Assembly: GCA_020719165.1 (NCBI GenBank)
Contig: DYQT01000003.1
Location: 1 to 42,701 of the forward strand
Origin: Draconibacterium orientale
GTDB lineage: Bacteria; Bacteroidota; Bacteroidia; Bacteroidales; FEN-979
Direction: 5' to 3'
Length of the DNA stretch: 42,701 nucleotides
Shown piece after piece: positions 1 to 42,701 of this stretch (position 1 is the stretch's first letter; each line of letters starts with the position of its first letter). Made by a program: the position numbers and the translations under genes. The notes under the pieces were generated by a model. That model was given only the letters and a program-made list of their open reading frames with translations. It was not told the DNA's origin and ran no database searches.

Positions 1-14
1 GAATTTCTGCATTC

Positions 15-938
15 CTATTTGCCGAAATCTCGCATTGTTATTTGCCGTTTACAATCTTTTTTACTCAATCTTTTTATCATGATCAGCTCATACACGGCAT
101 ACATATAATGAGCCCATACACCGGCCAACATAACAAGCAGGGTTATAATCATCCACATCGGGGCGATCGGTGTCCATAGCTCACGGGAGGGGATTTCTGC
201 CTGGTAATACTGTTTAGGGACTCCCCAGTTAATTGTGTTTTGACCCTGAAGAAATCCGAATTTATCGTGTTCTTCGATTTTCGCGATCACCACAAGGTTG
301 CCCAATGAATCGCCGACAATTTCCTTTGGAAACTCCAAGGTTCCGACACCAGTTTCATCGAGGGCAATTTCACCGATTTTCAACAGACTGAAAAGCCTTG
401 GGATATAGATGATCACTGTTTCATTCGGGATGGCAACTGCTTCACCTTTTTCATTTTCCTGAGTGGCCGTTACTTTTAAAATTCTAAGGGAGTCTTCAAC
501 ATTGAACAAAAGTTTGATTTTTGCCGGTTTAGCCACCACAGAGGCTTCTGCCCAGGGATATTTATCAGTGCCAATGAAAGTTGCAGAATAGGAAACCAAC
601 CCCTCTTTATCAGCCGGAAAGTTTGAAATTGCGACTCTGCATGTGGCGATCCCTTCCTGGGTGGTAGAGAATTTTCCTAAACTCAGGTTTGTCTCCCCGT
701 TAGAGGCAGAAAAGGCTATTTGTGCGTTTTCAAGGGCCAGGGTAAAATCACCTTTTTTTATGGAAAGGACTGCACTTAGAATGACCGAATCGGAGTTACA
801 CAAATAATTCAGCGCCAATCGGGATTCAACCGGTAGTGCGAGAGAGTCTGTTTTTTCAGCGGCAAAAGAGTTCAATGGCAGCATGGCCATGGAAATCAAC
901 GTGACAAGAAAAACCGATATTACGATAACTCTTTTCAT
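15..938 (-). CDS. Membrane-anchored periplasmic beta-rich protein, last gene of cytochrome/NrfD locus
   Basis: I do not recognise this 307-residue protein as a named family. Seen: an N-terminal signal peptide (about residues 1-26, ending NSFA), a polar region of roughly 220 residues with alternating hydrophobic pattern suggesting Ig-like beta domains, and one strong transmembrane helix near residues 258-282 (PMWMIITLLVMLAGVWAH), followed by a short basic cytoplasmic tail (KRLSKKDCKRQ). It has no CXXCH haem motif and no Fe-S cysteine pattern. It starts 29 bp after the NrfD gene on the same strand, so it is very probably co-transcribed. Inference: an accessory or assembly subunit presenting a periplasmic domain next to the membrane complex. 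Its stop lies 15 bp from the window edge, so the operon may continue beyond. Confidence 0.7.
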   Translation of the reverse strand: MKRVIVISVFLVTLISMAMLPLNSFAAEKTDSLALPVESRLALNYLCNSDSVILSAVLSIKKGDFTLALENAQIAFSASNGETNLSLGKFSTTQEGIATCRVAISNFPADKEGLVSYSATFIGTDKYPWAEASVVAKPAKIKLLFNVEDSLRILKVTATQENEKGEAVAIPNETVIIYIPRLFSLLKIGEIALDETGVGTLEFPKEIVGDSLGNLVVIAKIEEHDKFGFLQGQNTINWGVPKQYYQAEIPSRELWTPIAPMWMIITLLVMLAGVWAHYMYAVYELIMIKRLSKKDCKRQITMRDFGK

Positions 939-967
939 AGGTGATAATGAGTAATTCCGGTGAATGA

Positions 968-2281
968 TTAAACTAAAACATCTTCTTTTTTATTTTCTCC
1001 CTGAGTTCCGACAAGCGGAACGATGGTAATAAACTTGGAGGCCAGGGTGAAAAGGAGACAAAAGATGGCAACACCAGCCGCGGTGAGACTCCATTCGACC
1101 CAGGTTGCCGAATAATTCAGCCATTCGGGTCGCGAATCCTGAATGGGCAGATAAGGAGATTCAAGTGTTGGAACGACAATGATATACCGGTTGAGCCACA
1201 AAGCAATGATGACAACCACGGCAGTAAGTGTGATGTTGGTTATGGTACGGAATTTGGCAATACCGATAACAATCAAGGGTAAAAGAACCCCCACATAATT
1301 TGAAAAGATAAATGGCCAGTAGAATTCTTTAAAGAGCAGTTGGATGAGTAATTCATCATTTTTTTCAGAGCCGTACCACTTCGTGAGATAATCGCTGAAG
1401 GTAAAATAGCCAAAAAAAGCAGCGAGTACCAGCATGATCACGCCTACCGACACGAAATGCTTTTTCGTTATGTATTCTTCAAGGTGGTAAACCTTTCTGA
1501 AAACCCACATGCAAACGATTAATACTGCACTCCCGGAATACACTGCGGCTATTACGAAGTAGGGCCCGAAGATGGTGCTGTGCCAGCCAGGTTGCAGGGT
1601 AACGCTGAAAATCCATGCCAATACCGAATAAACGATGATGGCAATTGCGATAACCATTGCTGCCATGATGTCGGTAGCCCTGTTTAATCGCTTTTGCTGT
1701 TCGGGCGAGCCATTGTATCCAAGTGCCAGAACTTTATACAATTTTTTTCGCCAATTGGGAAGCCGTAGCAGTTCATAATCCCTGAGGGTTGCCAGATCGC
1801 GCAATAAAGAGAGATAGAGGAAGATAAAACACCCAAAAATGTCTGTTGTGATCGCAATAACGTCCCAGGTAATTGGAGACTGAATTCTGCCAAATATAAC
1901 CAGGTAATGCAATTTATCGAGCCTTCCGATACAGAGCAGGATAAAGCACGGGCCAATCAGCAATGCGATGATGGTAATAAATTCGGCCATACGAATGATT
2001 GGTTTCCGCCATGCCGTTTTAAACAGATGGAGTGTTCCGGAGATGAGGGCGCCGGCATAACTAATTCCCATGAAGAAGATGAAGTTCACAATATAAACCC
2101 CCCATACCACATTATCGCGCATGCCTGTAACTTCGTGTCCGTTAATGACTTGTGCAAGAAAAGCGAAAAAGCCCAATATGATAACAGCTACCAGGAAAGC
2201 GAGCCATGCATAGCCATATATGGAAGTCCGCTCGAGTTGCGGAGCAAAGTCTTTTAATGAATTATTTTGTTGCAGTTCCAT
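968..2281 (-). CDS. nrfD: NrfD/PsrC-family membrane subunit (quinone-interacting)
   Basis: A polytopic protein of 437 residues with about nine or ten hydrophobic segments (for example residues 28-48, 62-84, 97-119, 209-229, 241-262, 279-299, 324-345, 352-370, 400-420). Length and topology fit the NrfD/polysulphide reductase PsrC family, which carries the quinone site in DmsABC-, Psr- and ACIII-type complexes and contains no cofactor. The early segments WGVYIVNFIFFMGISYAGAL and WRKPIIRMAEFITIIALL are typical of the family. Its ATG lies 2 bp after the stop of the four-cluster ferredoxin gene, which is the classical NrfC-NrfD pairing. Inferred role: exchange of electrons between menaquinone and the Fe-S/haem subunits encoded upstream. 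Confidence 0.9.
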   Translation of the reverse strand: MELQQNNSLKDFAPQLERTSIYGYAWLAFLVAVIILGFFAFLAQVINGHEVTGMRDNVVWGVYIVNFIFFMGISYAGALISGTLHLFKTAWRKPIIRMAEFITIIALLIGPCFILLCIGRLDKLHYLVIFGRIQSPITWDVIAITTDIFGCFIFLYLSLLRDLATLRDYELLRLPNWRKKLYKVLALGYNGSPEQQKRLNRATDIMAAMVIAIAIIVYSVLAWIFSVTLQPGWHSTIFGPYFVIAAVYSGSAVLIVCMWVFRKVYHLEEYITKKHFVSVGVIMLVLAAFFGYFTFSDYLTKWYGSEKNDELLIQLLFKEFYWPFIFSNYVGVLLPLIVIGIAKFRTITNITLTAVVVIIALWLNRYIIVVPTLESPYLPIQDSRPEWLNYSATWVEWSLTAAGVAIFCLLFTLASKFITIVPLVGTQGENKKEDVLV

Positions 2282-2283
2282 GG

Positions 2284-3246
2284 TTACGGGTTATTTTTTT
2301 TGCTATACGGAGTATCTTTATAGCGATCAATAATTTCCTGATCCATGTCGACAAAGCCTCTGTCAACTTCAAACTGACGGTCAACCGGAGGCAGATAATA
2401 AACGCATGGGCGTGTGCCAAGTGTTTCAAGATAGCGGTATCCTGCACGATCGTGAATTAGCTTGCTAAACTGATATGTTTCGGTACCGTTGGTCACGGTG
2501 TCTTCGTCAATGTCGCCAAAATAGATAACTCCCATGGGGCAGGCAGAGGCGCAATAGGGTATTTTACCAACCCGGATAAGGTCGGGGCAGAAATCACATT
2601 TTGAAACGGTACCCTCTTTTCCGGGGCTGCTGGCCTCTGGTGAATAGGGTTCTTTATCTTCATCGAATTCCGGGTAATGTTTCCAGGCAAACACGCGGGA
2701 AGAATAGGGGCATCCGGTCATACAGAATTTACAGCCGATGCAGCGTTCATTGTCGATGAGCACAATTCCGTCGGATCGTTTATAGGTAGCACCAACAGGG
2801 CAAACGCTCACACAGAGAGGATTGTCGCAATGGAAACAGGGTTTAGGGAACCAATAGGGCGCTGTTTTTTCAGAATCCTGGAGCAGATAGACCTTAATAA
2901 ACTCCTGCCCTTTAGGAAGATGATGTCCTTTCTGACATGCTTCCACGCATTTACGGGCATTTTTACATTTTCCAAGGTCAATGACCATCACAAATTTACG
3001 TCCGGGAATTCCGTTATGAGAATCTTCACGGGAAACGCGGGGCAATTTTAACAAACCCCGGTCAACCTCCATAATTTCGCCGTTGGTGGTAAGAACTTTT
3101 ACTTTTTCACCGGATTCTGAAGCTGATGTATCAACATAGGCAGCAACAAGACCACCGCCCAGAGCTGCCCCGGCGCCTGCTATCAACCCTTTTTTCAAGA
3201 ATTGACGGCGTGAATTTTTCTGGCTCTTATTCAATTCTTCTTCCAC
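2284..3246 (-). CDS. TAT-exported 4Fe-4S ferredoxin subunit (NrfC/DmsB/PsrB type)
   Basis: A 320-residue electron-transfer subunit. A twin-arginine-like leader (SRRQFLKKG followed by a glycine/alanine-rich hydrophobic stretch) places it on the outer face of the inner membrane. Four cysteine groups are visible: CKNARKCVEACQKGH, CFHCDNPLCVSVCPVGA, CIGCKFCMTGCPYSS, and CDFCPDLIRVGKIPYCASAC. This is the four-cluster arrangement of DmsB/NrfC/PsrB/TtrB proteins. It sits between the cytochrome b gene (10 bp) and the NrfD gene (2 bp). In known complexes this subunit links the quinone-site subunit with a catalytic molybdoprotein. No such catalytic gene is present here, so its partner is probably one of the multihaem cytochromes of the same operon (inference). 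Confidence 0.9.
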   Translation of the reverse strand: MEEELNKSQKNSRRQFLKKGLIAGAGAALGGGLVAAYVDTSASESGEKVKVLTTNGEIMEVDRGLLKLPRVSREDSHNGIPGRKFVMVIDLGKCKNARKCVEACQKGHHLPKGQEFIKVYLLQDSEKTAPYWFPKPCFHCDNPLCVSVCPVGATYKRSDGIVLIDNERCIGCKFCMTGCPYSSRVFAWKHYPEFDEDKEPYSPEASSPGKEGTVSKCDFCPDLIRVGKIPYCASACPMGVIYFGDIDEDTVTNGTETYQFSKLIHDRAGYRYLETLGTRPCVYYLPPVDRQFEVDRGFVDMDQEIIDRYKDTPYSKKNNP

Positions 3247-3256
3247 TTTTTAATTA

Positions 3257-3880
3257 TTAGTGAGATTCGTGGTAACCATTGATCATGCTTTTAAAGTTGC
3301 TTGTAGGGGTTTTTCCGATGGTGCAAAAATAGACATGAACAAACATGATGATGCTGATACCAAATCCCGCGGTGATGTGAAGCAGGTCGGTCAGGTCAAG
3401 TCCGCTGATATTAAATATGCTGTAAACCGTCATCTCAGGATAAAGAAGACCCCATCCTGAAATAATCACAAATGGGACAAACCCGTACATAAGAACCACA
3501 TACGTAACCTGCTGCAGGGGGTTGAATTTACTTTCTTCATTAACCGGGAATGGAGCATCTTCTTTTTTAAATATTCCGATCGTATAGTATTTGAATTGTT
3601 TCATCAGCCGGTCAAAAAAGCCTTTAACAGGGATTACATAATAGGCTCCGTTGGGGGTAAAGAGGTTTCCAAGAAAAAAGAGGCCATAATTTATTGTAAG
3701 AAAAATTCCTGCAATATTATGGATGGATACTGCAGCATTGAATTTTACCACAGTCTGAGGATTTGAAAACTGGATACTTAATCCGGTTATGATTAAAAGA
3801 AGGCAGAGAAGGGCATTTGTCATATGCCAGATCCTGATCCACACAGGATACAAATAGAGTTGTTCAGTTTGATGCTTCAT
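3257..3880 (-). CDS. Cytochrome b subunit (FdnI/thiosulphate reductase-like, b561 fold)
   Basis: This 207-residue protein has four predicted membrane helices, the size and layout of formate dehydrogenase gamma / Ni-Fe hydrogenase cytochrome b subunits. Candidate haem-b histidines are in helix 1 (WIRIWHMTNALL), helix 2 (AVSIHNIAGIF) and helix 4 (DLLHITAGFGISIIMFVHVYF). It lies 8 bp after the heptahaem cytochrome gene and 10 bp before the ferredoxin gene. Having both a cytochrome b and an NrfD subunit in one locus is notable, because most reductases use only one of them. This suggests two membrane modules, or a Cbc-like quinone:cytochrome oxidoreductase. Family assignment is by topology and histidine pattern only. 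Confidence 0.85.
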   Translation of the reverse strand: MKHQTEQLYLYPVWIRIWHMTNALLCLLLIITGLSIQFSNPQTVVKFNAAVSIHNIAGIFLTINYGLFFLGNLFTPNGAYYVIPVKGFFDRLMKQFKYYTIGIFKKEDAPFPVNEESKFNPLQQVTYVVLMYGFVPFVIISGWGLLYPEMTVYSIFNISGLDLTDLLHITAGFGISIIMFVHVYFCTIGKTPTSNFKSMINGYHESH

Positions 3881-3888
3881 TTTTTGCT

Positions 3889-4914
3889 TTATTTTTTTAT
3901 GCGCAGAGCCGCATGGATGATTATTACCAAAATTGTAAGTCCGAATATTATCAGGCTGATGATGTTAAGGGTATTGCTTTTGTCTGGTCCGATCGAGGTT
4001 GAATCGCCCATCAGGAGGCCTTTGATAACACCTTCTTTTTGAATTTTTTCGCTAACCTGATACTTATATAGAGAGGCATAGAGGATGGAGTTTTTCGAAT
4101 GGCAGGATTCACATTTTCTGACGGCATCTTTTTTAGAAACCACAAGATGAGCCACGACCAGGGTGTCTTCGTTACGGGCATGACATTCGATGCACCGGAC
4201 ATTGGTAAAGTGGGATGCCTGGTTGGGCAGCCATTCATGTTTACTTAAAATATTGGGTTGGGCCTTGTTGGTAAGCAATTGGTAATTTTGCAAATCCCCG
4301 TGACAGTTGAGACAAATCATATTGTCATAGGTTATTGTCTCTTTAAGATTCTCATTTGAGCGGGCATTTATTTTATATTCATGGGCATCGTGGCACATCC
4401 AGCATGTAAAATCCTCATTGTGTTTTAAAGAATGAACACTGGCCAGGAAGGCGGTATCGATTTTTTCAAATTCAAACATCGCATATTTTTCATCACCTCC
4501 GTGGCAATCGATGCAGTTGGCGATGGCCTCCATGCGAAGATTTCCGGCGTGGGGAAAGGTTTCATAATCTTCAGAATGGCAATCGGTACATTTGAATTCA
4601 CGGTGGTTTGAAACGTAGTATAAATCACGGTTTTTAACCAATTCCGTGTACATTTTCTTAGTCACTGTTTTTTCGGAATCCGGGTTTTCGTAAGAGTATT
4701 TCGACTGACCATGGCAGCTGAAACATTTCTCATTTTCAGCAGCATTTTTAAATTTTGAAAGATCTATTTTGGAAGGTGTTTCCGGCTCGGTTTGGTTGTT
4801 ATTATTTACCGGAGAAGAGGTACCGGATAATTTGATCAGTGTGAATGCCAGCAGGCATAACAGCATTAATAAAATAACAACCCAGGCAGGACGGATATTG
4901 GCTTTATTCATCAT
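3889..4914 (-). CDS. Membrane-anchored heptahaem c-type cytochrome
   Basis: A protein of 341 residues with seven CXXCH haem-binding motifs: CFSCH, CTDCH, CIDCH, CWMCH, CLNCH, CIECH and CESCH. An uncleaved or signal-anchor helix lies at residues 10-27 and a second helix at the C-terminus (LNIISLIIFGLTILVIIIHA). The bulk is therefore periplasmic and held to the inner membrane at both ends. Several histidines outside the motifs (for example in YYVSNHREF, SVHSLKH, SKHEW) could be distal ligands. It begins the distal tight block of the operon, with the cytochrome b following after 8 bp. Inferred function: collection of electrons from the quinone-site subunits and transfer to the soluble or outer-membrane cytochromes encoded upstream. 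The reaction partner is not deducible. Confidence 0.9.
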   Translation of the reverse strand: MMNKANIRPAWVVILLMLLCLLAFTLIKLSGTSSPVNNNNQTEPETPSKIDLSKFKNAAENEKCFSCHGQSKYSYENPDSEKTVTKKMYTELVKNRDLYYVSNHREFKCTDCHSEDYETFPHAGNLRMEAIANCIDCHGGDEKYAMFEFEKIDTAFLASVHSLKHNEDFTCWMCHDAHEYKINARSNENLKETITYDNMICLNCHGDLQNYQLLTNKAQPNILSKHEWLPNQASHFTNVRCIECHARNEDTLVVAHLVVSKKDAVRKCESCHSKNSILYASLYKYQVSEKIQKEGVIKGLLMGDSTSIGPDKSNTLNIISLIIFGLTILVIIIHAALRIKK

Positions 4915-4950
4915 AGTTCACAAAAAGTTAACGGAGTTTGTCGGGAAAAG

Positions 4951-4992
4951 AAAATGGGTGCAGGCAGGAAGAATCCTGCCAACACCCATTTT
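4951..4992 (-). terminator. Rho-independent terminator / attenuator inside the cytochrome operon
   Basis: A strong two-part hairpin: AAAATGGGTG (4951-4960) pairs with CACCCATTTT (4983-4992) and GGCAGGA (4963-4969) pairs with TCCTGCC (4974-4980). On the minus strand it is followed by TTTCTTTT. It lies between the soluble cytochrome c gene and the heptahaem gene, in a 105-bp gap. It may reduce read-through, so that the upstream genes are expressed more than the membrane subunits. Confidence 0.75.
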
Positions 4993-5019
4993 GTGCATTA
5001 TTTTTGAATCATTTTGTAA

Positions 5020-5436
5020 TTACTTTTTCATTGTGCGCATAAAAGCAACAAGGGCCCAACGGTCGCTGGCTTCCGGAATTTTCTTTTCGTAGCCGGGCAT
5101 GTCATCGCGGCCTTTGTTGGTCCGATAAAAAATTTCGCCATCTGTTCCTGCCTGGAAGGCGGCACTTGAAAAGTCGCCCGACTCTGTCTTCAGAGAGGCT
5201 GCTTTTGGTCCATCGCCCAGGCCTTTGCTGCCGTGGCATGATTTGCAATGTTTTGCCCAAAGTTCTTTACCTGTGGCTAAGTCTGCTTTTGCAGGGGCTT
5301 TCATGGCTTTATCTTTATCGGGTACCGGCCATGGTTTAGCTTTTGCCTGTTGTGCCTGAAGTGAATTTCCAAACAGGAAAACCACAGCGATAACTGCAGC
5401 CATCATGATTGATGCTAATTTTTGTGTTGTTTTCAT
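5020..5436 (-). CDS. Periplasmic monohaem cytochrome c (class I)
   Basis: A 138-residue protein with a cleavable signal peptide (cleavage near FGNSLQAQ) and one haem motif, CKSCHGSKGLGDGPKA, typical of small class I cytochromes. A likely distal methionine is in DDMPGYEKKI, followed by the C-terminal helix motif WALVAFMRTM. It is a mobile periplasmic electron carrier. It is encoded 37 bp after the DUF5777 gene and followed by a strong hairpin terminator, so it could be made in larger amounts than the membrane subunits downstream. Inferred role: shuttle between the inner-membrane heptahaem/ferredoxin module and either a terminal enzyme elsewhere or the outer-membrane lipoprotein cytochromes. 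Confidence 0.93.
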   Translation of the reverse strand: MKTTQKLASIMMAAVIAVVFLFGNSLQAQQAKAKPWPVPDKDKAMKAPAKADLATGKELWAKHCKSCHGSKGLGDGPKAASLKTESGDFSSAAFQAGTDGEIFYRTNKGRDDMPGYEKKIPEASDRWALVAFMRTMKK

Positions 5437-5473
5437 TGTAATTTGAATTTAGGTTAAATAATTAGTTATTTGA

Positions 5474-6424
5474 TTAAAAGCCCCATAAACGGGTCATGTT
5501 AAATCCAAGGAGAATAAAGCCATTAAAAAAGTTGTTGGTGTTGTGCATCACGATCTCCGATGGTAAAATTCCCTGGGCGGCAGAGATGTACATATGAAAA
5601 GCATGCGTACTGGTTGAAACTTCCCAGCCAAGAGAGATATTGGCATAAGGTGCCTTATTTGTGGGAATTTCGAGCCAGTCATAGCCATCTCTGACAATAA
5701 AAGCAGGATCGTAATTGATAATGATGGGCTGTGTGTAGGCAATTACGATTGATGACTGCGGACTTACTTTGACCCGTCCAAGGAGAGAAAATGCGAAGGC
5801 ATCATTTCTGGCCGTAGAATCGACGCTCTGGTCAACCCTGTTGAAATGGGTGTAGCTGAGTCCCAATTGGGCTGCAAACATGTTGTTGAACCGGCGGGCG
5901 AACATAAACTCGTTGTAATATGCAAAACGATCAATAAACTTATAGTCGGTTCCGTAAGTGGTTTTGTTGGTGGCATTGAGCGACAGATTAAAGAAATAGG
6001 CAATGGTAAGGGGGAATCCCTCTTTGCGCTGGTGCATGAAAACATATTTCACCTGTAAGTCTTGCAACCTGCTGTTTTTGGTTGTTCCCAATCCGACAAG
6101 CAAGTTTTTGGTTATACTGAAGTTCAATCCGATGCGAATGTTGGAAGCGCCCCATAGCCCTGCCAGATCTGACCAGCCATTCTGGATGGTTCCGAATCGA
6201 TGCTGGAGGACGAATTCGAGGGTTTTTGCAGGAGGTATCGCCACGGTCATGTTATCCATACAGATGCCACTTTCAAAAGCGGCTTTGGCCAGCGGTTTTT
6301 GGGTAACTTCCGGTTCTGCGGGGATAGTATCCTGTGCAAGTGAAGTTCCCATCGCAGAGATCAGCATGATAACCCCGAGTAAAAGTTTTTTCATGATCGA
6401 TATTATTGATTGCATTTTTTTCAT
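5474..6424 (-). CDS. DUF5777-family beta-barrel protein (outer membrane)
   Basis: A 316-residue protein with a signal peptide and alternating beta-strand pattern, matching what I know of the DUF5777 family of Bacteroidota: a conserved start resembling LEFVLQHRFGTIQNGWSDL followed by LWGASNIRIGLNFSITKNLLVGLG, and a C-terminal strand ending in aromatic residues (LGFNMTRLWGF), as in outer-membrane barrels. An alternative start at the eleventh residue (MKKLLLGV, 6394) gives a more standard signal peptide. It lies 31 bp after the monohaem lipoprotein gene. The family function is unknown to me; in my memory it often neighbours cytochrome c genes. It is much smaller than the MtrB-type barrels that sheath multihaem cytochromes, so a conduit role is only a hypothesis. 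Confidence 0.8.
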   Translation of the reverse strand: MKKMQSIISIMKKLLLGVIMLISAMGTSLAQDTIPAEPEVTQKPLAKAAFESGICMDNMTVAIPPAKTLEFVLQHRFGTIQNGWSDLAGLWGASNIRIGLNFSITKNLLVGLGTTKNSRLQDLQVKYVFMHQRKEGFPLTIAYFFNLSLNATNKTTYGTDYKFIDRFAYYNEFMFARRFNNMFAAQLGLSYTHFNRVDQSVDSTARNDAFAFSLLGRVKVSPQSSIVIAYTQPIIINYDPAFIVRDGYDWLEIPTNKAPYANISLGWEVSTSTHAFHMYISAAQGILPSEIVMHNTNNFFNGFILLGFNMTRLWGF

Positions 6425-6455
6425 TTTTAGGGTGAATTATATTATCATACCGGAG

Positions 6456-6836
6456 TTAGTTATTTTTAGCTCCTTCTTTGATCCAGTTATAAACAATGGC
6501 ATTGTCGGTAGCATTTCCATAGTTAACCATCGATCCGCCCGACAGCAGACAAGTGTATAATATACTGGTTTCAGGGCTTAATGCAACGACCATGTTGTTA
6601 TCAAAAAGACTTTGATATGATTTTCCGCTTCTCAGGTCGGGGGCAACCGAGCCATTATGGCAACCAGCACAGCTGGTGTTAAAAAACGGTTGGACTTTAA
6701 GAGAAAAGCTTGTCGAATCACCGGGAGGAGGTGGAGGCGGGGGTGAATCGGGCTGGATAGTAGCATATTCACAAGCGCCAAACAGAAAAATTCCCATCAG
6801 GATGGCAATCAGATTGATCAATTTATTTTTATGCAT
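6456..6836 (-). CDS. Lipoprotein monohaem cytochrome c
   Basis: About 126 residues from the chosen ATG at 6836 (MHKNKLINL); an earlier in-frame ATG at 6860 adds eight residues that do not improve the signal peptide. The lipobox is LFGAC, followed by a proline-rich linker (eight prolines around residues 30-39) that would act as a spacer from the membrane. The single haem motif is CAGCHNGS, and the rest resembles the small cytochrome-c-like lipoproteins of Bacteroidota (SPETSILYTCLLSGG, IVYNWIKEGAKNN). It is the first gene after the terminator hairpin at 6927-6960, so it probably begins its own transcription unit. I could not find a TAnnTTTG box in the short upstream gap. Confidence 0.85.
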   Translation of the reverse strand: MHKNKLINLIAILMGIFLFGACEYATIQPDSPPPPPPPGDSTSFSLKVQPFFNTSCAGCHNGSVAPDLRSGKSYQSLFDNNMVVALSPETSILYTCLLSGGSMVNYGNATDNAIVYNWIKEGAKNN

Positions 6837-6926
6837 ATTTTTAAGATTTAGGAGTTGCATTCTTGTTTATTCCACAGCTGCTCAGAGCACTATAGGAGCA
6901 AGAAATTTTTTATATGTATTTAACCT

Positions 6927-6960
6927 AAAAAGGCTTCAGGGATTCACCTGAAGCCTTTTT
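6927..6960 (-). terminator. Perfect 14-bp hairpin terminator after the hexahaem gene
   Basis: AAAAAGGCTTCAGG (6927-6940) and CCTGAAGCCTTTTT (6947-6960) form a perfect 14-bp stem with a 6-nt loop. Runs of T occur on both strands, so it can work in either direction. It lies 18 bp beyond the stop of the hexahaem lipoprotein gene and separates that gene from the remaining eight of the locus. Confidence 0.88.
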
Positions 6961-6978
6961 TTTCAACAATGAATATGA

Positions 6979-8325
6979 TTACAAATTGTCATTCAACGCC
7001 TTGATTGAATTTGCTAAGAGTGCTCTAACATAATTGGTGTTGTGAATTCCAAGGCTGTATTCCCTTAAGCAGAACTGGAAGTTGATCAACGCACCCGTTT
7101 GAACCATCAATAATTTCGGGAACTTTGGTTTTGCCATATTCGTGGCGCTGGTGTTATAAGGATCTCTCCAATATCCGGAAGGATTTGTAGATGAGCTGTA
7201 AATATCGAGGTAGCCATCATAGTTACCGGTAGTTAAACCAGCCCAGAGATTTGCAGAGGTAGCATCAGCGTGAAGAATATCATGGCCGCCGCCGCATTCG
7301 TTAATTTTGGCGGCTAATTGGTTGAGCAGGTCCTTAATTTCGGTGCGGGGGTTTTTCCATTTTGAAGAATTGGCATCGATCGGGAGTGTACCGTGGCAGG
7401 AGGTGGTGTTACAGCCGTTGAAATTCCAGGTTGTACCTGAACTCAGGGCTGATTCTTTAGCATTGCGCATGTTGAAGGCATGTCCGCCGGCAATCCCGGT
7501 CATCGGATTGGCCATATGGCAGTCCTGACAAGTAGCAACGGATGTGTGCACAGAGTTTTCGTAGGGGACATCTCCGGCGTATTCAATTCCACCCTGACCC
7601 GCATAAACAGCGCTTACGGTGCCATAGTGAACGTGCATTCTGTAGGAGGGCTTCAGCATGGTGTTTTTTGCACCGGCTGCACTGTCATACATAACGGCTT
7701 TTGGGAACATTTTAACAGAGTCGTAATTGAGCAAACGTCCGGCAGGGTCGTTGCCACAGGTAAGCGGACGGGGCTGGTGACATTTAACGCATAAATTGCT
7801 TGATCCGCCACCCTGGGCCAGGTTGATGGTTTTAGTGCCGGCCCACATGGTCATGGGAACCGGGGCAACGGAAGTGAGGGCAATGTCGGACATACCATAG
7901 GTGGTATGCAGGCTGCTGTGGCAGGTATAACAACCGATTTCGCCAATGGCGTTGGCTGCATTGGTAACATAATCATTCGCCCATTTACCGTTTACAAAGG
8001 AAAATGTAGCGGGTGTGTTGTTTGCACATACATAAACGTATGCTTTTTGTTCGTGGCATGGGCCACATGTAACATTACCGGCCTCTTCGAAGGCAGCTTC
8101 GCCCCATGAGTGCTTTGAAAGCTCAAATTCTGTGGCAATTGCATCCACAACAGCTTTGGCATGACACTGTTTGCAAGTTTCACTGGCATCTTTACCATCA
8201 GTACCATCTTTACCTGCAGGGCCGGCAATCCCCTGAGGGCCCTCCTTGGTGCAGGAGGAAAGCATTAAACATGTCGCCACGACCATCAATCCGGCAGCAT
8301 AAAATAGTTTTTGTAAATTTTTCAT
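6979..8325 (-). CDS. Hexahaem c-type cytochrome lipoprotein with collagen-like stalk
   Basis: A 448-residue lipoprotein. Residues 1-24 are a lipoprotein signal peptide (LMLSSC, lipidated Cys25). Immediately after comes a short collagen-like run of six Gly-X-Y triplets (GPQGIAGPAGKDGTDGKD, residues 29-46), and then the haem domain. Haem motifs are CKQCH, CGPCH, CYTCH, CVKCH and CQDCH, plus a sixth with CX4CH spacing (CNTTSCH). The C-terminal 120 residues lack haem motifs. It is the promoter-proximal gene of the cytochrome locus, preceded by two FNR-like boxes and followed by a terminator. Catalytic function is unknown; it could be a terminal electron-accepting cytochrome at the outer membrane or a reductase. 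Surface exposure is not shown by the sequence. Confidence 0.88.
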   Translation of the reverse strand: MKNLQKLFYAAGLMVVATCLMLSSCTKEGPQGIAGPAGKDGTDGKDASETCKQCHAKAVVDAIATEFELSKHSWGEAAFEEAGNVTCGPCHEQKAYVYVCANNTPATFSFVNGKWANDYVTNAANAIGEIGCYTCHSSLHTTYGMSDIALTSVAPVPMTMWAGTKTINLAQGGGSSNLCVKCHQPRPLTCGNDPAGRLLNYDSVKMFPKAVMYDSAAGAKNTMLKPSYRMHVHYGTVSAVYAGQGGIEYAGDVPYENSVHTSVATCQDCHMANPMTGIAGGHAFNMRNAKESALSSGTTWNFNGCNTTSCHGTLPIDANSSKWKNPRTEIKDLLNQLAAKINECGGGHDILHADATSANLWAGLTTGNYDGYLDIYSSSTNPSGYWRDPYNTSATNMAKPKFPKLLMVQTGALINFQFCLREYSLGIHNTNYVRALLANSIKALNDNL

Positions 8326-8392
8326 ACTCTTACAGTTTTTGTTTAATAATACGTTTGTGCAGCAGACAACTTGTGCAAAATTGTTTCGGGAA

Positions 8393-8400
8393 CAAAAATA
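8393..8400 (-). promoter_or_regulatory. Candidate -7 box (TATTTTTG) for the hexahaem gene
   Basis: The minus strand reads TATTTTTG, matching the Bacteroidota -7 consensus TAnnTTTG, 68 bp before the start codon. I see no convincing -33 TTTG at the usual 19-21 bp spacing. That would be consistent with an activator-dependent promoter, given the FNR-like boxes just upstream. Confidence 0.4.
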
Positions 8401-8455
8401 TCAAAGTTTGTGAAGGGAGTTGTTAATAAGTCAGTGAGATTTGTTAATATATTAA

Positions 8456-8490
8456 CTGATATATCTCAATCCATGATTGACATATATCAA
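8456..8490 (-). promoter_or_regulatory. Tandem FNR-like operator boxes upstream of the hexahaem gene
   Basis: Two 14-bp dyads resemble the FNR consensus TTGATNNNNATCAA: CTGATATATCTCAA (8456-8469, two mismatches) and TTGACATATATCAA (8477-8490, one mismatch). Their centres are 21 bp apart, two helical turns, placing both on the same DNA face. They lie about 130-165 bp upstream of the hexahaem cytochrome ATG. An FNR-type regulator gene lies upstream at 9483-10178. Binding is inferred. Confidence 0.55.
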
Positions 8491-8611
8491 TCAGTTCTAC
8501 AATTCAAGAATTACGTAATGGATTTGTTGCCAGGAGTAATAGAGTGATAATTTTGGTTATGGGTTAAAAAATGACATTCCGACAGTGAAAGTATTATCAA
8601 CCGGTTTCGCT
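8486..8611 (+). repeat. Long direct repeat, copy 1, carrying a remnant of the crp/fnr 3' end
   Basis: This copy aligns with 9373-9498 over about 126 bp with scattered substitutions (shared blocks include GTGATAATTTTGGTTATGGG and GTATTATCAACCGGTTTCGC). In copy 2 the end of the block is the last codons and stop of the Crp/Fnr gene. In copy 1 the same codons (Ser-Glu-Thr-Gly-stop on the minus strand) have no gene in front of them. Copy 1 is thus a duplicated gene tail plus downstream flank. Confidence 0.75.
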
Positions 8612-9366
8612 CCTGACTTCTGACATTTAGTGTGGTACAACGCGAAGTACGAGTTACGAATGACGAAGTACGAATGACGAAGTACAAAGTATGGAATTAG
8701 CCGGACGTTGTTCGTCATTCGAACTTTGTCCTTCCCATTTTCGTGTGTATTTCTTACTTTGTCTTTCGTACTTTTCCCCCAGTTTCCAGCATAGCCGTTT
8801 TAATGCTCGCTATAAATATTGCCAGCAATTCTGTTTGGATTTCTGGTAACCATTAAGGCACTGAGAACACGCAGGAACACGAAGTCTTTGGTAGTTTTCA
8901 AAATGCTTCCGTTACCAATGGTACCATAGATTCCACTAAACCTCGGCCAGGGAATTTATGAACCTCGATCGCACAACCGACTATTTTATATGCAATCTCT
9001 TTGATCTGTTATTGAGTCATATTCTTTACTTTTTCTCAGTGATCCTGAGTGAACTCAGGTGCCTCAGTGGTTTTCCTTTTTTCAAAAAAAGAATGAAAAA
9101 TAACCCAATGGACACCCATTCTGCATATCCATCTCAAAAAAATCAAGCATTACAGAGCACAATGTTTAAAAGTGCGGAAAACAGGGCGATGTACAAATGA
9201 CGAAGTACAAAATTTGGGGTTAGCCGGCCGTTGTTCGTCCTTCGAACTTTGTACTTAAAATGGGCGTTAGTGCGGTAAAAATCACAATTGTGAATTTCAT
9301 GTCATTCAAATTCAATTGCTTGAAAAATGTTAACACACTAAAAACAAGAAGCGTCAGAAGTCAGGA
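8611..9366. repeat. Repeat-rich gene-free spacer bounded by 14-bp inverted repeats
   Basis: The spacer between the two long direct repeats begins with TCCTGACTTCTGAC (8611-8624) and ends with its exact reverse complement (9353-9366). Inside are two diverged copies of a roughly 60-bp block (near 8678-8740 and 9197-9256) with the shared core TTCGAACTTTGT and TTAGCCGG, and tandem GAAGTACGAATGAC-type units (8643-8690). I see no credible coding sequence: an 80-codon reading frame at 8958-9200 has no recognisable features and runs across repeat-like text. It may be a decayed miniature mobile element or a slippage-driven repeat island. Confidence 0.55.
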
Positions 9367-9372
9367 CAGAAA

Positions 9373-9500
9373 TCAATCAGATCAACAATTAAAAATCAGG
9401 TAACGGGTTTGTTGCCGGGAGCAACGGGGTGATAATTTTGGTTATGGGTTGAAAAAATGACATTCCGATAGTGAAAGTATTATCAACCGGTTTCGCTGAT
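9373..9500 (+). repeat. Long direct repeat, copy 2, overlapping the end of the crp/fnr gene
   Basis: The second copy of the block at 8486-8611. It covers the last codons of the Crp/Fnr gene and about 110 bp downstream of its stop. Confidence 0.75.
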
Positions 9501-10178
9501 CTGGCGAAGTTGTTTGATATTTAAAATCTCCAGGGTGTTTGTTGAGAGGGTGAGGATTCCTTCTTCTTTGAATTCTTTCAAAATACGGATAGCGCTTTCT
9601 TTAGACATGCCGGAGAGGTCGGCCAGATCCTGCCGGGAGATGGTCATTTCAAACGGATTTTGACAATAAATTTTATCTGCCAGATAAAAAATCACATCAG
9701 CTATTCGTCCATGCATCTGTTTCTGGGTGAGGCTGATAATTTGATCGAAATTGAAAATTGACTGCAGAGATACGCGTTTGATGAATTCTTCGGCAAAATC
9801 GGGATTAGCGCGAATAAAGGTTTTGAAAACACTCACATCAACCAGGCATGCGGTTGAATCCTGCACGGCGGCGGCAGAATAGTAATGGCGGTTGTCAACG
9901 TATATGCCTGGCCCGAAAATATAATCGAATGGTTTAATAAGGGAGAGAATCAGGTTTTTGCCATAACCTTCGATATATATTTTTGCCAGCCCGGAGGTTA
10001 CACAAACGAAATAGGGCGAAGGTGTTCCCTGTTTAAAAATAATCTCTCCTGCTTTATAACTAACCTGAAACCGGCTGCTGTTGATCAGTTCGATTTCAAG
10101 CGGACTTAAATTTTTAAAGATAAATGATTTACAATTACAATCGGCGCAGTTGGAAGAATGATGAATTTTATTTACCAT
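9483..10178 (-). CDS. Crp/Fnr-family transcription regulator with FNR-like cysteines
   Basis: A protein of 231 residues: an N-terminal cyclic-nucleotide-binding-like domain (about 25-145) and a winged helix-turn-helix (about 165-225; MTISRQDLADLSGMSKESAI). N-terminal cysteines C11, C14 and C16 (NCADCNCKS), together with C111 in DSTACLVDV, which aligns with FNR Cys122, make up the four-cysteine set used by FNR to hold a 4Fe-4S cluster, although the spacing (CX2CX1C) differs from E. coli. In the recognition helix the E-x3-R pair (KESAIR) that reads TTGA/TGA half-sites is retained, while the FNR serine is isoleucine. Inferred: an oxygen- or redox-responsive activator of the cytochrome locus downstream. 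It could instead be a cluster-free Crp-like regulator. Confidence 0.85.
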   Translation of the reverse strand: MVNKIHHSSNCADCNCKSFIFKNLSPLEIELINSSRFQVSYKAGEIIFKQGTPSPYFVCVTSGLAKIYIEGYGKNLILSLIKPFDYIFGPGIYVDNRHYYSAAAVQDSTACLVDVSVFKTFIRANPDFAEEFIKRVSLQSIFNFDQIISLTQKQMHGRIADVIFYLADKIYCQNPFEMTISRQDLADLSGMSKESAIRILKEFKEEGILTLSTNTLEILNIKQLRQISETG

Positions 10179-10218
10179 CGGATTTGGCTGCTTGGGCCTG
10201 AATTTTTGGAATAGCAGA

Positions 10219-10249
10219 CAAAGATAGTGCTAAGTTGATATAAAACAAA
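10219..10249 (-). promoter_or_regulatory. Promoter of the crp/fnr gene with overlapping FNR-like box
   Basis: On the minus strand a -33 TTTG (10246-10249) is separated by exactly 19 bp from a -7 box TATCTTTG (10219-10226), a near-ideal Bacteroidota promoter 41 bp before the ATG. The 14-bp sequence TTGATATAAAACAA (10235-10248), one mismatch from TTGATNNNNATCAA, overlaps the -33 element, a position expected for negative autoregulation. Confidence 0.65.
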
Positions 10250-10266
10250 TTATTTGACGTTATTTA

Positions 10267-11283
10267 TCAATGGGGGGGTTGAGAAATGTCAATACCGGAA
10301 AGATTTTCTGACACCAGGTATTCGGCAATCTGGACCGCATTGGTGGCTGCTCCTTTACGGAGGTTATCGGCGACAATAAAGAGGTTGAGCGAGTTTGGCT
10401 GTGATTCGTCGCGTCTGATTCTGCCAACGAAAACTTCGTCTTTTCCTGCTGCATCCATGGGCATTGGATAGATGTTGTTTTTAATGTCGTCGCGGATGAT
10501 GATTCCGGGGGTATTGCCAAGAAGTTCAGTAATGTCATCAATTTCGAAATCGTGTTCAAACTCCAGGTTGATTGCTTCAGAGTGGCCGCCTAAAACGGGA
10601 ACCCTGACGATGGTAGCGGTAATGCGGATCGAATAATCGTTGAGAATTTTACGAGTTTCATTCACCAGTTTGATCTCTTCGGAGGTATATCCATTGTTGA
10701 GAAAATCGCCCCCATGCGGAAACAGGTTGAGATCAATCGGGTAGGGATAGGCCATCTCTCCTTTAATTCCCTTCCGTTCATTTTCAAGTTGCATGACGGC
10801 TTTGGCGCCGGTTCCCGTAACCGATTGATAGGTAGATGCAACGATTCTCTTGATATGGTATTTCGCGTGTAGCGGAGCCAGTACCAGAACCATCTGAATG
10901 GTGGAACAATTGGGATTGGCAATAATCTTGTGACTCCTGGTAAGGATAGAAGCATTTATTTCAGGAACGATCAGCGGAACCTCATTATTCATTCGCCAGG
11001 CTGATGAGTTGTCGATTACCGTGATGCCAGCCGCTGCATATTGCGGAGCCCATTCCCGGGATGCGGCAGCGCCTGCAGAAAAGATGGCAATATCGGGCTT
11101 CGCGGCAATAGCCTGTTCGTGTGTGTGAATAAAATAACGATGGTTGTTGAACAGCACAGGAAGACCTTGTGATTTAGGGGAGGCAACAGGGATAAAGGTT
11201 TCGGGATAAAACGCATGTTCGTCAAGAACTTTTAGAATTTCCCGGCCAACAAGTCCGGTAACACCGACAATTGCCAGTTTCAT
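10267..11283 (-). CDS. asd: Aspartate-semialdehyde dehydrogenase
   Basis: This 338-residue enzyme catalyses NADPH-dependent reduction of aspartyl phosphate to aspartate semialdehyde, the branch point to lysine/diaminopimelate, threonine and methionine. Seen: the Rossmann start MKLAIVGVTGLVGREILKVL, the catalytic cysteine motif ANPNCSTIQMV, the substrate-binding region ENERKGIKGEM, and GGHSEAINLEF with the catalytic histidine. The ATG at 11283 gives the family start exactly. The open frame continues upstream to 11505, but that extension is translated tandem repeat and overlaps the next gene's signal peptide, so I reject it. A -7 box (TACCTTTG) lies 19 bp before the ATG. It is a separate transcription unit from the crp/fnr gene 88 bp downstream. 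Confidence 0.96.
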   Translation of the reverse strand: MKLAIVGVTGLVGREILKVLDEHAFYPETFIPVASPKSQGLPVLFNNHRYFIHTHEQAIAAKPDIAIFSAGAAASREWAPQYAAAGITVIDNSSAWRMNNEVPLIVPEINASILTRSHKIIANPNCSTIQMVLVLAPLHAKYHIKRIVASTYQSVTGTGAKAVMQLENERKGIKGEMAYPYPIDLNLFPHGGDFLNNGYTSEEIKLVNETRKILNDYSIRITATIVRVPVLGGHSEAINLEFEHDFEIDDITELLGNTPGIIIRDDIKNNIYPMPMDAAGKDEVFVGRIRRDESQPNSLNLFIVADNLRKGAATNAVQIAEYLVSENLSGIDISQPPH

Positions 11284-11301
11284 GGGTGGAGATTTTTTTG
11301 G

Positions 11302-11309
11302 CAAAGGTA
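11302..11309 (-). promoter_or_regulatory. -7 box (TACCTTTG) for asd
   Basis: A perfect TAnnTTTG match on the minus strand, 19 bp before the asd start. The place where a -33 TTTG would lie (about 11329-11333) is occupied by a tandem repeat rather than a recognisable -33. Confidence 0.6.
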
Positions 11310-11319
11310 AAGGAAAAAA

Positions 11320-11368
11320 ATAGCGAATAGCGAAATAGCGAAATGGTGAAATAGCGAAATAGCGAAAA
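11320..11368. repeat. Degenerate tandem repeat (unit about 8 bp, ATAGCGAA) upstream of asd
   Basis: About six imperfect units of AATAGCGA/GAAATAGC lie between the asd -7 box and the divergent lamin-tail gene leader. They cover the expected -33 region of asd, so copy-number change could alter promoter geometry (inference). Confidence 0.75.
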
Positions 11369-11387
11369 CGAGTGGGATTTTTATTAA

Positions 11388-11429
11388 CAGGTGTATTACC
11401 TTTTTGAAAAATCCTGATTAAGCGGAAAA
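11388..11429 (+). promoter_or_regulatory. 42-bp leader element, copy 1 (before the lamin-tail gene)
   Basis: CAGGTGTATTACCTTTTT (11388-11405), ten variable bases, then GATTAAGCGGAAAA (11416-11429), 8 bp before the ATG at 11438. The same arrangement in the opposite orientation precedes comF (14762-14803). The segment TACCTTTT is one base from the -7 consensus TAnnTTTG, so this may be a shared promoter/5' leader. The two copies also form an inverted repeat around the gene pair. Confidence 0.6.
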
Positions 11430-11437
11430 TTGTAATT

Positions 11438-14062
11438 ATGAAAACTTCAAATTTCTGCATTTTTTGCATTTTTTGCATTGTCTGCATTGCTTTCATTGTT
11501 TGCATTCCTGTTCTCGCCCCGGCTCAGGTGAAGGATAATTTTTCGGATGGGGATTTTACAGAAAACCCAGCATGGGCAGGCGATGCCGGCCATTTTGAGG
11601 TAAATTTAGCCGGGCAGCTTCATTTGTTTGCTGCCGGAAGTGATACCTCTTTGATGGTGACCCGAAACGATCGTGTGATCGAGACGGAGTGGAGTTTCTG
11701 GATGAAGCTCTCTTTCAATACCTCCTCTAATAACTTCGCGCGAGTTTATCTGATGTCAGATACAACTGCCCTGGCTTCCAGTTTAAACGGGTACTTTTTG
11801 CAGGTCGGTGGCGGCGATGATTCTGTTTTTATCGTGAAACAAACAGGACTTGCTTTAAAAACAATCTACCGGTTCAGGTCTTATAAAACTTTTCATTCAA
11901 CCAATACTGTCCGGTTTAAAGTTACCCGTGATGAAGCAGGTCGCTGGGAGGCGTTGATTGACACAACCGGAGGCTACAAATATTTTCAGGACGGGACATT
12001 TTTTGAGGATTCATTTGTCACTACCCGGTGGTTTGGCCTCATGTGCCGTTACACATCCAGCAATGCAACGAAATTTTATTTTGATGATTTTTATATCGGG
12101 CCTGTGCTGTATGATACAATTCGTCCGGGAATAACCTCCATGGAGGCACTGTCGGCAAACGTTTTAAGGATTTCCTTTTCAGAGGCCATTCAAAGGCAGC
12201 CTGCTGAAAACGTGGAGAACTATCAGCTAAAATTGCATGGCATCCGGCCCGACTCGGTCATTTTAGATTTAAGTACTCAATGTCATGTTTCTCTATTTTT
12301 GCATGATTCGCTGGCCGAGGGAACGTTTGACTCCCTTCGGGTTGTTAATATTGCCGACATCTCAGGAAATCTCATGCGAGACACCCTTGTTCAGGTTTGC
12401 TATTACCGGCCAAAAGCGTATGATATTCTGATCGACGAAATTATGGCGGATCCTGATCCTCCTGTAGAACTTCCAAACGGTGAATTCGTGGAACTTTACA
12501 ACCGGTCGGCATTTCCAATAAATTTAAAAGATTGGACGTTCAAATATGGGAGTTATATAAAATCGTTCCCATCCATCACCCTCTCTTCCGGGGGATATTT
12601 GCTTATTGTTAAGGATTCAGCCTTTTTGCATGTTGCGAACTGTGCGGTATTGTTCACATCTTCATCCTCTCTGTCAAATGAGGGAACTACCCTTATTCTG
12701 AAAGATCCGGGGGGTCATGTGATACATACGGTAACTTACAGTCCCGGTTGGTACCGCGGCTCTTTCAAAGAGGAGGGCGGGTGGTCGCTTGAGATGACCG
12801 ATCCGCTGAATCCATGTGGTTGCATGGATAACTGGGGGCCATCAACAGATGCATTCGGAGGCACACCTGGCAGGGCCAACTCTTCAAAGAAAACCAATGC
12901 TGACGAAACCGCTCCGGTTGTTCTGAGGGCGGTAATAACAGATTCTGCCAGGCTCAGCGTGACCTTTAGTGAGGCTATGGACAGCCTCTCCATGCTGGCA
13001 CCATCCAAATGGATCACTTTTCCTTCTGGTAAACACCCGGTGGGAGTACAACCGGTTGCACCTGATTTCAGCTCAGCATTACTTTCATTCAATGAATTGT
13101 TTGAGCATGGCATTATCTATAACCTTCGATTGTCGGGAACCGTGAAAGATTGCGCCCGGAACGAATGCGACACCACACGTTCGATCCGGTTCGCCTTTCC
13201 CGATTCTGTCGCTGCCCGGGATGTGGTGATCAACGAAGTACTAACCAACCCGGCGAGCGGAGGATCGAGGTTTATTGAGTTATTCAACAGATCGGAGAAG
13301 ATCATCGATTTGCAAACCCTGGTTCTTTCAAACCGCGATACCCTGGACGGTTTTTCAGAAAATGCAGTATCTCTGACTTCAGTCGGGTATCTGCTGTTTC
13401 CGGGTGATTATATTGCCTTCACATCGAGTCGTGAAGAGATCAATGACAGGTACCCTGTGCCATTTCCCGAAAACATCGCCGGCGTGAGCGGATTTCCGGT
13501 ATTCGGGGATGATACCGGCACCGTGATCGTTGCCAGGAAGGATAACCTGATGATCGTTGACAGAATGCAATACACTGCTGAAATGCATTATCCCTTATTG
13601 GCAACAACGGAGGGGGTTTCACTGGAACGTACCAGTCCCGACTGGTCATCGGAGGATCAAAACAATTGGCATTCGGCTGCAGAAACGGTTGGGTTTGCCA
13701 CGCCAGGTTATCAGAATTCGCATTGGGTAACGCAGGATGTAACAGATCAGGAAATTTTCGTTTATCCTGAAATATTTTCTCCCGACAATGATGGCCGTGA
13801 TGATCTGCTGATTGTGACTATCCGGCTTGATAACCCGGATTTTGCAGTGAATATGAGGGTTTTCGATTCAAGGGGACGATTTGTCAGGCAAATAACCAAT
13901 AATGTTTTCACTGGCAGCGAAGGTGTTTTTACCTGGGATGGGATGAGTTTTGCCAGAACCAGGGCCCCGCTTGGAATGTATATTTTGCTGGTTGAACTTG
14001 TTCGTCCGGACGGGGTGGTCAGAAAAATAAAAAGAACGGTGGTACTTGGGGGTGCGCTCTGA
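11438..14062 (+). CDS. Secreted multidomain protein with two lamin-tail domains and CHU-like C-terminus
   Basis: A protein of 874 residues. The signal peptide (about 1-30, ending LAPAQ) is encoded by six 9-bp repeats and has a cysteine-rich hydrophobic core. Residues about 35-220 look like a laminin-G/jelly-roll fold (DNFSDGDFTENPAW to KFYFDDFYIGP). Then come a bacterial Ig-like domain (RPGITSMEALSANVLRISFS), a lamin-tail domain near 329-450 (ILIDEIMADPDPP, GEFVELYNRS), a second Ig-like domain near 490-585 and a second lamin-tail domain near 594-740 (VVINEVLTNP, SRFIELFNRS). The C-terminal 100 residues (FVYPEIFSPDNDGRDDLL to GMYILLVELV) match gliding-motility/CHU-type C-terminal domains, implying T9SS export to the surface. 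It converges on comF with 3 bp between stops. Function: probably adhesion or structure; unproven. Confidence 0.88.
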   Translation: MKTSNFCIFCIFCIVCIAFIVCIPVLAPAQVKDNFSDGDFTENPAWAGDAGHFEVNLAGQLHLFAAGSDTSLMVTRNDRVIETEWSFWMKLSFNTSSNNFARVYLMSDTTALASSLNGYFLQVGGGDDSVFIVKQTGLALKTIYRFRSYKTFHSTNTVRFKVTRDEAGRWEALIDTTGGYKYFQDGTFFEDSFVTTRWFGLMCRYTSSNATKFYFDDFYIGPVLYDTIRPGITSMEALSANVLRISFSEAIQRQPAENVENYQLKLHGIRPDSVILDLSTQCHVSLFLHDSLAEGTFDSLRVVNIADISGNLMRDTLVQVCYYRPKAYDILIDEIMADPDPPVELPNGEFVELYNRSAFPINLKDWTFKYGSYIKSFPSITLSSGGYLLIVKDSAFLHVANCAVLFTSSSSLSNEGTTLILKDPGGHVIHTVTYSPGWYRGSFKEEGGWSLEMTDPLNPCGCMDNWGPSTDAFGGTPGRANSSKKTNADETAPVVLRAVITDSARLSVTFSEAMDSLSMLAPSKWITFPSGKHPVGVQPVAPDFSSALLSFNELFEHGIIYNLRLSGTVKDCARNECDTTRSIRFAFPDSVAARDVVINEVLTNPASGGSRFIELFNRSEKIIDLQTLVLSNRDTLDGFSENAVSLTSVGYLLFPGDYIAFTSSREEINDRYPVPFPENIAGVSGFPVFGDDTGTVIVARKDNLMIVDRMQYTAEMHYPLLATTEGVSLERTSPDWSSEDQNNWHSAAETVGFATPGYQNSHWVTQDVTDQEIFVYPEIFSPDNDGRDDLLIVTIRLDNPDFAVNMRVFDSRGRFVRQITNNVFTGSEGVFTWDGMSFARTRAPLGMYILLVELVRPDGVVRKIKRTVVLGGAL
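11453..11506 (+). repeat. Six 9-bp tandem repeats inside a signal-peptide coding sequence
   Basis: Consensus TTTTGCATT, in frame, giving the tripeptides FCI, FCI, FCI, VCI, AFI, VCI. Because the unit is a multiple of three, copy-number change would lengthen or shorten the hydrophobic core without a frameshift. Confidence 0.9.
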
Positions 14063-14065
14063 CGA

Positions 14066-14755
14066 TTATATCATGGCTGTCGCGATGCAGGCAATGCTGA
14101 TTTTTGCGCCCGGAATTGAGGACAAGGTATGAATACATGCCTCAAGTGTTGCGCCGGTGGTGATCACATCATCGACAAGGATCAGGTGCTTTCCATGCCA
14201 TTTTTCAGGATAGTTCAGGGCAAAGATATCCTTCACGTTTTCGTATCGGTTGAACCTTGATTTACGGGTTTGTGTTTCATTCGATTTGGTGCGCATCAGC
14301 AAATGGTTGTTTACCGGAATATTCATGGAGCCGGATAAACCGATGGCAAATTGTTCGCTTTGGTTGTATCCCCGCTGCATGAATTTTTTTTTGTGCAGCG
14401 GTACAGGGACGATCGCATCGGCCGAATTAAAAAGCGGAGCGTATTTTAATGTTTGACCATATTGCTCACCCAGGTAGATTCCAATGTCTTTCCTGCCCTT
14501 GTATTTCAGTTGATGAACCAGTTGCTGCACTTTGCTTCCCTTGTTGAAATAGAGGAATGCCGCTCCGGTTTCAATATTCACCCTTCCCCAGAAAAGGCGA
14601 GACACCGGATTTTCAGCATCGAGGTGGTAATTTGTTTTTGGGAGATGATACTCGCAGAAATGGCACAAACCTGTTTCATGTTTCCATAAACTGTTGCCAC
14701 ATGCCGCGCAGATTCGCGGAAAGATGAGCGAAATAAAGTCGCTGATATAGATCAT
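14066..14755 (-). CDS. comF: ComF-family phosphoribosyltransferase-like protein
   Basis: This 229-residue protein resembles ComFC/GntX. Two N-terminal zinc-type cysteine pairs are seen (ICAACG and CHFCEYH), then the family motif VPVPLHKKKFMQRGYNQSEQFA and the PRPP-binding loop LILVDDVITTGATLEAC. The family is required for DNA uptake in competent bacteria, though its biochemistry is not well settled. I chose the ATG at 14755 (MIYISDF). The earlier in-frame ATG at 14800 lies within the shared leader element and adds only 15 residues encoded by it. The gene faces the lamin-tail gene, the stops being 3 bp apart. Confidence 0.9.
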   Translation of the reverse strand: MIYISDFISLIFPRICAACGNSLWKHETGLCHFCEYHLPKTNYHLDAENPVSRLFWGRVNIETGAAFLYFNKGSKVQQLVHQLKYKGRKDIGIYLGEQYGQTLKYAPLFNSADAIVPVPLHKKKFMQRGYNQSEQFAIGLSGSMNIPVNNHLLMRTKSNETQTRKSRFNRYENVKDIFALNYPEKWHGKHLILVDDVITTGATLEACIHTLSSIPGAKISIACIATAMI

Positions 14756-14761
14756 TTTTTT

Positions 14762-14803
14762 GTTTCTGCTTAATCGGAAAAAATGAAAAAGGTAATACAC
14801 CTG
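14762..14803 (-). promoter_or_regulatory. 42-bp leader element, copy 2 (before comF)
   Basis: On the minus strand: CAGGTGTATTACCTTTTT (identical in 18 of 18 to copy 1), ten variable bases, then GATTAAGCAGAAAC (12 of 14 identical), 6 bp before the comF ATG. Together with 11388-11429 it encloses both convergent genes as an inverted repeat. Confidence 0.6.
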
Positions 14804-14848
14804 AAGGCGTTATTTTTCAACATCCGGCCAAAATTGAAAAAAATCATG

Positions 14849-14856
14849 TAGGTTTG
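14849..14856 (+). promoter_or_regulatory. -7 box (TAGGTTTG) for the ABC ATPase gene
   Basis: A perfect TAnnTTTG match 18 bp before ATG 14875. The alternative TTG start (14854) falls inside this box, which argues for the ATG. No clear -33 element is seen. Confidence 0.5.
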
Positions 14857-14874
14857 ATTAAAATTTTCCCGGGA

Positions 14875-16578
14875 ATGAAATCTCCTCCGATTCTTGAAAT
14901 TCGCGACTTGTCGGTTGGCTTTACAACCAATCGACGGGAACAGACTGTTGTCGATCAGATTTCATTCAATCTGCACGCATCAGAAACCCTTGCCGTGGTA
15001 GGAGAATCGGGCTCTGGAAAAACAGTTTCCGCGCTGGCGGTGTTAAAGCTGATTCCATCACCTCCGGGCAATATTTCGAGCGGAGAAATTATTTTCAGGA
15101 ACAGGGAAGGCATGGTGGCCGATCTTCTGCAACTGGATGAGCGGGCCATGCAAAAAATCAGGGGACGCTCAATTTCCATGATTTTCCAGGAGCCCATGAC
15201 CTCCTTAAACCCGGTTTTTACCTGTGGCGACCAGGTGATGGAGAGTGTGCGGGTTCACCTGGAATACACGAAAAAGGAGGCCCGCGATAAGGTACTGGAA
15301 TTATTCGGGGAGGTGTTGCTTCCGAGGCCGGCTGATGTTTTCAAATCATATCCGCATCAGCTTTCCGGTGGTCAGAAACAACGGGTGATGATTGCCATGG
15401 CGATATCGTGCAATCCGGATATTCTGATTGCCGATGAACCAACTACGGCGCTGGATGTGACCGTTCAGAAAACCATCCTCGAATTGATGAAAAACCTGCA
15501 GGTTTCCCGCAGCATGAGCATCCTGTTTATCACGCACGATTTGGGGATTGTGGCGGGTTTTGCCGACCGGGTTCTGGTAATGAACAAGGGAAAAATTGTG
15601 GAGGAGGGGAGTGTTGGCGATATTTTTCGAACACCGAAACATCCCTACACCCGTGGATTATTGGCCTGCCGGCCGCCACTCGATGTCAGGTTAAACCGTC
15701 TTTCAACCATAGAGAAATTTTTAGAGCAGGAGCGGGTGGAGTCAGAGGGGATTGTTACGCCGGATCAACGCAAAAACAGACATGAAAGGCTTTATGCGCT
15801 CGAACCCATTCTGAAAGTTGAGAAACTCAGCAAGCGGTTTGGAGCTTTTACAGCTCTTGCCGATGCAAGTTTTCTGGTATATCCGGGAGAAACGCTTGGA
15901 ATCGTTGGTGAGTCGGGAAGTGGAAAAACCACCCTGGCGCGGGTGGTTCTTGAGCTTATTCCTGCCACAGCCGGCAGAATTTTATATCACGAAGAGGATA
16001 TCACGCAACTGGGCGCCAGAAATCTTAAGAGGTTGCGCAAGGATCTTCAGATTATTTTTCAGGATCCCTATTCTTCCCTGAATCCAAGGATTGCCATTGG
16101 TATGGCCATTCTGGAACCAATGAAAGTTCATGGTTTGCATCAAAACGACACGAAACGAAAAGCCAGGGTTTTGGAGTTGCTTCAAAAGGTTGGACTCAAC
16201 CCCGATCATTATTACCGCTATCCACATGAGTTTTCGGGAGGGCAGCGACAACGGGTTTGTATTGCCCGCGCCCTGGCTGTTGAGCCGCGGCTGATCATTT
16301 GCGACGAGTCGGTGTCGGCGCTCGATGTCTCCATCCAGGCGCAGGTGTTGAATTTGCTGAACGATTTGAAACGGGATTTCGGGCTAACCTATATTTTCAT
16401 TTCACATGATCTTTCGGTGGTAAAATTCATGTCGGATCGTTTGATCGTGATGAAAAACGGCAGCATCGAGGAGATGGGTGAAGCTGACGAGGTTTATGCG
16501 AATCCAAAGTCGGAGTATACGAGAATGTTGTTGGAGGCGATACCGGGGAGCGGATTACGGATTACGAATTACGATTGA
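14875..16578 (+). CDS. Fused dipeptide/oligopeptide-type ABC transporter ATPase (two nucleotide-binding domains)
   Basis: A 567-residue protein that joins a DppD/OppD-like and a DppF/OppF-like ATPase. Domain 1: Walker A GESGSGKT (near residue 42), signature LSGGQKQR (near 162), Walker B LIADEPTTALD. Domain 2: Walker A GESGSGKT (near 345), signature FSGGQRQR (near 451), Walker B IICDESVSALD, where the usual proline after DE is a serine. Each domain ends with the Opp-type tail (HPYTRGLLAC and SEYTRMLLEA). The last residues (GLRITNYD) are encoded by a tandem repeat. No permease or binding protein is adjacent, so it must partner with proteins encoded elsewhere. It is cytoplasmic and peripheral to the membrane. 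Confidence 0.93.
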   Translation: MKSPPILEIRDLSVGFTTNRREQTVVDQISFNLHASETLAVVGESGSGKTVSALAVLKLIPSPPGNISSGEIIFRNREGMVADLLQLDERAMQKIRGRSISMIFQEPMTSLNPVFTCGDQVMESVRVHLEYTKKEARDKVLELFGEVLLPRPADVFKSYPHQLSGGQKQRVMIAMAISCNPDILIADEPTTALDVTVQKTILELMKNLQVSRSMSILFITHDLGIVAGFADRVLVMNKGKIVEEGSVGDIFRTPKHPYTRGLLACRPPLDVRLNRLSTIEKFLEQERVESEGIVTPDQRKNRHERLYALEPILKVEKLSKRFGAFTALADASFLVYPGETLGIVGESGSGKTTLARVVLELIPATAGRILYHEEDITQLGARNLKRLRKDLQIIFQDPYSSLNPRIAIGMAILEPMKVHGLHQNDTKRKARVLELLQKVGLNPDHYYRYPHEFSGGQRQRVCIARALAVEPRLIICDESVSALDVSIQAQVLNLLNDLKRDFGLTYIFISHDLSVVKFMSDRLIVMKNGSIEEMGEADEVYANPKSEYTRMLLEAIPGSGLRITNYD

Positions 16579-16603
16579 CGAATTACGATTGACGATTGAA
16601 GTT
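16555..16603. repeat. Tandem repeat (unit about 14 bp, TTACGATTGACGAA) spanning the ABC gene stop
   Basis: GATTACG/ATTACGATTGACGA units run from the last codons of the ABC ATPase gene across its stop towards the RNase R gene. The core 16569-16588 differs from 8654-8673 at only two of 20 positions, so both belong to one dispersed repeat type. Confidence 0.7.
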
Positions 16604-16630
16604 GCAGAATTATACAATAACAAAGGGGTT

Positions 16631-18787
16631 ATGGCAAAGAAAAAGAGTTTAAGCGGCAGTGAAAAGAACACGTTTGTAAAGTCGGTGCTGGATGTTTTTC
16701 AGAACAATCCGTATAGCAGTTTCAACTACAAACAGGTAGCAGGAAGGCTGGGCATTAAAGACCGGGCAAGCAAAGACCTGATCGGCGTGATCATCGGGCA
16801 ATTGTTCAAAAAGCAGGAGCTTGCCATGAGCAAGCGGGGAAAATATCAGATCAACCAGGAGAGCCCGAGGTACACGAAGGAGATTAAAACGACCATCACA
16901 GGTACTGTCGATATGAAGCAAACCGGTAAGGCGTATGTAATCCCTGATGATAAAACGGAGGATATTTTCGTTGCTGCCACAAATACGAATCATGCGCTTC
17001 ATGGGGATAAGGTTCAGGTGTTTATTTTTCCCCGGCGGAAAGGCCACAAACTGGAAGGAGAAATCGGGGAGATTATCAAACGCAACAAAAAGCAATTTGT
17101 TGGTACGATTGAGACGTCAAAAAACTTTGCCTTTCTCAAGCCCGATAATGCATCGATGCCCGTTGATATTTTCATCCCCATTTCAAAACTGAACGGAGCA
17201 AAGAACGGGCAGAAGGTTGTGGTGGTCATTACGGAATGGCCTGCCCAGTCGGCAAACCCTTTCGGCGAAGTTAAGGAGGTTCTCGGAAAGCCCGGAGATA
17301 ACCGGGTGGAGATGCAATCGATTTTAGCTGAAATTGATTTCCCGCTCTATTTTTCTCCAAAAGCCGAAAAGGAGGCTGCCTCATTTCCCGAGGAGATTCC
17401 TGCAGCGGAAATCAGCAAGCGACGGGATTTCCGGGATGTTTTTACCATTACCATCGATCCGGAGGATGCGAAAGATTTTGACGATGCGATCTCCTGGAAA
17501 GCGTTGGAGAATGGTCATTGGGAGATCGGGGTGCACATCGCCGATGTATCGTATTATGTGAGGCCGGGTTCAGCTATTGAGGAGGAGGCTATTGAGCGCG
17601 GCACCTCCGTTTACATGGTTGGCCGCACCATTCCGATGCTTCCCGAGCGGTTGTCGAACGGGTTGTGTTCTCTGAAACAGGGCGTTGACAGGCTTTGCTT
17701 TTCTGTCGTATTTGAAATGGATGAAAAGGCCAAAATTTATTCCGAGTGGTTTGGAAAAACGGTGATCAGGTCGGATCGCCGGTTTTCCTATGAGGAGGTT
17801 CAGGCTATTATTGAATCAGGGGTTGGAGCATATTCATCGGAAATTGAGATTTTAAACAAAGTTGCATATAAATTACGGGATGATCGTTTTCAGAAGGGCT
17901 CCTTTAATTTTGAAACCCAGGAGGTACGTTTTAAGTTGGATGATCAGGGAAAGCCGCTGGGCATTTATTTGAGAGAGATGAAGGATGCCAACAAGCTGAT
18001 CGAAGATTTTATGTTGCTTGCCAATCGGAAAGTGGCTGAATATATTGGTAAGAAAAGGGAAAACCAAACAGTAAAAACCTTTGTTTACCGGGTTCATGAT
18101 ACGCCGAATCCGGAGAAGCTTGAAAACTTTACCCAGTTTGTAGAACGACTTGGTTACAAGCTTAAAATCAGTTCAAAAAAGTCGCTGGCCGACTCCTTCA
18201 ACAAATTGTTTAACGATATCAAAGGTACCGGTACCGAGACAATGATTGAAACCATTGCAATACGCACGATGTCAAAAGCCTACTATTCAACGAACAACAT
18301 CGGTCATTACGGATTGGCGTTTCAGTTTTATTCTCACTTTACCTCGCCCATCCGCCGTTATCCCGATCTGATGGTACACCGGTTGCTGTTCGATTACATG
18401 CATCATGCATCATCGGTTTCCAAAGAGGTGTATGAGCCGATGTGTGAACATGCTTCGGAAATGGAGCGCCGGGCAACCGATGCCGAGCGGATGTCGGTGA
18501 AATACAAGCAGGCTGAATATATGCTTGACAAAGTCGGACAACAATTTGACGCACTGATTTCCGGGGTGAGCAAATGGGGTATTTTTGCCGAGATCATCGG
18601 CACCAAATGTGAAGGGATGATCCGTTTGCGCGATCTGGAAGATGACTATTATTATCTGGACGAAGAGAATTATCAAATCATCGGGCAGCGGCACGGAAAC
18701 CGGTTTAAACTTGGCGACAAGCTCAGGATACGGGTTAAGCGCATCGATCTTGCCCGAAAACAAATGGATTACGAATGGATCCCCTGA
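16631..18787 (+). CDS. rnr: Ribonuclease R (RNB-family 3'-5' exoribonuclease)
   Basis: A 718-residue enzyme that degrades structured RNA from the 3' end. Seen: an N-terminal winged-helix region (PYSSFNYKQVAGRLGIKD), two cold-shock-type OB domains (about 85-240), the RNB catalytic core starting near residue 270 with the metal-binding aspartates in TIDPEDAKDFDDAIS, the conserved HIADVSYYV and MLPERLSNGLCSL, HFTSPIRRYPDLMVHR, and a C-terminal S1 domain (ISGVSKWGIFAEI to RIRVKRIDLARKQMDYEW). The open frame extends upstream to 16478, but that overlaps the ABC gene and is repeat-derived. The ATG at 16631 (MAKKKSLSG) is the real start. The secreted-protein gene follows after 33 bp. Confidence 0.96.
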   Translation: MAKKKSLSGSEKNTFVKSVLDVFQNNPYSSFNYKQVAGRLGIKDRASKDLIGVIIGQLFKKQELAMSKRGKYQINQESPRYTKEIKTTITGTVDMKQTGKAYVIPDDKTEDIFVAATNTNHALHGDKVQVFIFPRRKGHKLEGEIGEIIKRNKKQFVGTIETSKNFAFLKPDNASMPVDIFIPISKLNGAKNGQKVVVVITEWPAQSANPFGEVKEVLGKPGDNRVEMQSILAEIDFPLYFSPKAEKEAASFPEEIPAAEISKRRDFRDVFTITIDPEDAKDFDDAISWKALENGHWEIGVHIADVSYYVRPGSAIEEEAIERGTSVYMVGRTIPMLPERLSNGLCSLKQGVDRLCFSVVFEMDEKAKIYSEWFGKTVIRSDRRFSYEEVQAIIESGVGAYSSEIEILNKVAYKLRDDRFQKGSFNFETQEVRFKLDDQGKPLGIYLREMKDANKLIEDFMLLANRKVAEYIGKKRENQTVKTFVYRVHDTPNPEKLENFTQFVERLGYKLKISSKKSLADSFNKLFNDIKGTGTETMIETIAIRTMSKAYYSTNNIGHYGLAFQFYSHFTSPIRRYPDLMVHRLLFDYMHHASSVSKEVYEPMCEHASEMERRATDAERMSVKYKQAEYMLDKVGQQFDALISGVSKWGIFAEIIGTKCEGMIRLRDLEDDYYYLDEENYQIIGQRHGNRFKLGDKLRIRVKRIDLARKQMDYEWIP

Positions 18788-18820
18788 TTTTATTTTTCCC
18801 ACTCAACAAAATTCCATGCC

Positions 18821-20563
18821 ATGAAAAAAGCCTGTTTTTTTGTCGTTTTGTTTTTTGTGATTGTCCGGGCACTTTTTGCACAGGTTGTTCCCGGCGGCAT
18901 CGTTGACGAAGTCATTGATGATTATCTGAGCACTCCGGCTGCGGGTCATGTGAAAACTGTACCGGTAGTAGTTCTCAGGTATCTTCCAACGGTTGACGGG
19001 ATCAACCTTGATGTATCAAAGGCTACTGATTACTGGGATTTAGGGAATATCACCCTCAGCCAGCTTCAATCAAATATCGACACCTACCTTGCCGGGTTGA
19101 AATTCTCGCTTGAAGAGGGTTCAAAATTCCACGGATATAAAAATCCGGCGGCAGTGCCTTACCTGGGGTATAAGGTGTTGAAATTCTGGACAATCTATGA
19201 TCAGATACCAATCAGCAGCACCTACCAGATTGGCACTTCAGGAGAGGACCCTGTATTTGAACCCGATTTTATTAAGGTTTACAATGATTTCGGGCTTCAG
19301 CAATATATCGAAAACAATGGTGTTGAAGAGATATGGATTTGGTTTGGACAATGTGCCATGCCAGGCTGGCCTTCCTATAATCCTGCAATTCACCTTCCGG
19401 AAAATTACGTTGAATTTGTCGAATCCAACATGGCAAGTCCGGTAACCGGAGATATTTCAAACAGCCACCGGTTTCCCTATGATGTTCCCATTGCAGAAAA
19501 AACCGCAGTGGTGTATTGCTACAATTTTCGCAGATCCCAGGCCGAGGCAGTTCACAACCATGGTCATCAGCTTGAATCGATTTACAAATACGCGGCGGAG
19601 CAGCAGGATGGCAACTACAACCTTTTTGTTCATGATTTCAGCGGATGGGGAGTCAATTACTCCTCTCCTCCCCTGGGTCGTGCCGGTGATTGTCACCATC
19701 CACCGAATACGACAGATGACTATGATTACCTGAATCCGACCCTGGTGGAGAGTGACATAGAAGATTGGAGCCCGGCCGTGGGGCCGAAAAAATGGATCAA
19801 TGTTGACACCTGGGCGAACCTGGACTATCTGTGGCCTGCCGGACTTATTTTTCCTCAAATCATAGAATCACAGTGGTACATTTACTGGATGCAGAACATG
19901 CCCGGGTATCTGTCGGCGATTCCCTATGGCTCAAATTTCATGACCAACTGGTGGCAGCTTACCTCCGACTGGGATTCATGCAACAACAACGATGTGGGGC
20001 TGTACGCTGCTGTTCTATCCAACCTGCAGGTTGGCACTGCGACCATTGTTTCCGGTGCGGATAAATGTTACAATGCCACTCAAACGATTGCGGTAGCCGG
20101 GTCAGGGACTGTTTTCAAGGTAGAAAGCGGAGGGACATCAATCTTTATTGCCGGGCAAAAGGTCCAGTTGTTGCTCGGAACGAGGGTATTGCCCGGCGGG
20201 TATCTTCATGCCTATATTACCACCAATTCGGTTTTTTGCGGTGCAGCCTTTCAACCAATAAGCGAGCGCGAAATATCCGGGGAAATGGAACAATCTGCTC
20301 ATCCTGAATACCCGGAAACAGCGGGGATAAAGATTTATCCGAATCCAACCTCCGGTCTTCTCCAGGTGGAATTGCCTGAATTTCAAGCACCGGAAACAAC
20401 TTTCCTGACTGTTTATGACTTGATGGGAACGCCTATTCTCCGGCACATTATAAACCGGGAACTCAAACATCAGTTTTCGCTTGAAGCTTTGTCTCCGGGA
20501 ATATATTTGGTACAGGTGCAATATGATGGCATGTCGGAAAGTTTGAAAGTTGTGAAAAAATAG
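18821..20563 (+). CDS. T9SS-secreted protein of unknown function with type A sorting domain
   Basis: A protein of 580 residues. It has a signal peptide (to about residue 20, ALFAQV) and a C-terminal type A sorting domain (IKIYPNPTSGLLQVELPE to SPGIYLVQVQYDG, ending VVKK), implying export by the type IX system and surface attachment. The central 400 residues are rich in Trp, Tyr and His. They include YNFRRSQAEAVHNHGHQLES and GRAGDCHHPPNTTDDYDYL, which look like metal-binding or catalytic clusters but do not form a standard HExxH zincin. I recall similar motifs only in uncharacterised secreted proteins and cannot name the family. It may be co-transcribed with rnr, since the gap is 33 bp with no promoter box visible. 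Confidence 0.85.
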   Translation: MKKACFFVVLFFVIVRALFAQVVPGGIVDEVIDDYLSTPAAGHVKTVPVVVLRYLPTVDGINLDVSKATDYWDLGNITLSQLQSNIDTYLAGLKFSLEEGSKFHGYKNPAAVPYLGYKVLKFWTIYDQIPISSTYQIGTSGEDPVFEPDFIKVYNDFGLQQYIENNGVEEIWIWFGQCAMPGWPSYNPAIHLPENYVEFVESNMASPVTGDISNSHRFPYDVPIAEKTAVVYCYNFRRSQAEAVHNHGHQLESIYKYAAEQQDGNYNLFVHDFSGWGVNYSSPPLGRAGDCHHPPNTTDDYDYLNPTLVESDIEDWSPAVGPKKWINVDTWANLDYLWPAGLIFPQIIESQWYIYWMQNMPGYLSAIPYGSNFMTNWWQLTSDWDSCNNNDVGLYAAVLSNLQVGTATIVSGADKCYNATQTIAVAGSGTVFKVESGGTSIFIAGQKVQLLLGTRVLPGGYLHAYITTNSVFCGAAFQPISEREISGEMEQSAHPEYPETAGIKIYPNPTSGLLQVELPEFQAPETTFLTVYDLMGTPILRHIINRELKHQFSLEALSPGIYLVQVQYDGMSESLKVVKK

Positions 20564-20669
20564 GCGTTGCTCCATCGGGTCGGGTGCAGTTTAGTTTCCC
20601 TAAACGGGCAGCCCCACTTCGGGTTCAGAACGTCAATGAAAAATTGTTTTTCAATTGATCATCAGATCG

Positions 20670-20677
20670 TATATTTG
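20670..20677 (+). promoter_or_regulatory. -7 box (TATATTTG) for the TlpA-like gene
   Basis: A perfect TAnnTTTG match, 15 bp before the ATG at 20693. TTG words lie upstream but not at the ideal spacing. The 129-bp gap also holds a short hairpin, TGAAAAATTGTTTTTCA, near 20637-20653. Confidence 0.5.
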
Positions 20678-20692
20678 TAAAAAAAAGACATA

Positions 20693-22150
20693 ATGAAACA
20701 TAAACTCCTGTTCCTGAATAGTATTATTTTATTTGTCGCGTTGCAATTGTTTGTCACCCCTTTTAATTGTTTCTCCCAGGTGAAAGATATCACCCTTACC
20801 ATCCACCTGCGCGGCGTTTACGAAAGTAAAATCAGTCTTTTATCCATGGCCGGGTCGAAAATCTATAGACCCATCATTGAGAAGCCGGGCATTAAGAACG
20901 GAGAAACAACCACGCTGAAAGTTTTGAAAGAGTACCTGCCGGGTGAGTTTGTTATTCGTTTCGATTATATGGAAAAGGAGTCGAGTACCCCTTATCCTTC
21001 AGAGAAGAGTGTATTTATGTATGAACAGGATCTGGAATTGTGGGTAAGCCCAATTTACTGCAACAATGCCGACAGCACCTGGTTTCAGAAGGGAGAGCTG
21101 GAAAATTCGACCTACGTGCGGTTTTCAAAAGAAAATGGCAAACAAAAGGAAAAGCTGGGGTTGTTGCAGAACTTTTTAATGAACTATGATGATACCGAAT
21201 CAACCGTTTACCAAGAGGGTATAAAGGCATATGAACAACGCCGGCAGGATTACAACAAATGGTTGAAAACCAAAGCCCAACAAGACAAAAAGTTGTTTGT
21301 AAGCAACATGTACGGGTTTCAGTATGTGCCGGAAATATCGTTGAAGGGAAGTGAGACCGACAGGATTAACAGCCTGATTAGTCATTATTTTGATGGTCTT
21401 GACTTTAAAGACCCCTTGCTGATAAAAACATCCAATTTAAACAAGTGGATGGACAATTATGTTAATCTTTATGGTCAATTATCTACTACAACAGCCTTGC
21501 GGGATTCATTATTTCCATTGGCGGGGAAAACGGCTATTGAAAAGGCAAAAAAAGGAGATCCGCTGGTTTATGGATGGATGGTGGACTATTTTTACCGGGG
21601 TTATGAGTCGAACGGGATCGATGCCGGTATGAAAATACTGGAACCCTATCTGAGCGACCCAAATTGTCTGACCACCAAAAGGCAGGAGATTGAGCGAAGG
21701 TTGAAAGGGATGGAGACACTTGTTCCAGGGAGTCAGGCCCCGGAAATTTCCATGAAAGATCCTGCAGGCAACCTCTTTGAACTATCCCGATATGAACCAG
21801 CCGGAAAATACATTCTGATCCTTTTCTGGTCGGCCGGATGCAGCCATTGTGTGGAAACGGTAGAGCAGTTATATCCCTGGCAAAGCCAGCCAGATGTTCA
21901 GAAAACCATGCAAGTGTTGGCCGTAAGTTTGGATGAAACCGATGCTGACGTGAAAGCATGGAAGGAGAAAACAACCAAATTAGAGGGCTGGAAACATCTG
22001 CATGATGCCGAGGGAGTGCGCAGCAAAGTGGCGGCCGATTACTATGTTCTGGCCACCCCGATAATGGTTGTGATTGATGCCAAAACGAAAAAAATTGTAG
22101 CTTCCCCTAATACCGTGGACGAATTGAGGAAAGCGATTCAAAAAAAATAA
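20693..22150 (+). CDS. TlpA/ResA-like thiol-disulphide oxidoreductase with N-terminal DUF-type region
   Basis: A 485-residue exported protein. It has a signal peptide (to about residue 29, NCFSQ), a beta-rich N-terminal domain and a helical middle region, and from about residue 343 a thioredoxin-like domain beginning VPGSQAPEISMKDPAGNLFEL. The redox motif is CSHC in FWSAGCSHCVETV, with the cis-proline loop ATPIMVVID. This is the architecture of the large Bacteroidota TlpA-like proteins often found beside nutrient uptake or stress genes. It probably reduces or isomerises disulphides in the periplasm; no partner is obvious. It converges on the LytTR gene with 7 bp between them. Confidence 0.88.
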   Translation: MKHKLLFLNSIILFVALQLFVTPFNCFSQVKDITLTIHLRGVYESKISLLSMAGSKIYRPIIEKPGIKNGETTTLKVLKEYLPGEFVIRFDYMEKESSTPYPSEKSVFMYEQDLELWVSPIYCNNADSTWFQKGELENSTYVRFSKENGKQKEKLGLLQNFLMNYDDTESTVYQEGIKAYEQRRQDYNKWLKTKAQQDKKLFVSNMYGFQYVPEISLKGSETDRINSLISHYFDGLDFKDPLLIKTSNLNKWMDNYVNLYGQLSTTTALRDSLFPLAGKTAIEKAKKGDPLVYGWMVDYFYRGYESNGIDAGMKILEPYLSDPNCLTTKRQEIERRLKGMETLVPGSQAPEISMKDPAGNLFELSRYEPAGKYILILFWSAGCSHCVETVEQLYPWQSQPDVQKTMQVLAVSLDETDADVKAWKEKTTKLEGWKHLHDAEGVRSKVAADYYVLATPIMVVIDAKTKKIVASPNTVDELRKAIQKK

Positions 22151-22157
22151 ATCCGGA

Positions 22158-22886
22158 TCAGGCAAGTTTTTTCCGCTCCACCAGGTCGAAAAATGCTTTG
22201 TGATATGTTTCGCTGACAGGAATATACTGGTCGCTTATTTTTATCCGGTTCCGTTCAATAGATTCTATTTTGTCGAGGGCAATAAAAAAGGATTTGTGAA
22301 CCCGGCAGAACTGCGGTTCACGCAATACCTCTTCCAGTTTCCGGGCATTCATGAGAGTCATGATTCTCCGTGTTTTTGTGACAATCCGCCAGTAATCGCC
22401 CATGCCTTCGACATAAAGAACATCATTGTTTTCGATCCGTTCCATCCGGGTTTCGGTTTTTACGAAGAAAAACGACGGTTCCGCCGGTTTTGCTTTGGCA
22501 TTATCCGGTTTGGGGTCGCCGGCATCAAGTTGCATGCGTTCGCACACCTTGTTTACACCTTTGATGAAACGTTCAAAAGAGATAGGCTTCAGCATATAAT
22601 CTACCACATCGAGTTCAAATCCCTGGATGGCATAACGTTCATAAGCGGTGGTAAAAATTATGTAAGGCTTGTTTTTCAGGGCATTCAGCAACTGAATTCC
22701 GGAGAGTTCTTCCATTTGAATATCCAGAAAGATCAGATCAATTTTATTGGATCTGATATATTCGATGGATTCAATGGCATTGTCGAATGTTTTAAGCAGG
22801 TTCAGAAAAACCACTTTTGAACAATAATCTTTGATGATTTCAAGCGCCAGAGGCTCATCATCTATGGCTATACAGTTTACATTCAT
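22158..22886 (-). CDS. LytTR-family response regulator
   Basis: A 242-residue regulator: receiver domain (1-120) with the acidic pair near residues 9-10 and phospho-acceptor Asp55 (KIDLIFLDIQMEE), the switch Thr (IIFTTAYERYA) and Lys (MLKPISFERF). A LytTR DNA-binding domain is at about 140-240 (FFVKTETRMERIENNDVLYVEG to FCRVHKSFFIAL). Its ATG overlaps the stop of the sensor kinase by 4 bp, so the two are translationally coupled. Target genes are unknown; the flanking TlpA-like and carboxypeptidase-regulatory-like genes are candidates by position only. Confidence 0.94.
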   Translation of the reverse strand: MNVNCIAIDDEPLALEIIKDYCSKVVFLNLLKTFDNAIESIEYIRSNKIDLIFLDIQMEELSGIQLLNALKNKPYIIFTTAYERYAIQGFELDVVDYMLKPISFERFIKGVNKVCERMQLDAGDPKPDNAKAKPAEPSFFFVKTETRMERIENNDVLYVEGMGDYWRIVTKTRRIMTLMNARKLEEVLREPQFCRVHKSFFIALDKIESIERNRIKISDQYIPVSETYHKAFFDLVERKKLA

Positions 22887-23911
22887 ATAGAAATGGTTAA
22901 ATGGACACTATAAAGATCGTCATTTTTTACTATTTCCAGCTTGTGTTTGCCGGGATAAAGTAAATTCAGCCGGCGTTGGATATTATTTAATCCGATTCCA
23001 CCCATCTGATCTGTGGAGATATTGGTATTTTTTCGGATATAGTTGCTTACATCGAACAGGATTTGTTGCGATCCGACAGATAAATTGATCCGGATTCCCG
23101 GATTTGACACACTCCGGCTTCCGTGTTTGAAGGCATTTTCAACAAACGGGATAAGAAGCATGGGAGCAATGGTTAAACCGTCGACATTGCCTGTAATATT
23201 AAATTCCACGAACTCCTTATGTTTTATCCGGAGTTTTTCCAATGCGATAAAACTTTTCAGGTATTCAATTTCTTTTTCCAGCAAAACTTTATCGGTGGTG
23301 GCATCGTAAAGCATGTAGCGCATGATCGACGACATTTTCATCACAGCTTCAGGAGCATCTTCCGACTTTTTATAAACCAGAGAATAAATATTGTTCAGCG
23401 TATTGAATAAAAAATGAGGATTAATTTGCGACCGAAGCAAGGCCAATTCGCCCGATTGTTTCTCCAACAGCAGCTCGGTTTTAAGCTTTTGTGCATCAAA
23501 CCATCTGATGGCAAGTTGAATGAGCAGGGCATAAATGCCATAAATAGTGACCAATCGCACAGAGTTAAACCACCACCCTTTGTCGATGGCCAAAGATCCG
23601 GGAGGCTCAATATGGTTATACCCGATATATTTCCAAAACAGATATTCAATACCAATGCGTAAAGGAATGAGCACTGCTATAATTGCGATCAATAAAAGGG
23701 CTGGATAGAGCTTGTTTTTTCTGGCAAAGAACAAACCATAAATAAAGTAAAAGCTATAAAATGTTATTATGCTGGTAAATGGATATATGGTTATGTCGGA
23801 AAAGGGGTCGTACGATTTCTCCACATTAAACATGGCAACTACCAGCCAAATCTGGTTGAACATATAAAACCAGAAAGCGAAATGAATCAGGATTTTGTAG
23901 CGCTTCTTCAT
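22883..23911 (-). CDS. LytS/YehU-type sensor histidine kinase
   Basis: A 342-residue protein from ATG 23911 (MKKRYKILIHFAFWFYMFN). Four to five hydrophobic segments in the first 150 residues form a small membrane sensor. The His_kinase domain carries the phospho-acceptor motif SQINPHFLFNTLNNIYSLV, and the ATPase part has the N-box LLIPFVENAFKHGS and GIGLNNIQRRL. There is no separate periplasmic domain, so the signal is likely sensed in the membrane. An in-frame extension to 24055 exists but has an unlikely N-terminus. It overlaps the response regulator gene by 4 bp. Confidence 0.93.
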   Translation of the reverse strand: MKKRYKILIHFAFWFYMFNQIWLVVAMFNVEKSYDPFSDITIYPFTSIITFYSFYFIYGLFFARKNKLYPALLLIAIIAVLIPLRIGIEYLFWKYIGYNHIEPPGSLAIDKGWWFNSVRLVTIYGIYALLIQLAIRWFDAQKLKTELLLEKQSGELALLRSQINPHFLFNTLNNIYSLVYKKSEDAPEAVMKMSSIMRYMLYDATTDKVLLEKEIEYLKSFIALEKLRIKHKEFVEFNITGNVDGLTIAPMLLIPFVENAFKHGSRSVSNPGIRINLSVGSQQILFDVSNYIRKNTNISTDQMGGIGLNNIQRRLNLLYPGKHKLEIVKNDDLYSVHLTISI

Positions 23912-24122
23912 GACATGTTGTTGCTGTTCAGGTACAAAATAACAACAGATAATGTCAAAAACCAAATGAAATCGGGACAAATCGATCATGTTGGTAGTTT
24001 GTCCGGTAATGGGTTGGTTTCTGCCGATTAAAAATCCTGCTCTGCCTGAACGCATGAGTCGGATTGGGCATAAGAACAGAGCCCAGTTAGCAACAATTTT
24101 AAACAGTCTTTAAATGTTTGTG

Positions 24123-24130
24123 TACATTTG
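24123..24130 (+). promoter_or_regulatory. -7 box (TACATTTG) for the carboxypeptidase-regulatory-like gene
   Basis: A perfect TAnnTTTG match, 34 bp before the TTG start codon at 24165. No strong -33 element is seen. Confidence 0.45.
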
Positions 24131-24164
24131 AAAGATAAATTAGCTCTGCTTAATTTAACAAGGC

Positions 24165-25457
24165 TTGAAGATCCTGAACAATAAAACTTGCCGGTGGTTT
24201 TGGCTATTGCTATTTCTGCTTCAATTTGCAGGCACTGCTTCTATGGCCCAGAAACATTATAATTTTTTTTACGGAAAGGTTATTGAGACAGGTAAGAAAA
24301 CCGGGATGCAGGGTGTAAATCTTTCGGTAGAAGGATCGAAAATCGGAACTGTCACCGACAAAACAGGCGCCTTTTCTTTTTTCATCGACAGCCTCCCTGC
24401 CACCCTGGTCGTAAGTTATATCGGTTTTGAAACAAAAACCATTTTGCTCGATGCCACCTCTTTTTCCCTGACGCTGTATCTTTCACGAAAGGCGACAGAT
24501 TTACAGGAGGTAGAGATCAAGGCGGATGCCCGGGAGGCCTTTTTCAAAGATGAACATTACGCAGTGCTTGATTATGAATTGGACAGCAACATGGTTTATT
24601 TGCTGATTTACAGGCAAAACCGTTCAAACGCCGAATTGATTTGTAAAAATCTGGAAGGTGATACTATTGCTGCCTCGGCACCGTTTTATTTCAAACCGGA
24701 GAGGCTGTTCAAAGACTGCCTTGGTAAGCTGCATGTGTTGAGTCACGATTCGGGCTTTCAGGTATATCGCCAGGAAAAGCAGTTGCATCTCATCCACCCG
24801 GTGAACCTGAAAAAATTTGATGATGTACTTAAAAACTGCGTGGCTGCCACCCCGGAGGTGTTATTTTTTCAGAATGTCACTGACCACGGGCTGGGTGTAG
24901 AGTATTTTGGGGTGAACCGATTGACATTCATTAAAAAGCCGATCAGCAGAATCACGGATGAAAAAAAAATGAAGATGCTGAGACGAAATCCGGAAGATGC
25001 CCAACTTCTTGGCAGTCAGATACAACCCAGTGGACGGGATGAGTTTGTGACCTGGAATTATGTGCATAAAATATTGTACCGGCCAATTAAGACTTCCCTA
25101 TTCAGGATTGGACGTTATATCTGCATATTCAACACCCCGGATCGTCAGATGGAATTTTATGACAGTGCGGGCGCTTTTTCGTATAAACTTGCCTTACACA
25201 TCGACGAAGTCGGGGATGGCCGCTGGTCAAACGATATTCTGACGGATGAAACGGACGGGATGGTTTATACCTTTTTTATCCGGAACGGAACCTTCTCGAT
25301 TTACAAAATAAACATCAACAACGGTTTATTGAAATATCGCATGTCTCTTTTTCATGCATACCCCCGGAAGGTAAAGGTTTACAACGGTTGGGTTTATTAT
25401 TTGTATGATGTTGCCGGCGACCCGGACAATAAGATGCTGTACAGGCAGAAATTGTGA
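24165..25457 (+). CDS. Exported protein with carboxypeptidase-regulatory-like domain (TTG start)
   Basis: A 430-residue protein. A signal peptide with core FWLLLFLLQFAGTASMAQ is read only if translation starts at TTG 24165; the next in-frame ATG (in SMAQ) would remove it. Residues about 33-110 are a CarboxypepD_reg-like domain (FYGKVIETGKKTGMQGVNLSVEG, GTVTDKTGAFSFFID, VVSYIGFETKTILL), as at the N-terminus of TonB-linked receptors. There is no plug or barrel after it. The remaining 300 residues resemble a beta-propeller-like lineage-specific domain that I cannot name. It lies divergent from the sensor kinase and convergent with the S46 peptidase, separated by a hairpin. Confidence 0.82.
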   Translation: MKILNNKTCRWFWLLLFLLQFAGTASMAQKHYNFFYGKVIETGKKTGMQGVNLSVEGSKIGTVTDKTGAFSFFIDSLPATLVVSYIGFETKTILLDATSFSLTLYLSRKATDLQEVEIKADAREAFFKDEHYAVLDYELDSNMVYLLIYRQNRSNAELICKNLEGDTIAASAPFYFKPERLFKDCLGKLHVLSHDSGFQVYRQEKQLHLIHPVNLKKFDDVLKNCVAATPEVLFFQNVTDHGLGVEYFGVNRLTFIKKPISRITDEKKMKMLRRNPEDAQLLGSQIQPSGRDEFVTWNYVHKILYRPIKTSLFRIGRYICIFNTPDRQMEFYDSAGAFSYKLALHIDEVGDGRWSNDILTDETDGMVYTFFIRNGTFSIYKININNGLLKYRMSLFHAYPRKVKVYNGWVYYLYDVAGDPDNKMLYRQKL

Positions 25458-25522
25458 CACTGTTCCTGCAACTCCCATCCCTAAAAACGGGAGCGGGAGT
25501 ATTACATCTTACATTGCAAAAA

Positions 25523-25545
25523 AGGGCACCCTTTTGGGGCGCCCT
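25523..25545. terminator. Bidirectional terminator hairpin between convergent genes
   Basis: AGGGCACCC TTTT GGGGCGCCCT forms a GC-rich stem with one mismatch. It is flanked by A-runs on the left and an A-rich stretch on the right, so T-runs follow it on each strand. It lies between stops at 25457 (+) and 25567 (-). Confidence 0.75.
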
Positions 25546-25566
25546 CTTCCGATTAAAAAAACTGAT

Positions 25567-27762
25567 CTATTTTACCAGTGTCAGTTCATTGACAAGGTTT
25601 GTTGCGCCGGCATATTTATCCATGATAAAGAGCACATAGCGAATATCAACATTGATGGTCCGTTGCATGTCGGGTTCAAACATAATGTCGCCGCTCATGG
25701 CTTCCCAGTTGCCATCGAAGGCAAGGCCGATCAGCTGGCCATCGCCATTGATAACCGGGCTTCCGGAGTTGCCGCCGGTGATGTCGTTGGTGGTAAGGAA
25801 GCAAACAACCATTTCACCATTTTCGCCATACTGTCCGTAATCTTTGGCTTTAAACAGATCTTTCAGTTTTTGGGCTACGATAAATTCATCATTGGTGGGG
25901 TCTTCCTTCTGCATCACACCTTTCAGGGTGGTAACATAATCGTAATGAACAGCATCGGCAGGATAATAATCAAGTACACTGCCATAGCTCATACGCATGG
26001 TAGAGTTGGCATCAGGGTATTTCACCAGTTTTGGATTCATTTCGCGCAAACCGGCAATAAACAAACGATTTGCCACGCTCACATTGCCACGTGCTGCTCC
26101 GTAGGCGGCAGCATATTTGCCCATGGCTGCATCCATCGATTGAGAAAGTTGCCATCCAAGGTCCTTTTTAAATACTTTCAAATTGGGTTTGTCAATGAAT
26201 TGGTTTGCTTTTTCGGGGGTAGCAAAAACGGATGTTTCATAAACTGCATTGGCAAAGGCAGTGAAATCATTGTTATAGTCCTTGGAAATGGTTGCAAAAA
26301 TAGAGGGTAACTCTGCTGCAGCGACATCGGTTGAATACAAACGCAGCATTTCTGCAAGTTTTTTCCTTTCGATGGCGAGGTCGAATTCTTTAAAATTTTG
26401 TTTCACAGCATCTTTCAATCCGATTTTCGTCTCCTCCAGAGCTTGTTTCTGTTTCTTTTCAAGATTTTCTTTGAGTCCGCCAAACTGTTCGGCCATTTGC
26501 ACCACATTAAGTCCGGCGCCGGCCAGGTTGGCGTAGAAGAATGGAATGGCTACCTTTTTCATTTCTGCATAGTTCTTTTGCAGGTTTTCGAGCACCTTAC
26601 CATATTTTTTCTGCAAGGCAGGATCGTTGCTGTACCATGTGGTGAAATCTTTTTCAATTACCTTTTTCTTATCTTCCACTTTATTCCGGACCAGCATTCT
26701 TGACTGACCGATGAAATTTTTCCAGGTATTGGCAATTCCAGCGTAATTGGCAGCATAAGCAATTTTAACTGCTTTGTCCTGATCCATTCTCTCTTTCATC
26801 ACTTCGAGTTCTTTTCCAAAAAGCTTAACCAGGGTAGGATAAAAAATCTCAAGGTTGTAATCAATTCCATAAGAGGTAAGATACCGCGAGGTTGATCCCG
26901 GGTAACCCCAGATCATCGCAAAATCGTTTTTCTTGATTCCCTTGAGGCTAATCGGAAGGTGATAGGTTGGTTTGATCGGAACATTCTTCTCAGAGTATTC
27001 TGCAGGTTTTCCCTCAGCATCGGCATATACCCGCAATACCGTAAAATCGCCGGTATGCCTTGGCCACATCCAGTTGTCGGTGTCGCCACCGAATTTACCG
27101 ATCGATGAAGGAGGCGCTCCTGCCAGACGAACATCTCTGTAGGTTTTAAAAACAAAGAGGTAATATTCATTACCACCATAAAAAGACTTTACCGAGGCTT
27201 CGTATTTTCCATCCTCTTCTGCTCTTTTCCTGATTCGCGTTGAAATTTTCTGTACCAGTTTGTTTCTGTCCGACTCCTTCAGGGTATCTGAGATCATGGG
27301 AATGATAGAGTCGGTTACATTTTCGATTCGTTGTAAAAACGAGGCACACATGCCATCGTTGGGAAGTTCTTCGCTAAATGACTTTGCCCAGAATCCATTG
27401 GTGAGATAATCGTGTTCTGTTGAACTTTGTTCCTGTACTGCTCCAAAACCACAATGATGGTTGGTAAAAAGAAGTCCCTGGCCGGAAACCAGTTCGGCGG
27501 TACAAAAAAATCCGCCACCTGCTCCTCCGTTGGAGAGTCCGACAATAGCATCTTTTAAACTGTTGTGGTTGATGTTGTATAATTCATCTGCAGTAAGGTG
27601 AAGTCCCATTTTTTGCATGTCGACGTAATTTAACCGTTCGAGCAGCAAAGGCAGCCACATTCCTTCGTCGGGTGGATTTTCGGCATAACTAATTGATCCG
27701 CAGGAAATAAATAAGACCATTGCGATCAGTGATAATTTTAATTTCAATAAACCTGTTTTCAT
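25567..27762 (-). CDS. S46-family dipeptidyl-peptidase, DPP7-type
   Basis: A 731-residue serine exopeptidase of the periplasm or outer surface, which removes dipeptides from peptide N-termini. Seen: a signal peptide, the family start DEGMWLPLLLERLNYVDM, the catalytic histidine motif FTNHHCGFGAVQ, a conserved aspartate region (FGGDTDNWMWPRHTGDF), and the nucleophile motif NDITGGNSGSPVING. The residue 18 positions after the nucleophile is glycine (FDGNWEAMSGDI). In known enzymes Gly at this point (Gly673) marks DPP7, which prefers hydrophobic P1 residues, while Arg marks DPP11 (Asp/Glu). Length agrees with the family. The organism probably feeds on peptides. Confidence 0.94.
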   Translation of the reverse strand: MKTGLLKLKLSLIAMVLFISCGSISYAENPPDEGMWLPLLLERLNYVDMQKMGLHLTADELYNINHNSLKDAIVGLSNGGAGGGFFCTAELVSGQGLLFTNHHCGFGAVQEQSSTEHDYLTNGFWAKSFSEELPNDGMCASFLQRIENVTDSIIPMISDTLKESDRNKLVQKISTRIRKRAEEDGKYEASVKSFYGGNEYYLFVFKTYRDVRLAGAPPSSIGKFGGDTDNWMWPRHTGDFTVLRVYADAEGKPAEYSEKNVPIKPTYHLPISLKGIKKNDFAMIWGYPGSTSRYLTSYGIDYNLEIFYPTLVKLFGKELEVMKERMDQDKAVKIAYAANYAGIANTWKNFIGQSRMLVRNKVEDKKKVIEKDFTTWYSNDPALQKKYGKVLENLQKNYAEMKKVAIPFFYANLAGAGLNVVQMAEQFGGLKENLEKKQKQALEETKIGLKDAVKQNFKEFDLAIERKKLAEMLRLYSTDVAAAELPSIFATISKDYNNDFTAFANAVYETSVFATPEKANQFIDKPNLKVFKKDLGWQLSQSMDAAMGKYAAAYGAARGNVSVANRLFIAGLREMNPKLVKYPDANSTMRMSYGSVLDYYPADAVHYDYVTTLKGVMQKEDPTNDEFIVAQKLKDLFKAKDYGQYGENGEMVVCFLTTNDITGGNSGSPVINGDGQLIGLAFDGNWEAMSGDIMFEPDMQRTINVDIRYVLFIMDKYAGATNLVNELTLVK

Positions 27763-27926
27763 ACGTAATACTTTTTAGTGTTGAAGTTGATACTTTTATT
27801 ACCTGGTTTGTGGCTGATTTAAAATGGATTGCAATATTAGTAACAAATTCAGCACCATGGCTGTTTTTTTGACGAATGATGAAAATTATCGATGATCACA
27901 GTAATTTAACAGTTAAAACTGTGATT

Positions 27927-28883
27927 TTAGAACCTGTTTTCTGGTGAAAGGTTCATTACATCCCCTTTTGCGAATCGTAAAAAAACACCCAGCGGCAGTT
28001 TGCGGTGCGCACGGTCGGAGAGGTAGAATTCCCCCGATTGAATTCCTGAGATGTTACCGAAACGGGTCATGATAAGATTTTCGGGAATCAGCGCCGAAAA
28101 ACCCATGGAATAAAGGCTTAATACAAAGAACCCATTTTCAGGTTCAAGTAATTGTTTGCAAATGGCAATAATTTCATCGATGGAGTCTTCCAGTATCCAT
28201 TTTTCGCCGTCGGGGCCTCTTCCGTAAGCAGGAGGATCGAGGATGATGCCATCGTAACGGTTGCCCCGCTTTACTTCACGGCGAACAAAGTTCATGGCAT
28301 CCTCCACCACCCAGCGGATGTTGTCGAGTCCGCTTGCCTCCATCATCTCTTTGGCCCAGGTGATTACCGGCTTTACTGAATCGACATGAACCACATCGGC
28401 TCCGGCTGCCTTAGCCGCAAGTGAAGTGCCGCCGGTGTAGGCGAAAAGGTTTAAAACACGCAATGGGTCGGTGGATGATTTTCGCTTTTCGCTTTTCGCT
28501 TTTCGCTTTATTTCATCGTAAATGTAATTCCAATTGATGGCCTGTTCGGGAAATACGCCGATATGGCCGAAAGCTGTCAAACCGAGTCTGAAATTCAGGT
28601 TCATCTGCTTGTATCTGTAACTGATGGTCCACTGATCGGGCATCTTTGGCTTTCTTGCCCAGGATCCGCGTTCGTAATCGTCGCCGGCGGTTTTCTTGCC
28701 TTTCACACGCACATAACGGGCATGGGAAAGTTTTTCCCATTCGCTTTCAGGCAGTGATTTCTGCCATACCGCCTGAGGCTCCGGACGGATCAGGATGTAT
28801 TTTCCAAACCGCTCCAGCTTTTCGCGGTTGCCGGTGTCGATCAGTTCATATTCGGTCCAGTCGGTTGTGGTCAGGATTTCCAT
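27927..28883 (-). CDS. Class I SAM-dependent methyltransferase (RlmI/YccW-like, 23S rRNA m5C type)
   Basis: A 318-residue protein whose first 100 residues form a PUA-less substrate domain (GKYILIRPEPQAVW), followed by a Rossmann methyltransferase. SAM motif I is LNLFAYTGGTSLAAKAAGA, motif II HVDSVKPVITWAKE, a motif near WVVEDAMNFVRRE, and motif IV IILDPPAYGRG. The sequence fits the Methyltrans_SAM/RlmI-RlmK family that modifies rRNA. Residues KRKAKSEKRKSS before motif I are encoded by four 7-bp repeats. Members usually have a shorter linker here, so the lysine-rich stretch is probably an expansion. A gain or loss of one repeat would break the frame. Confidence 0.85.
   Translation of the reverse strand: MEILTTTDWTEYELIDTGNREKLERFGKYILIRPEPQAVWQKSLPESEWEKLSHARYVRVKGKKTAGDDYERGSWARKPKMPDQWTISYRYKQMNLNFRLGLTAFGHIGVFPEQAINWNYIYDEIKRKAKSEKRKSSTDPLRVLNLFAYTGGTSLAAKAAGADVVHVDSVKPVITWAKEMMEASGLDNIRWVVEDAMNFVRREVKRGNRYDGIILDPPAYGRGPDGEKWILEDSIDEIIAICKQLLEPENGFFVLSLYSMGFSALIPENLIMTRFGNISGIQSGEFYLSDRAHRKLPLGVFLRFAKGDVMNLSPENRF
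28479..28506 (-). repeat. 4 x 7-bp tandem repeat within the methyltransferase coding sequence
   Basis: Four exact TTTTCGC units (plus strand), followed by a partial unit TTTA. The unit length is not a multiple of three, so slippage shifts the reading frame. Confidence 0.9.
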
Positions 28884-28894
28884 AAGAACGGAAA

Positions 28895-28918
28895 GTGTTA
28901 AGTGTTAAGTGTTAAGTG
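28895..28918. repeat. 3 x 7-bp tandem repeat (GTGTTAA) between cupin and methyltransferase genes
   Basis: Three exact units plus GTG, lying within the 41-bp gap between the cupin stop and the methyltransferase start. Confidence 0.85.
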
Positions 28919-28924
28919 GAGGGA

Positions 28925-29263
28925 TTAGCCGGCGTTTGGGAGTTTGTAGACAAGGATTCGGAGGGGGGTGTTGCCGGCATTGGTCCAGGCTCGTTGAACA
29001 CCACGGAGGAGATGTATGGTGGTGTTTTCAGTAACCAAAACCGAATCCTCTCCAACCGTCAGCCTGCCTGTTCCTTCAATCACAAAAAATACCACATCCA
29101 TGGGTTGTTCGTGCGGGTTCATGCCTTCACCCGGTTGAAGGGTTAAGTGGATCAGTTCACCCTGACCGGAGGAAAAGAGAATCCGTCCGTCGAATTTGAA
29201 GGGAACCCGGGGTGCATTGACCAGCAAGTCAATAGAATAAGTAGCGTTTGTTAGATCTTGCAT
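28925..29263 (-). CDS. Small cupin-domain protein
   Basis: This 112-residue protein is a single double-stranded beta-helix. Cupin motif 1 is recognisable in LQPGEGMNPHEQPMDVVFFVIEGTGRLTVGED and motif 2 in TIHLLRGVQRAWTNAGNTPLRILVYK. Metal ligands are incomplete: one His and one Glu in motif 1, and no His where motif 2 would have one (RGVQRAW). It may therefore bind metal weakly or only ligands. It follows the SNF2 helicase gene by 32 bp, but a -7 box (TAACTTTG at 29282-29289) suggests its own promoter. Function unknown. Confidence 0.85.
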   Translation of the reverse strand: MQDLTNATYSIDLLVNAPRVPFKFDGRILFSSGQGELIHLTLQPGEGMNPHEQPMDVVFFVIEGTGRLTVGEDSVLVTENTTIHLLRGVQRAWTNAGNTPLRILVYKLPNAG

Positions 29264-29281
29264 TTGATTTTAATCTAAATA

Positions 29282-29289
29282 CAAAGTTA
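29282..29289 (-). promoter_or_regulatory. -7 box (TAACTTTG) before the small cupin gene
   Basis: A perfect TAnnTTTG match on the minus strand, 18 bp before the cupin ATG. Several CAAA words (TTTG on the minus strand) lie upstream, but none is at the ideal 19-21 bp. Confidence 0.45.
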
Positions 29290-29295
29290 ATCAAA

Positions 29296-32208
29296 TTACC
29301 CAAACAAATCTTCAATTTCCTCCCGCGACATATCTTTCAGCGGGTTCCCGGAGGGAAGGAAAGTATCGGAGAGGGTTTGTTTGCGCTGCTGTAAAATCAG
29401 CATCTTTTCTTCAATGGTTCCGGTGGTGATGAATTTGTAAGCGATTACTTTTTTATCCTGTCCGATGCGATGAGTACGATTGATGGCCTGCATTTCCGCC
29501 GCCGGATTCCACCATGGGTCGAGCAGCATCACATAGTCTGCTTCGGTGAGATTAAGCCCGGTACCGCCGGCTTTAAGCGAAATCAGAAAAAACTGGTGTG
29601 TTGGCTCCTGCTGGAACTTTTTAACCACCATTTCCCGGTTGGTTGTTGCCCCGGTGAGCAGGGAATATGGGATTCCCTCCATGTCAAAATGGTTGGCAAC
29701 CAACAGCAGATGCTTGACGAAGGATGAGAAAATCAGCGTTTTATGACCCTCTTCACGGAGTGTTTGAGCCACGCGGATGATCTCCTCAAATTTTCCGCTG
29801 CTGTGCTGGTAGTCAGCATCGGCAAGCTTAGGATGGTTGGCCATCTGGCGAAGGCGGATCAGCGCTTTTAATATCATCAGGGAGGTTGCGGATGATTTTC
29901 CTGATTCGATTTGCTGGAAAACCTCATTTCTGACGGCCGATTTTTCTATATCATACCGCGAATTTTGTTCCTCTGTCATTTCGCAGTACCACTCTTCAGT
30001 GGTCAATGAAGGCAGATCGGGTTCTGCTTCGAGTTTGGTACGGCGCAGGATAAACGGTGCAACCAACTTTTTTAATCGTTCGGAGGCGTTTGGGGATGCT
30101 TCCGGGGTGTTATTGGCGGCAGAGGATGCAGGTTCATTGGTGTTGGTTTCCACCCATTTTGTAACATATCGTTTCTGAAATTTGGCCAGGGGGCCGAGCA
30201 ATCCGGGATTTAGAAATTCAAGTTGCGACCAGAGGTCGGTCAGGGAGTTTTCGATGGGAGTGCCGGTGAGCACCAGGCGATGCTCCGATTTCAACTGGCA
30301 AACTGCCCGGCTGATGAGCGCCTGGGGATTTTTAATCATCTGGCTTTCATCAAGAACAATGTAATAAAACCGATACTGCATGAGGAGGTTAAAATCATTG
30401 CGCAGGGTGCCATAAGTGGTTAATATCACATCTGTTGCGCCAAAAAGCCCCACAGAGGTCGTCCGTTGCAGGCCCGTATGCTCCATAACGGTAAGAGATG
30501 GAGCGAACCGACGAATCTCATTCTTCCAGTTATGAATCAGAGATGCCGGCATAACAATGAGCGAAGCGGCATGCGGGGAATCGTTGCACGATAGCAGCAG
30601 TGCCAGCGTCTGAATCGTCTTTCCAAGCCCCATGTCGTCGGCCAGACAGCCACCAAAACGGTTTTCATGTAAAAAACGCAGCCACCGGAATCCTTCAGTT
30701 TGATACGGACGTAAAACAGCATGCAGCGTTGTTGGAATGTTTACCGGATTTGACGGATCGGGAGCCAGCCTGATTAATCGTTCAGAAAGAAGTTTGTTTT
30801 CCGGAGTTCCAAGATCTTTGATGATTTGCACATGATGCAAAGGAAGCCGGAGCTGGCTGTCAACGACCTCAGAAAAGTAGAGCAGATCGTTGTACCGTGC
30901 ATACCACTCCCATGGAAGTACGACAATTTCTCCGCCGGGAAGCGGAAATTCACGAATTCCATCAAGAAGATAGGGGCTAAGTTGTATAAAAGGAACTTCA
31001 CGGTTCCCGAAATAAACCACTGCTTTCACATCAAACCAGTCTTCACCCGGCTCAACACGGATGTTGCTGGAAATAGTTCCAGTGAAAAACCTCACAGGGG
31101 CACGGTTGGTGGTGATGGAAATACCCAGTTCGTTCAGGGTTGTTGCATTTACGTTCAGCCACTCGACAAGCCCGTAAAGATCAAGGTTTTCAATTCCGGA
31201 TGTTCCGGGAAGGGTTAAGGTATTTTCGTTGTGCTTTATCAGTCCCGTTGACAGGCATCGGGCGATCATCCCGGCTTCCCAGGCCGAATCGCGTGTGGTT
31301 TTGGAAAACACAACCGCCTCATCGTCCATCTTCAGGTCAATAAAAACCTTTTGCGATTTCCCGGCCATGATCCGCTTCTCACCATACTGGAAATAAACTA
31401 CCAAAATCGCTCTCCCCTGCCAGTCAACTTCGGCTGACAATTCAATTCCGCGCTCAGGGTTCATTTCCTGCACCTGAAATCCGGTTGCTTTTACCTGTCC
31501 GGTTTTCAGGGTTTTCATGATGAAAGTTTCAAAGTACTTTTTCTCGGCCGTGGCCGGAATGAGAATGACCTCTTTGGTTAGAAATGGTTCGATTTTTTTT
31601 CCATCAAAACCTTCCGGGAGATGAAGTAACCGTTTTTCTGCCTTAAACCAGCAAGGGTTACGACAAATTATCGCATTGCCGGGCGATTTCAGCCTGATCT
31701 TCTGGTCGTGTTGAAAAAGTTCGAGCAGATAGTTTGATCCGGCCTCTGTTTTGGTAAAACAAAACCAGGGCTCGGCCGGGTCGGGACTTCCATTCAACCG
31801 GTTTTTATAATAGACTCTTGAAGAACCCTCATGCTCGAACATGGGAATATGGTGCTGAATTGCAATCCTGAGAATTTTATCCAGTTGCCCGTCGATAAAC
31901 GGGCGGATTTGAAGTGAAAGCAACTCTTCTGGCAGCGTCATTAAAAACTCTTTCATCGATGCTGTTTTCCGGCCAAACTGCCGGTGAATTTCAGCATCGG
32001 TGAATGTTTGCGATAATGAGATGATTTCGTTGAAGGCATGGGAACGATCAGCTCCTGAATCGGCGGAGGCAAACCATCTGAGCCGGTTTTGCAAAACAAA
32101 CCAATCTGGTGCCTCCCGCGAAACTTCCCATGGGGTTGCAATTATGCCGAACTGCCGGTGGTGTGTGATCAGCAGAATTGCATGATCATCTGCTTTCAAT
32201 CCATCCAT
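29296..32208 (-). CDS. SNF2/Rad54-family helicase-like ATPase
   Basis: A 970-residue protein: the N-terminal half (about 1-490) is poorly conserved and holds no SWIM-type CxCx zinc motif that I can see. The C-terminal half is a complete SNF2 engine. Walker A/motif I is LADDMGLGKTIQTLALL (near 523), the motif II box DESQ (near 619) replaces the more common DEAH/DEAQ, motif III is LTGTPIENSLTDLWSQ, and the C-terminal RecA lobe has FLISLKAGGTGLNL and DPWWNPAAEMQAINRTHRIGQ. It would move along duplex DNA and remodel protein-DNA complexes. The ATG overlaps the end of the DUF2177 gene by 13 bp, so translation is coupled. Confidence 0.93.
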   Translation of the reverse strand: MDGLKADDHAILLITHHRQFGIIATPWEVSREAPDWFVLQNRLRWFASADSGADRSHAFNEIISLSQTFTDAEIHRQFGRKTASMKEFLMTLPEELLSLQIRPFIDGQLDKILRIAIQHHIPMFEHEGSSRVYYKNRLNGSPDPAEPWFCFTKTEAGSNYLLELFQHDQKIRLKSPGNAIICRNPCWFKAEKRLLHLPEGFDGKKIEPFLTKEVILIPATAEKKYFETFIMKTLKTGQVKATGFQVQEMNPERGIELSAEVDWQGRAILVVYFQYGEKRIMAGKSQKVFIDLKMDDEAVVFSKTTRDSAWEAGMIARCLSTGLIKHNENTLTLPGTSGIENLDLYGLVEWLNVNATTLNELGISITTNRAPVRFFTGTISSNIRVEPGEDWFDVKAVVYFGNREVPFIQLSPYLLDGIREFPLPGGEIVVLPWEWYARYNDLLYFSEVVDSQLRLPLHHVQIIKDLGTPENKLLSERLIRLAPDPSNPVNIPTTLHAVLRPYQTEGFRWLRFLHENRFGGCLADDMGLGKTIQTLALLLSCNDSPHAASLIVMPASLIHNWKNEIRRFAPSLTVMEHTGLQRTTSVGLFGATDVILTTYGTLRNDFNLLMQYRFYYIVLDESQMIKNPQALISRAVCQLKSEHRLVLTGTPIENSLTDLWSQLEFLNPGLLGPLAKFQKRYVTKWVETNTNEPASSAANNTPEASPNASERLKKLVAPFILRRTKLEAEPDLPSLTTEEWYCEMTEEQNSRYDIEKSAVRNEVFQQIESGKSSATSLMILKALIRLRQMANHPKLADADYQHSSGKFEEIIRVAQTLREEGHKTLIFSSFVKHLLLVANHFDMEGIPYSLLTGATTNREMVVKKFQQEPTHQFFLISLKAGGTGLNLTEADYVMLLDPWWNPAAEMQAINRTHRIGQDKKVIAYKFITTGTIEEKMLILQQRKQTLSDTFLPSGNPLKDMSREEIEDLFG

Positions 32209-32597
32209 TTCCCGATGAAAAACCCTGCCAGACTAACAATAGTGGTTAAAACCATTCCCCAGACGAGGTCGACCAGGGTAATGATCATTGGCCAGTCTTT
32301 TATGGTGGCCAGGTTGGTAAGGTCGTAGGTGGCATAGGTGATCAATCCGAATAACGCCGCCTTTACCAGCATCATGGGCAAGGCATTTTCTTTTATTCCC
32401 GGAAGTACAACAAAAACAAGTATTCCAAAGATGAACAGGAAATAGAAAATCAGCGCGGCATACCAGTTCACATCAGGCGCCATGAGAAAACCAAGGTGCT
32501 TTTTGTAAAACGAACGTGAAATCACGCCCAGCCAAAGCAGATCAACCGCAAAAAAGACGGCCAGCGTGGCAAAATAGAGTTTAAGGTAATAAATCAT
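32196..32597 (-). CDS. DUF2177-family small membrane protein
   Basis: 133 residues from ATG 32597 (MIYYLKLYFATLAVFFAVDLLWLGV). Four hydrophobic segments and the family sequence YATYDLTNLATIKDWP, followed by DLVWGM, identify DUF2177. Function is unknown. An upstream in-frame start at 32714 would overlap the preceding PepSY gene and places a -7 promoter box inside the coding region, so I reject it. Its last codons overlap the SNF2 helicase start by 13 bp. Confidence 0.88.
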   Translation of the reverse strand: MIYYLKLYFATLAVFFAVDLLWLGVISRSFYKKHLGFLMAPDVNWYAALIFYFLFIFGILVFVVLPGIKENALPMMLVKAALFGLITYATYDLTNLATIKDWPMIITLVDLVWGMVLTTIVSLAGFFIGKWMD

Positions 32598-32617
32598 GAG
32601 GAATAATTTGCATGGTT

Positions 32618-32625
32618 CAAAGGTA
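32618..32625 (-). promoter_or_regulatory. -7 box (TACCTTTG) for the DUF2177-SNF2 unit
   Basis: A perfect TAnnTTTG match on the minus strand, 20 bp before the DUF2177 ATG, in the 71-bp gap after the PepSY gene. No clear -33 element. Confidence 0.5.
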
Positions 32626-32668
32626 AGGAAATTATTGCCAACGAATCTTATATTCCTGTTTAATCCCG

Positions 32669-34195
32669 TTAATGTTTTGAAAATAACAACTTGCTTCTTT
32701 TTGCCAGCCACCACGCCATAAATCCGCTGATGAGGATAAAGAGGGTGGCCAATCCAACCAACGGAACCACCAATATATAAAACGGACCGAGAATGGGCTC
32801 GAAAATACGCCCGGTATGAATTTCAAGGCAGGTGTTCCAAAGCGAAATGGGACTTGCTTCAATTACAGACTGTGGTAACTGGGAGAAAGGGTTATTGCCC
32901 TGCAGGGCGAACATTCCTTGGGCGAAATCAAAAACAACACTTGAAGAGTCGTTGCATTTGACATATCCGGCAACGCTGACATTTCCAAATGGAGGCCCTG
33001 TGTCGTTGTTGCCAGCAAACGCTGTTCGGGTAATGGCATCCAGGATGTGGCCGGAAGCTGGTTCCCATTCATAAATGCCACTGAATGAACCCACAAGATA
33101 CCTTCCTGACCCGGTTTTCTCAAAAACATTGATTCCCATAACGCTCACAGGCGGTTGCACTTCGAATAGTTTCAAATCACTGCGGAAATGATCATCGGAA
33201 TAATAAATACCTTCGCTCGTAGCTACCAGATATCGATCCTGTACCTTATCGTACAAAACATCGCGAAACCGGTCGAACCATGGATTGGGGTTGTCGAGTT
33301 CGGTATATTTTATCTTACCAACTCTTTCTCCTGCAATGGGAATAAGCAGAGGAGGCCGGAGAAACATGCCTGTGGCCGTGTTGAGCAGCAGGATGAGGAT
33401 GACCCATGATCCGGCAAGGTTGTGCCATTTAAGTGAAGACCTGTTGAAGTGTTTCAGTTTCGACCGCAGCAGGTCATCTTTCATGCTTTTCAGCAGGTAG
33501 GGTGCGAAGAAATAAATCAACCCGGTGATGCAAAGCATGATGAATACGATGCCGGCGCCATCAACGATCAGTTTCCCTGCAGTCCCGTATATTTCACCGC
33601 TATGAATAACCCAGAGTGTCTTGAAAAGGTCAACTTTCCCGTCACTGTTCTCCCCTTTTGGAACAGTAATTTCAAAAAAGTTCTGAAAACCTGAATTGCT
33701 GGTGGCATAAAAAAGATTTGACCGGGTCATTACCAGCAGACTGTCGCCTTTTTGCAGAATTTTAACTACCCGAACTGATTTAGCAGGCAGAATAACTTTT
33801 TCCCATCTGTGGTGTTGAAAATGATACAGCCCGAAAAGAGTCCCTGCAAAGAGACCCGAAACCGGCGACCATGACAGAGAATTTATTTTTCGGTTATCAA
33901 CTCCTTTGGGAAAGCCGGCGTTCATGTCATGAAACGACCGGAAGGAGCTGTTGGTGAGCCACACCCCGATGTTTCCGAAAACCAACACGCTGTCGCCTCC
34001 CGATTTCACCGATCCTTTTACCGCAGCCAGGTTCCAGTTGTTGTAGCGGTATCCCGGGGGTAGGAGTTTCCGACTGAGATCGAATCGCGACAACGAATCC
34101 CTGTGGTTAAGCACAATTCCCGAAACTGCAAAAAGCAGGATGAACAAGGTGGCAAAGAGGCTAACCCATTTGTGGTATTTCCGGAAAAACTTCAC
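32669..34195 (-). CDS. PepSY-associated transmembrane protein
   Basis: A protein of 508 residues with the fold of the PepSY-TM family. Its first helix is YHKWVSLFATLFILLFAVSGIVLNHRDS, a paired set of helices lies mid-protein (VDGAGIVFIMLCITGLIYFF and KWHNLAGSWVILILLLNTATGMFL), and the last helix is FYILVVPLVGLATLFILISGFMAWW. Two large extracytoplasmic segments (about 40-210 and 290-450) contain WD-like or propeller-like repeats (SGLFAGTLFGLYHFQ, RYLVGSFSGIYEWE). Histidines in helices (YHKW, KWHNLAG, LEIHTGR) resemble those of iron/haem reductase relatives. It starts 20 bp after the DUF2249 gene, suggesting co-transcription. Possibly a membrane redox protein; unproven. Confidence 0.82.
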   Translation of the reverse strand: MKFFRKYHKWVSLFATLFILLFAVSGIVLNHRDSLSRFDLSRKLLPPGYRYNNWNLAAVKGSVKSGGDSVLVFGNIGVWLTNSSFRSFHDMNAGFPKGVDNRKINSLSWSPVSGLFAGTLFGLYHFQHHRWEKVILPAKSVRVVKILQKGDSLLVMTRSNLFYATSNSGFQNFFEITVPKGENSDGKVDLFKTLWVIHSGEIYGTAGKLIVDGAGIVFIMLCITGLIYFFAPYLLKSMKDDLLRSKLKHFNRSSLKWHNLAGSWVILILLLNTATGMFLRPPLLIPIAGERVGKIKYTELDNPNPWFDRFRDVLYDKVQDRYLVATSEGIYYSDDHFRSDLKLFEVQPPVSVMGINVFEKTGSGRYLVGSFSGIYEWEPASGHILDAITRTAFAGNNDTGPPFGNVSVAGYVKCNDSSSVVFDFAQGMFALQGNNPFSQLPQSVIEASPISLWNTCLEIHTGRIFEPILGPFYILVVPLVGLATLFILISGFMAWWLAKRSKLLFSKH

Positions 34196-34215
34196 GGTTT
34201 GATGATTGTAACAGG

Positions 34216-34473
34216 TTACTGTTTTTTCATAAAACAGCTGTGCACCATCCCGTCGTTGCCTTGTTCAGAATGAACCTCGTATCCTGCTGCAACCATCTTT
34301 TCAATCATGGGTGAGGGGGGAAACGGGGTGATGATTTCAAAGATTTCTTCCGGTTGCAATGCAGCACATTCTTGTTGAACCTGCTCCAGCGGATGCAGGC
34401 CCTGGGCCAGCAATGGCCTGGCATCCAGTGATCGTTTAATATTTTCCTTTTTTAACCATTCGGGGGTGTTCAT
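34216..34473 (-). CDS. DUF2249-family protein (SirA/TusA-like)
   Basis: An 85-residue cytosolic protein: KRSLDARPLLAQGLHPLEQV, then EEIFEIITPFPPSPMIEKMVAAGY. This is the DUF2249 fold related to TusA/SirA, here without the TusA cysteine at the usual LDARPL position. DUF2249 proteins are frequently encoded next to hemerythrin/DUF438 and nitrosative-stress genes, as here (63 bp downstream of the DUF438 gene). The exact role is not known. Confidence 0.88.
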   Translation of the reverse strand: MNTPEWLKKENIKRSLDARPLLAQGLHPLEQVQQECAALQPEEIFEIITPFPPSPMIEKMVAAGYEVHSEQGNDGMVHSCFMKKQ

Positions 34474-34487
34474 ATTTTCTTTTTTTT

Positions 34488-34507
34488 CACCGGGTTGAAA
34501 CCCGGTG
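34488..34507. repeat. Small palindromic element A
   Basis: CACCGGGTTGAAACCCGGTG, a 9-bp stem with a GA apex, followed by TTGGTTAATG. It sits between the DUF438 and DUF2249 genes. Related to elements at 35806-35825 and 36179-36198. Confidence 0.7.
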
Positions 34508-34536
34508 TTGGTTAATGTTTGCGGGTTAATAAAGTG

Positions 34537-35775
34537 TTAATTGTTTTTACGATAAGAGAGCAATCGCTGATCGCCACTGATCTTGCGTTTTTCCGTCAGA
34601 TCCTGCGACATTTCGAGTGTTCCCAGGTATTCGCCATTTTCGTTGCGAAGGGCGAAATATTCGATGTGGATAAACTTTCCGCCCATTTGAATCCAGAAAG
34701 GGGCGCTGTCGGCTTTGCCACTTTTAAAATCAGCCACAATCTGATCAACAACATGAACACTTGAAGGCGGATGACACATCCGCACATCACGGCCCAAAAT
34801 TGCCCGGTTACGGTCGAAAATCCGCTCTTTTCCCTGGGAGAAATATTTAACCTTGTCGTTTCGGTCAACAAATGTGAGATCGACAGGCAGGGTGTTGAGT
34901 ATGGAAAGCAGCTCCTCAGAGGTGAATTTTCCGCTGGGAAGATTGATGGAGCCCTCTTCGGCTGAGGTTTCTTCTATAATTTCCACCCCTTGTGGTTTCC
35001 AGGCGATGGTTGGATCATACAGGCAATAGCCTATTTCATTGGTTTGCCGGTAGATTTGATACCAGTCTGTTTCTGTAAGTTTATCAAGGGCCATCGGAAA
35101 GAGAATCTCCTCTTCTTTCATGATCATGTCGGTAATGGCTTTGGCCGCCGGGGCCAGGTGGAGTTCCACCTTCATCTGGATCATCTCCGGGGTAAATTCG
35201 CCCGGCATGTTGAGCGCATTTATGGCATTCTTAAGCAGGTCGCGGGTTTCGTCGTGTTTGCCCCACATAACTGTTGGCGGGCCTGTGATTCCGTATTTCT
35301 CAAGAAATGGAAAAAGGAGGTTTTCTTTGCGGCGATAGTGTTTGTCAACATCCATCAGTTTGTTGAAAAGACCTTTCAACGTATTCAGGAGCTTTTCTGG
35401 TTCTGATCCTGAAAGCCCGGTTTCCGTCAGGGCAAAAAGTGCATGAAGTTCTCTGACAACCTTTTCCAATTCACGGTTTTCTCCTTTAAAGGTGTCGACC
35501 GGATGGCCTGGCGCCACAATCTTCATTCCCGAAAGGTCAATATGCCCTTCCAATGCCTGGCTGTGGATGTCGCATAGCCGCAAAACCTCCGATTCGGGAA
35601 GACCTTCGCTGATCAGTTCCTGTTCTACCTCAACTACTTCACCATAGGGTATTTTGGTCAGAAGTTCAATCATGCGGGCTTTCACCGCTTCCGGTGCAAC
35701 GCCATCGTGCAGTTGCAGAATCATGTGTTTAAGCAGATCTTTTCTGCTCCGGGAGTTGTTTATTATTTCGCTCAT
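34537..35775 (-). CDS. DUF438 / hemerythrin / PAS protein
   Basis: A 412-residue cytosolic protein with three parts: DUF438 (about 10-80; KARMIELLTKIPYGEVVEVEQELISEGL), a hemerythrin-type four-helix bundle (about 105-245) with the di-iron ligand pattern in ELHALF, HYRRKENLLFPFLEKYG, MWGKHDETRD and ELHLAPAAKAITDMIMKEEE, and a C-terminal PAS domain (about 290-400; DLTFVDRNDKVKYFSQGKER, DVRMCHPPSSV). The architecture is a known oxygen/NO-related sensor or scavenger type. It belongs to the Rrf2-led set and follows the cupin gene by 57 bp, with a palindrome in the gap. Confidence 0.93.
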   Translation of the reverse strand: MSEIINNSRSRKDLLKHMILQLHDGVAPEAVKARMIELLTKIPYGEVVEVEQELISEGLPESEVLRLCDIHSQALEGHIDLSGMKIVAPGHPVDTFKGENRELEKVVRELHALFALTETGLSGSEPEKLLNTLKGLFNKLMDVDKHYRRKENLLFPFLEKYGITGPPTVMWGKHDETRDLLKNAINALNMPGEFTPEMIQMKVELHLAPAAKAITDMIMKEEEILFPMALDKLTETDWYQIYRQTNEIGYCLYDPTIAWKPQGVEIIEETSAEEGSINLPSGKFTSEELLSILNTLPVDLTFVDRNDKVKYFSQGKERIFDRNRAILGRDVRMCHPPSSVHVVDQIVADFKSGKADSAPFWIQMGGKFIHIEYFALRNENGEYLGTLEMSQDLTEKRKISGDQRLLSYRKNN

Positions 35776-35805
35776 AAAAAGTTAGTGTTTATATCATTGA
35801 CGTGG

Positions 35806-35825
35806 CCCCAGACTAAAGTCTGGGG
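35806..35825. repeat. Small palindromic element B
   Basis: CCCCAGACTAAAGTCTGGGG, a 9-bp stem with an AA apex, between the cupin (35833) and DUF438 (35775) genes. Confidence 0.7.
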
Positions 35826-35832
35826 GTGAGGG

Positions 35833-36162
35833 CTATCCTTTAATCATCGTTAGTACCATTTTGAACTTTTCCAGCGCATTTACTGCGTGAGGAATTCCGG
35901 CCGGCATGATGACAGCCTCGCCGGTGGATAAAATAAATTGTTCTTCGTTGATGATAATTTCGGCTTTTCCTTCAATCACCTGCAACAGCGCGTCGTAGGG
36001 TGCTGAATGGGTGCTCAGGCGCTGGCCATGGTCGAATGAGAACAGGGTTACCGTGCCAACCGGACGGTCAATAACCCGTTTGCTGATGATTCCCCCGGTT
36101 GAGTATTCTACTTTTTCGGGAAACCGGAACACGTTTGAGTGTTCAAAAATGCTTTTTTCCAT
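35833..36162 (-). CDS. Cupin-domain protein of the Rrf2 gene set
   Basis: A 109-residue single-cupin protein. Motif 1 is FDHGQRLSTHSAPYDALLQVIEGKAEIIINEE, motif 2 GEAVIMPAGIPHAVNALEKFKMVLTMI. Metal-ligand residues appear mostly intact (two His and a His in PHAVNA). Such cupins are usual companions of DUF438/hemerythrin and Rrf2 genes in anaerobes. It lies 40 bp after the 4Fe-4S gene and 57 bp before the DUF438 gene. Confidence 0.88.
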   Translation of the reverse strand: MEKSIFEHSNVFRFPEKVEYSTGGIISKRVIDRPVGTVTLFSFDHGQRLSTHSAPYDALLQVIEGKAEIIINEEQFILSTGEAVIMPAGIPHAVNALEKFKMVLTMIKG

Positions 36163-36178
36163 AGTTGTTTGTTTTTAT

Positions 36179-36198
36179 CACCTAACTGAAGTCCGGTG
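36179..36198. repeat. Small palindromic element C
   Basis: CACCTAACTGAAGTCCGGTG, a degenerate form of element A with the same CACC...GGTG ends, followed by ATGGTTAAG (compare TTGGTTAATG after A). It lies between the 4Fe-4S and cupin genes, its downstream flank covering the 4Fe-4S gene stop. Confidence 0.6.
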
Positions 36199-36202
36199 AT
36201 GG

Positions 36203-37063
36203 TTAAGTCCAGTCTTCTTCAATAATTTCTCCCTGAACGCTAATAATCGCCTTTTTAATGGGAACATTCCGGCCTGCATTGGTACGTGCCGACTGGGCCA
36301 TGTGAAGCAGGCTGCCGCAGCAAGGAACTTCCATCATCACCACGGTGAGCGAGTTGATTTTGGTATCAGCAATCATGGAGGTTAATTTCTGGAGGTATGA
36401 TTCTTTGTTGCTGTCGAGTTTCGGACAGGCAATTGCCAGGGATTTGCCTTTGAGAAACCGGGAATGGAAATTTCCCATGGTAAAGGCGGCGCAGTCGGCG
36501 GCAAGCACCACATCGGCATTTTTGAAGTAGGATGCCTGCGGGTTTAGTAAATGTAGCTGAACCGGCCACTGGCGCAATTCGGATGGAATTTCCTGTTGAA
36601 CCGCTTTGCTGTGCGTTTCAACAGGTGCCGGAACAACGCTTTCAACGCGGAAATCCCTGGCCATTGAGCCAGGGCACCCGCATTCCCCATTTGAATGTTG
36701 TTCTTTTTTTTCAGGACTCATTGTAATGTTGTTTTCTTTTAAATAATCGATCGCTTGTTGCAAAAATTCGGTTTCGTTGTGGTCGCGCAGGTGATCCAGA
36801 TGGGCGAGAATGGTGTTCCTTCCTTTTGGAACCATGATTTCCATCACCTTGCGTTCATCATAGGGAGCTGCCTCGCGTTCAATGATGTCTATGGCACCTT
36901 CGGGGCAATGACCGATGCATGCACCCAGTCCATCACAAAACAGATCGCTGATCAGTCTGGCTTTCCCGTCAATGAGCTGCATGGCTCCTTCATGACAATT
37001 TGGAATGCAAATGCCACAGCCATTGCATTTTTCTTCATCAATCTGAATAATTTTCCGCTTCAT
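36203..37063 (-). CDS. 4Fe-4S binding protein of the Rrf2/hybrid-cluster-type stress set
   Basis: A protein of 286 residues. The first cluster motif is complete (CNGCGICIPNCHEGA). The second reads FCDGLGACIGHCPEGAI, with Leu where the second cysteine would be, as I recall is usual for this family. Farther on come GECGCPGSMAR, a C-terminal domain with VLAADCAAF and IACPKLDSNKE, and VPCCGSLLHMAQ, all probable additional cluster or metal sites. It follows the Rrf2 gene by 50 bp and precedes the cupin gene. The likely role is electron transfer in anaerobic or nitrosative stress response. The enzyme it serves is not in the window. Confidence 0.9.
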   Translation of the reverse strand: MKRKIIQIDEEKCNGCGICIPNCHEGAMQLIDGKARLISDLFCDGLGACIGHCPEGAIDIIEREAAPYDERKVMEIMVPKGRNTILAHLDHLRDHNETEFLQQAIDYLKENNITMSPEKKEQHSNGECGCPGSMARDFRVESVVPAPVETHSKAVQQEIPSELRQWPVQLHLLNPQASYFKNADVVLAADCAAFTMGNFHSRFLKGKSLAIACPKLDSNKESYLQKLTSMIADTKINSLTVVMMEVPCCGSLLHMAQSARTNAGRNVPIKKAIISVQGEIIEEDWT

Positions 37064-37075
37064 ATTTATATATGT

Positions 37076-37091
37076 AATTAGGTATTTGATT
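37076..37091 (-). promoter_or_regulatory. Second Rrf2-operator-like site (before the 4Fe-4S gene)
   Basis: AATTAGGTATTTGATT matches 12 of 16 positions of the palindrome before the rrf2 gene (37518-37533) and lies 12 bp before the 4Fe-4S gene start. Weak evidence; could be chance in AT-rich DNA. Confidence 0.3.
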
Positions 37092-37113
37092 GCCTCATTG
37101 TGGGCAAAAAAAT

Positions 37114-37512
37114 TTAGAGGTACGATTGCAATGTTTGTTCGTTTAAAAACTTTTTGAATTCAGCGGTTAGTTTATTCACAACGGTTCCCATCAAACATTT
37201 GTCGAATCCACACAGATCGTAAGATAACGGGCATTCCCCTATGTCAAGCTGTCCCTCGATAGATTGATAAATATCCAGCAGACTGACATTTTTGGGTTCC
37301 ATTTTCATCGAAAATCCACCTGAAGGACCCCTTACCGATTTCAGCATGTCGTTCTTAACCAGGCGTTGTAAAACTTTTGCGATATGATTCTTTGAAAATC
37401 CTGTAATTTCGGCGATCTTTACCGCATTGATTCCATTTTCAGATCGCGCAATCAAAACCATGCTGTGAATTGCGATTGAAGAGGCTTCGGATAAGGCAAA
37501 AATCTTTGACAT
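37114..37512 (-). CDS. Rrf2-family regulator with three cysteines (NsrR/IscR-like)
   Basis: A 132-residue protein with the winged-helix motif AVKIAEITGFSKNHIAKVLQRLVKNDMLKSVRG and wing PSGGFSM. Three cysteines (C94, C101, C106; ECPLSYDLCGFDKCL) match the cluster site of NsrR/IscR/RirA, here with CX6CX4C spacing. Rrf2 proteins of this form use a 4Fe-4S or 2Fe-2S cluster to sense NO, oxygen or Fe-S status. It heads the stress gene set (4Fe-4S, cupin, DUF438-hemerythrin, DUF2249) and is preceded by a palindrome overlapping its likely transcription start, so it probably represses itself and the set. Confidence 0.93.
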   Translation of the reverse strand: MSKIFALSEASSIAIHSMVLIARSENGINAVKIAEITGFSKNHIAKVLQRLVKNDMLKSVRGPSGGFSMKMEPKNVSLLDIYQSIEGQLDIGECPLSYDLCGFDKCLMGTVVNKLTAEFKKFLNEQTLQSYL

Positions 37513-37517
37513 AAATC

Positions 37518-37533
37518 ATTCAAGTATTTGAAT
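37518..37533 (-). promoter_or_regulatory. Palindromic operator candidate for the Rrf2 regulator
   Basis: ATTCAAGTATTTGAAT is a perfect 6-4-6 dyad, 5 bp before the Rrf2 start codon. It lies just downstream of a -7 box, where a repressor would block initiation. The site owner is inferred. Confidence 0.55.
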
Positions 37534-37536
37534 ACG

Positions 37537-37570
37537 CAAATGTAGATACAATTTTTCTAACTTTTACAAA
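37537..37570 (-). promoter_or_regulatory. Promoter of the Rrf2 gene set
   Basis: Minus strand: -33 TTTG (37567-37570), 22 bp, -7 TACATTTG (37537-37544), 24 bp before the start codon. Spacing is slightly long. Confidence 0.5.
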
Positions 37571-37669
37571 AATGTAGAAATAATTTATAATATCATATAA
37601 AATGTTGTAAATCAAAATAATGAATAAAGCACAAACACCAATTCCGCACGATTTATTTAAACTCGAACG

Positions 37670-37868
37670 ATGAAAACTGTTTATTTATTCACACTGATTT
37701 TGGGTTTTCCGGGGTTTTGTCGGAAGAAAAATAGAAGATTTTGTAGTTAACCCTGCCGGAAACCATTATCGCATGAATCTTGACAAGAATAATTGATAAT
37801 CAGGAGTTTATATGGCTGAAATCCGCAGTCCGGATGAGATCCGTGTGGTGAAGAGTATAAAAAATTGA
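37670..37868 (+). pseudogene. Relic of a T9SS-secreted protein gene (signal peptide plus broken sorting tail)
   Basis: An ATG at 37670 starts a signal-peptide-like sequence (MKTVYLFTLILGF) that ends after 26 codons. In another frame the DNA then encodes KIEDFVVNPAGNHYRMNL (from 37728), two stops (37794-37799), and SGVYMAEIRSPDEIRVV, ending KN-stop at 37868. These pieces match the beginning (VxNPA...) and end (SGxYMxEIR...VVK) of a T9SS type A sorting domain, with about 30-40 residues missing in the middle. Everything between signal and tail is also missing. This is best read as the remains of a deleted secreted-protein gene. The rest of the 370-bp gap holds only the Rrf2 promoter. Confidence 0.65.
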
Positions 37869-37882
37869 ACACAGCTGATTTT

Positions 37883-38683
37883 ATGGTCAAAGTTATTTCA
37901 AGTTTACAGAACCCGCTTGTAAAAAATGTGCTTCTGCTTAGCGACAAGCCCCGTGCCCGGAAAGAACAAAACCGGATTGTGATTGAAGGTTATCGTGAGA
38001 TCCGACTTGCCATTATGGGCGGGTTCAACATCACCAATCTTTTTTACGCACCCGAACTGATTTCAACCGCCGAAGTTGCGTCGCTTGATCTGCCGGGCAA
38101 TCACACAGAATTGGCGGAAGTCACAACAGATGTGTTTAACCGGATGGCTTACCGAAAAGATGCCGGCGGTGTTATTGCCCTGGCTGAACCCAGAAGACTC
38201 AGGTTTGAAGACCTTCATCCCGGCAGCCAACCCCTTCTGCTTGTGCTTGAAACAGTTGAAAAACCGGGCAACCTTGGAGCCCTGCTCCGCACTGCCGACG
38301 CGGCCAATCTCGATGCGGTGATCATTTGCGATCCGCAAACTGACATCTACAATCCAAACGCCATACGTTCAAGTATCGGCTGTATCTTCACCATGCCGGT
38401 CGTTACAGCTTCATCCGACGAGGCCATTGCATGGATGCGCAGGGAGGGAATTAAAACCTTCGGAACAGCGCTATCAGCCAAAGATCATTATCACCATGCT
38501 GATTTCAATCAGCCGGCGGCCATCATCATGGGATCTGAAGCAAACGGATTGAGCCAGACTTGGCTTGAGGGGGCCGTCGCTCTCATTAAAATTCCGATGA
38601 TGGGCAAGATTGACTCGATGAATGTTTCGGCATCAGCCGCCATTGTGATTTTTGAAGCCAGGAGGCAACAGGGGTTCCGGTAG
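37883..38683 (+). CDS. TrmH/SpoU-family RNA 2'-O-methyltransferase
   Basis: 266 residues from ATG 37883 (MVKVISSLQNPLVKNV). The N-terminal substrate-binding domain (RIVIEGYREIRLAIMGG) precedes a SPOUT domain with motif 1 ETVEKPGNLGALLRTADA, motif 2 AAIIMGSEANGLS and motif 3 IKIPMMGKIDSMNVSASAAI, which form the knotted SAM site. It modifies rRNA or tRNA ribose; the target nucleotide cannot be told. A TTG at 37865 opens the frame six codons earlier, overlapping the relic's end, and is less likely. It converges on the RluA gene, 2 bp between stops. Confidence 0.93.
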   Translation: MVKVISSLQNPLVKNVLLLSDKPRARKEQNRIVIEGYREIRLAIMGGFNITNLFYAPELISTAEVASLDLPGNHTELAEVTTDVFNRMAYRKDAGGVIALAEPRRLRFEDLHPGSQPLLLVLETVEKPGNLGALLRTADAANLDAVIICDPQTDIYNPNAIRSSIGCIFTMPVVTASSDEAIAWMRREGIKTFGTALSAKDHYHHADFNQPAAIIMGSEANGLSQTWLEGAVALIKIPMMGKIDSMNVSASAAIVIFEARRQQGFR

Positions 38684-38685
38684 GT

Positions 38686-39561
38686 TTATTTGTATTTTTC
38701 GTCGGCAGGTTTCATTGATAAAAAGCCTTTGGGCATTTTGCTTTTGAAGTCGATGAGTTTGCCAGTAACCGGGTGACGGATCGAAAGATAGAAGGCATGC
38801 AGCCGAATCCGGCGCTCGTAGGTTGCATCAGCGCCATAACGCCGGTCGCCGACAACGGGGCACTGCATTTCCGACAGATGAACGCGTATCTGGTTCTTGC
38901 GTCCTGTTTCCAGCTCCACCTCCAGCAACGCGTAATCGGGGGTGCGATCCATCACACGGTAATGGGTTATGCCCAGTTTGGCCCCCTCCTCCACCTTTAC
39001 TGAATATACCCGTTGGTCGTGACCTTCGACCAACCAGCTCCGGATGGTCCCTTTGTCCTCTTTCGGTTGTCCCTCCACCAGTGCATAGTACAATTTTTTC
39101 GTATCCATCCAGTGATTCTTGATCTCCTCCTGAAGTTTCTCACTCTTGGCAAACAGCAGGATTCCCGAAACCTCTCTGTCGAGCCGGTGAACAACAAACA
39201 AACGCTCTTTCCCTTTTGAATTTTCTTTCACATAGGCAGCCATCTGCTGGTAGAAAGAGGTACCGCCAAGTCCCCGGTCGCCAATGGTGAGTAAACCCGC
39301 CGGTTTAACGGCCACGAGTATTGCATTATCTTCAAAAAGAACCTGGTAAGGCGGTTTAACTTTATTAATCTTGACGACCTGTTTAACGTATTCAACCGAA
39401 TCGCCCGGCTTGAGCAACGCGGCTGGGTTGGTGACCATTTTTCCATTCACCCGCACATTGCCATGTACGATTTTGTTCTTCACCGTGGTTTTTGATGCCG
39501 ATTGAAGTTCAGCAAGCAGGTGATCCAGCAGGGAGGTATCTTTTGATATTTTAACTTTCAT
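38686..39561 (-). CDS. RluA-family 23S rRNA/tRNA pseudouridine synthase
   Basis: 291 residues from ATG 39561 (MKVKISKDTSLLDHLLAEL). It has an S4 RNA-binding domain (about 8-60; KTTVKNKIVHGNVRVNGK) and a catalytic domain with the nucleophilic aspartate in FVVHRLDREVSGILLFAKS, then LLEVELETGRKNQIRVHLSEM and PVVGDRRYGA, all hallmarks of RluA/RluC/RluD. Its exact uridine target is not deducible. An in-frame ATG at 39609 adds 16 residues but puts the -7 box (39586-39593) inside the gene, so 39561 is preferred. Divergent from fusA. Confidence 0.94.
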   Translation of the reverse strand: MKVKISKDTSLLDHLLAELQSASKTTVKNKIVHGNVRVNGKMVTNPAALLKPGDSVEYVKQVVKINKVKPPYQVLFEDNAILVAVKPAGLLTIGDRGLGGTSFYQQMAAYVKENSKGKERLFVVHRLDREVSGILLFAKSEKLQEEIKNHWMDTKKLYYALVEGQPKEDKGTIRSWLVEGHDQRVYSVKVEEGAKLGITHYRVMDRTPDYALLEVELETGRKNQIRVHLSEMQCPVVGDRRYGADATYERRIRLHAFYLSIRHPVTGKLIDFKSKMPKGFLSMKPADEKYK

Positions 39562-39585
39562 AAGTTGGTAATGAGGGAAATGTGG

Positions 39586-39593
39586 CAAAGATA
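39586..39593 (-). promoter_or_regulatory. -7 box (TATCTTTG) for the RluA gene
   Basis: A perfect TAnnTTTG match on the minus strand, 24 bp before the ATG. No -33 at ideal spacing. Confidence 0.5.
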
Positions 39594-39633
39594 CAACATG
39601 TTTTACCATCCATTATGAGCAGATTATCAACTT

Positions 39634-39666
39634 TTTGCGCTCATTTGAAAATTTATCGTACCTTTG
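39634..39666 (+). promoter_or_regulatory. fusA promoter
   Basis: -33 TTTG (39634-39637), 21 bp, -7 TACCTTTG (39659-39666), 25 bp before the fusA ATG. A strong match to the Bacteroidota housekeeping promoter. Confidence 0.75.
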
Positions 39667-39691
39667 CACACCTTTAAAAATCGTATAAAAC

Positions 39692-41767
39692 ATGCCATTA
39701 AACAAGCTTAGAAATATAGGAATTGCGGCCCACATCGATGCCGGAAAGACCACTGTTACCGAACGAATCCTGTTTTTTTCAGGAACGAATCGCAAAATGG
39801 GGGAGGTGCACGACGGAGCAGCCACCATGGACTTTATGAAACAGGAGCAGGAGCGCGGCATCACCATCGCCTCCGCTGCCATCACCTGTGCCTGGAAAGG
39901 TCACCAGATCAACCTGATCGACACTCCCGGACACGTTGACTTTACCATTGAGGTAGAGCGCTCCCTGCGCGTAATCGACGGCATGGTGGCCGTTTTTTGT
40001 GCCGTTGGAGGAGTTGAGCCTCAGAGCGAAACTGTGTGGAATCAGGCCGACCGTTATCGGGTGCCTCGTTTTGCTTTTATCAATAAAATGGACCGCACCG
40101 GTGCCGATTTCCCGGCCGTGGTTGCCCAGATGAATAAATATCTCGATGCCAATGCTGTTCCTTTCCATGTTCCGATGGGAGCCGAAGAGCATTTTGAAGG
40201 TATCATCGATGTTATTTACCGTAAAGCCTATATGTTCAGGGAGATGGAGCAGATAGAGGCTGAAATTCCGGAAGAATACAAGCAAAAAACCGAAGAGGCA
40301 CGTGCCTGGGCCGTTGAAAAGCTTGCTGAATTCAACGATGAAATCATGGATTTATTCATGGAAGATAAGGAAGTAGCCCCTGAGCTGATGAAGAAAGCGC
40401 TGCGGGAAGCGACCCTCAAGTTGTTGATCACTCCTGTGTTTTGCGGTGCTGCCTATAAAAACAAAGGTGTTCAGATGTTGCTTGATTCGGTGGTAGATTA
40501 TCTTCCATCCCCGGTGGATGTAGGAGCTGTGACCGGTACCGACCTTGACGATCCGGAAAAACTTCACACATGCCATCCCTCACCAAAGGAGCCATTTTCG
40601 GCCCTGGCATTCAAACTGATTCACGACCCCTTTGTTGGCCAACAAACATTCACCCGTATCTTTTCGGGAACCATCAGAAGCGGAATGCAGGTTTTCAATG
40701 CCACCAAAGGCAAGCACGAACGTATTGGCCGGATTTTCAGAATTCATGCCAAAGACCGGGAAGAAATTTCGGAAGCCGGCCCGGGCGATATTGTGGCGCT
40801 CATCGGCATGAAAGTCACCAAAACCGGCGATACCCTGTGCGGCGACGAGCACCGTTTTTTGCTTGAAACCATTCACGTTCCGCCCAGTGTCATTGAGTTG
40901 AAAATAACTCCGGCCAAGCGTGCCGACCAGGCCAAACTTGGAGAAGCGCTTCACAAACTCACCATGGAAGATCCCTCCTTCAATGTCCGTTTTGACGATG
41001 AAACCGAGGAAACGGTCATTGCCGGCATGGGTGAGTTGCACCTTGAGATCATTGTTGACCGGTTGTTAACTGAATTTAAAGTTGAAGCCATCGTGGGTGA
41101 ACCTGCTGTAGCCTTCCGCGAAACCATCACCAGCGAAGTTGAAACGAACTACAAACATTCGAAGCAAACGGGAGGCAAGGGCCAGTTTGCCCATGTGCTG
41201 ATGCGTATGGAACCGAATGAAGGCAAGGGGTATGAATTTGTCGAAAAAATTAAAGGCGGAAACATTCCGGCAGAGTATATCCCATCTGTTAACAAGGGGA
41301 TTTTAAAAACCCTTGAGCGCGGTGTGATGGCCGGATATCCGGTGGTTGATGTGAAAGTGGTACTGCTTGATGGCAGTTTCCACCCCGTCGACAGCTCCGA
41401 CATGGCATTCCAGACATGTGCTTCCATTGGATTCAAACAAGGGTTTATGAAAGCGGATCCCGTGCTGCTTGAACCCATGATGAAGGTTGAAGTGAACACT
41501 CCCGACGAATACATCGGCGATGTGGTGGGCAATCTCAATCGCCGTCGCGGTAAAATTGAAGCCATGCGCCGTTACCGCAAGGGATCACAAAAGGTCAATG
41601 CATTTGTTCCACTGATGGAGATGTTTGGCTATGCGACTCAGTTGCGCAATATCTCAAGCGGCCGCGCCAACTATTCCATGGAATTTTTCAAATACACTCC
41701 CCTGCCAAAATTGCTGCAGGAAGAGGTGTTGAAAAAAATTGCCGACGAAAAGAAGGCGGCTAAATAG
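39692..41767 (+). CDS. fusA: Elongation factor G
   Basis: A 691-residue translational GTPase that drives translocation on the ribosome. Seen: G1 AHIDAGKTT, the switch/G2 region [12 protein letters not shown]3 DTPGHVDF, G4 NKMD, domain II ([19 protein letters not shown]), domain III ([17 protein letters not shown]), domain IV ([15 protein letters not shown]) and domain V ([28 protein letters not shown]). Full family length. It stands alone here with its own promoter, not in a rpsL-rpsG-fusA-tuf cluster, so it may be a second copy or a displaced main copy; the window cannot decide. Confidence 0.96.
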
Positions 41768-41776
41768 TCGGGGGCA

Positions 41777-42109
41777 TTAACCTCTTATATAATGAGGCAT
41801 TTCAGCGGGAATTTCAAGCGAAAGTTCGATGATTCCCCTGAATTCTCCCTCTTTGAACCAGGGTGACTGGTAAAGGATCTTCTTCTTACCCTTTTTTTCG
41901 ATGGTGTAAACGTTTTTCTGACCGGTTGTCATGATTTCCATGATCTTTTTGCGGGAAGTTTCATTGTGACACGCCAGCAGGTCCTGTCCGATCAGGCTGC
42001 TGCCTCCGTCTTTTTCATATTGTGTGATGGCTCTTTCATTCATATAGATAATTTTTCCCTGCGCATCACTGACGATGACATTGCCGTCGAGCTTTTCGAT
42101 CCATTCCAT
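41777..42109 (-). CDS. Single-PAS-domain protein
   Basis: A 110-residue protein: one PAS domain (KLDGNVIVSDAQGKIIYMNERA, then LIGQDLLACHNE, KKKILYQSPWFKEGEFRGIIELSLEI). It resembles the PAS domain at the C-terminus of DUF438/hemerythrin proteins, including the CH pair (compare DVRMCH in the 34537-35775 protein). It has no output domain. It could bind haem or a small ligand, or regulate by protein contacts. A near-match -7 box (TACCTTCG, 42125-42132, minus) lies 15 bp upstream. It converges on fusA with 9 bp between. Confidence 0.88.
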   Translation of the reverse strand: MEWIEKLDGNVIVSDAQGKIIYMNERAITQYEKDGGSSLIGQDLLACHNETSRKKIMEIMTTGQKNVYTIEKKGKKKILYQSPWFKEGEFRGIIELSLEIPAEMPHYIRG

Positions 42110-42212
42110 ACTTTGTTTTTTTGGCGAAGGTAGGTGGTTTTATCATGAGTAAATGGGTGAGCAGGGGTTCCGAATGATTTAAATATTTCGGGTCCTTCAC
42201 AAAGAATTAAAC

Positions 42213-42235
42213 CGCAGAGGCGCAGAGGCGCAAAG
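42213..42235. repeat. 8-bp tandem repeat (CGCAGAGG) before the GxxExxY gene
   Basis: Two full units and a partial third, in an AAACCGCAGAGGCGCAGAGG context. This wording is common near GxxExxY genes in Bacteroidota genomes (from memory). Confidence 0.7.
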
Positions 42236-42296
42236 AAGTTATGAACAATTGTACCACTATTTCATGAAAACCCGATTAATTCAAAATTCATGAAAA

Positions 42297-42683
42297 ATGG
42301 AATACAATAAAATTTCCGGGATCATTCTCGATACCTGCATCACCGTGCATAAAATTATGGGTCCAGGTCTTCTTGAATCAATTTATGAACAATGCCTGAT
42401 GAAAGAATTTGAGCTCAGAAATGTTAATGCGAAGCACCAGGCACCAATTTCCTTGAAATACAAAGGATATGAATTATCAAGGGAACTTAGAATAGACATT
42501 CTTGTTGAAAATGAAATTATCCTTGAGCTTAAATCCACAGAAATTATGCATCCTGTTTATGAAGCTCAAATCATTTCCTATCTGAAATTGACCAATAAAA
42601 AACTTGGGTTTCTGGTTAATTTTAATGTCCCTGTTTTAATAAACGGGTTTAACCCGACTTGCACCCCAAGCTTCGGAACTTAG
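42297..42683 (+). CDS. GxxExxY protein (PD-(D/E)XK nuclease-like)
   Basis: A 128-residue protein with the name-giving motif GPGLLESIYE (residues 21-30) and nuclease-like elements: ELRIDILVENEIILELKSTE supplies the D...ExK core, followed by EAQIISYLKLTNKKLGFLVNFN. The family's function is unknown; a PD-(D/E)XK nuclease fold has been proposed. The last 13 residues (NGFNPTCTPSFGT) depart from the usual basic C-terminus and are encoded over a palindrome (42644-42656, CGGGTTTAACCCG), suggesting the normal end was replaced. The frame closes 18 bp before the window edge. Confidence 0.88.
   Translation: MEYNKISGIILDTCITVHKIMGPGLLESIYEQCLMKEFELRNVNAKHQAPISLKYKGYELSRELRIDILVENEIILELKSTEIMHPVYEAQIISYLKLTNKKLGFLVNFNVPVLINGFNPTCTPSFGT
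42644..42656. repeat. Small palindrome within the 3' end of the GxxExxY gene
   Basis: CGGGTTTAACCCG, similar in its stem (GGGTT...AACCC) to element A at 34488-34507. Confidence 0.5.
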
Positions 42684-42701
42684 CCTGTGCCAGGTGGTTC
42701 G

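Follow-up and report, generated by a model that had tools for sequence, protein, structure and literature searches.

On balance, we slightly favour a reading in which nine genes of the window (the whole 42,701-nt stretch of DNA analysed here, from a bacterium not in culture and probably of the Bacteroidales) form a respiratory line for anaerobic conditions, with predicted FNR control, where a pared-down relative of alternative complex III (ACIII) that lacks molybdopterin (P3-P2-P1) would oxidise menaquinol and hand the electrons, by way of cytochromes, to a barrel in the outer membrane and a lipoprotein cytochrome at the cell surface. Fifteen predicted c-type haems would carry the electrons outward in place of a dedicated reductase enzyme. 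A previous sequence-only reading of this DNA had proposed a quinone:cytochrome complex that adjoins outer-membrane lipoprotein cytochromes and has no catalytic subunit, a view supported here, as no reductase was seen next to the cassette in relatives.

A conserved nine-gene cassette

The ORF listing placed nine ORFs at positions 15-8325, all on the minus strand, as had been described. Pfam searches recovered the NrfD protein, the cytochrome b, the ferredoxin, the barrel and the four c-type cytochromes named by the sequence-only reading, but its haem split of 6+1+1+7 was wrong: P5, P6, P8 and P9, in coordinate order, carry 7+1+1+6 motifs, and the total of 15 stands only with the CX4CH motif of P9 counted. 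A joint synteny search covered 80 relative loci, chosen by similarity to P2 (NrfD), and revealed a shared order, with all nine genes arranged as in the window in 27 loci and, in 52, eight genes together, P6 taking one or the other of two positions. In these P2-selected loci P3 adjoins P2 in 79, P2 adjoins P1 in 74 (and is fused to it in two more), P4 adjoins P3 in 64, P5 adjoins P4 in 63 and P8 adjoins P7 in 63; these counts and the shared order together indicate that the grouping is not a matter of chance. Gaps in the cassette are contig ends in some loci and real losses in others. Carriers among the 80 loci are mainly Bacteroidales; within the window's genus, 14 of 18 further species have the NrfD at an identity of at least 83%. 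Judged by record names, many carriers come from lakes.

The first base of the window is base 1 of its contig, so that the leftward context is readable only in relatives. A reductase past this edge was considered and rejected, as none was seen among the annotated neighbours that follow P1 in the 80 loci, which include a minority of the single genes there. The gene after P1 is riboflavin kinase in 25 loci (called by a Pfam scan of the L037 copy and by clustering for the remaining copies), P6 in 25, a NapC-like multihaem gene in six or seven and another single gene in the rest, while eight loci end there; six of the 80 have no separate P1. The nearest relatives have riboflavin kinase in this place and show no reductase gene next door.

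An ACIII-like core without a molybdopterin subunit

The sequences point to P3-P2-P1-P6 as a quinol:cytochrome c oxidoreductase without molybdopterin, accompanied in this cassette by a cytochrome b/heptahaem pair and by an outer-membrane set. P2 (968..2281, minus strand) is an NrfD/ActC-type membrane subunit (Pfam PF03916, E=1.4e-30) with 10 hydrophobic segments and a predicted quinone site, and its best match among solved structures is ActC of ACIII (6f0k_C, E=1.2e-53). Residue mapping showed that ActC Ser164 and Asp169 are retained in 81 of 81 P2 rows and Arg395, the gate, in 79; at two of the four positions of the ActC quinone site the residue differs (His139 to Cys and Asp253 to Ile, 79/81 rows). 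The NrfD tree united the cassette, oxidase-type and isolate-like types in one clade (support 1.0) beside ActC (0.96); support for a cassette-only clade was weak (0.59). P3 (2284..3246, minus strand) is a TAT-type four-cluster iron-sulfur subunit of 320 residues, a 4Fe-4S protein whose start is TAT-type but scores below the cut-off of the TAT model. Fifteen of its cysteines are conserved in 85 of 85 rows, but only 20 rows retain the sixteenth, C281, so that one of the four clusters lacks a cysteine ligand.

The NrfD partner subunit P1 (15..938, minus strand) has a signal peptide, two Ig-like domains and a C-terminal membrane helix with invariant W/G/H; R252, W255, W275 and H277 are invariant in 50 rows. 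Its AlphaFold2 model is confident (pLDDT 90), the fold search returned generic Ig-like matches only (TM-scores of about 0.2-0.3 by query length), and the profile search against solved structures gave weak or unrelated matches only. A fusion scan of the 80 loci found P1 fused to P2 in L109 and L112. P6 (5020..5436, minus strand) is a periplasmic mono-haem cytochrome c with Met113 retained in 86 of 86 rows. In the ACIII loci L166-L172, seven of seven, its profile picks out the gene in the ActE position with 50-60 bits.

Ten operons were classed as sisters from the similarity of their NrfD and share the same iron-sulfur protein, NrfD and a mono-haem/P1 fusion, in which relatives of P6 are joined to the C-terminal half of P1. 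Oxidase genes adjoin six of them (aa3-type or other in L151, L152, L154, L173 and L174, cbb3-type in L178), L153 adjoins a NarG-like molybdoenzyme gene, and L177 has Sco at the contig end; no oxidase or NarG-like gene was recognised alongside L175 and L179. The fusion of P6 to P1 and the oxidase genes alongside suggest that electrons pass from P3 to P6. The claim that neither a molybdenum enzyme nor ACIII is present understated the link to ACIII visible in the ActC-type P2 and in the sister operons beside oxidase genes. The core resembles a quinol:cytochrome c module whose ends can be exchanged, with oxidase, NarG-like or outer-membrane genes alongside, a possible reason for the missing terminal enzyme.

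The cytochrome b/heptahaem pair

P4 (3257..3880, minus strand) is a b561-type cytochrome b (Pfam, E=6.9e-25) with two predicted b haems; His 19, 54, 168 and 182 are each retained in 64-65 of 65 rows. P5 (3889..4914, minus strand), a heptahaem cytochrome c with hydrophobic segments at both termini, carries seven CXXCH motifs and seven further invariant histidines (64/64 rows), and is fused to P4 in L073 and L092 among the 80 loci of the fusion scan.

The outer-membrane set

P7 (5474..6424, minus strand) is a DUF5777 outer-membrane beta-barrel (Pfam, E=4.3e-63), with 12 main strands by our count on the predicted structure. Such a modelled barrel would be narrow for a cytochrome, which counts against a conduit. 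The profile search of P7 against solved structures found no match, no recognised electron-conduit porin appeared among its VIA-align rows, although such a match may exist, and we found no paper on DUF5777. The single-haem lipoprotein P8 (6456..6860, minus strand) precedes P7 in 63 of the 63 loci that have it; its haem motif is CX2CH in 50 of 70 profile matches, CX4CH in 14 and CX3CH in one, with none found in five. P9 (6979..8325, minus strand) is a hexahaem lipoprotein with five CXXCH motifs and one CX4CH, the latter keeping its two cysteines and histidine in 50 of 50 rows. Six further histidines, each retained in 43-50 of these rows, give a bis-His pattern, and with a conserved second histidine for each of the six haems P9 looks like a wire rather than an active site. 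The window's P9 scored 28.1 bits against PF22113 (MtrC/MtrF domain II/IV; cut-off 30), and of 47 members selected, 16 were scanned and all 16 matched at E<=0.01; a profile search against solved structures gave weak or unrelated matches only. P9 was not found in 33 of the 80 loci, some of them cut by contig ends.

Of 296 genomes sampled from the phylum, 110 have DUF5777 barrels in a survey that scored no more than eight candidates in each genome, and a P1 match accompanies only seven of the 110, the window's own included. Nine lower-scoring loci were opened: in all nine the displayed neighbours of the barrel include a YceI protein but not NrfD, eight have a P8-profile match (26-69 bits) and one has a Rieske lipoprotein. 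The barrel pair is therefore not specific to extracellular respiration, and we lowered the weight of a purely extracellular reading. The same loci raised the weight of a local outer-membrane reductase, in which the P7 channel admits a small oxidised or lipid-like compound that P8 and P9 (or EB_dh/YceI proteins beside the barrel elsewhere) reduce or handle, no electron leaving the cell. We nevertheless regard it as unlikely, since the second histidine at all six P9 haems leaves no open catalytic haem apparent and domain scans found no substrate-binding domain in P8 or P9.

FNR-type regulation and the direction of electron flow

An FNR-type palindrome, TTGA-N6-TCAA, lies upstream of P9 (8477..8490). 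Such a box precedes 24 of 30 P9-first operons, most of which are close relatives and not independent, versus 10 of 478 control genes; boxes are scarcer outside P9-first operons (4/17, 3/9 and 8/21). The neighbouring P10 (9483..10178, minus strand) is a Crp/FNR-family regulator that retains Cys 11, 14 and 111 in 58 of 58 rows and has at least three cysteines within its first 45 residues in 52 of them. With N-terminal and central cysteines and an FNR box nearby, P10 is probably an FNR-type regulator and may bind a cluster. A FadE-type acyl-CoA dehydrogenase gene lies upstream in seven of the 80 loci, the window's genome holds an EtfD-like/CCG/FadE trio elsewhere (70-78% identity), and L089, L090 and L095 have a further weak NrfD/iron-sulfur pair beside the cassette.

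These data also bear on a reverse flow, in which an extracellular or periplasmic donor feeds P9/P8 and finally menaquinone, as in Qrc or iron oxidation. The Cys in P2 at ActC His139 makes the site not ActC-like, and NrfD complexes such as Qrc can run toward quinone, according to the portion of PMC8076601 consulted. We consider this direction quite improbable, because seven of the ten sister modules sit beside oxidase or NarG-like genes, fitting quinol oxidation, and because the FNR box and the neighbouring acyl-CoA oxidation genes fit electron disposal. It is highly improbable that two independent systems, P3-P2-P1-P6 for quinol:cytochrome transfer and the outer-membrane set, simply adjoin and share their regulation: P5-P4, P3-P2-P1 and P8-P7 do move as separate modules in L086, L091, L158 and L159, and P8-P7 is also found without the complex, but 52 of the 80 loci keep eight genes as one group, and P8-P7 accompanies three distinct NrfD lineages, one of them an ACIII-type operon (L181).

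Proposed electron path

For the outward menaquinol-oxidising line that we favour, we infer the direction of flow, the crossing of the outer membrane and the acceptor. By homology, NrfD P2, with P1 as a constant partner, would bind menaquinol at the periplasmic face, and the iron-sulfur clusters of P3 would relay the electrons to mono-haem P6. The di-haem b and heptahaem c proteins P4-P5 may add either another point of entry linked to quinone or a step through the b haems, plus a periplasmic relay; of the steps at the inner membrane this is the least secure. P8, anchored in the outer membrane next to barrel P7, would then hand electrons to P9, possibly for extracellular or interspecies electron transfer, and P10 would switch the cassette on without oxygen.

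More tentatively, and with some doubt, the core may represent a Bacteroidota molybdopterin-free mini-ACIII with an exchangeable terminal end, in which FeS-NrfD-P1-P6 is combined with a haem-copper oxidase, a NarG-type enzyme or an FNR-controlled new outer-membrane electron gate (12-strand barrel, single-haem lipoprotein and hexahaem surface wire), the last being its own kind of extracellular respiration, through which cells in anoxic waters would discard the electrons released by acyl-CoA oxidation. Should the outer-membrane end function in the proposed way, extracellular acceptors could support respiration in uncultured Bacteroidota, and gene surveys of electron transfer using Mtr, Pcc or Cyc2 models would probably overlook the cassette.

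Comparison with known systems

Our search, mostly outside subscription journals and preprints, found no publication title describing this nine-gene set. DsrMKJOP and Qrc resemble it in having an iron-sulfur-NrfD pair without a classical reductase subunit, and the cassette differs from DsrMKJOP in having no DsrK-type gene. Neither label was adopted: the best NCBIfam matches are DsrO and DsrP, yet at 170.4 bits against a cut-off of 200 and 82.9 against 350, and QrcC and QrcD reach 117.6 against 400 and 36.9 against 570. For Melioribacter roseus, the parts of PMC3534657 covered propose that an NrfCD without a molybdenum subunit, iron-sulfur protein plus NrfD, feeds multihaem cytochromes of the periplasm and, possibly, an Fe(III) reductase at the outer membrane; they name two subunits and no barrel, lipoprotein or P1 partner. 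Planctomycetota and KSB1 MAGs include one with an NrfD cluster downstream of a porin-cytochrome complex and two with NrfD clusters without a molybdenum subunit; in the sections of PMC10732223 seen, these belong to different phyla with a different gene set, resembling the cassette by description.

At the outer membrane, Cyc2 is one protein with a mono-haem domain fused to a porin, whereas P8 and P7 are separate genes, with no P8-P7 fusion in the scan of 80 loci. MtrCAB and Pcc likewise place an outer-membrane barrel beside cytochromes, and P9 weakly matches MtrC/MtrF domains. Those systems have a wide porin around a multihaem wire, in apparent contrast to the 12-strand P7 model and its single-haem partner P8.

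The cassette resembles ACIII in several parts: an ActC-type NrfD, an iron-sulfur protein, multihaem and mono-haem cytochromes, P6 as counterpart of the ActE-type cytochrome, and oxidase genes by many sister operons. ACIII, however, has ActB, a molybdopterin-like domain fused to an iron-sulfur domain, whereas P3 is iron-sulfur only and the 27 complete cassettes contain no such gene; by our reading the incomplete cysteine motif is the first in P3 and appears to be another in R. marinus ActB. ACIII also has a second NrfD, ActF, and weak ActF-position matches are present in ACIII loci, while the window holds one NrfD only and the cassette has no gene of ActD size. Beyond ACIII, the cassette has P1, the cytochrome b, the outer-membrane set and two changed quinone-site residues. 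ACIII research thereby gains a natural relative of smaller size that has neither ActF nor the molybdopterin-like subunit.

The P1–P9 cassette

The nine-gene set is real and conserved. All nine frames were present at 15-8325 on the minus strand, as described by the sequence-only reading, which had proposed a cytochrome/NrfD/cytochrome b locus without a terminal enzyme. The domain scan assigned P2 (968..2281) to NrfD, P3 (2284..3246) to FeS proteins with a TAT-type start, P4 (3257..3880) to cytochrome b561, P5 (3889..4914) to c3/c7-type multihaem cytochromes, P6 (5020..5436) to class I mono-haem cytochromes, P7 (5474..6424) to DUF5777, P8 (6456..6860) weakly to the CBB3 type and P9 (6979..8325) to multihaem lipoproteins; P1 (15..938), an Ig-like, probable NrfD partner with a C-terminal helix, had no family above the cut-off. 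P10 (9483-10178), a Crp/FNR-family regulator, is also on the minus strand.

A P2 scan of named genome contigs gave 139 relatives, and the P1–P10 profiles were run on the ORFs of the best 80 loci (L035-L114), which were chosen by P2 and so do not measure how often P2 stands alone. Matches were found for P3 in 79, P1 in 74, P6 in 71, P7 in 67, P5 and P4 in 65 each, P8 in 63, P10 in 54 and P9 in 47. P8 was followed by P7 in 63/63 loci with P8; 52/80 ran from P8 to P1 with P6 at either of two places, and 27/80 kept the window's order with all nine genes. Record titles placed 79/80 in Bacteroidota, mostly Bacteroidales, and isolate names, as we read them, point to lakes, the Black Sea, groundwater and vents. 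The exception, L052 (SACF01000001.1), has Alphaproteobacteria in its title; it contains the cassette, with 83% NrfD identity, together with the adjoining housekeeping genes, and is probably a mislabelled MAG. When genomes were drawn evenly across the order, 67/247 matched the P1 profile at E<=1e-10, many through its C-terminal half only, from sister operons with a mono-haem/P1 fusion. L035, L037 and L040 have an additional, divergent copy of P9, placed between P9 and P10.

Haem motifs and their probable ligands were similarly retained. P5 has seven CXXCH (exactly seven in 65/65 matches), P6 and P8 one each, and P9 five plus one CX4CH (six CXXCH, or this combination, in 49/54 matches); among 70 P8 matches the motif was CX2CH in 50, CX4CH in 14 and CX3CH in one, with none found in five. 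Besides H334, seven more His are invariant in P5 (64/64 rows), six further His are kept in P9 (43-50/50) and four in P4 (64-65/65). Met113 of P6 is kept in 86/86 rows and Met111 of P8 in 39/45 closer rows, with a His near that position in several others. In P3, 15 cysteines are conserved and the first motif is one short; R. marinus ActB seems to lack a cysteine in a different motif. Fusions of P2-P1 (L109, L112), P5-P4 (L073, L092) and, in sister operons, P6-P1 point to likely subunit contacts.

The motif TTGA-N6-TCAA occurred within 300 bp upstream of 24/30 P9-first operons, most of them close relatives and hence not independent, and of 4/17 P8-first divergent operons, 3/9 with another gene upstream and 8/21 lone P9 genes, versus 10/478 unassigned and 7/456 inner cassette genes. 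Over the whole window, where one copy lies at 8477-8490, three were found versus 1.93 expected, no rarer than by chance, so the evidence is the motif's conserved place.

Genes beyond P1

Base 1 of the window is base 1 of its contig. Among the best 80 loci, the gene after P1 is a co-directional riboflavin kinase in 25 (including every L035-L052 locus extending that far; one copy domain-scanned, the others assigned by clustering), P6 in 25 and a NapC/NrfH-like multihaem gene in seven (one on the opposite strand); eight loci end after P1, six have no separate P1, and the rest have single genes, mostly without annotation. No catalytic subunit was recognised at this place.

The core resembles alternative complex III

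The closest solved structure to P2 was ActC, an NrfD subunit of alternative complex III (ACIII). We mapped P2 onto the ActC residues listed in PMC8076601 and found Ser164, Asp169, Arg119, Glu122, Arg196 and Asp197 kept in 81/81 rows and the gate Arg395 in 79/81; Cys replaces His139 and Ile replaces Asp253 in 79/81, and Y176, E394, H97 and H247 of the channel are also changed. Sister NrfDs (~32-37% identity) lie in operons of FeS, NrfD and a fusion of a mono-haem cytochrome c with the C-terminal half of P1. Among ten sister loci examined, L151, L152, L154, L173 and L174 continue, some after a small membrane protein, into Sco and CoxI-CoxIII-CoxII, L178 into a cbb3-type oxidase, L177 into Sco at the contig end and L153 into a NarG-like molybdoenzyme and cytochrome c; neither oxidase nor NarG-like genes were recognised beside L175 and L179. 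The five Cox-linked operons and L178 are a reduced ACIII-like module in Bacteroidales, beside haem-copper oxidase genes. In the ACIII loci L166-L172, seven in all, NarG-like genes follow in two and oxidase genes in another two; the remaining three end or show neither. In a tree of 121 NrfDs, with ActF as a single long outgroup branch, cassette, oxidase-type and isolate-like proteins formed one clade (support 1.0) beside ActC (0.96), a cassette-only clade having just 0.59. Because P2 is ActC-like, and given the sister operons and the tree, homology and context suggest that P3-P2-P1-P6 is most likely a quinol:cytochrome c oxidoreductase.

The predicted outer-membrane pair P8-P7

The P7 model (pLDDT 86; 12 long strands by our count) best matched the FapF, KdgM, COG4313 and NanC channels. 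P8-P7 occurs with NrfDs of three lineages, represented by the cassette, by L115-L120 (complete or near-complete genomes) and by the ACIII-type operon L181. There (4052-13244), P6-P7-P8 head an operon with a hexahaem ActA-like protein, an ActB-like protein, NrfD and a weak ActF match with a mono-haem tail. With at most eight candidates scored per genome in a 296-genome phylum sample, P7 was found in 110 and P1 in seven, the window's own included; the other six had a high-scoring P7 within 5 kb of P1. Of twelve further P7 loci, three read P8-P7-P6 (L189), EB_dh-P8-P7-P6 (L191) and EB_dh-P8-P7 (L190); L192-L200, with a YceI protein in 9/9, a P8-profile match in 8/9 (26-69 bits) and a Rieske lipoprotein in L198, form a putative outer-membrane redox set spread over Bacteroidota. 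No NrfD was seen among the genes displayed around these barrels. These findings speak against P8-P7 having a strictly extracellular role. EB_dh proteins, whose domain we take to be of b-haem type, directly precede P8-P7 at L117:14440-15777, L118:14204-15595, L190:6460-7692 and L191:6988-8319, and one lies between P9 and P8 at L116:3553-4788. A small cytochrome c and a short COX1-family protein (Pfam assignment made on the L120 pair) follow P8-P7 in a NorCB-like layout at L120:12661-14407 and L190:10316-12107.

Possible electron input and host respiration

A FadE-type acyl-CoA dehydrogenase gene lies upstream of P8 in 7/80 best loci (L087, L089, L090, L093, L098, L104, L111), directly adjoining it in three; a CCG protein accompanies six of the seven, an EtfD-like protein four and ETF subunits four. 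[FeFe] hydrogenase A6 and NuoF-like genes are upstream in L110 and, by clustering, in L114. The window's genome carries an EtfD-like/CCG/FadE trio, 70-78% identical, on another contig. It also has two haem-copper oxidase loci (one cbb3 type) and one ACIII-like locus, from which it is likely that the organism respires oxygen when possible; the cassette line would serve when oxygen is absent. In the ACIII-like locus (L163, G000:C340), the ActB-like gene reads as two overlapping frames near 1722-1794. Elsewhere in the window, a hemerythrin/PAS-like protein, a ferredoxin and an Rrf2-like regulator, named by sight of the ORF list, lie close together at 34537-37512, possibly a nitrosative-stress group.

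Comparison with known systems

In PMC3534657, NrfCD lacking a Mo subunit is proposed to supply electrons to multihaem cytochromes of the periplasm and perhaps to an Fe(III) reductase at the outer membrane. PMC6344600 describes, from Bacteroidetes MAGs of a humic lake, putative porin-cytochrome genes that show no homology to those already known. The nine-gene set is best read as a new ACIII/NrfD-type variant with an outer-membrane end, its chemistry, direction and acceptor being predicted.
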